Source: a virus. Taken from it: a DNA stretch of 42,352 nt. Of this stretch, positions 1 through 42,352 are shown one piece after another. Each line of letters opens with the position of its first letter. Position 1 is the stretch's first letter. The notes under the pieces were generated by a model. The model ran no database searches. It saw only the letters and a list, made by a program, of their open reading frames with translations, and had not been told where the DNA came from. The position numbers and the translations under genes were made by a program. The stretch spans positions 1-42,352 of IMG/VR virus record IMGVR_UViG_3300032073_000061; one strand, 5' to 3'.

Positions 1-62
1 GCACTCGTAAATCTTCTATTACCAAGTAGTCTATTTGATTTTTTTTCTTGATTGATTGCCAT
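1..62 (-). CDS. 5' end of an unidentified gene, cut by the window edge
   Basis: An ATG at 60-62 on the minus strand opens a frame that stays open for all 20 codons to the window edge (MAINQEKKSNRLLGNRRFTS). It begins 8 nt after the stop of the 962-residue fibre gene, the tight spacing seen throughout this strand. Only a weak purine stretch (AGAGA) precedes the ATG. The fragment is too short to assign a function. Its place directly after fibre genes suggests another tail or structural protein, which is inference. Confidence 0.55.
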   Translation of the reverse strand, partial: MAINQEKKSNRLLGNRRFTS

Positions 63-70
63 ATTATTCT

Positions 71-2959
71 CTAACTAAACGCCAAGGTTATTGTTGATAC
101 AGGAGATGGGTCTCCCTTATATCTAATTATCACATACAACTCATTATCAGACGAATCTAAGTACATTCCATCAGCATTTCTTATAGGCACTGTATATGTA
201 CCACTTGAAACACTACCACCAGTATTTCCGTATAAGTCTATATTACTGGAGAATGGATTCTTGTGATTATCATTTGATATTCCTGCTTCAATTAAGTTAC
301 TTGTTGTTGCACTTGGGTCAAATATTCTACAAGTGGATATACTTGTATTACTACCTGCACTTGTACCACTTTTTAAAATCAAACCAACTGCGATTCCATC
401 ACTTGTACTATTCCAATTAACTAATGTCTTACTACTTGCATTTACGGTCATACTTGTTCTTGAACTTCCATCTTGAAATCTTCTAATGTAATATTTGTAA
501 TCTCCAGTCCCATAGTCTGCTGGATACCAATATCTGTAAGAACCACCTGGGTCTACCAAAAATCCTGGTTTGACTTGTAAGTCATTATTACCAAGTAATC
601 CACCAATTTGAAATGTTGTTGTAAAAGCATCTCCTGCAAAACTTGTAACATTATTATTTAATTGTATTCTAAAATCTTCACCACTAAATTGTTCTGTTGT
701 TCCAGTTAAACTACCACCATCATATCCTTGTGCTCTTCCATATATTCCTAAACTACCACTTGCTACTGGTTGTCCAAAAGTTCCTGCAGTGTGGTAATTT
801 ATATTTTGTGTATCTAATGTAGATTGACTACCTTCTCTATTTCTTGCTTTTGTTAATACTGAAAAAGAAGTATCGGTAAGAGTTGAAGATTGTTGTATAC
901 TATCAGAAGTCCCACTATCATAACTAACTGAAGCAGTTACTATAGCAATATCATTATATCTTGGAACACCACTATTTACTGGAGTAGTTCCATCACTTTG
1001 AAATACTTTTCCACTTGTTTGTATTGTTCCACCATTTGTAGAAATAGTATCTCCACTTATTGATACACTACCAACACCCACAGAAGTTGATGACATATCT
1101 ACTAATGTGGTTGACGATGCATACATTGGATTAAACAATCCACTAATCTGTGTTGATACTTCAAAAGTAGAATCTAATAAATAAGGAACACCACTTAAAC
1201 TTCTTGATGTTGCAGTTAATGCTTTATGTGTTGTTCCAGTATCTGATAAAGAGTTTGAACCAATAGCACTATCAATCGTATCTACTGGTGCCCAAAATCT
1301 GTTTTTAGTAGTTCCACTTGCAAATTGATAGTTTCCAGAACCAGATGCTATTCCAACCTTTAAATCATGAAATCTATAATATCCACTTGATGATACACTT
1401 GTAAAACTTGTTTCTGACGCATGATATTTTCTTGTTAAAGAACCAGTCATTGTAGTACCACCAACATCAGCAAATTTTCCATCTTGAAATGCTGGAGGAA
1501 TAACTGCTGGATTAGCAGAATCAATTTTTGCTAATGTCAATCCATTTGATGTTGTAAAAGAAGATAATGTTAAATCATCAAATGATTGTGTTGTAAAAGT
1601 ATTACTACTTTCGTCTGGAGTAGCAGTAGTTGAAACATCACTAAATGAGTGTGTAGCAACAACTCTAACTTTAAACTCTGTTGCACCACCACCCGTCAAC
1701 CCACCTAATCCAAATAACTCTGTATCAGCAGAAGACCTAATATCTGTAGAACCACCACTATTAGAATCAAAGTCTATTTTATAAGAACTTCCGTTGTCAT
1801 GATATACTGAAATACCACTAAAGATTGTAGAACCAACACTTGTCCATCCTTTGTGTACTAAGTAATTTAATGTTGCATTACTTAAAGCAGTATAATTTGT
1901 TGGTAAATATCCACCAATACTATCTGTACTACCTAAGTTAGTTTCATTTGTATCTATACTTGCAAATGTTTTTGTGTTTGCAGTTGGTGTTGATGTATCT
2001 ATTGAATGACTAATTATACCTGCTATAAATCTTAAAACCTCACTTGTATGTGTTGTGTGGTCAAAGTTATTAAAATAACTTCCGTCCAGATTTTCACCCC
2101 AATTATTTGAAGTTGGATATCCATTTGTAATATTATTCGTAAATATAGCAGTTGATGTTTTTGCTGAAGCACTTACTAAAAGTGAACCAGTAATATCAAC
2201 ATCGTTACTGGTTGATTCTTTTGAACCAGTAGTTTGAAATATACCACTTGTGATTCCAGTTAGTTCACTACCATCACCTTGTAGTAAACCAAATGAACCT
2301 GTTCCAGTTGCCGAACCACTTATATTTCCATCAACCCTTAATTCAGAACCACCTATATGAAAAGCAACTTTTGGTGAACCTAAACCATGTGTTCCTATTT
2401 TATTTGCAGATGCATCGGTTTTAAATAAAGGATTGTTAGAAGTACCTTTAATGGTTAAATCTACATTATTACCACCATCATTGAATGTAATATCATGTGG
2501 AGCAGCAGTAGAATCGTTAAAATCTAAGTATGATATACCACCAATATTAGCCCTAAATCTATCATCATCAAACCTCAGATAAGTGTTAACATCATCTTTA
2601 TGATATATGTATTGTCCAACACTAAGATTACTTGCAGTAACATCACCCGTTATAACCGTAGAACCAGTAATTTGTAAGTCGTTTGTTGTAGATTGAAAAG
2701 AACCCGTTTGTGCGAATATTCCAAGTTGACCATCTATACCACTTGCTGGTACACCAGTTAAACCTGCTCCACTACCTACAAAAGAACCACTAAATGTTGA
2801 ACCACTTACAGAAGTAGCATCAGTAAAATCAACAATATTATCTTTTACGGTCAAAGACCCAGTAATTGCTAAATCTTTGTCTGTAGATTGTACCGACCCA
2901 GTTTGTTGAAAGATACTATCTTGTATATCTACAATCTGTTTTGCTTTTAACTTTGCCAT
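71..2959 (-). CDS. Large tail-fibre/structural protein (962 aa)
   Basis: Predicted fibre protein with low-complexity, Gly/Ser/Thr-rich, beta-prone sequence, few charged residues and no cysteine-rich or enzymatic motif. The N-terminal third repeats a short unit three times: IFQQTGSVQSTDKDLAITGS near residue 17, IFAQTGSFQSTTNDLQITGS near 81, and IFQTTGSKESTSNDVDITGS near 240. Such units are typical of trimeric phage fibre shafts. The C-terminal half is unlike other proteins in the window and may hold the receptor-binding tip. The ATG overlaps the stop of the upstream 116-residue gene by one base, so translation is probably coupled. The place downstream of the neck genes fits a fibre or whisker role. 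I cannot name an exact T4 equivalent. Confidence 0.7.
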   Translation of the reverse strand: MAKLKAKQIVDIQDSIFQQTGSVQSTDKDLAITGSLTVKDNIVDFTDATSVSGSTFSGSFVGSGAGLTGVPASGIDGQLGIFAQTGSFQSTTNDLQITGSTVITGDVTASNLSVGQYIYHKDDVNTYLRFDDDRFRANIGGISYLDFNDSTAAPHDITFNDGGNNVDLTIKGTSNNPLFKTDASANKIGTHGLGSPKVAFHIGGSELRVDGNISGSATGTGSFGLLQGDGSELTGITSGIFQTTGSKESTSNDVDITGSLLVSASAKTSTAIFTNNITNGYPTSNNWGENLDGSYFNNFDHTTHTSEVLRFIAGIISHSIDTSTPTANTKTFASIDTNETNLGSTDSIGGYLPTNYTALSNATLNYLVHKGWTSVGSTIFSGISVYHDNGSSYKIDFDSNSGGSTDIRSSADTELFGLGGLTGGGATEFKVRVVATHSFSDVSTTATPDESSNTFTTQSFDDLTLSSFTTSNGLTLAKIDSANPAVIPPAFQDGKFADVGGTTMTGSLTRKYHASETSFTSVSSSGYYRFHDLKVGIASGSGNYQFASGTTKNRFWAPVDTIDSAIGSNSLSDTGTTHKALTATSRSLSGVPYLLDSTFEVSTQISGLFNPMYASSTTLVDMSSTSVGVGSVSISGDTISTNGGTIQTSGKVFQSDGTTPVNSGVPRYNDIAIVTASVSYDSGTSDSIQQSSTLTDTSFSVLTKARNREGSQSTLDTQNINYHTAGTFGQPVASGSLGIYGRAQGYDGGSLTGTTEQFSGEDFRIQLNNNVTSFAGDAFTTTFQIGGLLGNNDLQVKPGFLVDPGGSYRYWYPADYGTGDYKYYIRRFQDGSSRTSMTVNASSKTLVNWNSTSDGIAVGLILKSGTSAGSNTSISTCRIFDPSATTSNLIEAGISNDNHKNPFSSNIDLYGNTGGSVSSGTYTVPIRNADGMYLDSSDNELYVIIRYKGDPSPVSTITLAFS

Positions 2960-3309
2960 TATTCAAATTTCCCATGTAATAACACTTCGTCACTACTATC
3001 CATTGTAAAATTTATCTTATCTTCATCTACCGTAACTACTAAATTATTTCCACTTTCTTCAATATTCCATGCTTCATGTTCGGCTTCCAACCCATTAATA
3101 AATATCAAGAAACTATCTTTGCTAACAGAACTAAATCCACCAAATGTAGATTCTGGTGGTGTCATAAAACTTATATTATTAAAAGTTATAGTGACTGTGC
3201 CACTTCCACCACCACTTATACTATTAGAAGACGCTGGGGTTTTATTTAAAAGACTATCTCCAGTAAGATATGCTAATTTTTCTTTTAAATCGCTACTTAA
3301 TAAACTCAT
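2959..3309 (-). CDS. Small structural protein sharing a C-terminal module with the gp15-like protein (116 aa)
   Basis: The protein has a short helical start (SSDLKEKLAYLTGDSLL), a Gly/Ser linker, and a beta-rich C-terminal half. The last ~55 residues (DSFLIFINGL ... SSDEVLLHGKFE) align by eye with the end of the neighbouring 417-residue protein (DFLVFVNGAY ... SDDEIIAYGKFN). Motifs of the FLVFVNG type occur in phage fibre-attachment and baseplate proteins, so a connector or fibre-attachment role is plausible. The gene overlaps its upstream neighbour by 4 nt and its downstream neighbour by 1 nt, placing it in one coupled unit with gp15-like and fibre genes. The exact function is unknown. Confidence 0.6.
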   Translation of the reverse strand: MSLLSSDLKEKLAYLTGDSLLNKTPASSNSISGGGSGTVTITFNNISFMTPPESTFGGFSSVSKDSFLIFINGLEAEHEAWNIEESGNNLVVTVDEDKINFTMDSSDEVLLHGKFE

Positions 3310-4559
3310 GCGTTAAACTTTCCATATGCTATTATCTCATCATCAGATTCCAATTCGTATCCTAAAGTATCTGTTGTAAAAGTAAATACTGAATTTCCAC
3401 TATCTTCTGAAACACTATATATACCAGGTCTTACATAAGCACCATTTACAAACACAAGAAAGTCATTTTGACTTGTACCATCTAATTCAAAACCAGCAGG
3501 TGCTACTGCTAAACTTGAAGTTAAAAATGTAGCAGTATTTGATGTCATAGCAGTGTTATTTGCTAACTTTGAAAATCTTTTATCTAAATACTGAAATACT
3601 AATGCCATATCCAATGTTTCTTCTACAGATGCTCCAGGTGTTGATGTGACGAAATTTGCATTACTACCTCCTGGTGTTGTGTCTGTCCCAGGTATTGTTC
3701 CATCCGTATTTAAATCTCCACCTTCATCAAACAAAATTTGCCCAACCGTGTTTTCAAGTTGCGTGTTAGGGTTAGTCATGGCTAATTCTTTATTCAAACT
3801 ATCTGGTATAACATATCCATGCAATTCCATATTAAATGTAGTCTTTACAATCCTATCTCCATCAGTAGGTACTTCTGTAGCATCAGAAAATTCTGCAATT
3901 GATGTTCTAAATTTGAATCGTTCGGGGTCACCCCAATAACTACCTTGTGAGTAATTTATGGCTTCTATAAGGTCATTCATTTGCTCAATATAGTCCGTCC
4001 AAATAACACCTTCGTATTGAATAGTCACATAATCTGGAACTACTACTGAGTATCTTTCTCTAATTGGAACGACCCCTTGTAATGCTGAAAAGTTATCATA
4101 TCTATTTTGTGGAGAATATTTTTTCTCAAATGTATAAAAAAGTTTTGGATTGTTTGCATCTATCTTTGAAAAATTTAAAGTAGTGTCTTTTCCTACAGAC
4201 ATTCTTCTGTACATAATCAAGGGAACCATTATCTTACCTTTTTGGTCTCTGTAATATTGTCCTTGTTGTGCTGAAACCCATCTTTCTGGAGAACCATATA
4301 AAACTGGAACTTGTATGTCTTCATCAAGTTCGTTTACCCTTGGTCTTATAACTTCATCAAAGTAGTACTTAATAGCATCATCTATGTCATATAAACCTAT
4401 TTTTATATCACCGACTTTGTCATTCTTTCTTGTTCTTGTAGCACCACGATTTACTTTGTTTGTTTCCAATGGTGGTTTTTGTACACCAGGTAATGCTCTG
4501 TCTATTACAAATTGAGAAGAAATTTCTTGTTGAGTTTTAGGTGTTGGTTTTTCTGCCAT
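3306..4559 (-). CDS. Tail completion/sheath stabiliser protein, gp15-like, with extra C-terminal module (417 aa)
   Basis: T4 gp15 caps the contractile tail and joins it to the neck. Residues ~50-260 follow the gp15 pattern as I remember it: a VPVLYGSPERW segment corresponding to the gp15 VPITYASKE region, a VTIQYEGVIWTDYIEQMNDL segment corresponding to its IYELSIFTRYEDDM region, and TTFNMELHGYVIPD corresponding to its LTFEVNGWMYPP region. T4 gp15 is about 272 residues. The extra ~150 residues here contain a Gly/Thr linker (~275-310) and a terminal module with FLVFVNG that is shared with the downstream 116-residue protein. The gene starts on an ATG overlapping the stop of the gp14-like gene. 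The order gp13-gp14-gp15 downstream of the capsid gene supports the call. Confidence 0.7.
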   Translation of the reverse strand: MAEKPTPKTQQEISSQFVIDRALPGVQKPPLETNKVNRGATRTRKNDKVGDIKIGLYDIDDAIKYYFDEVIRPRVNELDEDIQVPVLYGSPERWVSAQQGQYYRDQKGKIMVPLIMYRRMSVGKDTTLNFSKIDANNPKLFYTFEKKYSPQNRYDNFSALQGVVPIRERYSVVVPDYVTIQYEGVIWTDYIEQMNDLIEAINYSQGSYWGDPERFKFRTSIAEFSDATEVPTDGDRIVKTTFNMELHGYVIPDSLNKELAMTNPNTQLENTVGQILFDEGGDLNTDGTIPGTDTTPGGSNANFVTSTPGASVEETLDMALVFQYLDKRFSKLANNTAMTSNTATFLTSSLAVAPAGFELDGTSQNDFLVFVNGAYVRPGIYSVSEDSGNSVFTFTTDTLGYELESDDEIIAYGKFNA

Positions 4560-5053
4560 TAGATATTCCTCATACTATTATTTTTACTTACATTACCAGC
4601 ACGAACTCTTTCTATTTGAAGTTTAGTTCTTCTTGACATATGTGTAGTTACCGTAATGGTCAAACTATTTTCTGTTTGTCCATAAACTAACTGATTTTCT
4701 ACAACTCCATTTACTTCCCAGTAAGATTCATTCCAAGAAATAACATCTCCTATCTCTAAAAATAAGCCTGCATTCTTTATTGTTTTTCTTAAGAAATTAA
4801 AGGTAGCTGCTTGATTTAATTCTGCACCTGGATATTCCGCCGTATCGTATGATTGGTCTTCTTGTTCAATTAGTGCTGCTACTCTCAAACCTTCATAGTA
4901 AACTTTGCTTCTTGCTTCACCATAAAGATTTACTTCAGACTCATACAGATTATATTTGTAAACATCTATTTCTGTGTTTACAACCTCTCCGATAAGTTCT
5001 TCATTGATAGTCTCTATTAACTGAAAGTCTCGTGACCTATAATATAAACCCAT
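4559..5053 (-). CDS. Neck/head-tail connector protein, gp14-like position (164 aa)
   Basis: This 164-residue protein is beta-rich with a central segment YKYNLYESEVNLYGEARSKV followed by ~100 residues containing GDVISWNESYWEVNGV, the kind of sequence seen in head-closure and connector proteins. It lies between the gp13-like and gp15-like genes, three nt after the former and overlapping the latter by one base, which is the place of gp14 in T4-type genomes. It is shorter than T4 gp14 (about 256 residues). The assignment rests mainly on position; a head-tail adaptor of another family is the main alternative. Confidence 0.55.
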   Translation of the reverse strand: MGLYYRSRDFQLIETINEELIGEVVNTEIDVYKYNLYESEVNLYGEARSKVYYEGLRVAALIEQEDQSYDTAEYPGAELNQAATFNFLRKTIKNAGLFLEIGDVISWNESYWEVNGVVENQLVYGQTENSLTITVTTHMSRRTKLQIERVRAGNVSKNNSMRNI

Positions 5054-5056
5054 TGT

Positions 5057-6220
5057 TTATCCTATGTATATCTTTAGTGGTGCTCCTGAAAGTACAGAAA
5101 GCATATTTTCATTTTCTTCTCGTTGTGCCTCAAGTTGTAATCTACGACTACTTTGTTCTAAGTTCTCTCTAAGTTGCGTCACCAATTCTTCTTTTTCTTG
5201 TTGTGCTTGTGAAACAAGTTCCCCACCATTTAGAGTAACTTCAGAACCAGGTACTGGAACACTTGAATATTTACTTCTTACAAATCCTAACAATTCTCGT
5301 GATAATGCAAGAGCATATTTTCTAATCCATTGCTTACCAACATCATTAATGTAAGAATATGTAAAGTTATTATAAGGTATATTTGAATAGTTAGTTACCG
5401 TACCAATATTATTAGTAACAACTGCGTTTCTATCTGCTTTCTCAATATACTGAAAATTAATTTTTGTCGGATTTACTCCGTTACCACTATCAGTTGGTAT
5501 TGGAAATATCCTTAGTTTGTTATTAATCAATTCAAATGAATAAGATGACTTTCTTATTTGGTCACTAAACTCTATTGCTTGTAACCTTAATATATCAGCA
5601 TATATTGGCATTAACATAAAACTAACACCAGGAGAATAGTTTCCCCATCCAAATGAATCTATCATTGAGTTCATTCCCATTCCAGTTCCTACGAACGGGT
5701 CAAAGTATCTTTGTATCGCAGGTGGTGCTTCATGAAATATTCTTTTTATCTCAATTGCTGCTCCACTCGCAGATGGTGTTGCCCATAGAGCATCTAAGTC
5801 GTAATCTTGTTGGTCTGCTACAACATCAATTGAACCACTATGCCAAGTTACATTTCCACCACTTCCTGCTTCAGAACCATAGTTTTCTGCTATAGTAATT
5901 GCACGAGCAAGTGGATTTGGATTTATCTCAACATTGGTCATATCACTACCAGTTGGTGCTCCTTTTACATTTAATAAATTTTCTCTGATTTGAAATTGGT
6001 TTACTTGTGCGCTATATTCACTAACAGATTCTTCAAAACATGCGTAAAATTGTGAATCTTGTAATTCAACATCTGTTATAGGATACCCAAGTCTTTTTGC
6101 GCACCAATTTGCTAAGTTAGGCCCGTCTGATTGAAAAGACGAATCTGTATCATACTGACCAAAAGGAGTTGACCCACTAATTGCTGAACCACTTCCTGGC
6201 CATATAGGTATATCTGCCAT
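5057..6220 (-). CDS. Neck protein, gp13-like (387 aa)
   Basis: gp13 forms part of the neck that closes the filled head. The call rests on the C-terminal part: QWIRKYALALSRELLGFVRSK, then SSVPVPGSEVTLNGGELVSQ, then a charged coiled-coil-like helix (EKEELVTQLRENLEQSSRRL). This combination is characteristic of T4-type neck proteins as I know them. The central region (~115-270) is beta-rich and ends with NNKLRIFPIPTD. The gene is the first after the gp23 terminator and has its own upstream ATATTTAT-type box and a GGAG ribosome-binding site 8 nt before the ATG, so it probably starts a separate neck/fibre transcript. Confidence 0.72.
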   Translation of the reverse strand: MADIPIWPGSGSAISGSTPFGQYDTDSSFQSDGPNLANWCAKRLGYPITDVELQDSQFYACFEESVSEYSAQVNQFQIRENLLNVKGAPTGSDMTNVEINPNPLARAITIAENYGSEAGSGGNVTWHSGSIDVVADQQDYDLDALWATPSASGAAIEIKRIFHEAPPAIQRYFDPFVGTGMGMNSMIDSFGWGNYSPGVSFMLMPIYADILRLQAIEFSDQIRKSSYSFELINNKLRIFPIPTDSGNGVNPTKINFQYIEKADRNAVVTNNIGTVTNYSNIPYNNFTYSYINDVGKQWIRKYALALSRELLGFVRSKYSSVPVPGSEVTLNGGELVSQAQQEKEELVTQLRENLEQSSRRLQLEAQREENENMLSVLSGAPLKIYIG

Positions 6221-6252
6221 AAATTTACTCCAAAGATATATTGTTTCTTATA

Positions 6253-6260
6253 GATAAATA
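6253..6260 (-). promoter_or_regulatory. ATATTTAT box upstream of the neck-gene unit
   Basis: On the coding strand the sequence reads GATATTTATCTATAAG, one mismatch from the TATTTATA box found ahead of several other units here. It lies about 32 nt before the gp13-like ATG and just past the gp23 terminator, where a new promoter would be expected. No clear -35 element is visible. Confidence 0.4.
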
Positions 6261-6291
6261 TCAAGTAACTTAAAAATTAGACTTATAGGTT

Positions 6292-6322
6292 AAAAAAAAA
6301 GGGGGAAGTAACAACTTCCCCC
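6292..6322 (-). terminator. Strong intrinsic terminator after gp23
   Basis: On the coding strand GGGGGAAGT-TGTT-ACTTCCCCC forms a perfect 9-bp stem with a 4-nt loop, followed by a run of nine T. It starts about 30 nt after the gp23 stop codon. Its GC-rich stem stands out in this AT-rich DNA. It should end the capsid transcript and protect its 3' end, separating gp23 from the neck genes. Confidence 0.93.
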
Positions 6323-6352
6323 CTATTTTATTAGGTTAAATTAAACCGAGAT

Positions 6353-7969
6353 TTAGACTAAGTCCAAATGTGCGATATTAATCTTTCCATAGAACTCAGG
6401 ACGAACCATCTTCTTCGCGTAACGAGTCATCACACCTTTTCTTGGTGTAAAGTTCGTTGGGTCATAGACCAACGGAGTCATGATGAGAGGTACATAAGGA
6501 GCATAAACAGCACCAGTTTCAAGGAACTGAGAACCACGATATCCCATAAGAATTACATTCTCTGTCATATAAGGGTTCTTGTAAACTGTGAAACGATTGT
6601 TTAATGCACCGATTTTCTGTACACCCATTGCGAATTGACTTTGGTCACCATCAGTATCAGCTGCATATCCAGGAATACTTTCCAAGATAGTTGCAACAGA
6701 TGGGGATGTTACCAAGAAGTTCGCTCCGCCACGAAGTGTCTTACGATGTATCTCGTTAGATATCTTCTGAATTTTGATACCTAATGTCTGATACCAAGCA
6801 TTCTTAGTATACGCATTAGATGCACCAGAAATTTCAGAGAATCTGTCTTCGCCATTTCCTAATCCATCATCGTCAAAACCGACTTTAGCTGACCAATTAG
6901 CAGATGAAACTGCGTTCTCAATTAACATATCAAGGATTTCCAAATCAATTTCCATTGAAATGTATTCACTTAACATAGAAGTCAATTCTGCTTCTGCGTC
7001 AATTGAGTGGTAAGCGTTAAGGTCTTGAGCGAATTCAGGAGTCCATGATGCTTTCAATTTACGAGTCTTTGCGACAATTGTCTCAGACCTTAATTGAACA
7101 TCAATCTCAGGAATGTCAAGAGAGACTGCTGAACCAGAAGATGAAGTATCTTCAAAATCACCTCTTGTTACATCAGTTGGTTGCTTCTGATATTTAACAA
7201 CAATACCTGCTATTTCATCAGAACCAGACACGATAAATTTAACATTACCGGATGTGTCTATAGAAGTGAACTCTGGAAAATAACTAATAATGTTAGAACC
7301 AGAAATTGAAAAACCACGAACACCTTCAGCATCCACATTAGTGAAAGCATTAGAACCAGTAGTTACCGTAACAGAACGAAGATGACCAGTATTAATAGAT
7401 GCTGACATATCTGCGTTAAAGTTAAGTTCACTAAAGTTCACCGATGCTGATGTAGGAGCTGCGATAGAATCAGATGCTGCTTCGTTTATAGAATAAGCAA
7501 ATCTACCACTTCCGTATAATCCACCAGATGGGTTACCAGAGGTATTTGTTTGACCGTGAAGAGTACCAGACCCGTCACGAGTGACGCCACTAACGACATC
7601 AAATCCAGGTTGAGATGTTCCATACTTGAAATCAAGAAAGAAAACAAGTCCAGATGGAAGATTCATAGGTTGAACAGAAACGAAGTCTTTCGCTGCGATT
7701 TCTGCAAACACTCTACGAACCAAAGGAAGTGCTACACCACTCCACTCTTCCGAGTTGGATGCTGTACCAGTTCTGCTGGACTCTTGTACTAATTGCTTAG
7801 CCTGGTTTTCAAGAAGAATTGACATAGAACTACGGTCGTAATCCTCAAGTCCTTCTAAAAGACCAGTTTTTTCCCACTTTTCAGACAATTTTTGTGCATC
7901 TGCCTGGAGCGACTTATGCTGAGAACCTGCGTCCCCAACTAAACCATTTAAAGTATCAAGATTACTCAT
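6353..7969 (-). CDS. 23: Major capsid protein gp23 (538 aa)
   Basis: T4-type major capsid protein, the main subunit of the head shell. Hallmarks are SILLENQAKQLVQESSRTGT near residue 50, SEEWSGVALPLVRRVFAEI near 73, the VQPMNLPSGLVFFLDFKYG stretch near 100, and a C-terminal TRYAKKMVRPEFYGKI. The length is close to T4 gp23 (521). T4 gp23 is cut by gp21 after Glu65; here E63 (end of QLVQE) sits in the matching place and is the likely cleavage site. The ATG is preceded by GGAG with 8-nt spacing, 22 nt after the gp22 stop, so scaffold and shell are cotranscribed. A strong terminator follows the gene. Confidence 0.96.
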   Translation of the reverse strand: MSNLDTLNGLVGDAGSQHKSLQADAQKLSEKWEKTGLLEGLEDYDRSSMSILLENQAKQLVQESSRTGTASNSEEWSGVALPLVRRVFAEIAAKDFVSVQPMNLPSGLVFFLDFKYGTSQPGFDVVSGVTRDGSGTLHGQTNTSGNPSGGLYGSGRFAYSINEAASDSIAAPTSASVNFSELNFNADMSASINTGHLRSVTVTTGSNAFTNVDAEGVRGFSISGSNIISYFPEFTSIDTSGNVKFIVSGSDEIAGIVVKYQKQPTDVTRGDFEDTSSSGSAVSLDIPEIDVQLRSETIVAKTRKLKASWTPEFAQDLNAYHSIDAEAELTSMLSEYISMEIDLEILDMLIENAVSSANWSAKVGFDDDGLGNGEDRFSEISGASNAYTKNAWYQTLGIKIQKISNEIHRKTLRGGANFLVTSPSVATILESIPGYAADTDGDQSQFAMGVQKIGALNNRFTVYKNPYMTENVILMGYRGSQFLETGAVYAPYVPLIMTPLVYDPTNFTPRKGVMTRYAKKMVRPEFYGKINIAHLDLV

Positions 7970-7991
7970 GATATTATCTCCATATTATGGG

Positions 7992-9104
7992 TTATTTAAT
8001 TAACCCTGCTAATTGTTTGAATCTATCTGCAACATCATTTGATTCCTCAACAATTTCTTGTTTAGGTTTCGTAGATGCAACAGCCTTACTTGCAACACTT
8101 TCATTCACAGAACGCTTACGAACATTTCGTACTCCGTCAAATGACTCAGCCAAGGTTGTGAATACCAACTTCACTTCACGAAGATTAGCTGCTCTATCAA
8201 ATGTCTCAACAACTTTCAATTTCTGATTGTCATTAAGGTTATGATTTCTGAACAACTTATTTGTGTAAAGAAGTTTAGCATTTAGAAGATTAACTTCGTT
8301 GATTTTGTCACGAAGATGTACGATTACTTCACGATGCTCTTCAAGAGATTTTTTAACCTCTTCAAGTTCATTGTTTTCTTCAACTTCTTCTTTGTCATCA
8401 TCAGCTTCTTCGTCAAGGCCTTCAATTTCACGAATGATAGAATCAAGGTCAAGTTCAACATGGTCTTTCAAGTCATCAACTTTCTTATCCTCACCTTCAG
8501 CACCAGGTGCTTTAGATGATTTTTCAGTTTCAGCTTTCTCGTAGTCATCACCACTTGCTTGGTCAACTTTGTTGTCACCTTTACCAAGACCAGAAGAATC
8601 AGATTGTTCATCCATTTCTTCTTTATCTTCATCAGCGTCTTCAGATTCTTCCATTTCTCTTTCCCCTTCGTCTTCATCATCACCAGCTTCTTCTTCAAGT
8701 TCTCTGATAATAGCTTCAAGGTCAAGGTCATCGTCTTCATCTTCGCCTTCTTCTTCCCTCATATCACCTTCCATTTCATCATGGTCTTCGCCTTCTTCCT
8801 CGGCTCCTTCCATTCTTTCGTCTTCGTCATCACCCATTTCTTCATCAGCGTCATGACCTGGTTCATGCTCATCATCAGCAGCTTCTGCATCCATTGCTGG
8901 TGCTTCTTCTGCATCTTCTTCTGCATCTTCCTTGTCATCCATTTCCATGTCATCTAACTCATCATCTTCTTCACGAAGTTTCTGAGATAACATAGACTGA
9001 AGAGTTGGTGTAAAAGCTTCAGTTAATGCTAACTTAGCATTTTCTAAAGCAGTCTCACGAACGGTTTTAGCGTCTGCGATAGCGTCTTTTAAGAGACTAT
9101 CCAT
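7992..9104 (-). CDS. 22: Prohead core scaffolding protein gp22 with long acidic insert (370 aa)
   Basis: Scaffold around which the capsid assembles and which gp21 later digests. The N-terminal helix (~1-45) and the C-terminal region with LLNAKLLYTNKLFRNHNLND (near residue 273) and LKVVETFDRAANLREV are the gp22 signature. Residues ~46-250 are an extremely acidic Asp/Glu tract, making the protein longer than T4 gp22 (about 269). Within the tract the motif DLEAIIRELEEE recurs as DLDSIIREIEGL, both with possible gp21 sites of the I/L-x-E type. The gene lies directly upstream of gp23 and is preceded by a 148-nt leader with a promoter-like box and hairpin. GGAG lies 7 nt before the ATG. Confidence 0.93.
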   Translation of the reverse strand: MDSLLKDAIADAKTVRETALENAKLALTEAFTPTLQSMLSQKLREEDDELDDMEMDDKEDAEEDAEEAPAMDAEAADDEHEPGHDADEEMGDDEDERMEGAEEEGEDHDEMEGDMREEEGEDEDDDLDLEAIIRELEEEAGDDEDEGEREMEESEDADEDKEEMDEQSDSSGLGKGDNKVDQASGDDYEKAETEKSSKAPGAEGEDKKVDDLKDHVELDLDSIIREIEGLDEEADDDKEEVEENNELEEVKKSLEEHREVIVHLRDKINEVNLLNAKLLYTNKLFRNHNLNDNQKLKVVETFDRAANLREVKLVFTTLAESFDGVRNVRKRSVNESVASKAVASTKPKQEIVEESNDVADRFKQLAGLIK

Positions 9105-9174
9105 ATTATTTCTCCATATATTATTATTGGAATTTATACTTATTTAGAAGTATAATAGAATTACTTAAGGTCTC

Positions 9175-9206
9175 ACACTATATGATGTACGAATGTACCA
9201 TAGTGT
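9175..9206 (-). promoter_or_regulatory. Hairpin in the gp22-gp23 leader
   Basis: On the coding strand ACACTAT pairs with ATAGTGT (7 bp) around an inner GTAC-ATTC-GTAC stem-loop. It starts about 12 nt downstream of the ATATTTATA box and ends about 70 nt before the gp22 ATG. If the box is the -10 element, the transcript would begin almost at the foot of this hairpin. A 5'-terminal hairpin could stabilise the mRNA of the most highly needed head proteins. No T run follows on the coding strand, so it is not a terminator. Confidence 0.5.
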
Positions 9207-9217
9207 ATTCATATGTA

Positions 9218-9225
9218 TATAAATA
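9218..9225 (-). promoter_or_regulatory. TATTTATA box, candidate promoter of gp22-gp23
   Basis: The coding strand reads GTGTATATTTATATAC, an exact copy of the box seen ahead of other units. It sits between the bS21 terminator and the gp22 leader hairpin, about 114 nt before the gp22 ATG. There is no recognisable -35, as expected for a T4-type late promoter, but the core is the reverse complement of the T4 late TATAAATA. Confidence 0.5.
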
Positions 9226-9236
9226 TACACAAAGTT

Positions 9237-9254
9237 AAAAAACCTTACAGGTTT
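9237..9254 (-). terminator. Intrinsic terminator overlapping the bS21 stop codon
   Basis: The coding strand reads AAACCT-GTA-AGGTTTTTT: a 6-bp stem with a 3-nt loop running into a T tract. The first stem bases belong to the TAA stop of the bS21 gene. The stem is short and AT-rich, so termination may be partial. It separates the upstream small-gene cluster from the gp22-gp23 unit. Confidence 0.65.
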
Positions 9255-9486
9255 ATTTCATTTCTTGTAATCTTTTTCGTTCTCTTACCTTTGCCATCTT
9301 TTTTTCTAACCTTTTTCTAACAGATGGTTTGGTATAAAATCTTCTCTCTGATAATTCTATAAGTTTTTTAGAGTCTTTTATCATTTTTTTAAATCTTTTA
9401 AGTGCTAATTCAATATCTCCATTTAACACTTTGACTCCTTGACCACCTAAAGCCCAATCAGATTTCTTTTGTTTCTTTTTTCTCAT
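9253..9486 (-). CDS. rpsU-like: Ribosomal protein bS21 homologue (77 aa)
   Basis: Bacterial bS21 binds the 30S platform near the anti-Shine-Dalgarno region and affects initiation. This product has the family layout: a short N-terminus ending in GVKVLNGDIELALKRFKK (near 17-34), then SERRFYTKPSVRKRLEKK (46-63) corresponding to the cellular RREFYEKPS-type segment, then a very basic tail (KVRERKRLQEMK). The length matches cellular bS21 (about 70). The basic lead MRKKKQKKSDW is longer than usual. The gene sits among virion genes, with AAAGG 7 nt before its ATG and a terminator on its stop. Viral bS21 genes are known from tailed phages; the protein could replace host S21 and bias ribosomes toward phage mRNA. 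That role is inference. Confidence 0.85.
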   Translation of the reverse strand: MRKKKQKKSDWALGGQGVKVLNGDIELALKRFKKMIKDSKKLIELSERRFYTKPSVRKRLEKKMAKVRERKRLQEMK

Positions 9487-9517
9487 TTTACAACCTTTGT
9501 TTTATAATTTAAATTTA

Positions 9518-9976
9518 CTAATTAGGTACATCTCCATTTGTATCTTCATCATCATGTGGATTATCTTTTACATATCCATCTACATTTGTACCATCATAAT
9601 CGTCTGTAGCTTCCTTTATTTCGTAGTATCTACCAAGTACTTGACCTATGTCTTCGTATGCACCTTCAAGTCTTTGCTGTAACTTAGACATTTCTTTTGC
9701 AGACTCAATAAAAGTACCTTTTGCTTCTTTAAGAGACCCTATGTTTCTTTTTACGGTAACTTCATCAAACCAATCTTCTGTTTCATTTAGTGTAAATACC
9801 TCTGCTAAACCACATACACGATTTACCGTTTCACTTATTTCTTTTAAATCTTTACCAGATTTGTAAATACTTTGTCCAAGTGAACCAAAGTTGTTAACCA
9901 TCTCAATGAACTCGCTACGATGTTCTTTGTATTGTTGAGATTTCTTTTCGTTTAATAATTCTTTTAATTTAATCAT
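9518..9976 (-). CDS. Helical virion-associated candidate with L-x-E leader (152 aa)
   Basis: I do not recognise this protein. It begins MIKLKELLNEKK, an amphipathic leader ending in LNE, very like the start of the kinase at 21324-22088. In T4, short N-terminal leaders target internal proteins to the prohead and are cut by gp21 after L/I-x-E. The rest is mostly helical (residues 15-120) with an acidic Asp-rich tail. It follows a TATTTATA box 17 nt upstream of its start and has AAGGAG with 9-nt spacing. The position between gp21 and gp22 supports a head-internal or core role, which is inference. Confidence 0.6.
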   Translation of the reverse strand: MIKLKELLNEKKSQQYKEHRSEFIEMVNNFGSLGQSIYKSGKDLKEISETVNRVCGLAEVFTLNETEDWFDEVTVKRNIGSLKEAKGTFIESAKEMSKLQQRLEGAYEDIGQVLGRYYEIKEATDDYDGTNVDGYVKDNPHDDEDTNGDVPN

Positions 9977-9992
9977 AGTGTTTCTCCTTAGA

Positions 9993-10000
9993 TATAAATA
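9993..10000 (-). promoter_or_regulatory. TATTTATA box upstream of the 152-aa gene
   Basis: The coding strand reads GATATTTATATC in the 25-nt gap between two genes; the ribosome-binding site AAGGAG follows within 10 nt. An mRNA starting just after the box would have almost no leader before the Shine-Dalgarno, so this copy may serve only weakly or mark an mRNA-processing site instead. Confidence 0.4.
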
Positions 10001-10001
10001 T

Positions 10002-10523
10002 CTACTTCCTTAATTTTTTGTTAGGCATATATCGTCTAAATCCTTTACGAACTTTTCTCCATAACATCTTCATAAAAGGTCTTTCACCCTCATGTGTTCT
10101 GTTCCATTCACCAGTTTCAATTCCTCTTATAATATCTAAAGCATCATATTTTTTACTTTTTACTCCATCCATCATAATTTTTATCACTTGTTGTGATGCT
10201 TTTCCTAATACCAATGACATCTTTTTAATATCAAAATCTAAATGTTGTTTAGCCTCTGGGTTACTGAACTTAGCAGGAACTACATCAAAGTCTTCGTTTA
10301 CAGAATTGGTTGGATTTAATAAGTAATCACGAGATTTATTCAAGTAATCTGCTGATAATGTAATCTTATCCATCCACCAACTTGGTAAAGAGTCTTCTGC
10401 ATCCATATCTTTAAGTTTAGAATATAAATCCTTTAAATCTTCTGCAGAAGTTTTCACTTTTCTTAGTGCAGATGCGACATCAGTATGTCCATCTTCAATT
10501 ATTATTTCGTCAAATTTACCCAT
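10002..10523 (-). CDS. Conserved phage protein with SLPSWWMDK motif (173 aa)
   Basis: No enzyme motif is visible. The sequence DGHTDVASALRKVKTSAEDL (11-30) followed by SLPSWWMDKITLSADYLNKS (45-64) resembles a small protein I have seen in marine T4-like phages, where ASAxRK and SLPxWW...K are conserved; the family has no established function. The C-terminus is basic with Trp and Arg residues (WRKVRKGFRRYMPNKKLRK). The ATG overlaps the upstream stop (TAATG), so it is coupled to the 82-residue gene. The place in the core/head cluster suggests a structural or internal virion protein. Confidence 0.6.
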   Translation of the reverse strand: MGKFDEIIIEDGHTDVASALRKVKTSAEDLKDLYSKLKDMDAEDSLPSWWMDKITLSADYLNKSRDYLLNPTNSVNEDFDVVPAKFSNPEAKQHLDFDIKKMSLVLGKASQQVIKIMMDGVKSKKYDALDIIRGIETGEWNRTHEGERPFMKMLWRKVRKGFRRYMPNKKLRK

Positions 10524-10771
10524 TATTTATATATTTTTTCTAAACCAATTTTAAATTCTATAAGATGTCTCTTGTAAAGTTTCATTAACTCTATTGCCAT
10601 CTTTTTTTCACCCTTACCATCAAGAGCCTTGATTTTCTTTTTGATTTCATCTTCATACTTTTTATGTTGACGAGATAACCAACCTAAATGTTGTTCTTTT
10701 CCTAACTTGTCAAGTTCTTCATTTACTTCAAGGTCTTCAAACATCATCTTTTTGTAAGTAGAATTTTTCAC
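10523..10771 (-). CDS. Small charged helical protein (82 aa)
   Basis: I do not recognise this protein. It is highly charged and predicted helical, with many Lys and Glu residues (YEDEIKKKIKALDGKGEKK) and no cysteine, signal peptide or membrane segment. Its start overlaps the preceding gene by 4 nt and its stop overlaps the next start by one base, so it belongs to the coupled small-gene row between gp21 and gp22. The T4 row at this place includes small prohead core proteins, so a core role is possible but unproven. Confidence 0.5.
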   Translation of the reverse strand: MKNSTYKKMMFEDLEVNEELDKLGKEQHLGWLSRQHKKYEDEIKKKIKALDGKGEKKMAIELMKLYKRHLIEFKIGLEKIYK

Positions 10772-11103
10772 TTATTTTTATCCCTTTGTTGATTTTTTAC
10801 ATATGTTATTAATTTCATAAATGCTTGTGGTTCAACACCGAGTGCATCAACAACACCTGCTAATACTTGAGCTTGTTTCATACGATTTAATCCCGCTGAT
10901 TTTAAAGAATCAGTAAATTTTTCCATATATCTTTTCACTTCTGCAGGTAGTGGTGCTGCTTCTTCAATAGGTTCACCATGTTTTGCACCTGGAGATGTTA
11001 AGAATTTATCTTGATATTCTTTTGTAATATCCCCTAATCTCATAATGTTGTTATTTTCATCTCTGAATCTAATCTCATGTAACATTTCTTTTAGTTTTTT
11101 CAT
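10768..11103 (-). CDS. Small protein with L-x-E leader, possible prohead-internal protein (111 aa)
   Basis: The product begins MKKLKEMLHEIR, an amphipathic leader with a possible gp21-type site (LHE). The middle is Pro/Glu-rich, and residues ~53-105 form a helical domain (EVKRYMEKFTDSLKSAGLNR, then QAQVLAGVVDALGVEP). No known family comes to mind. It overlaps both neighbours by 4 nt in the cluster that lies between the protease and scaffold genes. The leader and context make a packaged internal protein the best guess. Confidence 0.55.
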   Translation of the reverse strand: MKKLKEMLHEIRFRDENNNIMRLGDITKEYQDKFLTSPGAKHGEPIEEAAPLPAEVKRYMEKFTDSLKSAGLNRMKQAQVLAGVVDALGVEPQAFMKLITYVKNQQRDKNK

Positions 11104-11630
11104 CTCATTTTCCTATATTTTTTTTCCATATCTTTGTCACCACTTATATAAGTATCAAACATATCTTTCAAATCTTTTGCTTTTGGTTTATTTCTATATT
11201 TAGACTTTACCATATACTTTAAAAACTTATCTTTGTCAACCAATTTCAACAACTTATCTTCATCGTAGTACAAGTTTTCATCCAACCCATCAAAATCTTG
11301 ATAAACACCTCTACCCTTTAGTTTAAGTTTTAATTTCGTAGGTTTATCGGTTGCTGATAAAGAAGATAATATTTCCGCTTTCTTTTTTGGACTTGCACTT
11401 CTATATGTCTTAGTGACATAATCATAATTCCTAATCATCATTTCTCTGGAATCTTTTTTAGAGTTACCATACTTTCTAAGAAGCTTGTAAACCTTTTTCA
11501 TATCGTCTTTATTTCGTGTCCCTTTATGTTTACTAATCTTTTTGGACATTCTATCACCGAGTCCCTCGTTTAAAAGTGATTTTTTTATCTCTTCCTTTAT
11601 AATTTTTTTAAGTATGTCTATTTCGCCCAT
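11100..11630 (-). CDS. Basic protein with LKKIIKEEIKKSLLNE leader (176 aa)
   Basis: Strongly basic, Lys-rich protein of unknown function. Its first 23 residues contain ILKKIIKEEIKKSLLNE, which joins the two leader types seen in this region: an L-x-x-I-I/V-K/R-E-E helix and an L-N-E end that gp21 could cut. The rest has several Lys-rich helices (KKVYKLLRKYGNSKKDS) and an acidic patch near 113-125. High basic charge would suit a DNA-associated internal head protein. The ATG lies inside the end of the preceding gene (13-nt overlap), so it is translationally coupled. Confidence 0.55.
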   Translation of the reverse strand: MGEIDILKKIIKEEIKKSLLNEGLGDRMSKKISKHKGTRNKDDMKKVYKLLRKYGNSKKDSREMMIRNYDYVTKTYRSASPKKKAEILSSLSATDKPTKLKLKLKGRGVYQDFDGLDENLYYDEDKLLKLVDKDKFLKYMVKSKYRNKPKAKDLKDMFDTYISGDKDMEKKYRKMR

Positions 11631-11812
11631 GCGTTCTTTCTCCGATATAGGTCATAAAATACTGCTGCTAACTCAAATCTTATAATCTGTCTTAACAATA
11701 CCAAATCCTTATCTGTAATTTCTTCGTTAATCATAGTAAGTGACTTCATATTTTTTACATATTTGACTTCTTCTCTGACAATCTGTCTTAGTTTTTCAAC
11801 TTTAATTTTCAT
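11618..11812 (-). CDS. Small helical protein with IVREE motif (64 aa)
   Basis: I place the start at the ATG at 11810-11812, giving MKIKVEKLRQIVREEV...; an upstream TTG at 11854 would add 14 residues but lies well inside the previous gene and has no supporting site. The LRQIVREEV helix resembles LKKIIKEEI in the next gene and LRYIVKELV in the 74-residue gene. The second half (LVLLRQIIRFELAAVFYDLY) is hydrophobic and helical. It overlaps both neighbours (11 nt and 13 nt). No family is recognised; a small core or internal virion protein is possible. Confidence 0.5.
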   Translation of the reverse strand: MKIKVEKLRQIVREEVKYVKNMKSLTMINEEITDKDLVLLRQIIRFELAAVFYDLYRRKNAWAK

Positions 11813-12272
11813 AATGAGGTAATACCCTAAATATGTGTCCAGTTGTGTACACAAAATGCTTCCTTAAATCACTTTTAAACCTTGCTGATAACATCCCTAC
11901 TCTGTGATGTATCTCATTTAGTCTCTTTATCATACCCTTTAAATCTTCTTCACTAATTTTTTCTTCTTTAATTGCCTTTTTTTCAATCTCAAAAAAGTCA
12001 TCTTGTATTTTTGCTAACTGAATAAGTATATCTTTACTCCCTTCCGTCATCCTCGCCTTCTTCAATGTGTTAATTGCTTTAACTGCACTTGGACATACAT
12101 CATAATGCTTACTATGAAAACCAAATAATTCTACTTGTTCGTGGTCATCCCCTACAAGACCAGAGTCATCTTGTTCTTCTATTGGTTTAAATACACTATG
12201 ATATGGATTTGAATGGACTTTTCCTACTTCAAATTTGTGTTTCTTAGGAATTAAATCCATCAAACTGACCAT
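11802..12272 (-). CDS. Helical protein downstream of the prohead protease (156 aa)
   Basis: Not recognised. Residues 1-70 are mixed, with VELFGFHSKHYDVCPSAVKA near 48-67, and residues 68-145 form long helices (ILIQLAKIQDDFFEIEKKAI, then DLKGMIKRLNEIHHRVGMLS). It begins 2 nt after the gp21 stop and ends overlapping the 64-residue gene, so it should be made together with the protease. That suggests a role in prohead core assembly. No motif gives a reaction. Confidence 0.5.
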   Translation of the reverse strand: MVSLMDLIPKKHKFEVGKVHSNPYHSVFKPIEEQDDSGLVGDDHEQVELFGFHSKHYDVCPSAVKAINTLKKARMTEGSKDILIQLAKIQDDFFEIEKKAIKEEKISEEDLKGMIKRLNEIHHRVGMLSARFKSDLRKHFVYTTGHIFRVLPHYEN

Positions 12273-12274
12273 TT

Positions 12275-12868
12275 TTATCTCTCCGTAAGAATTTCTGTAA
12301 TGATTCTGTTGATATTTGAGATAGGGTCGTTCTGATTATTGTCTACACTTTCATTCATAGGTCTTAAAAATGCACCATGTGTAGATGGATTTGATACGAA
12401 GTCAAATGCTATTAATTCAAAATCGTCTTGAACTTCGTTTACATCACCTTTTTCTTTGACACTACCAAGACCACGAGAACTAATTCCTAACTTTATTCCT
12501 GATTGAAATAGTTCTTTTAATATATTTCCAGATGGTGTTGATAAAACTTCCACTTCTCCAACTAAATCGTCTCCATCCCAACCCATATTTAACACATTAT
12601 GGGAAACATTTTGTAGATTTACTACTGAAGAATCTGGATGGTCAAGTTCTCCTAATGCTCTACTCTCTTGAATGAAACTATCCATATACTTTTTTGACTC
12701 TCTCATCAAAATTTCTTTAGGATAAATACGACCATTCTGATTTTTTGCCTCGGCTCTTTGTAAAACACCCTTTACAATCAGTTTACCATTGTTGTTCGCC
12801 ATTGATTCGTTAATCATTTCTGGGGAAACTTGGAATGGTATGTAATCAACTAATAAATTTTTACTCAT
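12275..12868 (-). CDS. 21: Prohead core protease gp21 (197 aa)
   Basis: Serine protease of the T4 gp21 (S77) type, which digests the scaffold and trims head proteins during maturation. Visible features are GKLIVKGVLQRAEAKNQNGR, the His motif GELDHPDSS, the Ser motif LGISSRGLGS, and the Asp region ELIAFDFVSNPS, in the expected order. The length matches T4 gp21 (about 212). I choose the ATG at 12866-12868 because GGAG lies 6 nt upstream and the preceding gene's stop overlaps there; an ATG four codons earlier (12880) lacks such a site. Expected cleavage sites are L/I-x-E, which occur in gp22, gp23 and several small proteins of this window. Confidence 0.92.
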   Translation of the reverse strand: MSKNLLVDYIPFQVSPEMINESMANNNGKLIVKGVLQRAEAKNQNGRIYPKEILMRESKKYMDSFIQESRALGELDHPDSSVVNLQNVSHNVLNMGWDGDDLVGEVEVLSTPSGNILKELFQSGIKLGISSRGLGSVKEKGDVNEVQDDFELIAFDFVSNPSTHGAFLRPMNESVDNNQNDPISNINRIITEILTER

Positions 12869-12869
12869 T

Positions 12870-13094
12870 TTATGCTCCAAACTTTTTGTATATTTTAGGA
12901 TTCCTTTTTGCTTTGGTATATCCGTACACTTTTTCTGCGTGTTTTACTTTTTTTTTGTCATCTTTCTTTTTATTCTTAGAAAATGCATAAGGTGTTTTAG
13001 GTGGCCCTTCTCCACCATCAAGATTAGCAGTTACATTTGCTTCTTTCAAATTTCGTTTAACAAGTTCTTTTACTATATATCTTAATTTATCCAT
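12870..13094 (-). CDS. Small basic protein at the gp67/gp68 position (74 aa)
   Basis: The product starts MDKLRYIVKELVKRNLKEAN, a helix of the same type as those on the 64- and 176-residue proteins, followed by a Gly/Pro stretch (GGEGPPKTP) and a Lys-rich tail. In T4 two small prohead core proteins (gp67, gp68) lie between portal and protease; this gene occupies that interval, though it is basic while T4 gp67 is acidic. It overlaps the previous gene by one base (TAATG) and abuts gp21. A core or internal protein is the best guess, based on position. Confidence 0.5.
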   Translation of the reverse strand: MDKLRYIVKELVKRNLKEANVTANLDGGEGPPKTPYAFSKNKKKDDKKKVKHAEKVYGYTKAKRNPKIYKKFGA

Positions 13095-13951
13095 TATATC
13101 TTTTTTAGTTCTTTGACTAATTCATAATGTCTAAGAAGACTTGCTACTTGTTTATCCCTAACCATTGATTTTGTTTGACTCTTTGTTGGCATTTGTTTGA
13201 TAACTTCTTTTAATTTTATTAAAGTTACATCATCATCTACTTTTTTAACCAAGTTAATTATATCTTTTTTGATAGAAGAAAATTCTTTATACACATATTC
13301 AGATAAAGAATTGGTATTTGTTACATTGTAAATATATGTACTAAGTAATTTTCTTTGTTTATCATCAAGAGAAGAGTATTTATCATTAAATTTTTCTAAT
13401 AGAGTTTTAATAGTTAGATAACGAACATCTTTATCTTGTTGTTCAACCAATTTTTTAATTTCAGTATCTCTATTTTTCTTCGTTTTACCAGATGTTAAGT
13501 GTTCTATGACTGTAAATCTTGAGTCAACCACCTCACTTGGTTCTACATTTTGACTATTTCTATAATATTCCATTAGTTTGTAAATACTTGCTTGGACTTT
13601 ATAGTTAGTAATTCTTCCAGAAGAGAAATCTTTTAAGTCATAGTTTTCCATAACCTCTTTAATTAGATTATATTTCTCTTGTTTTACAAGTTTCTCATTT
13701 ACAGAACCAACTTGTTCTAATACTAAGTCAATCAATTTATCTGCTTTCTTTTCATCATTGTACTTTTGGTTTAAAAAGCATTGATAAATTTGATATTCTT
13801 TAAAAAGTTCAGTTCCTTTTTTAAAGTATTTTTTGAGAATATTCACTGCGTGTGAATTTGTGTTATTTAGTGAGTCTGCAACAATTTGTCTCGTTAGCAA
13901 CTCAAATATGAGGCCAGTGTTTTTGACCTTTGAATGTTTTTTATACTTCAT
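13094..13951 (-). CDS. Conserved head-cluster protein (285 aa)
   Basis: Lys-rich, almost entirely helical protein beginning MKYKKHSKVKNTGLIFELLTRQIVAD. A start of this kind (K-NTGLIFELLTRQ) recurs, to my recollection, in proteins of marine T4-like phages lying near portal and protease genes; no activity is known. No cysteine motif, P-loop or membrane segment is visible. It follows the portal gene after a gap of about 50 nt that holds a TATTTATA box, so it probably heads the gp21 unit. A prohead core or assembly role is inferred from its place between gp20 and gp21. Confidence 0.55.
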   Translation of the reverse strand: MKYKKHSKVKNTGLIFELLTRQIVADSLNNTNSHAVNILKKYFKKGTELFKEYQIYQCFLNQKYNDEKKADKLIDLVLEQVGSVNEKLVKQEKYNLIKEVMENYDLKDFSSGRITNYKVQASIYKLMEYYRNSQNVEPSEVVDSRFTVIEHLTSGKTKKNRDTEIKKLVEQQDKDVRYLTIKTLLEKFNDKYSSLDDKQRKLLSTYIYNVTNTNSLSEYVYKEFSSIKKDIINLVKKVDDDVTLIKLKEVIKQMPTKSQTKSMVRDKQVASLLRHYELVKELKKI

Positions 13952-13990
13952 ACCAATTCCGTATCTACAAGTTTTTAGGTTAATTCATAT

Positions 13991-13998
13991 ATAAATAT
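13991..13998 (-). promoter_or_regulatory. TATTTATA box upstream of the gp21 unit
   Basis: The coding strand reads TTTATATTTATATATG in the short gap between the portal stop and the 285-residue gene, about 38 nt before that ATG. It is an exact copy of the recurring box. No -35 element is evident. Confidence 0.45.
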
Positions 13999-14002
13999 AA
14001 AG

Positions 14003-15883
14003 TTACTTCAGTTTCATGTCTTTATCTGACAAAATAACTTTATCTTCGTTCATTAAATCAAATTGTTCGTCACTTTTTTTAGTTATTTTTTCTTTTTCAG
14101 TTTTCTCAATTAGTATTTTTTTATCATTCGGTAATGAATCTATTATATTATTCACTATATTATTTTTATTTTCTTTTGCTAATGGTGAGTTTCCTTTGAA
14201 ATTGTGTTTAATTGATGTATCAATATCAAAAGTTTTATCTAATGCTTTCTTTCCAATAGGGTCTCTTCCTCTTGGATGTCCATCCGTAGAGTATTTCGTT
14301 CCTTCTTTTGGTCTTCCACCACCTGGCCATCCACCTTCTGGCATTTCATTTTCACCTTTTCGGTGCATTGATGCTAAATCATGTGGTGTTCCAAAAGATT
14401 CTTTAGTAACGGCGGGGTCATTACCCTCTGTTTCTATTTGCTCTTTTCTAAAGTTCTGTTTAATATCATCTATAACTCTTGCTCTTTCGTCATCTACTTG
14501 GTCTTTAGTCATATTAAATATGTTTTTGTATATCCAATCTTCGGAAATTAACTTAGTTCCTTTCATGGATTCTGCTAAGTTTATCTTTTCACTCCAAAGT
14601 GCTACTTTTTCTTGTTCATAAACAATACTTGGATTAGTTAAGTTTAGTTCAAACCCTACCAAATCTTCTTTATCAAATCCTTGTGTATACAAATGGACAA
14701 TTGCAATCTTAGTTAATTCAGATAAAACAATTCTTTGTATTCTTTCTATGGTTCTTGCAAAACGAACATCTTCTTGTGCTAATGTTGCCTTACCTTCAAT
14801 ACCTTCATCATACCCTAAAAATGCTTTTGGGATTCTAAGAGCTGCCATCATCTTGTTTCTTAAGTATTCAACATCATCAATTGCATTATATTCCATACCA
14901 CTAAGTGATTCTATTTGTGTACCACTATCACCACCACGAACTGGTAAATAAAAGTCTTCCATCATATTCATCATATTAAATTTTAAATTATACTCTCCCG
15001 AATTTTGGTCAATGTATGGAGTTTTCTTCATTTTATTTATCAGAGTTTGCATATAGTTATCAACCTCTGCTGGTGGAATGTTACCAATATCAATCTTGAA
15101 TATTCTCTTTTCTGGTGCTCTCATAATTCTATGAATTAACATAGCATCTTCCATAAGAGTTAATTGTTTCCAAATCTTTCTTGCTGCTTCAATCATTGAT
15201 TTACCATAAGGTAAAAAGTTAGAATCAGTTAACATTCTAAAATGTGCTACTTCATAGTTCTTTAAAGTTTGGTCATTTTTATTATAAGAAGTTGCTTTGT
15301 TACCATCATCTACATTGAAAGTAACCTCATGTGGTAAATCTGGATTCACACCTTCTTCTCTTGAAACTGAATATGCTGACATTGGTTCTACACCTACAAC
15401 ACCATATTTTTCTGCTATATCTAATTTTAAAAAGAAGTCACCATATTTGTTCATACTACGAATCCATGGCCAGAGATTAAACTCTATATTAATAACATCA
15501 TAAAAAAGATTATGTAAAACTTCACGAACTTGTTCATTATCAGAACGAATATCAAGAATGTCTCCATTCTCATTTTTCATTGTTGATTCATCTGAATAGA
15601 TATCAAGAGCAGATGCTAAAATGGGGTCTTGTTCCATTGCTTCATAATCAGCAAACAACTCAAGTCTTCCTGCATTATAAACTGGGTTTTGTCTATAACC
15701 ACCAACATTGTTTGGCATATGCATGCCAGCATATCTTGCGGCAAGGTAGTTAGTTGATAAATTACCACTTGATTGGATTCTGTCTGTGTCTGCTATTTTT
15801 AAACGATTACCACCAACATTTCTAACAATTATGTTGGATGAAAATAGTCTACGAAGACGACCAAATAGTGTTGTGTCTGCCAT
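14003..15883 (-). CDS. 20: Portal protein gp20 (626 aa)
   Basis: Forms the dodecameric DNA entry ring and the site of head initiation. Recognisable T4 portal segments include DPILASALDIYSDESTMKNE (near 85), NKYGDFFLKLD (near 146), PYGKSMIEAARKIWKQLTLM (near 230) with the following EDAMLIHRIMRAPEKRIFKI, and GYDEGIEGKATLAQEDVRFA near 365. T4 gp20 is about 524 residues; here the C-terminus carries an extra ~100 hydrophilic residues after ~495, with a Gly/Pro segment (GGWPGGGRPKEG) and a Lys/Asp-rich end. AGAGGA lies ahead of the ATG, and a TATTTATA box lies ~35 nt upstream. The next gene upstream is gp17, so gp18 and gp19 are missing from their T4 place. Confidence 0.95.
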   Translation of the reverse strand: MADTTLFGRLRRLFSSNIIVRNVGGNRLKIADTDRIQSSGNLSTNYLAARYAGMHMPNNVGGYRQNPVYNAGRLELFADYEAMEQDPILASALDIYSDESTMKNENGDILDIRSDNEQVREVLHNLFYDVINIEFNLWPWIRSMNKYGDFFLKLDIAEKYGVVGVEPMSAYSVSREEGVNPDLPHEVTFNVDDGNKATSYNKNDQTLKNYEVAHFRMLTDSNFLPYGKSMIEAARKIWKQLTLMEDAMLIHRIMRAPEKRIFKIDIGNIPPAEVDNYMQTLINKMKKTPYIDQNSGEYNLKFNMMNMMEDFYLPVRGGDSGTQIESLSGMEYNAIDDVEYLRNKMMAALRIPKAFLGYDEGIEGKATLAQEDVRFARTIERIQRIVLSELTKIAIVHLYTQGFDKEDLVGFELNLTNPSIVYEQEKVALWSEKINLAESMKGTKLISEDWIYKNIFNMTKDQVDDERARVIDDIKQNFRKEQIETEGNDPAVTKESFGTPHDLASMHRKGENEMPEGGWPGGGRPKEGTKYSTDGHPRGRDPIGKKALDKTFDIDTSIKHNFKGNSPLAKENKNNIVNNIIDSLPNDKKILIEKTEKEKITKKSDEQFDLMNEDKVILSDKDMKLK

Positions 15884-15918
15884 AAATTTCCTCTTAAGTT
15901 AACCTAAAATCTTGTATA

Positions 15919-15926
15919 TATAAATA
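15919..15926 (-). promoter_or_regulatory. TATTTATA box upstream of the portal gene
   Basis: The coding strand reads CTATTTATATATAC in the 68-nt gap between gp17 and gp20, ~35 nt before the portal ATG. It is an exact copy of the recurring box, at a spacing that leaves room for a short leader with an AGAGGA ribosome-binding site. Confidence 0.45.
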
Positions 15927-15951
15927 GTAAGATACATTACAAAGAACTCAT

Positions 15952-17547
15952 TTAATTCTTATCCAGTAACCATTCAATTGACTCATCATCTTTACCGACT
16001 TTCATTTGCCAAGGATTTCTGTCTCCAAATGTATTGTTTACACTATACCCTTGACCAAAACTTGAGTTACTTCCAATACCACCAAGTGCTAATTTGGTCA
16101 TTTCCATTCCCTCTTGTCGTAATCTTAGTGCTGTATCTCTTACCCACATTCCAATACAAAATGCCATTGTAAGGTCATCGTTGTATCCGTTTGCTGCTTC
16201 TGCTCTTGAACCATTCCAAATAAAAACAAATAGTTCGTCTAATAATCTTTGTGAATGTATTACTGGTGCTTTCTCTCTAAAGTAACTTTCCAGTTTTGAT
16301 ATAATCATTGGTCTTGTTTTTGCAGTTGTTGAAAAACCTGGTACCAGTTTATCTTTTCCTTTTAAGTCAAACCCTTGAGATAACTGCACTTGTGGGTCTA
16401 CAATCGTTAAATCTTTTGATGAATAATATAAATTCTTATACATTCTATCCACTGCTGGTTGTATCGCTGCCCATCCAACATTAGCATTCTCAATAATTAA
16501 TAATGCATCATTGTATTCTGTTGCTACATTTACCAACATATTACCATAGTCTTTAGTACCAACCATTCCTCTATACTCTGCTACTTGTTCCATAGACTCT
16601 ACATCAATTACATGAAATGCGGAAAAATCTTTTCCATCTCCTCTTGCTACATCAGCACAAATCATGTAATCTCTTGAATAATCTGGATATCCCCAAACCC
16701 AAAAGTTTCCATCAAATCCTTTTTTCTCTATTGGTTCTTTTACATGAGTTTGTTCATACCATTGAATTATTGTACCATCAACAACCGTATTACCAGAAGT
16801 AATAAAGTCACAATCACATTCTTGTGCTGCGTGTTTAGGGCCCAGTAATTGGTCTTGTTCATCTCTCCAACTTTGTTCTCTTTCTGGATGTAAATCCCAG
16901 TGTAATTTTATTGGATTGAACTCGTTTGTTCCTTCTATAGCACCAACCCAAGTCTTATGATAAAAGTTACCAACACCATTGGGTGTAGAAAGAACTATTG
17001 CACTTCCACCAGTTGATAGTGTAGATTGTGCTGATGCCCATATTGAATCAACATCCTTAATAAATGCTGCTTCATCAAGTATCAACAATGACAATGCTTC
17101 TGAACGACCTGCATCTCCACTACTACTTACTGCTTTTATCTGAGAACCATTGGAGAACTTTAACGATAATCTATTGTCTTCAAGACACTTTCCTTTTAAC
17201 CAACTTGGTAAGTTATCATGCATGACTCTTACTTTAGTAACAAGATTTTTTGCTACATCTTGTTTAGTTGCGATAACAAGAATGTTTCTGTCTTCTTGAA
17301 ATAACATCATCCACAATGAATAACCAGCAGTTAGAGTTGATATTCCCATCTGTCTTGCTTTTAGGATAACATTATATCTATTATCTTTTAATTCTCGTAT
17401 TGATTGTTTTTGAAACTCATATAAATGAAATGGTACTTTTCCCCTTACTGGATGTTGTATCTGACAATACTTCATCAAAAAATGTATAGGGTCAACTGCA
17501 CATTTCTTATATTCTTTTTGAATTAATAGTTTTAATTTATTGTCCAT
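15952..17547 (-). CDS. 17: Terminase large subunit gp17 (531 aa)
   Basis: DNA-packaging motor ATPase plus headful nuclease. The ATPase half shows a Walker A variant KARQMGIST (~63-71), Walker B LLILDEAAF, and the coupling motif STPNG. The nuclease half shows the RNase-H-like acidic positions ICADVARGDGKDFSAFHVID, LLIENANVGW, and NDDLTMAF. It is slightly shorter than T4 gp17 (610). I use the ATG at 17545-17547; a GTG one codon earlier is also in frame. The GGAAGAG stretch upstream of the start lies within the end of the preceding zinc-ribbon gene, which overlaps by 11 nt, so the two are coupled. Confidence 0.95.
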   Translation of the reverse strand: MDNKLKLLIQKEYKKCAVDPIHFLMKYCQIQHPVRGKVPFHLYEFQKQSIRELKDNRYNVILKARQMGISTLTAGYSLWMMLFQEDRNILVIATKQDVAKNLVTKVRVMHDNLPSWLKGKCLEDNRLSLKFSNGSQIKAVSSSGDAGRSEALSLLILDEAAFIKDVDSIWASAQSTLSTGGSAIVLSTPNGVGNFYHKTWVGAIEGTNEFNPIKLHWDLHPEREQSWRDEQDQLLGPKHAAQECDCDFITSGNTVVDGTIIQWYEQTHVKEPIEKKGFDGNFWVWGYPDYSRDYMICADVARGDGKDFSAFHVIDVESMEQVAEYRGMVGTKDYGNMLVNVATEYNDALLIIENANVGWAAIQPAVDRMYKNLYYSSKDLTIVDPQVQLSQGFDLKGKDKLVPGFSTTAKTRPMIISKLESYFREKAPVIHSQRLLDELFVFIWNGSRAEAANGYNDDLTMAFCIGMWVRDTALRLRQEGMEMTKLALGGIGSNSSFGQGYSVNNTFGDRNPWQMKVGKDDESIEWLLDKN

Positions 17548-18076
17548 CACTCAACTCTTCCCAAGTAATTTCATCACTTAGGTATTTATCAATATTAACA
17601 ATCTCTTTAGTTAGAGATTCAACAATTTCGGTTGGGTCTTGCATTCCCCATCTTTCTAAGTCACCACTCTCTTGTGCAATATCTTGGTCTTTTGAAACCA
17701 TATCAATATAACCTTTTAATTCTGCCTTTAAGTCTTTCACATAAGAACGCCTATAAAGTTCATCTTGTTCTTTTTCATATGCCTCCCATGTACCATCTAT
17801 TTTCATTTTGGTTTCTTTTTTTGACCAACACTCTAAACACATTTTGTATCTTGACCAGTATCTGTCATCTGCTTTCTTTTTCATTATACCTTTACATTCT
17901 GGGCAAAACCAAGGCATTCTCGCCTCTTGCATTATTTTTGTTAATGGTGACTCTATGGTCTTACCATCTCTACTTTCTACTTTCTTATCGCTTTCGTAAC
18001 CTACCATTACTCTCTTCTCAGGAGTTTCACCCCTAAGTATTGACTGTAAAGCCTTTTCTTCATGTTTTGTTGACAT
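17537..18076 (-). CDS. Zinc-ribbon protein at the small-terminase position (179 aa)
   Basis: The middle of the protein holds two Cys pairs, CPEC at 58-61 and CLEC at 80-83, separated by 18 residues with aromatic and Lys residues, a probable zinc ribbon for nucleic acid or protein contact. The flanks are helical and charged, with a coiled-coil-like C-terminal half (EIVESLTKEIVNIDKYLSDE). The gene overlaps the gp17 start, the place of gp16 in T4, and the length is close to T4 gp16 (164). T4 gp16 has no such cysteines in my memory, so the small-terminase assignment is positional. It could instead be a packaging accessory or regulator. Confidence 0.55.
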   Translation of the reverse strand: MSTKHEEKALQSILRGETPEKRVMVGYESDKKVESRDGKTIESPLTKIMQEARMPWFCPECKGIMKKKADDRYWSRYKMCLECWSKKETKMKIDGTWEAYEKEQDELYRRSYVKDLKAELKGYIDMVSKDQDIAQESGDLERWGMQDPTEIVESLTKEIVNIDKYLSDEITWEELSDGQ

Positions 18077-18081
18077 AACCT

Positions 18082-18333
18082 TTATTCCTCGTGATATAAA
18101 CTATATTGTTTCTTTCTTTTTTTCCAAGCCATTTTAAGTGCCGTTCTGTGTTTTTCAGACTTTGGTTTACCTCTCAAAGAGTTGGAAATCTTTTCTCTCG
18201 TTTTTTGAGTTACTACTCTTCCTTTTCTTGATGTTACATTTTTCTTTCTAAACTCAGAATCTTGCCACTTTTTTTTCATCGCTTTAGATGTAGCTTCGGA
18301 AATCTTCTTTTTTGTTTCCATTGAATGTGGCAT
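18082..18333 (-). CDS. NUMOD3-type DNA-binding small protein, possible homing-endonuclease remnant (83 aa)
   Basis: Very basic protein with two copies of the helical motif found as NUMOD3 in GIY-YIG and HNH homing endonucleases: METKKKISEATSKAMKKKW near residue 5 and TREKISNSLRGKPKSEKHRT near 45. The second copy has the usual ...RGKP.SE.H... form. No nuclease domain is present in the reading frame or its immediate flanks, so this is either a remnant of a homing endonuclease or a free-standing DNA-binding protein. It lies between the NMNAT-ligase gene and the zinc-ribbon/terminase pair, 5 nt from the latter. Insertion next to terminase genes is common for phage homing endonucleases. Confidence 0.65.
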   Translation of the reverse strand: MPHSMETKKKISEATSKAMKKKWQDSEFRKKNVTSRKGRVVTQKTREKISNSLRGKPKSEKHRTALKMAWKKRKKQYSLYHEE

Positions 18334-18342
18334 TATTATCTC

Positions 18343-20775
18343 CTATCTTGTATATCTAAATAGTCCCATAATTTGGTTAATAGGTGCAAAAGTTCCAGTA
18401 AATTTGTATAAATTGTTTTTAAATACAAATGTTATTCCCTCACTTGGAACAATAGCATCAAATCCACCGATACTATCTAATCTATCAAGTTGTGTTTTTA
18501 ACTTATTTATTACATTGACATCGTCTGATGCATTTATTTTCTTTATCAAACTATTCAAATCTTTTACCATAATTCTTGTTGACTTTGATGGATTTGCAGA
18601 TAAAAAGTTAGTCATGTTCTTCATAATCTCTGCACCCAATTCAAGAAATAATTTCTCAAATGGTTCCATGTTCTTTTTGTATAATTTAGTATGGTCTTGT
18701 TTATCAGTAGACAATACCCAATCTAAAAATTTAGGGTAGTCTTTTAATTCTTTTTTCATCTGTGGTATCTTATAACTCTTATCAAAGAATGCCCATCTCT
18801 GTACTAACTTTACCATAATATCATTTGTTATATGTGGAAAGTCTGAAGAGTTTGCTCCATTCAAAATATATTCCATCCACCATTGTTGATGATATAAAGA
18901 AACAACATCACTATCTTTCAAAGAAAACTCATTCTTTAATTTATTTACTTGACTAAAGTAATATCCTTTTCTTTTTGAGTAATCTGAAACTTTCGGAAGT
19001 TTAGTTACTGGAATATCAGATATAGTATATGTTTTTTGTACACTTTGATTTATCTGTTTTATCATTCCAGAAAGTTTATTTGCTGCACTTCTTTCATCTC
19101 CAACAACATTTCCTTTGTCATCATATTCTTTTACACCATGAAAGTATAACATTGACAATCCATATGGTATTACATTTACAGTCTTTGGATACATTACTTC
19201 AAGTGACATAAACTTAGTACCTTGTCCAAATATTTTATCTCTTTGTTTCTTATTTAGTTTACCGATTGCTTTTCCTAAATCTTTCATAGCAAAAAAGAAT
19301 GCGTCTTCTATATCACCTCTACCTGCGAACATATCTTTTATTCCAGATGCAGTTAAACTATTCTTTCCTGCATTCTTTATATGTCCTTTGTTTCTTGCTG
19401 CTCTAAGTCCACCATCTTTCCATGTGACCATTATGTTTTGACCATCAGTTTTTTCTCTTACATATTCAAGTTTACCTTGTAATGCTAAATCTACTAATTC
19501 TTTCATATCTCCGAATGTCATGTCTTTGTCATCAAACGGATGTGAAAGGTGTCCATATGCTCCACCCATAAGTAATAACTCCTTGTGTGTTTTATTGTGT
19601 GGTAAATAGGGTAATAAATCTTTTACTATTCCATATCGTTCTTCTATTGTAGTAACATCTTCTTTTGGTTCTACATTTGTTTTAGATTCGTCTTCTTCTT
19701 TTTTATTAAATGCTAATAGTTCATATCCTGCTTGAGTTGCTATTCCAGATATATGTTTTTTCCAAGTGGCATATGCTTGTGTTCCCTTATAGTCTGCTCT
19801 ATTAATCGGTGTTAATGCACCCGCTTTACCTGCTGGAAAGAAACTAACTGCATCAACATATACTGGGTGGTCATAAAAATCTTCCCTTCCTAATACAAAA
19901 TCTACTAATTGATATCCAATTCTTTCTGCTCTTCTTTTTGCAGATGCCATAAATGTATTATGACTTGGATACATAAAGGTTGGCCCGTCATCTGTTGCAG
20001 TAAGACCTTTACTTGATTCATTCATAAATGCATCAATTAGTTTATCGTTTAAAATTCTTTTTTCTCCATCTGTCTTGTCTATCTTTTTTGGAAAGAAACT
20101 TAGTTTTCTCTCAAACTTTTTCTTTAAAACCATATCAACTCTTTTATCATACTTTCCAAAAAGAGTCTTAAACATATTCTGTCTTGTCTTATCATCTAAC
20201 TCTTGACCTAAAAGTTTTCTTACTATTGTTCCAGAAATTAGTTTACCACCAATCTTTAATTGTAATGGTGATGCTACAATAACATATCCTTGATTTTCGT
20301 ATGTATCAAAATCTTTTGTTCCTTTGAAACTCTGAAAGTATTTACCACCCATTAACCTACTACTATCTTTTTCTCCTACTGCTACAACTAATATTGTAGA
20401 ATCTGAGTCATATTTATTTAAAATTTCTGATGGTGCATATGGATTCTTTACTTGAACTATTTGAGATGATGGTATTGAAAACATAGTAGTCATTATAACT
20501 TTTTTTTCTTTAAATCCTAATGGTGACCTACCAGTTTCAGTTTTATTTGATGTTGCTATAAAAACATTTTTCTTACCAAACTCACGAACAAGTTGAGAAT
20601 ATGAGTGATGATGACCTTTATGAAATGGTTGAAATCTTCCAGGGTATACAACTACTACATTGTTCTTTTTTAATTTTAATTCATCAAGTTTATTGAACGC
20701 TAATAGTTGAGTTTTCTTAGTCTCTTTACTAAGAATATCTTTAACTAAACTTTCTGTTAATACATTTAAACTCAT
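18343..20775 (-). CDS. Fusion of NMN adenylyltransferase-like domain and RNA/DNA ligase-type nucleotidyltransferase (810 aa)
   Basis: Residues ~38-195 form a Rossmann-type adenylyl/cytidylyltransferase: VVVVYPGRFQPFHKGHHH (HxGH at 52-55) and ISGTIVR at 180-186 match the NMN adenylyltransferase class (NMN + ATP to NAD). Residues ~398-810 carry ligase-superfamily motifs: motif I EKTDG with K442 as likely AMP-accepting lysine, RAARNKG (458-464), SLEVMYP (E526, motif III), EGITFVF (E779, motif IV) and LYKFTG (K791, motif V). A ~250-residue mostly helical insert separates motifs III and IV. Residues ~255-360 form a further domain I do not recognise. Whether the ligase half seals RNA or DNA, or only transfers AMP, cannot be told. 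The leader MSLNVLTESLVKDILSKE resembles other leaders here. A sigma70-like promoter lies just upstream. Confidence 0.82.
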   Translation of the reverse strand: MSLNVLTESLVKDILSKETKKTQLLAFNKLDELKLKKNNVVVVYPGRFQPFHKGHHHSYSQLVREFGKKNVFIATSNKTETGRSPLGFKEKKVIMTTMFSIPSSQIVQVKNPYAPSEILNKYDSDSTILVVAVGEKDSSRLMGGKYFQSFKGTKDFDTYENQGYVIVASPLQLKIGGKLISGTIVRKLLGQELDDKTRQNMFKTLFGKYDKRVDMVLKKKFERKLSFFPKKIDKTDGEKRILNDKLIDAFMNESSKGLTATDDGPTFMYPSHNTFMASAKRRAERIGYQLVDFVLGREDFYDHPVYVDAVSFFPAGKAGALTPINRADYKGTQAYATWKKHISGIATQAGYELLAFNKKEEDESKTNVEPKEDVTTIEERYGIVKDLLPYLPHNKTHKELLLMGGAYGHLSHPFDDKDMTFGDMKELVDLALQGKLEYVREKTDGQNIMVTWKDGGLRAARNKGHIKNAGKNSLTASGIKDMFAGRGDIEDAFFFAMKDLGKAIGKLNKKQRDKIFGQGTKFMSLEVMYPKTVNVIPYGLSMLYFHGVKEYDDKGNVVGDERSAANKLSGMIKQINQSVQKTYTISDIPVTKLPKVSDYSKRKGYYFSQVNKLKNEFSLKDSDVVSLYHQQWWMEYILNGANSSDFPHITNDIMVKLVQRWAFFDKSYKIPQMKKELKDYPKFLDWVLSTDKQDHTKLYKKNMEPFEKLFLELGAEIMKNMTNFLSANPSKSTRIMVKDLNSLIKKINASDDVNVINKLKTQLDRLDSIGGFDAIVPSEGITFVFKNNLYKFTGTFAPINQIMGLFRYTR

Positions 20776-20802
20776 TTTGGTTGTAAACCCCCAATCTATC
20801 TA

Positions 20803-20836
20803 TGTAAATATACGACATTTTGCCTATATATGTCAA
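20803..20836 (-). promoter_or_regulatory. Sigma70-like promoter of the NMNAT-ligase gene
   Basis: On the coding strand TTGACA (20836-20831) is followed after 18 nt by TATATT (20812-20807), and the TATATTTACA run continues the box seen elsewhere. The start codon is ~28 nt further. It is the only box in the window with a consensus -35, so this gene may be read by unmodified host polymerase early in infection. Confidence 0.55.
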
Positions 20837-20844
20837 GTCTTTTT

Positions 20845-21321
20845 TTAAACTTCAAGAGCTCTTCTAAACCAACCAAAATAGAACTTCTCTAAGTCTGGTT
20901 TACGAGTCACTAAATCAGCATAATACTTAACACGATAAGCACGAACTCTGTCTAATTCTACACCATCCATAGCTGCTATAGTTTTTGGCCCCATTCCACC
21001 ATCTACTTTTAGACCTGCTCCTTTAGCATTTGCTGCTCTTTGTAATATTTTGACTGCTCTTCCTCTACCTTGATTTACACACATATCAAAATAAATATGT
21101 CTTAGGTCTTCTGAAAGTGATTCTACTTTATTTCTATCCCAATAGTGTTCCTTGTAGATTTCTATTGCACCTTCTTTTGTTAAATTTTTTATGTCCACAT
21201 CTGGATGTGACCTTTTTGCTACTCCAAAATTTGTTTCGCCACCTGGGTCTTTTGGGTCATTTACATAACCACCCTCGTGGTGTAATACTACTTCTATTAT
21301 TTCATCAAAGTTTACTAACAT
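20845..21321 (-). CDS. GH108-type lysozyme/N-acetylmuramidase (158 aa)
   Basis: Peptidoglycan-cleaving enzyme of glycoside hydrolase family 108. The N-terminal motif HHEGGYVNDPKDPGGETNFG (14-33) is the family signature, with E16 as the likely catalytic acid. The C-terminal half (NAKGAGLKVDGGMGPKTIAA, then YYADLVTR) is the peptidoglycan-binding type-3 domain usual in this family. The length is typical. There is no signal peptide or membrane anchor, so release would need a holin (none seen here) or the enzyme acts from the virion. The start is an ATG preceded by GAGGA, 2 nt after the kinase gene's stop. Confidence 0.9.
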   Translation of the reverse strand: MLVNFDEIIEVVLHHEGGYVNDPKDPGGETNFGVAKRSHPDVDIKNLTKEGAIEIYKEHYWDRNKVESLSEDLRHIYFDMCVNQGRGRAVKILQRAANAKGAGLKVDGGMGPKTIAAMDGVELDRVRAYRVKYYADLVTRKPDLEKFYFGWFRRALEV

Positions 21322-21323
21322 AA

Positions 21324-22088
21324 CTATTTCCTCTTCTTAAGTATTTTCTGGTGTCTAATCCAATTTTTTCCTTTTGGATTTTTTGTTGGTTTTTTTACAA
21401 ACTTATCAATGTAAGTTTTTGCTAAGGAATCAAATTTCTTTTTTGCGTCATCTTCTTCTAAATGTTTTGAATTGTCAACAACAACAATATTTCCTTTAAA
21501 CAATCCTTGAAATCTTCCAATATTTTTTTGACATGCGTGCCAAGAATCGGTGACTAATTTTTTTGGTAACACTCTTTTTCTTGTATTATTTCTATGTAAT
21601 GCTATTTCCATAGAAGTATTTATAAAAACCATATAACAATCATATCCAATTCTTTCAAGTCTTGACTTATTATCTGCTATTTTTGCATAGTCATCACCAG
21701 TACCATCTATAATCATACCAAGTCTTCCGTTCTCGTATAGTCTCTGTCTTTCTTTTGTTAATGCTTTTGTGTAATCTCTTAATCCACTATGAACACCTTT
21801 AACTGGTTGGTCTGTCTTCTTATCAAACCCCGTTAAATCTGCAAACACTTCGTCTGGCATTGCATCCAACTCAGTTCCAAAACCAAATTTGTTTAGTGCT
21901 TTTTCAAATTCTGAATCATAGTTAACCATTTTTAAACCAGTGTATGATAGATTTATTTTCTTAGGTAAACCAAACAAACCTCTTGCTGCATATGTCTTTC
22001 CACTACCTGGTCCTCCTGCAAGAAATACTACTTTTAATATTCCCTTGTCAAAAACACCTTCGTTTAATAAATCTACTAATTTAATCAT
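21324..22088 (-). CDS. P-loop kinase, polynucleotide-kinase/zeta-toxin-like (254 aa)
   Basis: ATP-dependent kinase fold with Walker A GGPGSGKT at 25-32, an acidic IIDGTGDD segment near 126-133 and an Arg-rich lid (HRNNTRKRVLP, 165-175). This layout fits AAA_33 proteins such as T4 polynucleotide kinase's kinase domain or zeta-type kinases. No phosphatase domain is attached, so it would do only the 5'-phosphorylation half of Pnkp if it acts on nucleic acid ends. The substrate is not determinable. The leader MIKLVDLLNEGVF precedes the P-loop and closely resembles MIKLKELLNEKK of the 152-residue head-cluster protein, hinting at packaging into the capsid. A TATTTATA box lies ~23 nt upstream; the lysozyme and NMNAT-ligase genes follow. 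Confidence 0.75.
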   Translation of the reverse strand: MIKLVDLLNEGVFDKGILKVVFLAGGPGSGKTYAARGLFGLPKKINLSYTGLKMVNYDSEFEKALNKFGFGTELDAMPDEVFADLTGFDKKTDQPVKGVHSGLRDYTKALTKERQRLYENGRLGMIIDGTGDDYAKIADNKSRLERIGYDCYMVFINTSMEIALHRNNTRKRVLPKKLVTDSWHACQKNIGRFQGLFKGNIVVVDNSKHLEEDDAKKKFDSLAKTYIDKFVKKPTKNPKGKNWIRHQKILKKRK

Positions 22089-22111
22089 TACAAATCCCAG
22101 TTTAGTTCGTA

Positions 22112-22119
22112 TATAAATA
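22112..22119 (-). promoter_or_regulatory. TATTTATA box upstream of the kinase-lysozyme unit
   Basis: The coding strand reads TTTATATTTATATACG in the 46-nt gap between the last LamG gene and the kinase, 23 nt before the kinase ATG. It is an exact copy of the recurring box. Confidence 0.45.
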
Positions 22120-22134
22120 TAAACCTAACACCTT

Positions 22135-22917
22135 TTACACCCCATAAATTCCACGATTAGCATTGAAGTTCTGTCGTATTTCATCATGACTAAGAGCTTC
22201 TGCATAAATTTGTATTTGACCCATATATCCATTAAAGTCATTGGATACAGCAGTTGATGATGCTACGGTAGTTTGAGTTCCACCTATTATAAATTGAGAA
22301 GATGTAGCAGTAGCAGAATAACCGGTTGAAGAAGAATTATATGTACTTGAAAGGATTCCATTTTTGTAGAACTTTGTATTTGAACTTCTATCTGCTACCA
22401 CTGCTATATTTATCCATTGACCTCCGTTCCAAGTTGTTCCAGTCGTATCGGTATCATCAGAATGTAAACTTGATGCACCCATTTTTAAAAACATTTTATT
22501 GTTTGATGTATCATACCATAGATTCCAACCATCAACAGTTAGTCCCTTTCCTGCAGTAAATGGCCCTTGTTGTATCAATCCAAAATCATACCCAGTACCA
22601 CCTTGATTTGAGTACCACATTTGTATTGTAAAATCAGTTGAAGTACCAAAACTAAAATCACTATCTAATGCTCTCTTTGCAAAGTCATCAGTTCCATCAA
22701 AACTCCACCACCCATTTGTACGAGTTGTTGCTCCATTTACTACGGTAACATCATTTCCCCAACCACTCAAATCTACCATAGATGAATCTGATTCACCAGT
22801 CCAACAAGCATACTTAAACGGGTCTACATAAAATTTCATTTGAGTACTTCTATATACACCAGCACCACCACCTATGAATCTTCCTGAAGTACCCGTTCTT
22901 CCAATATTAATAGCCAT
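22135..22917 (-). CDS. LamG/concanavalin-like adhesion protein 1 (260 aa)
   Basis: Residues ~45-255 form a LamG-like beta-sandwich, a carbohydrate- or protein-binding jelly roll: WSFDGTDDFAKRALDSDFSF, FTIQMWYSNQ, WINIAVVADRSSNTKFYKNG and the family-typical end YMGQIQIYAEALSHDEIRQN followed by FNANRGIYGV. The N-terminus (GRTGTSGRFIGGGAGVYRS) is a Gly-rich linker that may attach it to a fibre. It is the last of three tandem paralogues, joined to the previous one by a TAATG stop/start overlap. The likely role is a receptor-binding tip or head decoration; which of these is not shown by sequence. Confidence 0.75.
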   Translation of the reverse strand: MAINIGRTGTSGRFIGGGAGVYRSTQMKFYVDPFKYACWTGESDSSMVDLSGWGNDVTVVNGATTRTNGWWSFDGTDDFAKRALDSDFSFGTSTDFTIQMWYSNQGGTGYDFGLIQQGPFTAGKGLTVDGWNLWYDTSNNKMFLKMGASSLHSDDTDTTGTTWNGGQWINIAVVADRSSNTKFYKNGILSSTYNSSSTGYSATATSSQFIIGGTQTTVASSTAVSNDFNGYMGQIQIYAEALSHDEIRQNFNANRGIYGV

Positions 22918-23630
22918 TATATCCCAAACGCTCCTCTTTCAGCGTTAAAGTTATATAAAAGTTCGTCTTCTGTTAACGCGGCATTGTATATTCTAAATAC
23001 TGCTATACCACCTTTATATCTTTCAGTTCCACTACTTCCTGCTAACACTCTTGTTGCTCCCGCTCTTATAGTACCACCTTCAGAAAAATCACCACTATCC
23101 ATTGTAGCAGTTCCTTGTGATACCATATTTACAAAAAACTCCACTTCATTAGCAGAATCATCTAACCTTATTGCTAAGTGATACCAATTATTTATTGATA
23201 ATGTACTTGAAGTGATTACTGCTACATCTTCACCAGAACCATCTGTTCTAAATCCAGCTCTGATTGTATTGGTCGTATCTCCCCTTTCAAATCCTGCTGA
23301 ATCATCAAAATTACCTAACATTATAATACTACCCTTTCCAGTCAAATCTGTTGGGTATACCCAAGTTTCCCAAGTCCAATTAGCATTAGGCAATCCTAAC
23401 GATACATTAGGAAAATCTATTTGACTTGTTCCACTATCACCAAACTGCCAATAATAGTTGTTCCATGCTACATCTTGAGCAGTACCATCTTCGTTGTTTC
23501 CACTTATGTCTTGAATAGTAGTAGAACCATTTGCATGAGAGTTTATATCTAATGCAGTATAATGTCTATAAAGATACTCTCGTATGACATGCTCACCACC
23601 TAAAAATATTCCACCTACATTTACTGGCAT
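22917..23630 (-). CDS. LamG/concanavalin-like adhesion protein 2 (237 aa)
   Basis: Paralogue of both neighbours. It begins MPVNVGGIFLGGEHVIREYL and carries a LamG-like sandwich: WTWETWVYPTDLTGKGSIIM, NNWYHLAIRLDDSANEVEFF and the end GGIAVFRIYNAALTEDELLY with NFNAERGAFGI. The C-terminal strand-helix motif (IYxxALSxDExxxNFNAxRG) is shared with protein 1. There is no signal peptide. TAATG overlaps couple it on both sides. The sequence has diverged strongly between the copies outside the fold signature, as expected for receptor-binding modules under selection. Confidence 0.75.
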   Translation of the reverse strand: MPVNVGGIFLGGEHVIREYLYRHYTALDINSHANGSTTIQDISGNNEDGTAQDVAWNNYYWQFGDSGTSQIDFPNVSLGLPNANWTWETWVYPTDLTGKGSIIMLGNFDDSAGFERGDTTNTIRAGFRTDGSGEDVAVITSSTLSINNWYHLAIRLDDSANEVEFFVNMVSQGTATMDSGDFSEGGTIRAGATRVLAGSSGTERYKGGIAVFRIYNAALTEDELLYNFNAERGAFGI

Positions 23631-24301
23631 TATGATGTACCTTCTATAGTTACATCAAACCTTCCTGCATCACACATAAAATTATGCCGTACTTCAGTAG
23701 CAGATAAAGCTCTATCATAAATTCTTACACATCCTATCTTTCCATTCCATTCAGCATCATTAGTATAACCAGCTCCGATTGTTAATTCATTAGAATTCCA
23801 TTGACCATCTGTACTGCTATTTATGGATTCTCCGTTTATGTAAAGTACTGAAGTAGAATTATTATCTACAATTACTTGTTGGTGCCAATTTAGATACCCA
23901 TTACTCCAATTTGTTTTAGCCCTGCTATTATAATTATTATCATAACCTTGATACTCTGTTAACCACCACCAACTTGAAGTGTGTTCGTGGTCTCTACCGT
24001 CCATAATATAATCAGTAGTTGTATCATCTTTCTGTCCCCAAAACTCAAGAGTATAAGAAGTATGTGTTCCCATAGAAGTATTTCTAAAATAATCATCAGT
24101 ACCATCTAAGTCAAAATAATATCCGTAAGACCAAGCAGGAGAACTATTTGCAGACATCTCATTTTGTTCTCCACTTAAGTCTGTCCAATCACTACCATTA
24201 GAAAGGTCTGGTTCTTTATAGCGACTATCATACCATCCAATCAACCCATCACGAAGTGGTTGTCCTGGACCAATAAATCTACCTGAACCATTTACTGGCA
24301 T
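23630..24301 (-). CDS. LamG/concanavalin-like adhesion protein 3 (223 aa)
   Basis: First-transcribed of the three tandem LamG paralogues. Visible landmarks: a start GSGRFIGPGQPLRDGLIGWY, DLDGTDDYFRNTSMGTHTSY (near 70), TLEFWGQKDD, and the closing GKIGCVRIYDRALSATEVRH with NFMCDAGRFDV. The ending departs from the NFNAxRG form of the other two and adds ~10 residues (TIEGTS end). Rich in Trp and Tyr, as in sugar-binding sandwiches. It overlaps the 85-residue gene upstream and protein 2 downstream by one base each. Confidence 0.75.
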   Translation of the reverse strand: MPVNGSGRFIGPGQPLRDGLIGWYDSRYKEPDLSNGSDWTDLSGEQNEMSANSSPAWSYGYYFDLDGTDDYFRNTSMGTHTSYTLEFWGQKDDTTTDYIMDGRDHEHTSSWWWLTEYQGYDNNYNSRAKTNWSNGYLNWHQQVIVDNNSTSVLYINGESINSSTDGQWNSNELTIGAGYTNDAEWNGKIGCVRIYDRALSATEVRHNFMCDAGRFDVTIEGTS

Positions 24302-24558
24302 TACTCGTCCTCATCACTCATCCAAGCACTTCCAGTAAGTATGTTTAGTATTTCACTATGAGCATACTCTTGTGACTTGGATGATAAAGAAGAAACTGAA
24401 GATGGTTGACTCCCCTCGTACTTTACAAAAGTCTGACTACCACTAAGATTAAGACTTAGAGTACTTACACTTGTTTCCAGTACTTGTGAAAAATCAATAC
24501 TTCCAGTTTCACTTGTGTCAAATATAACCCATTTTCTATTTGAAAATCTATCACTCAT
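24301..24558 (-). CDS. Small fibre-associated protein (85 aa)
   Basis: Ser-rich protein starting MSDRFSNRKWVIFDTSETGS and containing DFSQVLETSVSTLSLNLSGS and AHSEILNILTGSAW. Small proteins with a similar opening (NRKxVIFDxSE...DFSQVLETS) occur, as I recall, beside fibre genes in marine T4-like phages, with no known function. It starts 8 nt inside the end of the 3001-residue fibre gene and ends overlapping LamG protein 3, so it is made with them. It might act as a fibre chaperone or connector; nothing in the sequence decides. Confidence 0.55.
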   Translation of the reverse strand: MSDRFSNRKWVIFDTSETGSIDFSQVLETSVSTLSLNLSGSQTFVKYEGSQPSSVSSLSSKSQEYAHSEILNILTGSAWMSDEDE

Positions 24559-27500
24559 CTTTTATCTCTTCTAATTTAAATTTATACTTTTTGTTATTCA
24601 AACGGTTTATTAAGAATAAATCATCTTTACCCTCTTGAATTGTCCAATCTCCTTTCGTACCATCTACTTCATTTCCAGTATCTTTGTCAATGTTAGATAA
24701 CTGCATATCAGTAGTGTATATGTTGTTCCATCTTAAAGTTGAAGAACCTAAATCATATGTTGCACTTGCTGCTGGGTCTATATCACCTGCTGATGTTAGT
24801 CCTTCAATCTGCCCACTTGTATTTATTGTTAAGGCATTTGTTCCTGCACTTGGATTAGCATTTCTTGGGTCTGTTTCTGCATCAACATTTATTTTGAATT
24901 TATCAGAATCGCTATTGTCTATACCCATTGTGTATTGTCTTGTACCACTTATATCAAAGGTAAGACCAGCATCACCAGTTTCGTATTGTGATACTATTAT
25001 CTGTGGATGTGTGTTAGCACCATGTGCTCTTATATGTAAAGATGCTGATGCTTTTGTTTTGTGCCATCTTGCTAAATTAGTAGCGTTAGTAGCAGTTGCC
25101 TCTGGTAAATCATCAAACTCAGTTGCTGAACTACCACTATAAATGTTTAACGGACCTGATAAATGTGATGGTGCAGATGCACCACGACCAAATAAGAAGT
25201 ACATATTTTCCTGCCCATAACTACCACTCATATTATTGCTAAAAGAAAACGCTGACTGCCTCATAGGGTCTATATCATCTGCAAAAGTTGATGAGTGAGA
25301 GTTTTGCCACCCATATGTCCACATTGTAAAACCCATACTTGCGTGACCATATGTTGGAGCAGTATGACCCGATTTAATATTTATATCAGTTTTAACACGA
25401 TTATGATAGGCATCCATTGAAATTGCACCAGTTGAAGTTGAATTAAAATGTTCACCAGTTTTAAAATCAATATCATTACCAAAAAATCTACTTTGATTTG
25501 AAAATGAATTTCCCATTCCCAGAGCAAATGAACCACTATATTGTCTATTTGGTTTACTAGCCGCCGACCAACCACCTGCACCCGCACCATATGCAATAGT
25601 TCCTGCAAGAACTCCTTGTCTAATTCTATATGAATCTGCAAATGGGGCTGCTCCAAACGCTGCAATTATCACATCAGCATTATTTGTTGTAGCTGTAAAT
25701 GACTCTTGTTCTGCCATTATAGTTGCTATGTAACCAAATGTTTGGTCTGGTGCCCAAGGTTGGGTATTACCCGTAGCCCTTGAAGTAGGAAATCTAAATG
25801 GTGTACCTGCTACTTTTTGGTTAAATGAGTCTAATGATGCATAAGACTCTGTAACATGAAATTTTGCTTGTGGTGCATCTGTCCCGACTCCCATTGCCGT
25901 ATGAGATGGAAATTTTATACCACCTTCACTAAATAAAGAACCTCTTAACTCTATAGAACCAGATACTTTTAAATCATTTTTTATATCAGCGGTAGTTGTC
26001 TCAAAGTCACCACCTTTTAATTCAAACCCATCTTCATCTACTTTCATAAATGATTTTTGGTCACTATATATCAACATACCATCTTGATTCATCATTGCAA
26101 ATGGTTTAATTCTTAATCCACTTGATGCTAATGTTGATTTTAATTTACCTATACCAACATAACCAAGGATTAATGGTTGGTCTGTTTTTACTTCGGGTGC
26201 AAAAATTTGTATTTCAAATTTTAATCGTATCTCATCATATCCACTTTTAGCAGTTGAGAATTTTAGCCCCAATTCATTTCTTCCGATTTGTTTTAAAACA
26301 TCAAACTTTTGTTGTGCTATTAAATTATCTGGTGTTCCACTTGTTGAACCAAGAACTGATACTACTAATTGTACAGATGATTTTGCTGCTACACCATATG
26401 CTGTTTTTTGCCATTCTTCACTAATAGCAACAACTCCACCAACAAAATGGTTACCTAACCCTTGACTTGAGAAGTCATGATAGAATGATGCTTCAGCAGT
26501 ATCATCTCCACTACCACCAATCGTACCATCTAAATCCCCATTAAATCCACCGAATACTGCTTCTGGGATTGATGCACCAGAGTTAGAACCATCTCCATAT
26601 AGCCAATGTTGTACTTGCCCCGATGTATTTTCAACATCAGATGCTTTTACCCATGTACTTGCATCATCAATTAAATCATCAGCTCCACCTTGTGAAAAAT
26701 CAAAGTCATTGAATCCAACTGAACCAGTTAAGTCTGTTACTACTGGAAGTCCTTTTGAACCAGAACCTACAGATACAATATCTGTTGCACCATCTGTTAC
26801 TCTAAGTCCACTAAATGTTGAACCAAACCCATCTGTTGCACTTGAGTTAATAATTGTCTGGTCTTTAGTTATTGCAGTTTCACTTAGTGTCCAACCTGCT
26901 ATTTCATTTCTTGTTTCAGATATTTCAAATACTCTGGTACTACCATCATCTGAAAATCCTCGTATACCATATTTTTGTGTTGATGCTCCAGCAGCTCCAT
27001 CAGTTAAACCTATTGATATCCTTGGACTTCCTTTTGTTCCACCAACTTCTAATTTATTTCCAAAGAAACCATAGTTTGCTGCTACTGACTCTGCATCCAA
27101 TCCACCTTGTAGTTTCATGTTAGATGCAGTTACATTACCTGCTGCGTCAACAAGAAAGTTAGAAGATGAGAACTCACCACTTGCAGAAATTATTACATTA
27201 GGAACATCCTCTGTTCCACCTACCGCTAACTTATCACCAAAGAAACCAAATGTTGCCGTAATACCTTCTGCTGCTAACCCACCACTTAAGTCAATATTAG
27301 ATGCAGTAACATTACCATCACCAGTGATAATAAACCCACTTGCTGATATAAACATATTAGTTCTTGTTGCATTATCACCACTTGGAGAACCACTAATAAA
27401 GAAACTTACATCATCTGGAGCCACATTAGTTGATGCTCCATCTTTGACACTTTGTAATACATCAACTGATATTGAGTCTGTATCAAATCCTGCGAATGTT

Positions 27501-30500
27501 GCGTTACCAAATAATCCAACTACTCCATCATCTCCTATACTTAGTCCAGATGCAGTTGTTGATACCGTTCTTGCAGTATTTAAATCTGATTGAGTAGTTG
27601 AATCAACCATTACAAATCTACCATTAGCGGTAGAACTAAATGAAGAACCTGGTCCTCCAGTATTACCTACTGCTCCTTGTCCACCACTTCCACCAGTTGT
27701 ACCTTCACCACCAGTTTGACCAACTTGACCAGTCTGACCAACTCCACCAGTTTGACCAACTTGACCAGTTTGACCGACTCCACCACTTCCACCAGTTGTA
27801 CCTTCACCACCAGTACCACCAGTTTGACCAACACCACCAGTTTGACCAACTTGACCAGTTTGACCAACTTGACCAGTTTGACCGACTCCACCACTTCCAC
27901 CAGTTGTACCTACACCACCAGTTCCACCAGTCTGACCAACTCCACCAGTTGTACCTACACCACCAGTTTGACCAGTCTGACCAACTCCACCAGTTGTACC
28001 TACACCACCAGTTCCACCAGTCTGACCAACTCCACCAGTTGTTCCAACACCACCAGTACCACCAGTTTGACCAACTTGACCAGTAACACCAACTCCACCA
28101 GTACCACCAGTTTGACCAACTTGACCAGTAACACCAACTCCACCAGTTACACCAACTCCACCAGTTTGACCTACACCACCAGTTTGACCAACACCACCAG
28201 TACCACCAGTTTTACCGACACCACCAGTTTGACCAACTTGACCAGTAACACCGACACCACCAGTAACACCAACTCCACCAGTACCACCAGTCTTACCAAC
28301 ACCACCAGTATTTCCAACTCCACCAGTAACACCAACTCCACCAGTAACACCGACTCCACCAGTACCACCAGTTTTACCAACTCCACCAGTCTTACCGACT
28401 CCACCAGTAACACCGACACCACCAGTTACACCAACTCCACCAGTTTGACCGACTTGACCAGTTTGACCAACTCCACCAGTAACACCAACACCACCAGTAC
28501 CACCAGTTTTACCAACACCACCAGTATTACCAACTCCACCAGTAACACCAACTCCACCAGTAACACCAACTCCACCAGTACCACCAGTTTTACCGACTCC
28601 CCCAGTCTTACCGACTCCACCAGTTACACCAACTCCACCAGTTACACCAACTCCTCCAGTTTGACCGACTTGACCAGTTTGACCAACTCCACCAGTTACA
28701 CCGACACCACCAGTTACACCTACACCACCCGTACCACCAGTCTTACCTACTCCACCAGTAACACCTACACCACCAGTTACTCCGACTTGACCAGTTTGAC
28801 CAACACCACCAGTTACACCGACACCACCAGTTACACCAACTCCACCAGTACCACCAGTTTTGCCAACACCACCAGTATTTCCAACTCCACCAGTAACACC
28901 GACACCACCAGTTTGACCTTGTTGACCAGTAACACCGACTCCACCAGTAACACCGACACCACCAGTACCACCAGTTTTACCAACTCCACCAGTATTACCA
29001 ACTCCACCAGTTACACCAACTCCACCAGTAACACCGACACCACCAGTAACACCTACACCACCAGTACCACCAGTTTTACCGACTCCACCAGTATTACCAA
29101 CTCCACCAGTAGTTCCACTTGAACCACTTGTTCCACTCGTTCCACTTGTACCATCATCACCATCTGCACCACTCGCTCCTTCAGATTCACCAGTAGTTAC
29201 CGAGGTAACTGCTGATAAAGTTTGTGCTGTTATTTGGTCTGCTTCTATTTTTGCACCCGATAACTCCAATCCATCTCTTGTTAGTTTTAAAAAGTTATTT
29301 GGTGATGCGTATATTAAAATACCTTCTGGTATAACTTCAATTCTTGCTTCGTTTACACTTAATTTTGCATCATCATATTGTATTTCTGTGTAAGTGGTAT
29401 TTGCACCAAGTGTTTGGTCTCGTGTTAACGAACCACTAACAACAAACAATAACTTGGAAGTCTTCTTAGGAATTGCTGCGGTTACACTTACTTTCGTATC
29501 ACTTGTACCTGGTTTAAATGTCTTTCCTGGTAAACTACTAAAGTCACTATCCGCTGCTGGAGCAAACTTAACATAAGAAGACGATGGGCTTGCTAAAGAA
29601 CCAGTTAAGTAGAACAAGGAAATAAATTGGTCTGACATACTTCTTGTTGTTCCTGCACCTGCCAATGAGTGAGATAATTTACTCTGTATAGATGCGAATA
29701 CCGTTTTACCCTCATCTACATTAACGGATACTTCTTGATGAAGAGAATATGATAATGGTTTCATCTGAGCAAAATCAGATTCTTCTACAAAGATATCAAA
29801 TGTATTACTATTTTTGAAAGCACCATTTGTACTATAGTTACTTCTGTTAGTCAATGACGATGATACTGGAGTTCCTATCGGATTGTCTGCTGGTGAACCA
29901 TCACCAACCGAACCACTATGAAATACCCAATTATTTGGTATACTTCCTACATTCTGACCACCTCTTGGTTCTGCTCCAGCGTTATTTGTTGTTCCAGTTT
30001 CAAAACTTTGATTACTTACTTCATTGTCTCCACCACTCGTATCTGTAAAAGAACCAGATGCAATCATTACGGTTTCTCTACCAAACTCATTGTCAATAGT
30101 CAACCCTGGAAGTGCTGAACTTAATTCAACTTGACCATTAGATATACTGGAGGTTGTCATCGTCCAACCTGCTATTTCATTACCATCTTCTCCAAGTTTA
30201 AATACTTCAGTTACACCCGATGAACCAGAGTTACCAGTAAAACCTGCTATTCCAAATTTAGCATTACCATCAGCATCTTCATGGTCTAATAATTGACCTA
30301 TTTTGATTCTTGGAGCATCTCTTGCTCCACCAATTTCTAATTTTGTTCCAAAGAAACCAAAGTTAGATACAACGGTTTCTGATTCTAAACCACCTTGAAG
30401 TTTCATATTTGAAGCAGTTACATTTCCTACTGCATCAACAAAAAATCCAGATGAAGATATAATTCCACTACCACTAATTAATACATTTGGACTTCCCTTT

Positions 30501-33500
30501 GTACCACCAACTTCTAATGAGTCTCCAAAAAATCCAAAGTTAGATACAACTGATTCTGCTTCTAACTCATTTTGAAGTTTCATATTTGAAGCAGTTACAT
30601 TACCAAGTTCATCTATAAAAAAGTTAGATGAAGAAACAACTCCACTACCACTAATCAATACATTCGGATTATTTCTTGTACCACCTACTTCAAGACTATC
30701 ACCAAAGAAACCAAAGTTAGATACAATAGATTCTGCTGATAATTCGTTTTGTAGTTTCATATTTGATGCAGTTACATTACCATCTGTATCAACGAAGAAT
30801 CCAGAAGAAGATATGATACCACTACCACTTATCAACACATTTGGACTTCCTTGTGTACCACCAACTTCTAAAGCACTTCCAAAGAATCCAAAATTAGATA
30901 CTACATTTTCAGACTCTAATGTGTTTGCCAATTTCATGTTTGAAGCGGTAACATTACCAAGAGAATCTACAAAAAATCCAGAAGATGATATTTCACCACT
31001 TGCTGATATAATAACATTAGGAACATCTTGAGTTCCACCCACACTCATTCTGTCTGAAAAGAAACCAAAGGTTGCTGCTAATCCACCACTTAAATCTATA
31101 TTTGACGCTGTAACATTACCATCAGCAGTAACAACAAATCCACTTGCTGAAATAAACATATTACTTCTGTCTGAGTTATTACCACTTGGTGAACCACTAA
31201 TAAAAAAACTTATATCGTTTGGGTGTAAAGTATCCGTATCAGCAGAAGATTTCACACTTCTAAGTACATCTACAGAAATAGAATCTGTGTCAAAACCTGC
31301 GAAAGATGCACTTCCAAATAATCCTACTACACCAGTAGATGTATCCATTGATAGTCCAGATTCAGTACCATTTATTGCAAATTGGTCATCTACATTACTT
31401 GCATCTGAATCATCTGCCATGATAAATCTACCATCCGTACCATCAAATGACGCTCCTGGTTCACCTGCTTGTCCAGTTTGACCAACTCCACCAGTATTAC
31501 CAACACCACCAGTATTACCTACTTGACCAGTTTGACCGACTCCACCAGTATTACCCGCTCCACCAGTATTACCAACTCCACCAGTCCCACCAGTTTTACC
31601 AACTCCACCAGTATTACCTGCTCCACCAGTATTACCTACTTGACCAGTTTGACCAACTCCACCAGTCTGTCCTACTTGACCAGTCTGACCTGCTGCACCC
31701 GTATTTCCAACTCCACCAGTTTTACCGACACCACCAGTATTACCCGCTCCACCAGTATTACCAGTATCACCAGTACCACCAGTACCACCAGTTTTACCGA
31801 CACCACCAGTATTACCCGCTCCACCAGTATTACCTACTTGACCAGTTTGACCGACTCCACCAGTCTGTCCTACCGCACCAGTATTACCAACTCCACCAGT
31901 ATTACCTACTTGACCAGTTTGACCAACTCCACCAGTATTTCCAACACCACCAGTATTTCCAACATCACCAGTATTACCAACACCACCAGTTTTACCGACA
32001 CCACCAGTATTACCAGTATCACCAGTACCACCAGTACCACCAGTACCACCAGTATCACCGACACCACCAGTACCACCAGTTTGACCTACTTGACCAGTTT
32101 GACCAACACCACCAGTTATACCGACACCACCAGTTACACCAACTCCACCAGTTTTACCAACACCACCAGTAACACCTACACCACCAGTACCACCAGTTTT
32201 ACCAACACCACCAGTTCCACCAGTTTGACCGACTTGACCAGTTTGACCTACTCCACCAGTATTACCAACATCACCAGTATTACCAACACCTCCAGTTTTA
32301 CCGACACCACCAGTTTTACCAACACCACCAGTATTACCGACTTGTCCAGTCTGACCAACTCCACCAGTTTGACCAACACCACCAGTTACTCCGACACCAC
32401 CAGTACCACCAGTACCACCAGTTTTACCAACACCACCAGTAACACCTACACCACCAGTTCCACCAGTTTGACCTACTTGACCAGTTTGACCAACTCCACC
32501 AGTCTGTCCTGCCGCTCCAGTATTACCTACACCACCCGTTTGACCAACTTGACCAGTTTGACCTGCCGCTCCAGTATTTCCTACTCCACCAGTATTACCT
32601 ACTTGGCCAGTTTGACCAACTCCACCAGTATTACCTGCTGCTCCTGTATTACCTACACCACCAGTTTTACCTACACCACCAGTTTGACCTGCTCCACCAG
32701 TATTACCTACTTGTCCAGTCTGTCCAACTCCACCAGTTTGACCTACACCACCCGTAGTTCCACTTGAACCACTCGTACCACTTGTACCACTCGTACCATC
32801 TTCACCATCTTCACCATCTTCACCATCCGCCGCTCCTGCTATTGTTGCTACATTAGTATCACCTTTTGTATCAAGATTACCTTGAGCAGTTATATCACCT
32901 GCTTCTAACGCATTAACTTGTAAATCTTCTGCTTTTATAGTTAGACCAGTTGAATCAAGTTTTACATATGAATCTGGATTTGAATAGATTAATATACCAT
33001 CTGGTGTAACTTCAACTTTCCTTGATTCTTCTGTTATAACAAAATCATCAAAAAATAATTCTGTTCTTGGTGTTGACCCAGTACTTGCGGTTATATCTCT
33101 TCCAATACTACCACTTATTTGTAATACTACACCTTGTATATCTTCTGCTAATGGTGCTGAAAAGTATTTTTTACCATACCCTTCACCAATACCAAAAGAT
33201 TCCCAATAACCACCTGGTCCAATTTCTGCATAATCATCTGCAGATGTTGCTACACCTTTTGCTTTTGGATATAATAATTTATTTTCATCAAATGCTTGAA
33301 TAGAACCAGAATTATCAAGTGAATACATTCTCCAATATGTATCAACACCTGCTCTACCACCTGCTGCATAAAAAGAAACATAGATAGAGTTTCCACCTGA
33401 AAAACTTCCAGTAGCTATCTGTTCTATGAAGAAACTACCAGTTTGGTAAGTCTCTGTTCCAGAAGGTGTTTTTCTGAACGGGTCTAATCTTGGGTCTGAT

Positions 33501-33556
33501 GGAAATCCAGTGACCTTTCCGAATTTTGCTCTTAACTCTTTAAACCGTTTTGCCAT
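24551..33556 (-). CDS. Giant collagen-like tail fibre (3001 aa)
   Basis: Very long fibre protein. Order of parts: N-terminal beta domain (1-~240); collagen-like Gly-X-Y tract 1 (~243-700) with a period-6 core such as GQTGGV/GNTGGV; a globular repeat region (~820-1095) of ~59-residue units containing NVTASNMKL, FGFFG and EVGGT; a jelly-roll-like domain (~1100-1400); collagen-like tract 2 (~1464-1972); two more ~59-residue units; and a long C-terminal region ending in a segment (YDLGSSTLRWNNIYTTDMQL...) typical of marine phage fibres. Both tracts open with GTSGTSGTSGSSGTTGG, showing internal duplication. Collagen-like tracts trimerise into stiff rods, so this is probably a long trimeric host-contact fibre. 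No intramolecular chaperone motif was recognised at the C-terminus. Confidence 0.85.
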   Translation of the reverse strand: MAKRFKELRAKFGKVTGFPSDPRLDPFRKTPSGTETYQTGSFFIEQIATGSFSGGNSIYVSFYAAGGRAGVDTYWRMYSLDNSGSIQAFDENKLLYPKAKGVATSADDYAEIGPGGYWESFGIGEGYGKKYFSAPLAEDIQGVVLQISGSIGRDITASTGSTPRTELFFDDFVITEESRKVEVTPDGILIYSNPDSYVKLDSTGLTIKAEDLQVNALEAGDITAQGNLDTKGDTNVATIAGAADGEDGEDGEDGTSGTSGTSGSSGTTGGVGQTGGVGQTGQVGNTGGAGQTGGVGKTGGVGNTGAAGNTGGVGQTGQVGNTGGVGNTGAAGQTGQVGQTGGVGNTGAAGQTGGVGQTGQVGQTGGTGGVGVTGGVGKTGGTGGTGGVGVTGGVGQTGGVGQTGQVGNTGGVGKTGGVGKTGGVGNTGDVGNTGGVGQTGQVGQTGGTGGVGKTGGTGGVGVTGGVGKTGGVGVTGGVGITGGVGQTGQVGQTGGTGGVGDTGGTGGTGGTGDTGNTGGVGKTGGVGNTGDVGNTGGVGNTGGVGQTGQVGNTGGVGNTGAVGQTGGVGQTGQVGNTGGAGNTGGVGKTGGTGGTGDTGNTGGAGNTGGVGKTGGVGNTGAAGQTGQVGQTGGVGQTGQVGNTGGAGNTGGVGKTGGTGGVGNTGGAGNTGGVGQTGQVGNTGGVGNTGGVGQTGQAGEPGASFDGTDGRFIMADDSDASNVDDQFAINGTESGLSMDTSTGVVGLFGSASFAGFDTDSISVDVLRSVKSSADTDTLHPNDISFFISGSPSGNNSDRSNMFISASGFVVTADGNVTASNIDLSGGLAATFGFFSDRMSVGGTQDVPNVIISASGEISSSGFFVDSLGNVTASNMKLANTLESENVVSNFGFFGSALEVGGTQGSPNVLISGSGIISSSGFFVDTDGNVTASNMKLQNELSAESIVSNFGFFGDSLEVGGTRNNPNVLISGSGVVSSSNFFIDELGNVTASNMKLQNELEAESVVSNFGFFGDSLEVGGTKGSPNVLISGSGIISSSGFFVDAVGNVTASNMKLQGGLESETVVSNFGFFGTKLEIGGARDAPRIKIGQLLDHEDADGNAKFGIAGFTGNSGSSGVTEVFKLGEDGNEIAGWTMTTSSISNGQVELSSALPGLTIDNEFGRETVMIASGSFTDTSGGDNEVSNQSFETGTTNNAGAEPRGGQNVGSIPNNWVFHSGSVGDGSPADNPIGTPVSSSLTNRSNYSTNGAFKNSNTFDIFVEESDFAQMKPLSYSLHQEVSVNVDEGKTVFASIQSKLSHSLAGAGTTRSMSDQFISLFYLTGSLASPSSSYVKFAPAADSDFSSLPGKTFKPGTSDTKVSVTAAIPKKTSKLLFVVSGSLTRDQTLGANTTYTEIQYDDAKLSVNEARIEVIPEGILIYASPNNFLKLTRDGLELSGAKIEADQITAQTLSAVTSVTTGESEGASGADGDDGTSGTSGTSGSSGTTGGVGNTGGVGKTGGTGGVGVTGGVGVTGGVGVTGGVGNTGGVGKTGGTGGVGVTGGVGVTGQQGQTGGVGVTGGVGNTGGVGKTGGTGGVGVTGGVGVTGGVGQTGQVGVTGGVGVTGGVGKTGGTGGVGVTGGVGVTGGVGQTGQVGQTGGVGVTGGVGVTGGVGKTGGVGKTGGTGGVGVTGGVGVTGGVGNTGGVGKTGGTGGVGVTGGVGQTGQVGQTGGVGVTGGVGVTGGVGKTGGVGKTGGTGGVGVTGGVGVTGGVGNTGGVGKTGGTGGVGVTGGVGVTGQVGQTGGVGKTGGTGGVGQTGGVGQTGGVGVTGGVGVTGQVGQTGGTGGVGVTGQVGQTGGTGGVGTTGGVGQTGGTGGVGTTGGVGQTGQTGGVGTTGGVGQTGGTGGVGTTGGSGGVGQTGQVGQTGQVGQTGGVGQTGGTGGEGTTGGSGGVGQTGQVGQTGGVGQTGQVGQTGGEGTTGGSGGQGAVGNTGGPGSSFSSTANGRFVMVDSTTQSDLNTARTVSTTASGLSIGDDGVVGLFGNATFAGFDTDSISVDVLQSVKDGASTNVAPDDVSFFISGSPSGDNATRTNMFISASGFIITGDGNVTASNIDLSGGLAAEGITATFGFFGDKLAVGGTEDVPNVIISASGEFSSSNFLVDAAGNVTASNMKLQGGLDAESVAANYGFFGNKLEVGGTKGSPRISIGLTDGAAGASTQKYGIRGFSDDGSTRVFEISETRNEIAGWTLSETAITKDQTIINSSATDGFGSTFSGLRVTDGATDIVSVGSGSKGLPVVTDLTGSVGFNDFDFSQGGADDLIDDASTWVKASDVENTSGQVQHWLYGDGSNSGASIPEAVFGGFNGDLDGTIGGSGDDTAEASFYHDFSSQGLGNHFVGGVVAISEEWQKTAYGVAAKSSVQLVVSVLGSTSGTPDNLIAQQKFDVLKQIGRNELGLKFSTAKSGYDEIRLKFEIQIFAPEVKTDQPLILGYVGIGKLKSTLASSGLRIKPFAMMNQDGMLIYSDQKSFMKVDEDGFELKGGDFETTTADIKNDLKVSGSIELRGSLFSEGGIKFPSHTAMGVGTDAPQAKFHVTESYASLDSFNQKVAGTPFRFPTSRATGNTQPWAPDQTFGYIATIMAEQESFTATTNNADVIIAAFGAAPFADSYRIRQGVLAGTIAYGAGAGGWSAASKPNRQYSGSFALGMGNSFSNQSRFFGNDIDFKTGEHFNSTSTGAISMDAYHNRVKTDINIKSGHTAPTYGHASMGFTMWTYGWQNSHSSTFADDIDPMRQSAFSFSNNMSGSYGQENMYFLFGRGASAPSHLSGPLNIYSGSSATEFDDLPEATATNATNLARWHKTKASASLHIRAHGANTHPQIIVSQYETGDAGLTFDISGTRQYTMGIDNSDSDKFKINVDAETDPRNANPSAGTNALTINTSGQIEGLTSAGDIDPAASATYDLGSSTLRWNNIYTTDMQLSNIDKDTGNEVDGTKGDWTIQEGKDDLFLINRLNNKKYKFKLEEIKDE
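27650..29165 (-). repeat. Collagen-like DNA repeat tract 2
   Basis: About 1.5 kb of tandem 9/18-bp units built from CCACCAGT(A/T)... blocks on the plus strand, coding for Gly-X-Y triplets (mainly GGV, GQT, GVT, GKT, GGT) in the giant fibre. Long antisense frames here (Ser/Thr/Asn-rich) are by-products of the repeat. Near-identical units make slippage and recombination likely. Confidence 0.9.
30300..31110 (-). repeat. Tandem ~59-residue fibre repeats
   Basis: Four to five direct repeats of ~177 bp, each coding for NVLISGSGIISSSGFFVD-type, NVTASNMKL and NFGFFG...LEVGGT segments. Two further copies lie at about 27010-27260 after the second collagen tract. The copies differ by scattered substitutions, so they are older than the collagen units. 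Confidence 0.75.
31455..32830 (-). repeat. Collagen-like DNA repeat tract 1
   Basis: About 1.4 kb of tandem 9/18-bp units coding for Gly-X-Y triplets, richer in GNTGGV and GAAG than tract 2. It ends next to three GED triplets (DGEDGEDGEDG) and the GTSGTSGTSGSSG seed shared with tract 2, which points to duplication of a tract-plus-flank block. Confidence 0.9.
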
Positions 33557-36153
33557 TATGTTGATACCCCTGGAGGATTAACTACTACGATTGCATTATC
33601 ACCATCAACTGCTATAAAAGAAGCACTTGGATAAGTAGTATTTGATTCTATTTTTATTGCACCTGCTGACCCAGTAAAATTCATTGTCCATCCACTAATT
33701 TGATTACTACTACTAAGTATCATCCCACCCCCACTTTGACTACTATTAAATGTTGCTATTTCAAAACTACCATTAAATGAAGATGTTGTTGCTGACCCAG
33801 TAACCTCTTGTAGACTTCTTGAACCTACATAAACAACTTCTCTTCCCGTTGAATTAACAACACGAAGACCACTTTCAGCAGAATTTAATTCCACTCCATT
33901 TTTTGCTATTTTATCAGATTCTACTGACCACCCTGCAATATCTCCTGCTGTAGCAGTAATAGTACCTTGCATTGTGACATCACCATTAGCATCTAAATGA
34001 AAGTTTGAAGAACTTATTTCTATGTTACCAAGTGCACCACTAACAAATTGATTGTTAGAACCTAAAAAGAAAGATGGAGTTTTTACATCAAATACACCCG
34101 TATCTGTTCTGAAGACCATAGACCCACTTATTCCATCGTTTAATTCAAAACCGACACCATCATAGTTATCTCCACTATTAGGCAATACAGAACCACTATA
34201 AAACATAAATCCTGGTCTACCACTTCCTGCTGATGCACTAATAAATCCTTCATAACCAACCGAACGCATAAATGCTGAATTTATTCCTGCCATTTCCATA
34301 CCAGAACCAGTTGAATTTCCAATAAATACAGAACCAGTAACTAAGTTTGAACCACCACCAATAAATGTATTACCACCTGCAAAATCATTGTCTAATTTTT
34401 GAAAACTTGCCGATGCTTCGTTATTGTCATTATCATAAAATTTAAATTCAAAGTCCAACACATCGTCTTGTGCTTCAGTTGGTATTGGAATGTATAATGT
34501 TGTTGTAGCTGGATTAAAACCAGACTCTTTTACTGAACGAATACTTATATCGGAAAATCTCCACAAACCTTTCTTTACATGAAATAATATTTTTCCATTT
34601 CCAGTTTCACTTGTAGTAAAATCTATATCTGACCTTCCTAAATATTTAGAACCACTACTTTCAAGAGTAGAAATTTTTAAACCATATGGTTCTTCATATG
34701 CTGAAGACGAAAAGAAACTTGAACCAGTTAAATATACATCTACAATATTTCCATTATCAACACTATTAGGGTCATCATCAACAAAAGATTTAAAAGTTAT
34801 CTCATAATCACCATTTGTAGCAAAATTAATATCACTCTGTGGTGTAAAAGTAACACTACCACTATGATTTCTAATTGAACCAGAAAGAAATACTGAATTA
34901 TTTAAGTTTGATGTTTCACGAGATGCGGTAAATTCATTTATCGCAGTATTAGAAGACGATACAATCCAATTATCATCTATTATAGCTTGACTAAAAAATT
35001 CTCCAATTGGTTCTTTTAAATCAATGGAATTTTCATTTATTAACAACTCACTTGCTTCTAATACGGTTTCATCTACTAATTCAAAACCACCAACAGAACC
35101 TTGTGAAGTCATAAAAGTTTTTATATGATGGATGTCTCCAGAGAATGTATTTAAATCATTGAGTTTTATTTTTGCAAAAGACCTTAAGTTTTGTGTCTGT
35201 GTAAATGTAGGTTTCTTTCTAAATGATATTGAAAAATCACTCGCATCAAATGCGAAGTGTCCACTATCTTTAAATTTATCATCAAATTCTTTATCAAATG
35301 GTGATTTATCTCTTCCAGTTTTACTAAATTCTGATTTTATACTAAATGGATTACTAACAAGTACCCTTGAATCATTTATTATATCTTTAATTTGAGCAAA
35401 GTAAGGAACTTCTGCACTATCAATAACAAATGCATCTGGTCCGTTTCCAAAAGTCTGTGGAAATGTCTTTTTATTAAATGTAGGATTTGTTAATGCACTA
35501 AAGGTTACTGCTGAATTTATCATTTCATTTTCAAATTTAAATCCACCATTACTAACAAGATAAAAATTACCTTCACCAGCAGTCTCAAGACTTAATTTAA
35601 ATACGGCATTGTTTGATGTTCCAGTTGTAGTCACACTACTACCAGATGGTACTACTCTTTCAAGATATGGTTTTACTATCTCCTCTACTTGTATTGATGG
35701 GTCTCTTTCAAAAAGAATTGGAAAGTTATTCTTCTTAAATGGCTCTACATTAAGTGTTCTTTGCCATCTAACATTAAATGTACCTACCCAATCTACTGGT
35801 ACTTGAGTTCCATCTATAAAACTTTGTGCTTCACCCAATATTGTAACGGTTGCTATACCAGGTGGTATATTATCATAGACATATATAGAGATAATTCTTC
35901 TATCAGACTCATCTACAAATTCTGGATACTCAGTATAGATTACTTGACCAGATTCATCAAGTATTTCTACTCGTATCTCCGATTCGGGGCGTAGTAATCC
36001 CGCTGCTGCTGACAATTTAAAGAACGATTTTCCACCAGGTATAGTTTCTGGAAATTCAGTTACTTGAAAGTAATCAGAGTTTGGGTTTGAATCTTCTATG
36101 AGGACATCAAACTCTTGAAGTCCTTGGTATTCATTTTCTTTTATAATCAACAA
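33556..36153 (-). CDS. Large virion structural/tail-fibre protein with TTG start (865 aa)
   Basis: Structural protein with an N-terminal region of Ig-like beta strands (GGKSFFKLSAAAGLLRPESE, VEILDESGQVIYTEYP), a middle of fibre-like beta sequence, and a C-terminal part with GNTFIGGGSNLVTGSVFIGN and ITATAGDIAGWSVESDKIAK; the latter resembles IAGWT-type segments of the giant fibre downstream. No enzyme motif is visible. No in-frame ATG lies near the N-terminus: GGAG is followed by two adjacent TTG codons at 36153 and 36150, and the second has the better 6-nt spacing. A TATTTATA box lies ~18 nt upstream. It is probably a baseplate or fibre-base component that anchors the collagen-like fibre. Confidence 0.72.
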   Translation of the reverse strand: MLIIKENEYQGLQEFDVLIEDSNPNSDYFQVTEFPETIPGGKSFFKLSAAAGLLRPESEIRVEILDESGQVIYTEYPEFVDESDRRIISIYVYDNIPPGIATVTILGEAQSFIDGTQVPVDWVGTFNVRWQRTLNVEPFKKNNFPILFERDPSIQVEEIVKPYLERVVPSGSSVTTTGTSNNAVFKLSLETAGEGNFYLVSNGGFKFENEMINSAVTFSALTNPTFNKKTFPQTFGNGPDAFVIDSAEVPYFAQIKDIINDSRVLVSNPFSIKSEFSKTGRDKSPFDKEFDDKFKDSGHFAFDASDFSISFRKKPTFTQTQNLRSFAKIKLNDLNTFSGDIHHIKTFMTSQGSVGGFELVDETVLEASELLINENSIDLKEPIGEFFSQAIIDDNWIVSSSNTAINEFTASRETSNLNNSVFLSGSIRNHSGSVTFTPQSDINFATNGDYEITFKSFVDDDPNSVDNGNIVDVYLTGSSFFSSSAYEEPYGLKISTLESSGSKYLGRSDIDFTTSETGNGKILFHVKKGLWRFSDISIRSVKESGFNPATTTLYIPIPTEAQDDVLDFEFKFYDNDNNEASASFQKLDNDFAGGNTFIGGGSNLVTGSVFIGNSTGSGMEMAGINSAFMRSVGYEGFISASAGSGRPGFMFYSGSVLPNSGDNYDGVGFELNDGISGSMVFRTDTGVFDVKTPSFFLGSNNQFVSGALGNIEISSSNFHLDANGDVTMQGTITATAGDIAGWSVESDKIAKNGVELNSAESGLRVVNSTGREVVYVGSRSLQEVTGSATTSSFNGSFEIATFNSSQSGGGMILSSSNQISGWTMNFTGSAGAIKIESNTTYPSASFIAVDGDNAIVVVNPPGVST

Positions 36154-36171
36154 TATCTCCAGTAATATAAC

Positions 36172-36179
36172 TATAAATA
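36172..36179. promoter_or_regulatory. TATAAATA/TATTTATA box between divergent genes
   Basis: On the plus strand it reads CTATAAATATC, facing the ribbon-helix-helix gene 56 nt downstream with a perfect T4 late-type TATAAATA; on the minus strand it is the recurring TATTTATA box ~18 nt before the 865-residue gene. It may drive one or both directions. A second AT block (TTATTATAAAATAA, 36199-36212) closer to the plus-strand gene could be a separate -10. Confidence 0.45.
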
Positions 36180-36234
36180 TCTACCTAACTAAATACTTAT
36201 TATAAAATAACTACATTATGTGTAAGGAGTGTGT

Positions 36235-36408
36235 ATGAAGAAACGAATAAATATAACTATCCCCGATGACATTTGGACATGGGCGTCACAATATTCTAAA
36301 ATGAATTATACAAGTTTATCTGGTTTGATTACAAGTCTTCTTGTTGAAAAGAAAAATGACTATAAACCAGTATCAAAGAATGTTCTTAGGTCTAACTCTC
36401 GTAAGTAA
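36235..36408 (+). CDS. Ribbon-helix-helix (Arc/CopG-type) DNA-binding protein (57 aa)
   Basis: The only plus-strand gene in the window and below the usual size cut-off. It starts at an ATG with a strong AAGGAG 5 nt upstream and reads MKKRINITIPDDIWTWASQY..., ending at a TAA at 36406-36408. The order is a beta strand (RINITIP), a first helix (DDIWTWASQYSKM), and a second helix beginning SLSGLITSLL, the pattern of ribbon-helix-helix repressors that bind as dimers. The basic tail (SKNVLRSNSRK) could add DNA contacts. Its last 17 nt overlap the end of the SbcCD gene on the other strand. Its likely task is repression of a phage or host promoter; the divergent fibre promoter is an obvious candidate. 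Confidence 0.78.
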   Translation: MKKRINITIPDDIWTWASQYSKMNYTSLSGLITSLLVEKKNDYKPVSKNVLRSNSRK

Positions 36409-39400
36409 CTTTGCTAAATGAATTTACTTTGTTTATATTAATAAGAGTATCCATTATATCTCTCATTGAATCAAGGTGTGATATAATTAATATGAAATCA
36501 AAGGTTGATTTTAAGTAATCAAATAACATAAACATGGAGTTTAGATTATCAGAATCTAAGTTACCAAATCCCTCGTCTATAGCAAGAAAATTAGGTCTTG
36601 GTAAGTTTGAAATACCAATTAAAGAAGTTCTTATTGCAAGTGAAGAAACAAACTTTTCCATACCACTTGTCATTTCAAGAGGCCATCTACCATTTTCATA
36701 GTCAATAAATGTATTTATATTTTTACCATCAACTTCAAACTTTAAATTAAATTCTACTATCTGTGATAGGATACTATTGACTTCATTTTCCAATACTGGT
36801 AGAACACTTGATATTAATTCATATGGAACACCATTTCTTTTAACTGCTTCCATGTAATACTCGTATGCAGAATAGTCATCTTGTAAGTCTTGTAACCTTT
36901 CAATAGAATCTTTTATCGTTTGTATCTTATTTTCACATACTGCTACACTTGTCTTAATCGTAGTTAACTCTTCTTGACATCTATTTAGTCTTCTATTCTC
37001 GGCATCAAGACCATACTCCAACACTTTTACTTGTGCTCTTATATCTTGGTTCTTTCTTATTTGTTCGGAGTTTTTACGATAGATTTCTATTTTCTTCTCA
37101 ACTTCTTCTATCTCATCAACTAATTTTTCAAATGAATAGTTCTTTTTATCTAAGTCAAATATTAAAACTTCTAATTGTTGGGTTTCATGTGTATATGTTT
37201 CAGATAGTTCGTCTAACTCTTTAGACTCTAATATAACTTTTTCTAAGTTAGCCATCTCTTCTGACATATCTATCTTTTGTTTCTCAAAAGAGTCTTTATG
37301 TTCTTCTTCTTTGTCAATTTCTTCATCAATCTCTACACCTTTTATGTATAAAGGATTACTAACACAAGAATCACAATCTAAGTTTGGATTCCATTTATTT
37401 AAATCCTCTTTACTATCAAATAGATTGTTTAACTTTACATCAGTAATATTTATATTATTATTTATATCAGTTATGCTGCTTTGTAAAAACCCATATCTTT
37501 CCAGAGAGTTGTTTATTTTTTCTGCATCAAATGTGTTTATTTTTGTTTGTATATCCGATACTTTTTTCTGTATAGTTTCTTTACTTTCTACCATAGAGTG
37601 TAACTCTAAACTAATTGAATCTTGACTATTTACTAAAAGTCGTTTTTTATCTGTCAACTCATCAAAGGAAACCCCATCTATTGGAACCTTAACTATCTTT
37701 TTAGATATCTTTTTTATTTCACTTAGATACCCATCTCTTTGTTTTTTATAACCACGAACTTCTTTATCTTTATCTTTATCAAGTTTATTTAATTCTTTTA
37801 ATTCTTTGTTTAAATCAACTATTGAAGATGAGAAGTCTTGTTTCTCTAAATCTCTTATTACAGACGACACTTCGTTTGACTCTTCATTAGATAATTTCCA
37901 TAATTCATCAAACAATCCAATATCTAAAAATTGTGCTAATGTGTCTTTCTTTTCTGCTTGACTTTTATCAATAAATCCAGTATTGTTGTTTTGTAAAGAC
38001 ATAGCAGTTAAGATAAAGTCTTCATAAGAACCAATGTAAGAACATATACTTTTATTTGTTTCTCGTCTTTGTTCTCCGTTTAGGTTTTTTACTTTTCCTC
38101 CAATCTCACTCCAAAAATCAACATCAACCTTTACTTGACCTTTCTTGTTCTTTTTTGCTCTTCTCTCAATAAAGTAATCAACACCATCTATTTCAAAATT
38201 AAACTTACATTTAAATGTAGTTTTATCAGTATTCATTATGTTTACTGCTTTAAATGTTCTTGCACATTTGTCAAAAACACAATATGTTAAAGCATCTAAC
38301 AATGAAGACTTACCACTTGCGTTACTTGCAAATAAACCCATACTACCAATCATGTTAGAAAAATCAACTACATTATCTTCTCCATAACTGAACATATTAT
38401 TAAATTCAAACTTCTTTGGTTTCCAACTTATATTCCTACCAACCTCAACATTAGGTAGTTTTAGATTTAATTCTTCGTTTATCTTACAAACTCTTCTTAA
38501 AGTATCATCATCTAACACATTAAACTTTTGTTCTAAGTAATCAACAATTAGTTTATTCTGATATATTGTATCTCTTATGTTACCAAGGTTTATTTTAGAT
38601 AGAGTTGAGTTTTGTCCTATCTGACTAAGTTTGTCTGTTCTTATTACACCAAATTCTTTTATTTTTGCTTTTTGTTTTATAACTGCTATTAGTTTTTTAA
38701 TATCTGCCGTACTTGTTTTTTCAAACTTAACCCTAAGTCTTGGATATTTTGGTAAATCATCTAATGGTGGTATATGTCCATTTACAACATTCATAGTATA
38801 GTAACCATAATCATTAGGTACATTAACAAATTTAGATTTTCTCTTCTCTACATCCCATACTAAAAATCCTTTACCAAAATCTTCTCCATGATTTTGTTGT
38901 ATCAATGAACCTGGATATGCAATAGTCTTTTCATCGTTAAGGTATTGTCTTTTATGTATGTCTCCTAATAACACCATATCAAATCCATCAAATATATCCT
39001 TATCAATATCTGAATTAGGTAGTATGAAACCAAAGTCTGTCTGTGAACCAAATACTGACCCATGATACAATGCTATTTTTGTTTTAGAATCATATTCACT
39101 TGCTTTTACATACGAGTCTGCTTCTTCAAAAACACTCATCACACTAAAACCAACATCTCCAATTTGATATACTCCAGAATCTTTTATGTAATGAATATTT
39201 GGATTGTCTAACGCTTTTATAATTGGACTTAGAGCATCTAATCTATGTTTATTGTTTAGATTACAATCGTGATTTCCTGGTAAAACAAGAAGAGGACATA
39301 GATTTGCTAATTCTGTAAAAAACTCAGAGGTTAGGTCTATCAACTCTGGAGACATATCTAATTTAGCATGAACTATATCTCCACCTAAATATATTACAGA

Positions 39401-39538
39401 ATTTTCTTTATTCTTATCTATTTCTTTGTATACTTTTTCAAAGACACTTCTATATTCTTTATGTCTCTTGACATTTCTAATATGTATGTCTGATAGGTGA
39501 TATATTCTGTCTACTTTTTCTATTGGTAATTTTATCAT
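36392..39538 (-). CDS. SbcD-SbcC (gp47-gp46) fused recombination nuclease (1048 aa)
   Basis: Residues 1-~370 are an Mre11/SbcD-type nuclease: LSDIHI (15-20), GGDIVH (52-57), PGNHDC (87-92), ALYHGS (156-161), LGDIHKR (191-197). Residues ~373-1048 are a Rad50/SbcC-type ATPase: P-loop ASNASGKSS at 404-412, long coiled coils, a zinc hook CDSC at 722-725, signature TSGMEKF at 957-963, Walker B FLAIDEGFG at 985-992, and switch H1021. In T4 the two subunits are separate genes and process DNA ends for recombination-dependent replication; here they form one chain. The P-loop has Ala404 where Gly is usual. The gene overlaps the primase stop by 4 nt. Confidence 0.93.
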   Translation of the reverse strand: MIKLPIEKVDRIYHLSDIHIRNVKRHKEYRSVFEKVYKEIDKNKENSVIYLGGDIVHAKLDMSPELIDLTSEFFTELANLCPLLVLPGNHDCNLNNKHRLDALSPIIKALDNPNIHYIKDSGVYQIGDVGFSVMSVFEEADSYVKASEYDSKTKIALYHGSVFGSQTDFGFILPNSDIDKDIFDGFDMVLLGDIHKRQYLNDEKTIAYPGSLIQQNHGEDFGKGFLVWDVEKRKSKFVNVPNDYGYYTMNVVNGHIPPLDDLPKYPRLRVKFEKTSTADIKKLIAVIKQKAKIKEFGVIRTDKLSQIGQNSTLSKINLGNIRDTIYQNKLIVDYLEQKFNVLDDDTLRRVCKINEELNLKLPNVEVGRNISWKPKKFEFNNMFSYGEDNVVDFSNMIGSMGLFASNASGKSSLLDALTYCVFDKCARTFKAVNIMNTDKTTFKCKFNFEIDGVDYFIERRAKKNKKGQVKVDVDFWSEIGGKVKNLNGEQRRETNKSICSYIGSYEDFILTAMSLQNNNTGFIDKSQAEKKDTLAQFLDIGLFDELWKLSNEESNEVSSVIRDLEKQDFSSSIVDLNKELKELNKLDKDKDKEVRGYKKQRDGYLSEIKKISKKIVKVPIDGVSFDELTDKKRLLVNSQDSISLELHSMVESKETIQKKVSDIQTKINTFDAEKINNSLERYGFLQSSITDINNNINITDVKLNNLFDSKEDLNKWNPNLDCDSCVSNPLYIKGVEIDEEIDKEEEHKDSFEKQKIDMSEEMANLEKVILESKELDELSETYTHETQQLEVLIFDLDKKNYSFEKLVDEIEEVEKKIEIYRKNSEQIRKNQDIRAQVKVLEYGLDAENRRLNRCQEELTTIKTSVAVCENKIQTIKDSIERLQDLQDDYSAYEYYMEAVKRNGVPYELISSVLPVLENEVNSILSQIVEFNLKFEVDGKNINTFIDYENGRWPLEMTSGMEKFVSSLAIRTSLIGISNLPRPNFLAIDEGFGNLDSDNLNSMFMLFDYLKSTFDFILIISHLDSMRDIMDTLININKVNSFSKVTYES

Positions 39539-40440
39539 ATTGAGAATTTTAGTTTAACAAGACTTGATAAGTCAAGTTGGTTTGTGTTTCTTACTAAGTT
39601 ATAAAAATCATTTCTACCCATATCATTTGGGTCTTTTTCTTCTAATGGAACAACTACTACTTCTACCCCCTCGTTCATTAAGTATTCAGCAGTTTGTAAT
39701 GTGTTTTTTATTGCATCGGGGTCTAACGCTAAATTTATTTTTTTTACACCTTTTTGTAATATCATCTTTTTTAAGTTATTCATTATAACTTTACCATATA
39801 AAGGAATACAATTTCTACGAACCGTAATAGCGTCAAAAGCACCCTCTACTATTGTTATCGGTATTTTCCAATTTATCATATTTTCAAATCCGATTATATC
39901 TTTTGTTACTGGTGGATTTTTATGTTTCATATATGAGTCTTTATAATAACTTCTACCAGTAAAAAAGTTTAATGTACCATATAAGTCATATGATGGTATA
40001 ATTATCATCCCACCATAATCTCCATTCTCACAATACCCAATGTTATATCTACGAATATCTATTATATCAATGGTTCTTCCTTTTAAATAATGTAAAGCAT
40101 TCTTATATTCTGGTGTATTAGATAATTTCCACAATGGTTTAAATTCATTGGGAAGTTGTACAACATCTTTTTTCTGTGTATATGATTTTTTTCCAATATA
40201 GTCATTCTTAAACTCATCAAGTTTTTTCATTTTATCGTTACTAACATTTAGTAAACGAAATAGAGAAAATACACTACCACCTTTTTTATCACATACCCAA
40301 CATCTCCACTTTTGTGATAGTATGTTTACTTGAAGTTTTTTCTTGTAATGGTTACAGAAAGGACAATAAAATGCGTGTTCTCCTTTCTTAAGAATCTTGG
40401 AAATACCCATTACAGATTCTAAAAGATTAATTAATTGCAA
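39535..40440 (-). CDS. DnaG-type DNA primase (301 aa)
   Basis: Makes RNA primers at the replication fork. An N-terminal zinc-binding domain has CPFC at 26-29 and CWVC at 47-50. A Toprim domain follows: IVEGAFDA (E199), LALDPDA (D240, D242) and EKDPNDMG (268-275). The middle linker (YKNALHYLKGRTIDIIDIRR) is as in phage primases. It is shorter than T4 gp61 (about 342). The start is probably a TTG at 40438-40440: AAAGG lies 7 nt upstream and the previous stop TGA is adjacent, while the first ATG is at codon 11. It follows the PD-(D/E)XK gene with no gap and overlaps the SbcCD start, so the three form one replication/recombination unit. Confidence 0.88.
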   Translation of the reverse strand: MQLINLLESVMGISKILKKGEHAFYCPFCNHYKKKLQVNILSQKWRCWVCDKKGGSVFSLFRLLNVSNDKMKKLDEFKNDYIGKKSYTQKKDVVQLPNEFKPLWKLSNTPEYKNALHYLKGRTIDIIDIRRYNIGYCENGDYGGMIIIPSYDLYGTLNFFTGRSYYKDSYMKHKNPPVTKDIIGFENMINWKIPITIVEGAFDAITVRRNCIPLYGKVIMNNLKKMILQKGVKKINLALDPDAIKNTLQTAEYLMNEGVEVVVVPLEEKDPNDMGRNDFYNLVRNTNQLDLSSLVKLKFSI

Positions 40441-40779
40441 TCAGTTACCTTTTAATATTTCTATAAATTTATCAAATTCTAATGAGATATAAGTTTTAGA
40501 CCTATTTCTTTTAAATACTACACATGGTGTATGGTCACCACAATTCTCTTCTGCTTGTTCGTGTGATTTCCATATATTAAGTGATTCTTGATTTTTACAC
40601 TCAATACTTAATGGTATCAACCTTCTTGCTGCTGGTGACATATGTATATCTTCTCCAGACTCTCCCATTACTGCTGTTTTGATATCATCGGGTTCAAGTT
40701 CTTCAAAGTTTTCTAATAAAACTTCTCTAACCTTGTTTTGTAATACACGACCTTTTGCTTTTCTTGAACGACTTAGCAT
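40441..40779 (-). CDS. PD-(D/E)XK nuclease, Holliday-junction-resolvase-like (112 aa)
   Basis: Small nuclease. The catalytic layout is seen as E40/D44 (GESGEDIH) and E60-x-K62 (LSIECKN), with a helix carrying HEQAEEN (73-79), the fold's conserved Gln. The N-terminus is basic (SRSRKAKGRVLQNKVREVLL). The length fits phage and archaeal-type resolvases. In T4-like replication such an enzyme could cut branched DNA before packaging, a job done in T4 by the unrelated gp49; this is inference. AGGAAAAGG lies upstream of the ATG, and a TATATATATATT run in the gap resembles the recurring box weakly. Confidence 0.75.
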   Translation of the reverse strand: MLSRSRKAKGRVLQNKVREVLLENFEELEPDDIKTAVMGESGEDIHMSPAARRLIPLSIECKNQESLNIWKSHEQAEENCGDHTPCVVFKRNRSKTYISLEFDKFIEILKGN

Positions 40780-40823
40780 AAAATAAACCTTTTCCTAATA
40801 TATATATATATCAACTAAATTCT

Positions 40824-42341
40824 TCAAAGATTAAATTTATTTTTTATCCTTTTAAATTCGTATTTTGCCCACCTTTCGGCTCTCTCTTCCCATTTATTAT
40901 TATCATGTGGGTCTAATCCTTTGTATGTAGCCATTGTTCCTGCTTGAGTGTATTTTTTCATAAACTTCTTTACACCAAGTTGTCTTGCATCAAGAGCATG
41001 TTTAATTTCATGTAAAATAGTTATAAGAAATTCTTTTACACTTGGATATGACCTTCTAAGATATATTGTATCTGTTTCTGGGACATACTCTGCTAATGTA
41101 CTTCCTGTAGCAAATTTAACTTTTGATTTTAAATTATATGCTTTTACTATCTCAGTTGAGATATCTAAGTAATCTATTCTTTCTTGTAGTAGAGATTCAG
41201 TTAGTTTATCTATCTCAATGTATCCTTCACTTTCTTCATAACTATAGTCATAATCTTCAGTTGCTCCCAAATCAGTAACTTTATAGTTTGCTGTATATTG
41301 TTCTCCACCACCCTTTGTACCAAATATATCATCTGCTACTGGAAAATCTACTTGTTTATATCCACCATTGTCAAACCATAATTCTGGTTTTCCAGTTAAA
41401 GTACCAAGTTCTCGTTTTTCTCCTTTTCTAATAAACATCGTATCTGGTTCCCCAGCATCCGCTGAAAATCCACCACCAACTGAAGTACTTTCTTTGATTT
41501 TGTTTAGTATCCTAAACTTAGATGCCGATTTTCCGTTTATTTCTAAATCTCCTTTATCATTCATCTGTATAGTTTTAATTACTACTTTCTTATTTTTAAA
41601 TTTTCCCATTAAAACGGTATCACCAATTTCAAGTGGTAACTCAAATCCCTCAACTTGTATAGAATCGTTTATTCCTCTACCACCTTTATCCATAGTTGTT
41701 GCGAACTTTTTTAGTTTTGGAAACGCTCTAAACTGACTTAATTTTTTTTGTTTAGTCCACTTCATCTTATCAAAAACTTTCATTCTCATATGTTGTTTTA
41801 CGATATAGTAAATATCCAACACATTTCCACCTTGTGATTTTATCCATTTTTTGTACTTTAGTACGAGTTTAGCAGAAACATGCTCATGTCCATGATGTGT
41901 CCAAAAACCTTTCTTTGGATGTATTTTTGCCGTTGAATCTTTACCTATATCGTGGAATAATGCAGCAAGTGCGAAGTCTATATCACCAGTTCTTAGTGCT
42001 CTATTTGTAACTGCTATAGTATGTTTTAAAACATTACCTTCTGGATGAGCATCTCTTCGTTGGTCATAGTTCTTAAGATTATAAACCCTCTTCTTTAAAT
42101 CAATAGGAAGAGCGTTATAAATATCTTTAAATTTCTTTGGTTTCTTACGGACTGCTATCTCTTTTATTTTTTTCTTTGTGTCGGTTTTTGTAAAGGGGCC
42201 TCTTCGTAATGTTGAAAATTTTACGGGTGTCTCAATACCGAATAATTTCTTTGGTGCTAAAATTCTCAATGTAATCATCTTTCTACTATTATCAACACCC
42301 AATGTTTCAAATTCTATTTCTTTATATTTCTTACCCTTCAT
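40824..42341 (-). CDS. Fusion of HD phosphohydrolase domain and HExxH metallopeptidase-like domain (505 aa, start possibly outside window)
   Basis: Residues ~75-215 form an HD domain of the type attached to CCA-adding enzymes: EGNVLKHTIAVTNRAL (H107), AALFHDIGKDSTAKIH (HD 130-131) and THHGHEHVSAKLV (H149-H154). In CCA enzymes this domain hydrolyses 2',3'-cyclic phosphates and 2'-phosphates. Residues ~232-285 look like a small beta-barrel. Residues ~385-505 contain ILHEIKHALDARQ with HEIKH at 444-448 and WEERAERWA (484-492), a probable zinc peptidase site (zincin). No nucleotidyltransferase domain is present in the visible part. The ATG is only 11 nt from the window edge and has no clear ribosome-binding site, so the gene may extend further upstream. 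The gene's role is unknown. Confidence 0.75.
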   Translation of the reverse strand: MKGKKYKEIEFETLGVDNSRKMITLRILAPKKLFGIETPVKFSTLRRGPFTKTDTKKKIKEIAVRKKPKKFKDIYNALPIDLKKRVYNLKNYDQRRDAHPEGNVLKHTIAVTNRALRTGDIDFALAALFHDIGKDSTAKIHPKKGFWTHHGHEHVSAKLVLKYKKWIKSQGGNVLDIYYIVKQHMRMKVFDKMKWTKQKKLSQFRAFPKLKKFATTMDKGGRGINDSIQVEGFELPLEIGDTVLMGKFKNKKVVIKTIQMNDKGDLEINGKSASKFRILNKIKESTSVGGGFSADAGEPDTMFIRKGEKRELGTLTGKPELWFDNGGYKQVDFPVADDIFGTKGGGEQYTANYKVTDLGATEDYDYSYEESEGYIEIDKLTESLLQERIDYLDISTEIVKAYNLKSKVKFATGSTLAEYVPETDTIYLRRSYPSVKEFLITILHEIKHALDARQLGVKKFMKKYTQAGTMATYKGLDPHDNNKWEERAERWAKYEFKRIKNKFNL

Positions 42342-42352
42342 AGTAAGATTAT

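Follow-up and report, generated by a model that had tools for sequence, protein, structure and literature searches.

A bS21 gene in the head-gene block of a T4-like myophage and a possible link to Shine-Dalgarno use

The DNA analysed here, referred to as the window, is an entire virus record of IMG/VR, 42,352 bases long, and it encodes a genuine phage bS21 protein, known in kind, in a co-directional head-block arrangement that is widespread. With moderate confidence we propose that this bS21 is made late from the head-gene block, that it would most likely be built into the host 30S subunit in place of the exchangeable host bS21, and that late in infection the ribosomes would initiate preferentially on phage structural mRNAs. 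The analysis shows the identity of the protein, the purifying selection acting on it, the position and strand of its gene among the head genes, motifs around it that resemble late promoters, a neighbour gene that goes with it, and the Shine-Dalgarno (SD) sequences that the phage genes carry; incorporation of this protein and a bias towards phage mRNA are inferred. That phages encode bS21, that the gene can lie near capsid genes, and that it is transcribed late have already been published. The incorporation of phage bS21 into ribosomes has been demonstrated for another phage, and any benefit to the phage is putative.

Results

The preliminary description had assigned the 77-residue product of positions 9253-9486 to bS21 and had proposed a profile search, which bears the assignment out. 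The gene is on the minus strand, a point absent from that description, and its translation (MRKKKQKKSDWALGGQGVKVLNGDIELALKRFKKMIKDSKKLIELSERRFYTKPSVRKRLEKKMAKVRERKRLQEMK) gives significant matches above the curated cut-offs to Pfam PF01165 Ribosomal_S21 (E=4.3e-10, 39.6 bits against 27) and NCBIfam TIGR00030 (E=3.2e-12, 46.1 bits against 28.95, residues 18-72), and its best sequence matches in the PDB are solved bS21 chains. Eight close relatives in IMG/VR, at 84-98% identity, keep the frame intact. Nucleotide comparison of the window with seven of these eight gives 28 pairs whose dN/dS has a median of 0.10, which means that the protein is maintained by purifying selection. An AlphaFold model (pLDDT 83) predicts the two-helix bS21 layout, with helices at residues 25-39, 41-47, and 56-76. 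The top five Foldseek matches of this model in the PDB are all mitochondrial small-subunit chains, bS21m going by the chain names from the PDB sequence search, and they are weak (E 0.7-3.5), as is expected where the fold consists of two helices only. The predicted two-helix fold, as in 30S structures, lends the assignment modest support.

The domain, the two-helix layout, and the KPS motif are common to the window protein and cellular bS21 (PF01165/TIGR00030). Retention under constraint of core bS21 residues, namely the KPS motif and the basic C-terminal helix, argues against a non-ribosomal role, in which a basic protein descended from bS21 would bind RNA or DNA in the virion or in head assembly. 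We regard such a role as very unlikely. It would fit the head-block place of the gene, on the strand of the capsid gene, in usable loci with bS21, and packaging into virions was raised as an option by Chen et al. (PMC9723584); however, the bS21 of the phage HTVC008M enters 70S ribosomes in E. coli although it is encoded outside the head block (PMC6375957). The N-terminal extension of the window protein has no counterpart in nearly all of the 59 cellular bS21 proteins examined, whereas variable features such as N-terminal extensions occur in many phage bS21s. Together with the basic tail, the extension could act in another RNA-binding role, which counts against the proposed reading. A phage bS21 that only maintained bS21 stoichiometry upon shut-off of host synthesis or loss of the host bS21, with mRNA choice unchanged, would not need such extensions. 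We consider this explanation improbable, although the late position of the gene is compatible with it and bS21 is small, exchangeable, and required for initiation, as stated in two earlier studies (PMC6375957, PMC9976891).

Almost all large ORFs of the window lie on the minus strand, in the order terminase, portal, protease, several small proteins, 152-aa protein, bS21, 370-aa acidic protein, capsid, and neck protein (Table 1). The bS21 gene shares the strand of the head genes and precedes the major capsid gene by 1.3 kb, and the earlier placement of bS21 among virion genes stands, with protease, scaffold-like, and capsid genes around it. A gp20 portal, a gp23-like capsid, a gp21-like protease, and a T4-type terminase mark the phage as a T4-like myophage. 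Its terminase, portal, and capsid proteins are closest to those of Microcystis phage Mel-JY01, the Flavobacterium phages 'immuto', and the huge phage LR756508; for portal and capsid, Rhodothermus phage RM378 is next-closest. No tRNA genes were found in the 42,352-base window, and an Rfam search gave no match. Elsewhere in the window, positions 24551-33556 form a single ORF of 3001 aa whose opposite strand holds long open frames of 481 and 432 aa. Three adjoining proteins (22135-22917, 22917-23630, and 23630-24301) match phrog_8510, which suggests tandem paralogues of a virion protein.

Table 1. Features of the window and layout of its bS21 protein
Feature	Position	Strand	Remarks
bS21 (rpsU-like) gene, 77 aa	9253..9486	-	ATG start at 9486; profile matches, dN/dS, structure model
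bS21 protein layout	residues 1-17; 18-72; V67		basic N-terminal extension; bS21 domain; place of F. johnsoniae Tyr54
AAAGG, weak SD-like sequence	9494..9498	-	7 nt before bS21 start; relatives keep AAAGGTTRT
152-aa helical neighbour protein	9518..9976	-	upstream of bS21, 31-nt gap
Terminase large subunit	15952..17550	-	T4-type
Portal protein (T4 gp20-like)	14003..15883	-	PF07230 E=1.6e-70
Head maturation protease (gp21-like)	12275..12880	-	phrog_207 E=1e-56
370-aa acidic protein, scaffold-like	7992..9104	-	putative function, from position
Major capsid protein (T4 gp23-like)	6353..7969	-	phrog_138 E=2e-74
Intergenic coding-strand TATTTATA (starts)	9218, 9993, 13990, 15919, 22112, 36172	-
Putative late promoter core TATTTATA	9993..10000	-	upstream of 152-aa gene and bS21
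Putative late promoter core TATTTATA	9218..9225	-	between bS21 and scaffold-like/capsid genes
148-nt leader between bS21 and scaffold-like gene	9105..9252	-	near-invariant in L001-L005, L007, L130
Terminator-like hairpin with T run	6299..6324	-	just past capsid gene

Six of the seven coding-strand copies of the 8-mer TATTTATA are intergenic in a window of which 2.3% is intergenic DNA (p=1e-9), against none of six copies on the other strand. By analogy with T4, where late promoters are placed ahead of head genes, this motif is likely the late promoter core of the phage, differing from the TATAAATA of T4. The canonical T4 sequence was itself rejected as a candidate, with none of its six coding-strand copies between genes, and a sigma-70 promoter scan gave no excess over shuffles. 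Because the 8-mer occurs before the 152-aa gene and again directly after bS21, bS21 would come second, after the 152-aa gene, in a short putative late unit; a putative capsid unit would follow and end in the terminator-like hairpin. The idea that bS21 is produced late together with head proteins is plausible and is backed by these two copies. Inside the leader downstream of bS21 there is an inverted repeat, CACTAT...ATAGTG.

Relatives were compared at 163 loci anchored on the capsid gene, each with eight or more genes and 4 kb or more upstream; 104 of these loci have bS21 and 59 do not. A homologue of the 370-aa scaffold-like protein is present in all 163. The bS21 gene is on the capsid strand in all 104 usable loci that have it, and 1.1-2.8 kb upstream of the capsid gene in the 57 such loci listed. 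The family of the 152-aa neighbour, with homologues at E 1e-24 to 1e-47, is found in 101 of the 104 loci with bS21 and in 11 of the 59 without, and all 11 belong to lineages nested among phages with bS21. That a helical neighbour accompanies bS21 is new here. Its predicted structure is helical, and the family has the conserved stretches WFDxVT and YEDxG; Pfam and PHROG searches with the protein gave no convincing family match, and Foldseek returned one uncharacterised phage protein (E=4e-5) and nothing convincing in the PDB. A neighbour gene, bS21_CN, is described for the phages of Chen et al. (2022) and is absent from their outgroups that lack bS21 (PMC9723584).

SD use was scored as GGAG, GAGG, or AGGA lying between -18 and -5 from an ORF's first ATG, relative to shuffles of the same bases, and loci with an SD excess over 0.2 were termed SD-rich. 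In the window, an SD motif stands ahead of 57% of genes, compared with 14-17% in shuffles. SD-rich loci comprise 91 of the 104 with bS21 and 4 of the 59 without, one of which (L319) has bS21 elsewhere on its contig. The number of loci with bS21 is inflated because part of the loci were obtained through a bS21 search. Loci obtained by capsid proteins only show the same pattern (54 SD-rich and 12 not SD-rich with bS21; 4 SD-rich and 54 not SD-rich without it), and among clusters at 70% capsid identity 21 of 26 with bS21 are SD-rich, against 0 of 11 without. This association among capsid-anchored relatives is new here; in the portions of the open-access literature available to us, we found nothing that connects the bS21 of phages with the SD use of their genes.

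On the capsid tree the bS21 state changes six times and the SD state 11 times, and the tree-corrected correlation is not significant, with only 5-6 independent contrasts. The link is largely one between clades, and it may reflect a host effect. A phage could adapt to an SD-using host, with bS21 and SD both tracking the host lineage and no causal connection between them. For the SD association, though not for the presence of bS21 as such, we put this explanation a little short of an even chance. It agrees with the clustering of the association on the capsid tree and with the cultured Flavobacterium phage immuto, which has neither head-block bS21 nor SD use; SD is also used by T4 and by Vibrio phage D506, for which the tables consulted show no bS21, and the flanks of Marinimicrobia bS21 genes are moderately SD-using (0.37 versus 0.17).

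A sharper form of our preferred reading, that of late bS21 in host 30S subunits, is that the phage protein, perhaps with its neighbour, alters the accessibility of the anti-SD and thereby favours SD-carrying late mRNAs in hosts with low SD use. The co-occurrence of bS21 and SD in loci and clusters speaks for it, as does the finding of McNutt et al. (2023) that F. johnsoniae ribosomes without bS21 start more quickly on the rpsU mRNA, which has a strong SD; loss of bS21 function is known to raise SD use in this species (PMC9976891). We nevertheless hold this form to be unlikely. The independent contrasts are few and not significant, G611, G613, L011, and L287 combine bS21 with hardly any SD or none, L181 uses SD with no bS21 found, and a plain host difference would account for much. 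Since the link is largely at clade level and may stem from the host, an SD switch driven by bS21 is a lead and not a result.

If late bS21 favours SD, head genes should be richer in SD. In 14 large bS21 genomes or contigs, SD motifs are commoner within 20 kb of the capsid gene than elsewhere (pooled OR 1.95, p=1.5e-8). The p-values of this test describe and do not confirm, because it was devised after the first profiles had been seen; nor are the genes of a single genome, or genomes related to each other, independent. The pooled OR is 2.10 with genes of at least 200 aa only, and the excess persists, with smaller effects, at limits of 12-30 kb and with stricter motifs. Four T4-like controls (T4, Vibrio phage D506, Synechococcus phage S-N03, and HTVC008M) give a pooled OR of 0.83, which is not significant, and SD is nearly absent throughout four large contigs without bS21. 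The excess is clear in Mel-JY01, G598 (0.38 near the capsid gene versus 0.15 elsewhere), G599 (0.58 versus 0.19), G602, and G619. It is missing from G611 and G613, and G605 and G606 show the opposite, without reaching significance; within the window, 28 near genes against 5 far ones make too small a sample (p=0.17). This enrichment of SD in the head genes of large bS21 contigs is new here and uneven between phages. Adaptation to the host alone leaves it unexplained in the roughly half of bS21 phages that show it, whereas the proposed change in anti-SD accessibility would account for it; against the latter are the opposite trend in two contigs and SD above background outside the head block too in several bS21 phages. 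Contig G608 has two bS21 genes, at 77419-77562 and 89747-89893, and in contig G619 bS21 (211157-211315) is about 105 kb from the capsid gene, although the rest of its clade has the two close together.

In F. johnsoniae, Tyr54 of bS21 stacks on the anti-SD. This position is the 13th after the P of KPS, equal to Y54 in Tamlana L046, and is occupied in the window protein by Val, a residue that would fit the SD use of the window phage. Other phage bS21s have Tyr at this position and are located in SD-rich phages. Tyr54 was thus ruled out as a predictor of SD avoidance, and the presence in SD-rich phages of a type expected to hide the anti-SD counts against the SD switch. Three loci with Tyr54-type bS21 (L283, L285, and L152, on contigs G598, G599, and G604) have SD motifs concentrated around the head genes. 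The best PDB match of the G598 protein, with a similar C-terminal helix, is the bS21 of entry 9i5v, which, going by its sequence, appears to come from a Bacteroidia species. If G598 and G599 infect Bacteroidia, their strong head-block SD bias would resist an explanation by host matching, and this bias in phages with a Bacteroidia-type Tyr54 is a point in favour of the SD switch.

A bS21 phylogeny with host S21, proposed in the preliminary description as a way to the host, did not deliver one: on 60 columns the phage sequences mostly cluster together, and no host is resolved. A search for the host by co-binning, with the capsid protein as query, found nothing at E 1e-60 either in 199 genomes from the phylum to which a Marinimicrobia bin belongs or in 395 from that of a Chitinophagales bin; it is uninformative for a lytic phage and had no positive control. 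One apparent host gene (L018, PBPT01000016.1, Marinimicrobia bin) was rejected as such: the bin has a second bS21, and the 335-kb contig carries Hsp20-like and phage-type neighbours; the contig resembles a phage and was probably mis-binned.

Discussion

The link between bS21 and SD use is a promising, unproven lead. In its broadest form, it would mean that in a large clade of aquatic T4-like phages late bS21 and a dedicated helical partner switch host ribosomes to SD-dependent initiation, with late structural genes marked by SD accordingly and bS21-less relatives mostly without SD. We think this unlikely; if true, a virus would be making its own specialised ribosome and an mRNA signal to match. 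Were bS21 and SD functionally linked, the purpose of the phage protein would become testable with SD and SD-less reporters on host ribosomes carrying either bS21, for which the pair of bS21 and the 152-aa neighbour and about 100 related phage loci provide defined material.

Phage bS21 was reported by Mizuno et al. (2019), together with its incorporation into E. coli ribosomes and its purifying selection (PMC6375957). According to the same source, E. coli ribosomes with the HTVC008M protein are nearly inactive (about 5%), so the benefit of phage bS21 is unproven. HTVC008M also confirms the statement in the preliminary description that viral bS21 is known, pelagiphages included. Kinship of the window phage with pelagiphages is not supported: HTVC008M is likewise a T4-like myophage with bS21, but its protein of 67 aa is encoded between CobS and Hsp20 genes outside the head block, whereas that of the window adjoins head genes. 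The window protein does not match it at E 0.01, and the terminase, portal, and capsid proteins point to the lineage of immuto, Mel-JY01, and LR756508.

Within that lineage, immuto has no bS21 in its annotated head block, and a protein search found none in its genome. Mel-JY01 (PP395634), with an annotated RpsU, and the uncultured LR756508 both have bS21 upstream of the capsid gene on the same strand, as in the window, and share its helical neighbour family; their bS21 proteins are 29% and 38% identical to the window protein, respectively, and LR756508, unlike the window, shows no SD use. The freshwater Bacteroidetes phages of Chen et al. (2022) are also myophages; their bS21 lies near the genes for terminase, portal, protease, and capsid, has a conserved gene beside it, and is expressed late (PMC9723584). 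That study found bS21 close to capsid genes in many phages, with late transcription, and in lake phages co-transcribed with structural genes. In contrast to the window and to all 104 usable loci with bS21, where the gene is on the capsid strand, the bS21 genes of Chen et al. run in the opposite direction to the head genes, and they encode an aromatic residue at position 54 where the window protein has Val.

What the first reader, a model, noticed from the sequence alone, without database searches (positions are those of the whole stretch)
18343..20775. NMN-adenylyltransferase-like domain fused to a ligase-type nucleotidyltransferase
One 810-residue chain carries HxGH (52-55) and ISGTxxR (180-186) of the NMNAT class and, after ~400 residues, KTDG (K442), RxxR, E526, EG (779-780) and K791 of the ligase superfamily. 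Joining an enzyme that can make NAD to one that uses an adenylate intermediate is unusual. It could be an NAD-linked ligase with its own cofactor supply, or a countermeasure that both restores NAD and reseals nucleic acids cut by host defence. The motifs are seen; the combined role is inference.
Basis: partly seen in the sequence, partly recalled or inferred. Interest (0 to 1): 0.82.

Follow-up and report, generated by a model that had tools for sequence, protein, structure and literature searches.

The report
Phage adenylyltransferase fused to RNA ligase
A widespread, little-known protein of aquatic phages joins a NAD-synthase-like enzyme to an RNA-ligase-like enzyme, often with a kinase close by or on the same chain, which suggests a kit, possibly carried inside the virus particle, for mending broken nucleic-acid ends.

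Summary
Residues 38-220 have an NMNAT-type (HIGH superfamily) fold. Residues 398-810, modelled alone (pLDDT 86), match ligase/capping-superfamily structures in all 50 listed VIA rows, RNA ligases first (best Z 7.9, a moderate value). The residues read as ligase motifs are invariant in 70 of 70 aligned rows. The fusion is no accident: 70 of 74 ORFs with an intact 5' end carry both domains (40 of 43 after removing near-duplicates). In 14 of the 70 a P-loop kinase is also fused in front; in the window it is a separate gene two genes upstream. T4-like cyanophages and pelagiphages carry what looks like a split version: DUF6267, with a similar order of invariant residues, near a 'cytidyltransferase' homologous to this N domain. 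Published proteomics found that cytidyltransferase in virions, and these proteins share a leader with a possible prohead-protease site. Best reading: a virion-delivered nucleic-acid (probably RNA) end-repair enzyme. The partner's substrate, NMN or an RNA end, is open. NAD-linked ligation is unlikely; NadV-type salvage (PF04095) was absent from 9 of 10 records. Homology of the C domain to DUF6267 is not shown statistically (hhalign E 0.1).

The parts
18343..20775 (-). Whole gene: leader - HIGH/NMNAT-type nucleotidyltransferase - variable middle - ligase-superfamily domain (810 aa)
   Evidence: AF2; relatives
20701..20775 (-). N-terminal leader (residues 1-25), candidate capsid-targeting/prohead-protease propeptide
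   Evidence: cleavage rule L/I-x-E from PMC9026906; inference
20116..20664 (-). HIGH-superfamily nucleotidyltransferase domain, NMNAT type (residues 38-220)
   Evidence: Pfam PF01467; VIA Z 11.8 to 2r5w and 11.5 to 1m8f, tied with PPAT; profile match to NMNAT 1f9a E 3e-6
20611..20622 (-). HKGH (residues 52-55)
20218..20238 (-). ISGTIVR (residues 180-186)
19585..20115 (-). Variable middle (residues 221-397), low confidence in the model; replaced by other inserts (DUF5661 in 9 of 17 scanned) or absent in relatives
18346..19584 (-). Ligase-superfamily domain (residues 398-810)
   Evidence: AF2 pLDDT 86, pTM 0.80; Foldseek; VIA
19441..19452 (-). Motif I KTDG (residues 442-445)
   Evidence: invariant K, D, G in 70 of 70 rows
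19393..19395 (-). Motif Ia R461
   Evidence: 70 of 70 rows
19198..19200 (-). Motif III E526
   Evidence: 70 of 70 rows
18448..19092 (-). Mostly helical insertion (about residues 562-776) between the conserved FHG/EYD strand region and motif IV
   Evidence: secondary structure of the model
18436..18441 (-). Motif IV EG (residues 779-780)
   Evidence: 70 of 70 rows
18403..18405 (-). Motif V K791
   Evidence: 70 of 70 rows
21324..22088 (-). P-loop kinase (254 aa), stand-alone copy of the kinase fused in front of this protein in relatives; starts with its own leader
   Evidence: Zeta_toxin E 1.2e-6, phrog_12810 E 8e-35, 47-55% identity to the fused kinases, best PDB sequence match C. thermocellum Pnkp kinase 4mde E 9e-4

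Best explanation
This is a composite nucleic-acid end-repair enzyme of a T4-like aquatic phage, probably carried in the virion and injected. Proposed steps: (1) the leader targets the protein into the prohead core and is clipped by the phage's gp21-like protease (inferred). (2) After injection the kinase, separate in this phage and fused in relatives, phosphorylates 5'-OH ends left by host nucleases (inferred from Pnkp-like sequence). (3) The C domain, adenylylated on K442, seals the 5'-phosphate to the 3'-OH as an ATP-dependent RNA ligase (fold and motifs shown; activity, and RNA rather than DNA, inferred). (4) The N domain transfers adenylate to a phosphorylated partner: either NMN, making NAD+, or an RNA end (fold shown; substrate unknown). 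Shown here: the domains, the fusion, its spread, the linkage to the kinase and a split counterpart.
For: C-domain fold: all 50 listed VIA rows are ligases or capping enzymes, RNA ligases first: Naegleria RNA ligase Z 7.9 / 4.1 A / 186 aligned; T4 Rnl1 Z 7.6. Foldseek ranks 1-33 are ligases or, at 33, a capping enzyme, best E 4e-3; unrelated rows start at rank 34. Motif residues invariant. The chain ends 19 residues after K791, too short for the OB-fold domain of DNA ligases and capping enzymes (OB rule recalled). Linkage: 70 of 74 intact-5' ORFs with C also have N, 14 with the kinase too; 40 of 43 and 11 after removing near-duplicates. A kinase-first scan gave NTase+ligase in 40, NTase alone in 3, neither in 22, ligase alone in 0 of 65 non-redundant loci (the kinase profile came from the window gene and nine fused copies, and some contigs were already held, so it is biased). 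LR756500 has the ligase alone with an NMNAT-like domain in the next gene. Split counterpart: a 'cytidyltransferase' follows DUF6267 in 9 of 9 isolate phages examined, 5 directly, and matches the window-type N profile in 7 of these 9 (E 2e-11 to 8e-6); among 80 metagenomic DUF6267 loci the NTase follows in 53 and the kinase occurs in 34. Virion: T4-GC190, which P-HM2 carries next to DUF6267, was found in S-SM1 virions (PMC3037559).
Against: No enzymatic data. VIA Z is below 8, where the tool warns of chance arrangements, and the best DNA ligase (Z 6.9) is only 1.0 below the best RNA ligase, so RNA over DNA is weak. No Pfam RNA-ligase model hits the C domain. Similarity to DUF6267 is not significant (hhalign E 0.22 and 0.1). 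The kinase also matches Zeta_toxin, so an RNA substrate is not shown; it was found within about 4 kb of the pair in only 1 of the 9 isolate phages. No 3'-phosphatase was recognised on the chain, so 3' healing is unexplained. The [LI]xE leader is common in other ORFs (96 of 242). In the virion papers the authors warn of carry-over. 22 of 65 kinase loci have neither partner in reach; 13 of 80 DUF6267 loci with room lack the NTase.
Confidence: 0.43

Rival explanations
1. Polyvalent injected protein with two independent countermeasures on one chain: the NMNAT domain rebuilds NAD+ after NADase defences, and the ligase, with the kinase, repairs cut tRNA. No chemical coupling between them.
For: Middle and N-terminal modules vary widely (ParB_N in 1 of 17, DUF5661 in 9 of 17). 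PMC9503650 (passages) describes phage NAD+ salvage and RNA repair as counter-defences and NadR as an NMNAT fused to a P-loop kinase. Kinase-NTase fusions occur (L246, L273).
Against: PF04095 (NadV/Nampt) is absent from 9 of 10 records, although PMC9503650 states that every NadM phage also has NadV. NCBIfam NMNAT equivalogs are far below cut-off. In 8 of 9 isolate DUF6267 loci the NTase accompanies the ligase-like gene with no kinase of this family within about 4 kb, which suggests that NTase and ligase belong to one pathway.
Confidence: 0.28
2. The ligase-fold domain is a nucleotidyltransferase but not a nucleic-acid sealer: with the kinase and the NTase it makes or attaches an activated nucleotide (a cap, a modified base or a protein adduct).
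For: Capping enzymes also appear in the VIA list (Z 5.0-5.3). The kinase matches Zeta_toxin, a family that acts on small molecules (recalled). A large helical insertion sets the domain apart from the ligases I recall.
Against: The best RNA ligases rank 2-3 Z units above capping enzymes, though archaeal RNA ligases (Z 6.0-6.4) are only about 1 above.
Confidence: 0.15
3. NAD+-dependent ligase with cofactor regeneration: the ligase uses NAD+, releases NMN, and the N domain turns NMN + ATP back into NAD+.
For: A tidy chemical loop; the NTase and ligase are nearly always together. A trace LigA match for L046 (E 0.055).
Against: No NAD-ligase family match in the 13 records searched (PF01653). The best structural matches are RNA ligases. 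No match to the NMN-binding Ia domain typical of LigA (recalled) appeared in the family scans.
Confidence: 0.05
4. Mainly a virion assembly factor, as recalled for T4 gp63, which is both Rnl1 and a tail-fibre attachment catalyst.
For: Lies between TerL and what look like tail genes in the window; cyanophage NTase found in virions; a 'head protein' is annotated a few genes away in three cyanophages.
Against: Catalytic residues invariant; in most of the isolate phages opened the pair sits beside recombination or primase-helicase genes.
Confidence: 0.07

Closest known systems
T4 Rnl1 / Naegleria and archaeal RNA ligases / fungal tRNA ligase Trl1
   Same: Fold of the nucleotidyltransferase core, motifs I, Ia, III, IV and V in order; association with a kinase, as recalled for T4 Pnkp+Rnl1 and Trl1.
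   Different: No Pfam ligase model matched up to E 1; a roughly 200-residue helical insertion before motif IV; short C terminus; fused to a HIGH-superfamily NTase.
NMNAT/NadM (archaeal NMNAT MJ0541, MTH150; Francisella NadM)
   Same: Fold, GRFQPFHxGH and ISGTxxR.
   Different: Below NCBIfam cut-offs; no Nudix partner recognised; no NadV in 9 of 10 records; fused to a ligase-like domain.
DUF6267 (PF19782) + 'cytidyltransferase' (T4-GC71 + T4-GC190) of T4-like cyanophages
   Same: Gene pair of a ligase-motif protein and a HIGH NTase that is homologous to the window N domain, sometimes with the same kinase family; HxxH before motif I, KxDG, EG and K conserved in 77 of 77 rows; long spacer before EG.
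   Different: Sequence homology of the two ligase-like domains not significant; split genes; located mostly in the replication region.
Polyvalent proteins (PMC5512222, passages only)
   Same: Large chains of exchangeable domains presumed to be injected; ParB and peptidase modules occur in relatives or neighbours.
   Different: No ligase-NMNAT combination appeared in the 12 of 30 places shown; the hub MPTase domain is not on this chain.
NARP1/NARP2 phage NAD+ reconstitution (abstract starts in a search listing)
   Same: Phage enzymes of NAD+ metabolism; NMNAT-like fold.
   Different: PF04095 transferase missing in 9 of 10 records.

Membership tests
Covalent nucleotidyltransferase (ligase) superfamily | Motifs I (KxDG), Ia, III, IV, V in order | tested here: met
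   K442-x-D-G, R461, E526, E779-G780, K791 invariant in 70 of 70 rows; which residue serves which motif is recalled
Covalent nucleotidyltransferase (ligase) superfamily | Adenylation-domain fold | tested here: met
   50 of 50 listed VIA rows and Foldseek ranks 1-33 are ligase/capping superfamily; but Z is at most 7.9 and Foldseek E at best 4e-3
Covalent nucleotidyltransferase (ligase) superfamily | Lysyl-AMP formation | not testable with these tools
   needs protein
Pfam RNA_ligase / RNA_lig_T4_1 / DNA_ligase_A_M | Score above the family cut-off | tested here: not met
   none among hits up to E 1; no match in the window record
NMN adenylyltransferase (NadM/NadR) | HIGH-type motifs and fold | tested here: met
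   fold equally close to PPAT and NaMNAT
NMN adenylyltransferase (NadM/NadR) | Score above NCBIfam cut-off | tested here: not met
   24.7 bits against 127, 23.9 against 397, 23 against 181.2
NMN adenylyltransferase (NadM/NadR) | Acts on NMN | not testable with these tools
   needs protein; the profile alignments shown left out the middle of the domain
DUF6267 (PF19782) | Significant sequence or profile similarity | tested here: inconclusive
   not among Pfam hits up to E 1; hhalign E 0.22 and 0.1, though the second spans nearly the full length with motif I in register
T4 Pnkp-Rnl1 type RNA repair | 5'-kinase partner | tested here: inconclusive
   A P-loop kinase is in cis or near by and its best PDB sequence match is a Pnkp kinase, E 9e-4, but it also matches Zeta_toxin and its substrate is unknown
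T4 Pnkp-Rnl1 type RNA repair | 3'-phosphatase | tested here: inconclusive
   none recognised by Pfam on the chain or in the kinase gene
T4-type internal head protein | N-terminal leader with L/I-x-E and a gp21-like protease in the phage | tested here: met
   63 of 69 non-redundant N-termini (shuffled 15.5, sd 3.3), but 96 of 242 other ORFs too, so the motif alone is weak; protease at 12275-12880, phrog_207 E 1e-56
T4-type internal head protein | Packaged and cleaved in the virion | not testable with these tools
   only published detection of cyanophage NTases in virions
NARP1/NARP2 or NadV-NadM NAD salvage | NadV/Nampt-type transferase (PF04095) in the genome | tested here: not met
   1 of 10 records, LR756500 only; five of the ten are contigs that may be fragments, and the window record itself was not in this search

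The most novel reading that the evidence does not exclude
A kinase, a HIGH-superfamily adenylyltransferase and a structurally new ligase class form one pathway, fused in many aquatic T4-like phages and split as DUF6267-(kinase)-cytidyltransferase in cyanophages and pelagiphages. It would be the main ligase of phages that show no member of the four ligase families searched, would enter the cell in the virion, and its adenylyltransferase would act on RNA or DNA ends (or couple ligation to NAD+) and not simply make NAD+.
Probability: 0.25. Interest if true: 0.87.

Novelty: new variant of a known kind. Interest (0 to 1): 0.72.

Why it matters
A DUF6267 protein (HTVC008M gp127) matches 471 phage records by tblastn, 174 of them over at least 80% of its length, mostly Synechococcus and Prochlorococcus phages, and no paper in the held library names DUF6267. 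Its neighbour T4-GC190 is a cyanophage core virion protein annotated only as a putative citidylyltransferase (PMC3037559). Reading the pair, and the fused form in the window, as ligase plus adenylyltransferase gives both a testable function. It could also explain how phages in which four recognised ligase families were not found (8 isolate phages of this group) seal nucleic acids, and would link virion-borne 'NMNAT' to repair as well as to NAD+.

Tried and rejected
NAD-dependent ligase: no PF01653 in 13 records, fold nearest to RNA ligases; set aside. NadV/NARP salvage: PF04095 only in LR756500 of 10 records; set aside for the rest. Sequence proof that the C domain is DUF6267: hhalign of A2 against A6 and of deeper alignments were not significant; I keep it as a probable relation from motif layout and gene neighbourhood. 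PDB sequence searches with the C-domain profile and the DUF6267 profile gave nothing relevant. The whole-chain VIA list was filled by the N domain, so the C domain was folded and searched alone. RtcB-type ligases were not searched for. The PF09511 control rang in 0 of 14 control genomes, though the search did find it in Mel-JY01. Literature searches for a described fusion gave no paper whose listing or viewed passages describe it; DUF6267 gave 0 papers, 'cytitidyltransferase' with 'cyanophage' 0. A genome-contig scan gave 8 loci, all in metagenome bins or uncultured assemblies; I read them as phage contigs binned with cells, which is inference.

Papers: PMC9026906, PMC7411985, PMC9503650, PMC7824862, PMC5512222, PMC10665884, PMC9964418, PMC3037559 and PMC9602691 were seen as passages; section 19 of PMC10665884, section 26 of PMC3037559 and section 13 of PMC9602691 were read whole. 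NARP papers were seen in the search listing only.
Full report
Observation. The chain is real: ATG-started, 810 aa, 18343-20775, minus strand. The record is a 42,352-base virus contig with T4-type terminase, portal, major head protein and prohead protease.

N domain. Pfam CTP_transf_like covers 43-187 (E 1.2e-7). A 15-sequence profile matches archaeal NMNAT best (1f9a, E 3e-6), but the best aligned stretch is about the first 60 columns, plus a weak second stretch at the SGTxxR end. In the structural comparison NMNATs (2r5w Z 11.8, 1m8f 11.5) tie with NaMN and phosphopantetheine adenylyltransferases (11.5 to 11.0). The superfamily is certain; the substrate is not. NCBIfam NMNAT models score far below cut-off.

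C domain. No Pfam ligase model matches. Folded alone with 58 sequences it gives pLDDT 86 and pTM 0.80. Foldseek ranks 1-32 are RNA or DNA ligases and rank 33 a capping enzyme, led by the Palaeococcus RNA ligase (E 4e-3, probability 0.90); no hit reaches E 1e-3 and unrelated folds begin at rank 34. The VIA list of 50 rows is wholly ligase/capping superfamily: Naegleria RNA ligase Z 7.9 (4.1 A, 186 aligned), T4 Rnl1 7.6, fungal tRNA ligase 7.6, archaeal RNA ligases 6.0-6.4, DNA ligases 4.9-6.9, capping enzymes 5.0-5.3. The Z values are moderate, but the list has one theme and the motif residues are invariant (70 of 70 rows). RNA over DNA is only a lean. Between the conserved FHG/EYD region and motif IV lie some 200 residues that are mostly helix in the model; as far as I recall, known RNA ligases lack this insertion.

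Fusion and spread. A first scan found 42 relatives (of 43 candidate stretches). Among the 125 loci then held, which include the window itself and duplicate contigs, 74 C-containing ORFs with an intact 5' end comprised 56 N-C, 14 kinase-N-C and 4 C alone; after removing near-duplicates 29, 11 and 3. A further 23 C-only ORFs are cut off at their 5' end by the contig. Of the four intact C-only ORFs, L011 is a frame-broken copy with the N part just upstream, L065 and L092 start inside linker or conserved sequence, and L046 (LR756500) is a stand-alone ligase whose next gene ends in an NMNAT-like domain. A further scan added 55 loci: 11 kinase-N-C and 9 N-C intact, 34 cut at the 5' end (5, 9 and 20 C only), and 2 C pieces of one frame-broken locus. 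In genome bins 8 loci were found: 4 carry N and C, one of these with the kinase, and 4 were called C only. One of the latter, L285 on a 400-kb contig binned as Erysipelotrichaceae, does have an NTase in front (NTase profile E 2.4e-5) at 26% identity in the C domain, so the fusion is old. Loci overlap between scans, so these are not independent counts.

Kinase. In five of six long relatives scanned (not L115) a Zeta_toxin/AAA_33 kinase precedes the NMNAT domain; the window's separate 254-aa kinase is 47-55% identical to the fused copies. Its best PDB sequence match is the 5'-kinase domain of clostridial Pnkp (E 9e-4), next a tRNA(Sec) kinase at 0.04. Starting from the kinase, 40 of 65 non-redundant newly fetched loci hold NTase and ligase, 3 NTase only, 22 neither, and none ligase only. 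The kinase profile was made from the window gene and nine fused copies, and some contigs were already held, so this sample leans towards such loci.

Split counterpart. Pelagibacter phage HTVC008M has, in order, gp127 (Pfam DUF6267, E 3e-135), gp128 (a small module also found in the fusion proteins and in window gene 40824-42341), gp129 (the same kinase family, E 9e-63) and gp130 (NMNAT-like 'cytidyltransferase'). gp127 matches 471 phage records, 174 over at least 80% of its length. In the nine isolate phages I opened (HTVC008M plus eight chosen by me from the 40 listed) the NTase follows directly in five, after one gene in three, after two in one. Seven of these nine NTases match the window-type N profile (E 2e-11 to 8e-6), so they are true relatives of this domain; the kinase profile finds a kinase near the pair only in HTVC008M, and in Melnitz it lies far away. 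In 80 metagenomic DUF6267 loci the NTase follows in 53, 14 have too little downstream sequence, 13 lack it; 34 have the kinase. DUF6267 shows a similar order of invariant residues (HxxH, KxDG, EG, K; 77 of 77 rows) and a similar long spacer before EG, but profile comparison is not significant.

Which other ligases do these phages have? Of 13 records (the window record and two contigs included), ATP DNA ligase was found only in DLP_6, NAD ligase in none, Rnl1 only in Mel-JY01, Rnl2 above cut-off in none. Eight isolate phages (HTVC008M, Melnitz, S-PRM1, P-HM2, S-WAM1, C48C1, ACG-2014e, P-RSM6) show none of the four; RtcB was not searched. Against a general rule: PMC10665884 counts a 'ligase' among the genes of cyanophage S-CREM2, and PMC3037559 lists a 'tRNA ligase' cluster in two of its cyanophages.

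Delivery. Many full-length relatives start with a similar short leader ('M.KLTEWL.KPFL.E' and variants) whether a kinase, a small module or the NMNAT domain follows, and the stand-alone ligase and the window kinase have similar starts. 63 of 69 non-redundant N-termini carry [LI]xE within residues 4-24, against 15.5 (sd 3.3) after shuffling; but related sequences are not independent and 96 of 242 other long ORFs also have it. T4 gp21 cuts after L/I-x-E and the first 10 residues of IPIII suffice for packaging (PMC9026906); the window encodes a gp21-like protease. Independently, T4-GC190, annotated in P-HM2 as the cytidyltransferase directly after DUF6267, was detected in S-SM1 virions (PMC3037559), and NMNAT-like or cytidylyltransferase proteins in virions of S-SCSM1 and S-CREM2; those authors warn of carry-over (PMC9602691; PMC10665884). 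The passages seen do not say that DUF6267 itself was detected.

Mechanism. I commit to virion-delivered nucleic-acid end repair, RNA more likely than DNA, at 0.43. My own estimates for the layers below it: domain assignments about 0.95, a functional link of NTase and ligase about 0.8 (with the kinase about 0.7), packaging about 0.6. Making NAD+ in parallel (0.28) is the main rival.

Noticed in passing
window 40824-42341 (-): 505-aa protein with an HD domain (Pfam E 3e-9), a weak zincin MPTase-PolyVal match (E 0.0035, below cut-off) and the same FKNK module as the kinase-NMNAT-ligase fusions; residues 1-50 are 88% identical to a stretch inside fusions L115 and L052. Could be a further end-healing or polyvalent partner.
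   Followed up: partly
window 20845-21321 (-): GH108/PG_binding_3 endolysin gene lying between the kinase gene and the NMNAT-ligase gene.
   Followed up: no
window 18082-18333 (-): NUMOD3-containing, homing-endonuclease-like short ORF directly after the NMNAT-ligase gene.
   Followed up: no
window 9518-13094 (-): Cluster of small ORFs between major head protein and portal; five of them (9518, 10002, 10768, 11100, 12870) have [LI]xE near the N-terminus; candidate scaffold or internal head proteins.
   Followed up: no
L127:5254-7590 (Agrobacterium phage Atu_ph07 gp053): Same kinase family behind a long N-terminal region that looks by eye like an ADP-ribosyltransferase; N-terminus carries an LxE leader.
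   Followed up: partly
L045:2569-5316 (LR756508): Relative with a ParB_N domain in front of the NMNAT domain (best E 4e-4 among the 17 scanned, 1 of 17 matching; attribution to this member by eye).
   Followed up: no
L011:3306-5662: Copy broken by a frame change in the linker, leaving NMNAT and ligase halves as separate ORFs; sequencing error or real not decided.
   Followed up: no

Follow-up and report, generated by a model that had tools for sequence, protein, structure and literature searches.

A CCA-enzyme-type HD module and a zincin-like module in one modular, possibly packaged and cut chain of a T4-like phage

Class II CCA-adding enzymes (the E. coli Cca type, annotated as tRNA nucleotidyltransferases in phages) and the polyvalent proteins of phages, in which disparate enzymatic domains and a zincin share one chain (Iyer et al. 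2017), are among the described systems closest to the locus analysed here. Another is given by the head proteins of phage T4 that are cut by the prohead protease gp21, which cleaves after glutamate according to the relevant passages of PMC9026906; in the ten-residue T4 capsid-targeting sequence, as described in the same passages, residues 4 and 7 serve mainly for targeting and residues 8 and 10 for processing. Finally, phage tRNA and RNA repair sets, such as T4 Rnl1 and kinase or those of jumbo phages, bring RNA-ligase-like, kinase and nucleotidyltransferase modules together in one phage group, with the tRNA repair set known piecewise in jumbo phages from what sections of PMC7824862 report.

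The window, that is, the whole stretch of DNA that was analysed, comprises 42,352 bases and is the entire virus record (IMGVR_UViG_3300032073_000061). It belongs to a T4-like phage, as indicated by the PHROGs matches for the major head protein, portal, terminase and head-tail adaptor, and also encodes a Peptidase_S77 prohead protease, an SbcCD-like protein and a primase. On the minus strand, an ORF from 40824 to 42341 codes for 505 residues counted from its first ATG, as a previous sequence-only reading had given it, and the frame runs on without a stop up to the window end (40824-42352, 508 aa open). In relatives, M1 of this ORF is an internal methionine and the frames continue upstream of it, mostly into a CCA-adding domain; the ORF would be the 3' part of a modular protein of the phage, with its 5' end beyond the window. 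From that side, the chain comprises a module J with no assigned function (residues 1-61, 42159-42341), an HD phosphohydrolase module (residues 62-224, 41670-42158), a module that we take to be KOW-like (residues 231-284, 41490-41651), a module G, likewise with no assigned function (residues 285-345, 41307-41489), and a zincin metallopeptidase-like module (residues 388-505, 40827-41180), all on the minus strand. Residues H107, H130-D131, H444-E445-I-K-H448, E485 and E489 lie where the sequence-only reading had placed them. Given that the whole ORF recovered 79 loci in other phage contigs and its C-terminal part (residues 370-505) 64, both halves are conserved and do not represent chance motifs. 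A phmmer search of PDB sequences with the window protein gave no match.

The HD module matches Pfam PF01966 above the cut-off (E=3.1e-9) and, in NCBIfam, falls at the HD stretch of CCA-enzyme models, covering positions 254-355 of 466 in TIGR02692 and 213-337 of 409 in PRK10885, with scores far below the full-length cut-offs, as expected of a fragment. The relatives at the 79 loci align to residues 1-222 with identities of up to 91%, and H107, H130, D131, H149, H152 and H184 are invariant in all 15 aligned HD sequences. By its sequence, the HD part is assigned to the tRNA-end-repair (CCA) enzyme family, in agreement with the CCA-enzyme-type domain proposed before, and it resembles the HD of class II CCA-adding enzymes in model position as well. 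As in that enzyme class, head, RNA-binding part and HD occupy one chain in relatives, two long ones having a PolyA_pol head with E ~1e-30. Since a CCA-adding head is present in the same chain in 36 of 48 related HD ORFs (that of the window excluded), a class II CCA-adding nucleotidyltransferase head quite likely lies upstream, beyond the contig; seven of the 48 are complete yet have no such head and another five are cut too early to tell. The earlier claim that the chain comes without any nucleotidyltransferase is unproven because the frame is open at the contig end, and truncation is the likely cause of the apparent absence. The J stretch has its closest DNA matches (94-95%) in contigs both with and without a CCA head, and the last 28 bases of the window match 16 contigs, CCA and non-CCA types alike. 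Unlike the class II enzyme, the window chain would have its head, if present, beyond the contig, and it continues into the KOW-like, G and zincin modules.

The last module is an independent zincin in its AF2 model (pLDDT 85.6, pTM 0.79) and probably a working peptidase, whose substrates may be host or phage proteins. In an alignment of 41 zincins, H444, E445 and H448 of the HEIKH motif (residues 444-448, 40998-41012, minus strand) are invariant, as are E485 and E489 (40875-40889, minus strand), and D451, the Asp three residues after HExxH, is nearly so. The order of elements in the model is a helix, three strands, the HExxH helix, another helix and a glutamate helix, and the HExxH helix after a three-stranded sheet, with a Glu on a later helix, was found for all 41 sequences and in the model. 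Thus, of the third zinc ligand that had been expected near residues 485-489, the invariant glutamates and their location in the last helix (fragment residues 113-129) stand, with the role as ligand being that of a candidate. Element order, HExxH, the last-helix Glu and the Asp three residues past HExxH are shared with MPTase-PolyVal (PF18818). Unlike that family, the window zincin scores below the Pfam gathering cut-off (E=0.0035, 17.9 bits against 27.5) and so is not assigned to it, and its own family is mostly free-standing, at ~120-140 aa; the zincins of relatives reach 14.7 to 19.7 bits. In Foldseek, all PDB matches had E >0.01, with abylysin/selecase and PprI as the best ones, and VIA comparisons gave Z 7.9 for PprI (rmsd 4.1, 99 aligned) and Z 7.2 for ArdC (rmsd 3.0, 88 aligned), in a range where a common arrangement may suffice. 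The best viral fold match was an IrrE-like phage protein (E 5.8e-4). The fold matches are zincins of several kinds with modest scores; it is on motif, element order and conservation that we base the family reading. Searched against PDB sequences, the zincin profile gave a chance match only; the zincin was absent from the 50,697 phage records searched, and among genome contigs two loci were obtained, one of them in the unclassified MAG TMED198.

Across the relatives, the order of modules changes, with J, HD, KOW-like, G, kinase, CCA, NMNAT, ligase and zincin recurring both as fusions and as separate genes. J recurs between other modules, the KOW-like module also occurs as a free-standing protein of ~95 aa, and zincins are combined with G or, at one locus, with the KOW-like and kinase modules. 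At loci L123 and L143 (ORF from 5500), NUDIX, zincin and G share one chain of 403 aa. The G module, which has the motif DxGEPDT and no Pfam match where scanned, is found as a small free-standing protein too (three loci), and such separate G proteins often start like a capsid-targeting sequence. The G-linker region, used alone as a query, gave no relatives.

In the window ORF, an [LIVM]xE motif stands at three borders, namely IKE61 between J and HD (42159-42167), IKE284 between the KOW-like module and G (41490-41498) and LQE387 between G and the zincin (41181-41189), all on the minus strand, with the HD/KOW border devoid of it. This motif is the signature of T4 gp21 and, at the level of sequence, the borders look like gp21 sites, each of the three being a possible prohead-protease site at which the chain might be cut. 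Cuts at E61, E284 and E387 would release pieces of the 505-aa chain with calculated masses of ~7, 26, 11 and 14 kDa. A gp21-type protease is encoded in the window (12275-12880, minus strand, Pfam Peptidase_S77 E=1e-29), and the likely cutting site of the major head protein, identified by eye, reads QLVQE/SS in the window phage and QIVSE/A in Flavobacterium phage immuto. Over all non-redundant module borders, partly drawn by ourselves, the motif is present at 52 of 67 versus 413 of 3073 windows inside modules (13.4%), and 2000 composition-preserving shuffles gave a mean of 22.3 and a maximum of 37; not counted here are three types of border that do no more than divide the NMNAT-X-LIG family (motif in 13/37). 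With borders defined independently of the chosen modules, the excess is weaker (77/149 versus a background of 22.7%). Each of the 20 unique 12-mers immediately preceding HD has E as its last residue, 18 of them with L, I, V or M two places earlier, and nine of 11 unlike contexts carry [LIVM]xE versus a background of 23%, the binomial chance of at least nine in 11 being ~7e-5 if the contexts are independent.

Similar motifs are enriched at the starts of separate genes. The form M-x(4-9)-[LIVM]xE was found in 15 of 26 module clusters (the other 11 are without it) versus 15 of the 72 other clusters that have at least three members, and at 10.5% of internal control positions. Those 15 other clusters include accessory proteins (NUDIX-, HAD-like) and a lysozyme-like one, the latter probably by chance; in the terminase, primase, RusA-like, portal and recombination clusters, the start motif is present in less than half. 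When a hydrophobic residue was required at the preceding place too, 17 of 98 clusters had E at residue 10, versus 2 to 9 clusters for any other position between 5 and 25. Module starts share this E10 and the hydrophobic spacing with T4 ipII, ipIII and gp24 (T4 record); T4 ipI has no E10. Unlike the T4 internal proteins, the modules described here are enzymes in long fused chains, and the motif is found inside the chain as well. In the window, a capsid-targeting-like start (MIKLVDLLNE) is found at the N-terminus of a P-loop kinase (zeta/AAA_33-like by Pfam, 21324-22088, minus strand). Small genes near the head genes (9518-9976, 10768-11103 and 11100-11630, minus strand) also have capsid-targeting-like starts, e.g., MIKLKELLNE and MKKLKEMLHE. 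A search of the open-licence literature, preprints excluded, found neither capsid-targeting starts nor prohead-protease polyproteins described for marine phages.

The reading that we prefer, with a probability of roughly 0.5, is that the ORF belongs to a modular, probably virion-packaged and possibly gp21-cut polyprotein that holds a tRNA-end-repair module and a PolyVal-like peptidase. Given that the borders look gp21-like and that free-standing homologous modules start with T4-like capsid-targeting sequences, we would on balance favour the packaging of these modular proteins in the head; that the fused chain is then cut at its borders during head maturation has slightly less than even odds. 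The CCA head beyond the contig would restore CCA and the HD module would have RNA ends with cyclic or 2'/3' phosphates as its substrates; this would amount to tRNA end repair, in a genome that also has RNA-ligase-like, kinase and NMNAT-like genes. The modules meet at [LIVM]xE borders that resemble prohead-protease sites, and the pieces (HD with KOW-like, G, and zincin) would enter the cell together with the DNA. Such a chain recalls the polyvalent proteins in combining disparate enzymatic domains with a zincin; unlike in those, the modules here are of the CCA, NMNAT and RNA-ligase types, the borders are prohead-protease-like and the phage is T4-like, with injection being a step that we infer.

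Alternatively, the chain could be a conventional multi-domain enzyme that is synthesised after infection in the host cell and is neither packaged nor cut, its genes having been fused by the loss of stop codons and its border motifs being relics of former N-termini. Besides being fused, modules often lie side by side as separate genes, and the N-terminal LxE of free-standing zincins aligns with the position of LQE387, both of which are consistent with this origin. However, the [LIVM]xE kept in nine of the 11 unlike contexts before HD has persisted though the remaining start sequence is gone, and even as a relic, the motif would amount to a capsid-targeting-like start where the genes are separate. 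We regard the conventional enzyme as a rather unlikely explanation.

The HD and zincin modules usually occupy different loci. Among 65 zincin ORFs, the one of the window included, HD is present in a single case, that of the window, and 42 have no other module of the set examined. NMNAT-LIG is next to the HD ORF or part of it in 41 of the 43 cases with enough sequence, and a RusA-like gene follows the zincin ORF in 48 of 53. In the window, the zincin is followed by a RusA-like gene (40441-40779, minus strand, PHROG 244, E=7.5e-19) and NMNAT-LIG is ~20 kb away; thus, two usual loci are joined. HD and zincin are thus paired by a mosaic join and do not form a regulatory unit, and this exact fusion was seen once among viral contigs. 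An assembly chimera, with real HD and zincin modules in a contig that wrongly joins two genomes or loci, would explain why the pairing occurs in the window alone, from loci that are usually different, and why two of its junction patterns had no match in any further viral contig. This is improbable considering that no stop interrupts the frame across two further modules and three joints, that the GGRGINDS linker after HD is found in other HD fusions too, and that the NMNAT-LIG of this contig is not beside another HD gene; the present data agree with a one-off fusion as well as with a chimera. Slightly less probable still is that the zincin cleaves its own chain, in the way that Iyer et al. (PMC5512222) propose autoproteolysis by metallopeptidase domains for phage P1 DdrB and other polyvalent proteins; the zincin is indeed at the C-terminus of the window chain, but 42 of the 65 zincin ORFs hold no other module of the set, and the same border motifs are present in fused chains that lack a zincin. 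A nucleotide-sensing HD hydrolase that controls the peptidase, as the sequence-only reading had suggested from the two domains in one chain, was rejected as very improbable, since the domains do not co-occur (one in 65) and this HD belongs to a family of tRNA enzymes. Its other suggestion, two independent functions, fits because the modules usually occupy different genes.

As for the genes with which the HD module might act, the window encodes an NMNAT-like and RNA-ligase-like protein of 810 aa (18343-20775, minus strand, CTP_transf_like E=1.2e-7), which relatives usually have next to, or fused with, CCA-HD. Its C-terminal part has KxDG and a fold nearest to RNA ligases, the search with the ligase-like module (18343-19590) being topped by RNA ligases, including T4 Rnl1 and Rnl2, at weak scores (E from 6e-3 upwards, VIA Z at most 6.5); the ligase profile gave just weak ribosomal and patatin matches among PDB sequences. 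Taken together, the ligase-like module, kinase, CCA enzyme and HD resemble a tRNA repair set, the activities being predicted from these likenesses. Unlike in the phage repair sets described above, the modules are fused in changing order and have capsid-targeting-like starts, and it is this combination of enzyme modules with such starts and prohead-protease-like borders that deserves attention. If the borders are real gp21 sites, these T4-like phages would bring ready-made repair enzymes into the cell, early enough, perhaps, to work ahead of transcription and so against fast tRNA- or NAD-directed defences. An obvious candidate for such a role would be a phage CCA-adding enzyme, which may fall short if the cut removes more than CCA. 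In its widest form, which we put forward tentatively and consider doubtful, a lineage of T4-like phages would build its injected enzymes as shufflable polyproteins in which each module ends at a prohead-protease site; gp21 would free the kit in the head (CCA-adding enzyme with HD end-healing, kinase, RNA ligase, NMNAT and zincin), and the kit would reverse tRNA and NAD damage by host defences before phage gene expression. The border rule would also offer a simple way of listing injected proteins in uncultured T4-like phages.

Regarding the phage itself, its portal comes closest, among named phages, to those of Microcystis phage Mel-JY01 (54%) and Flavobacterium phage immuto (58%); relatives of this kind do no more than hint at a marine origin. 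PADLOC gave no match. A single ORF of 1048 aa (36392-39538, minus strand) combines metallophosphoesterase and SbcC-like parts, of the T4 gp47 and gp46 type. Finally, an ORF of 3001 aa (24551-33556, minus strand) lies in a stretch where GC (up to 0.45 per 2 kb) and GC skew exceed those of the rest of the window.
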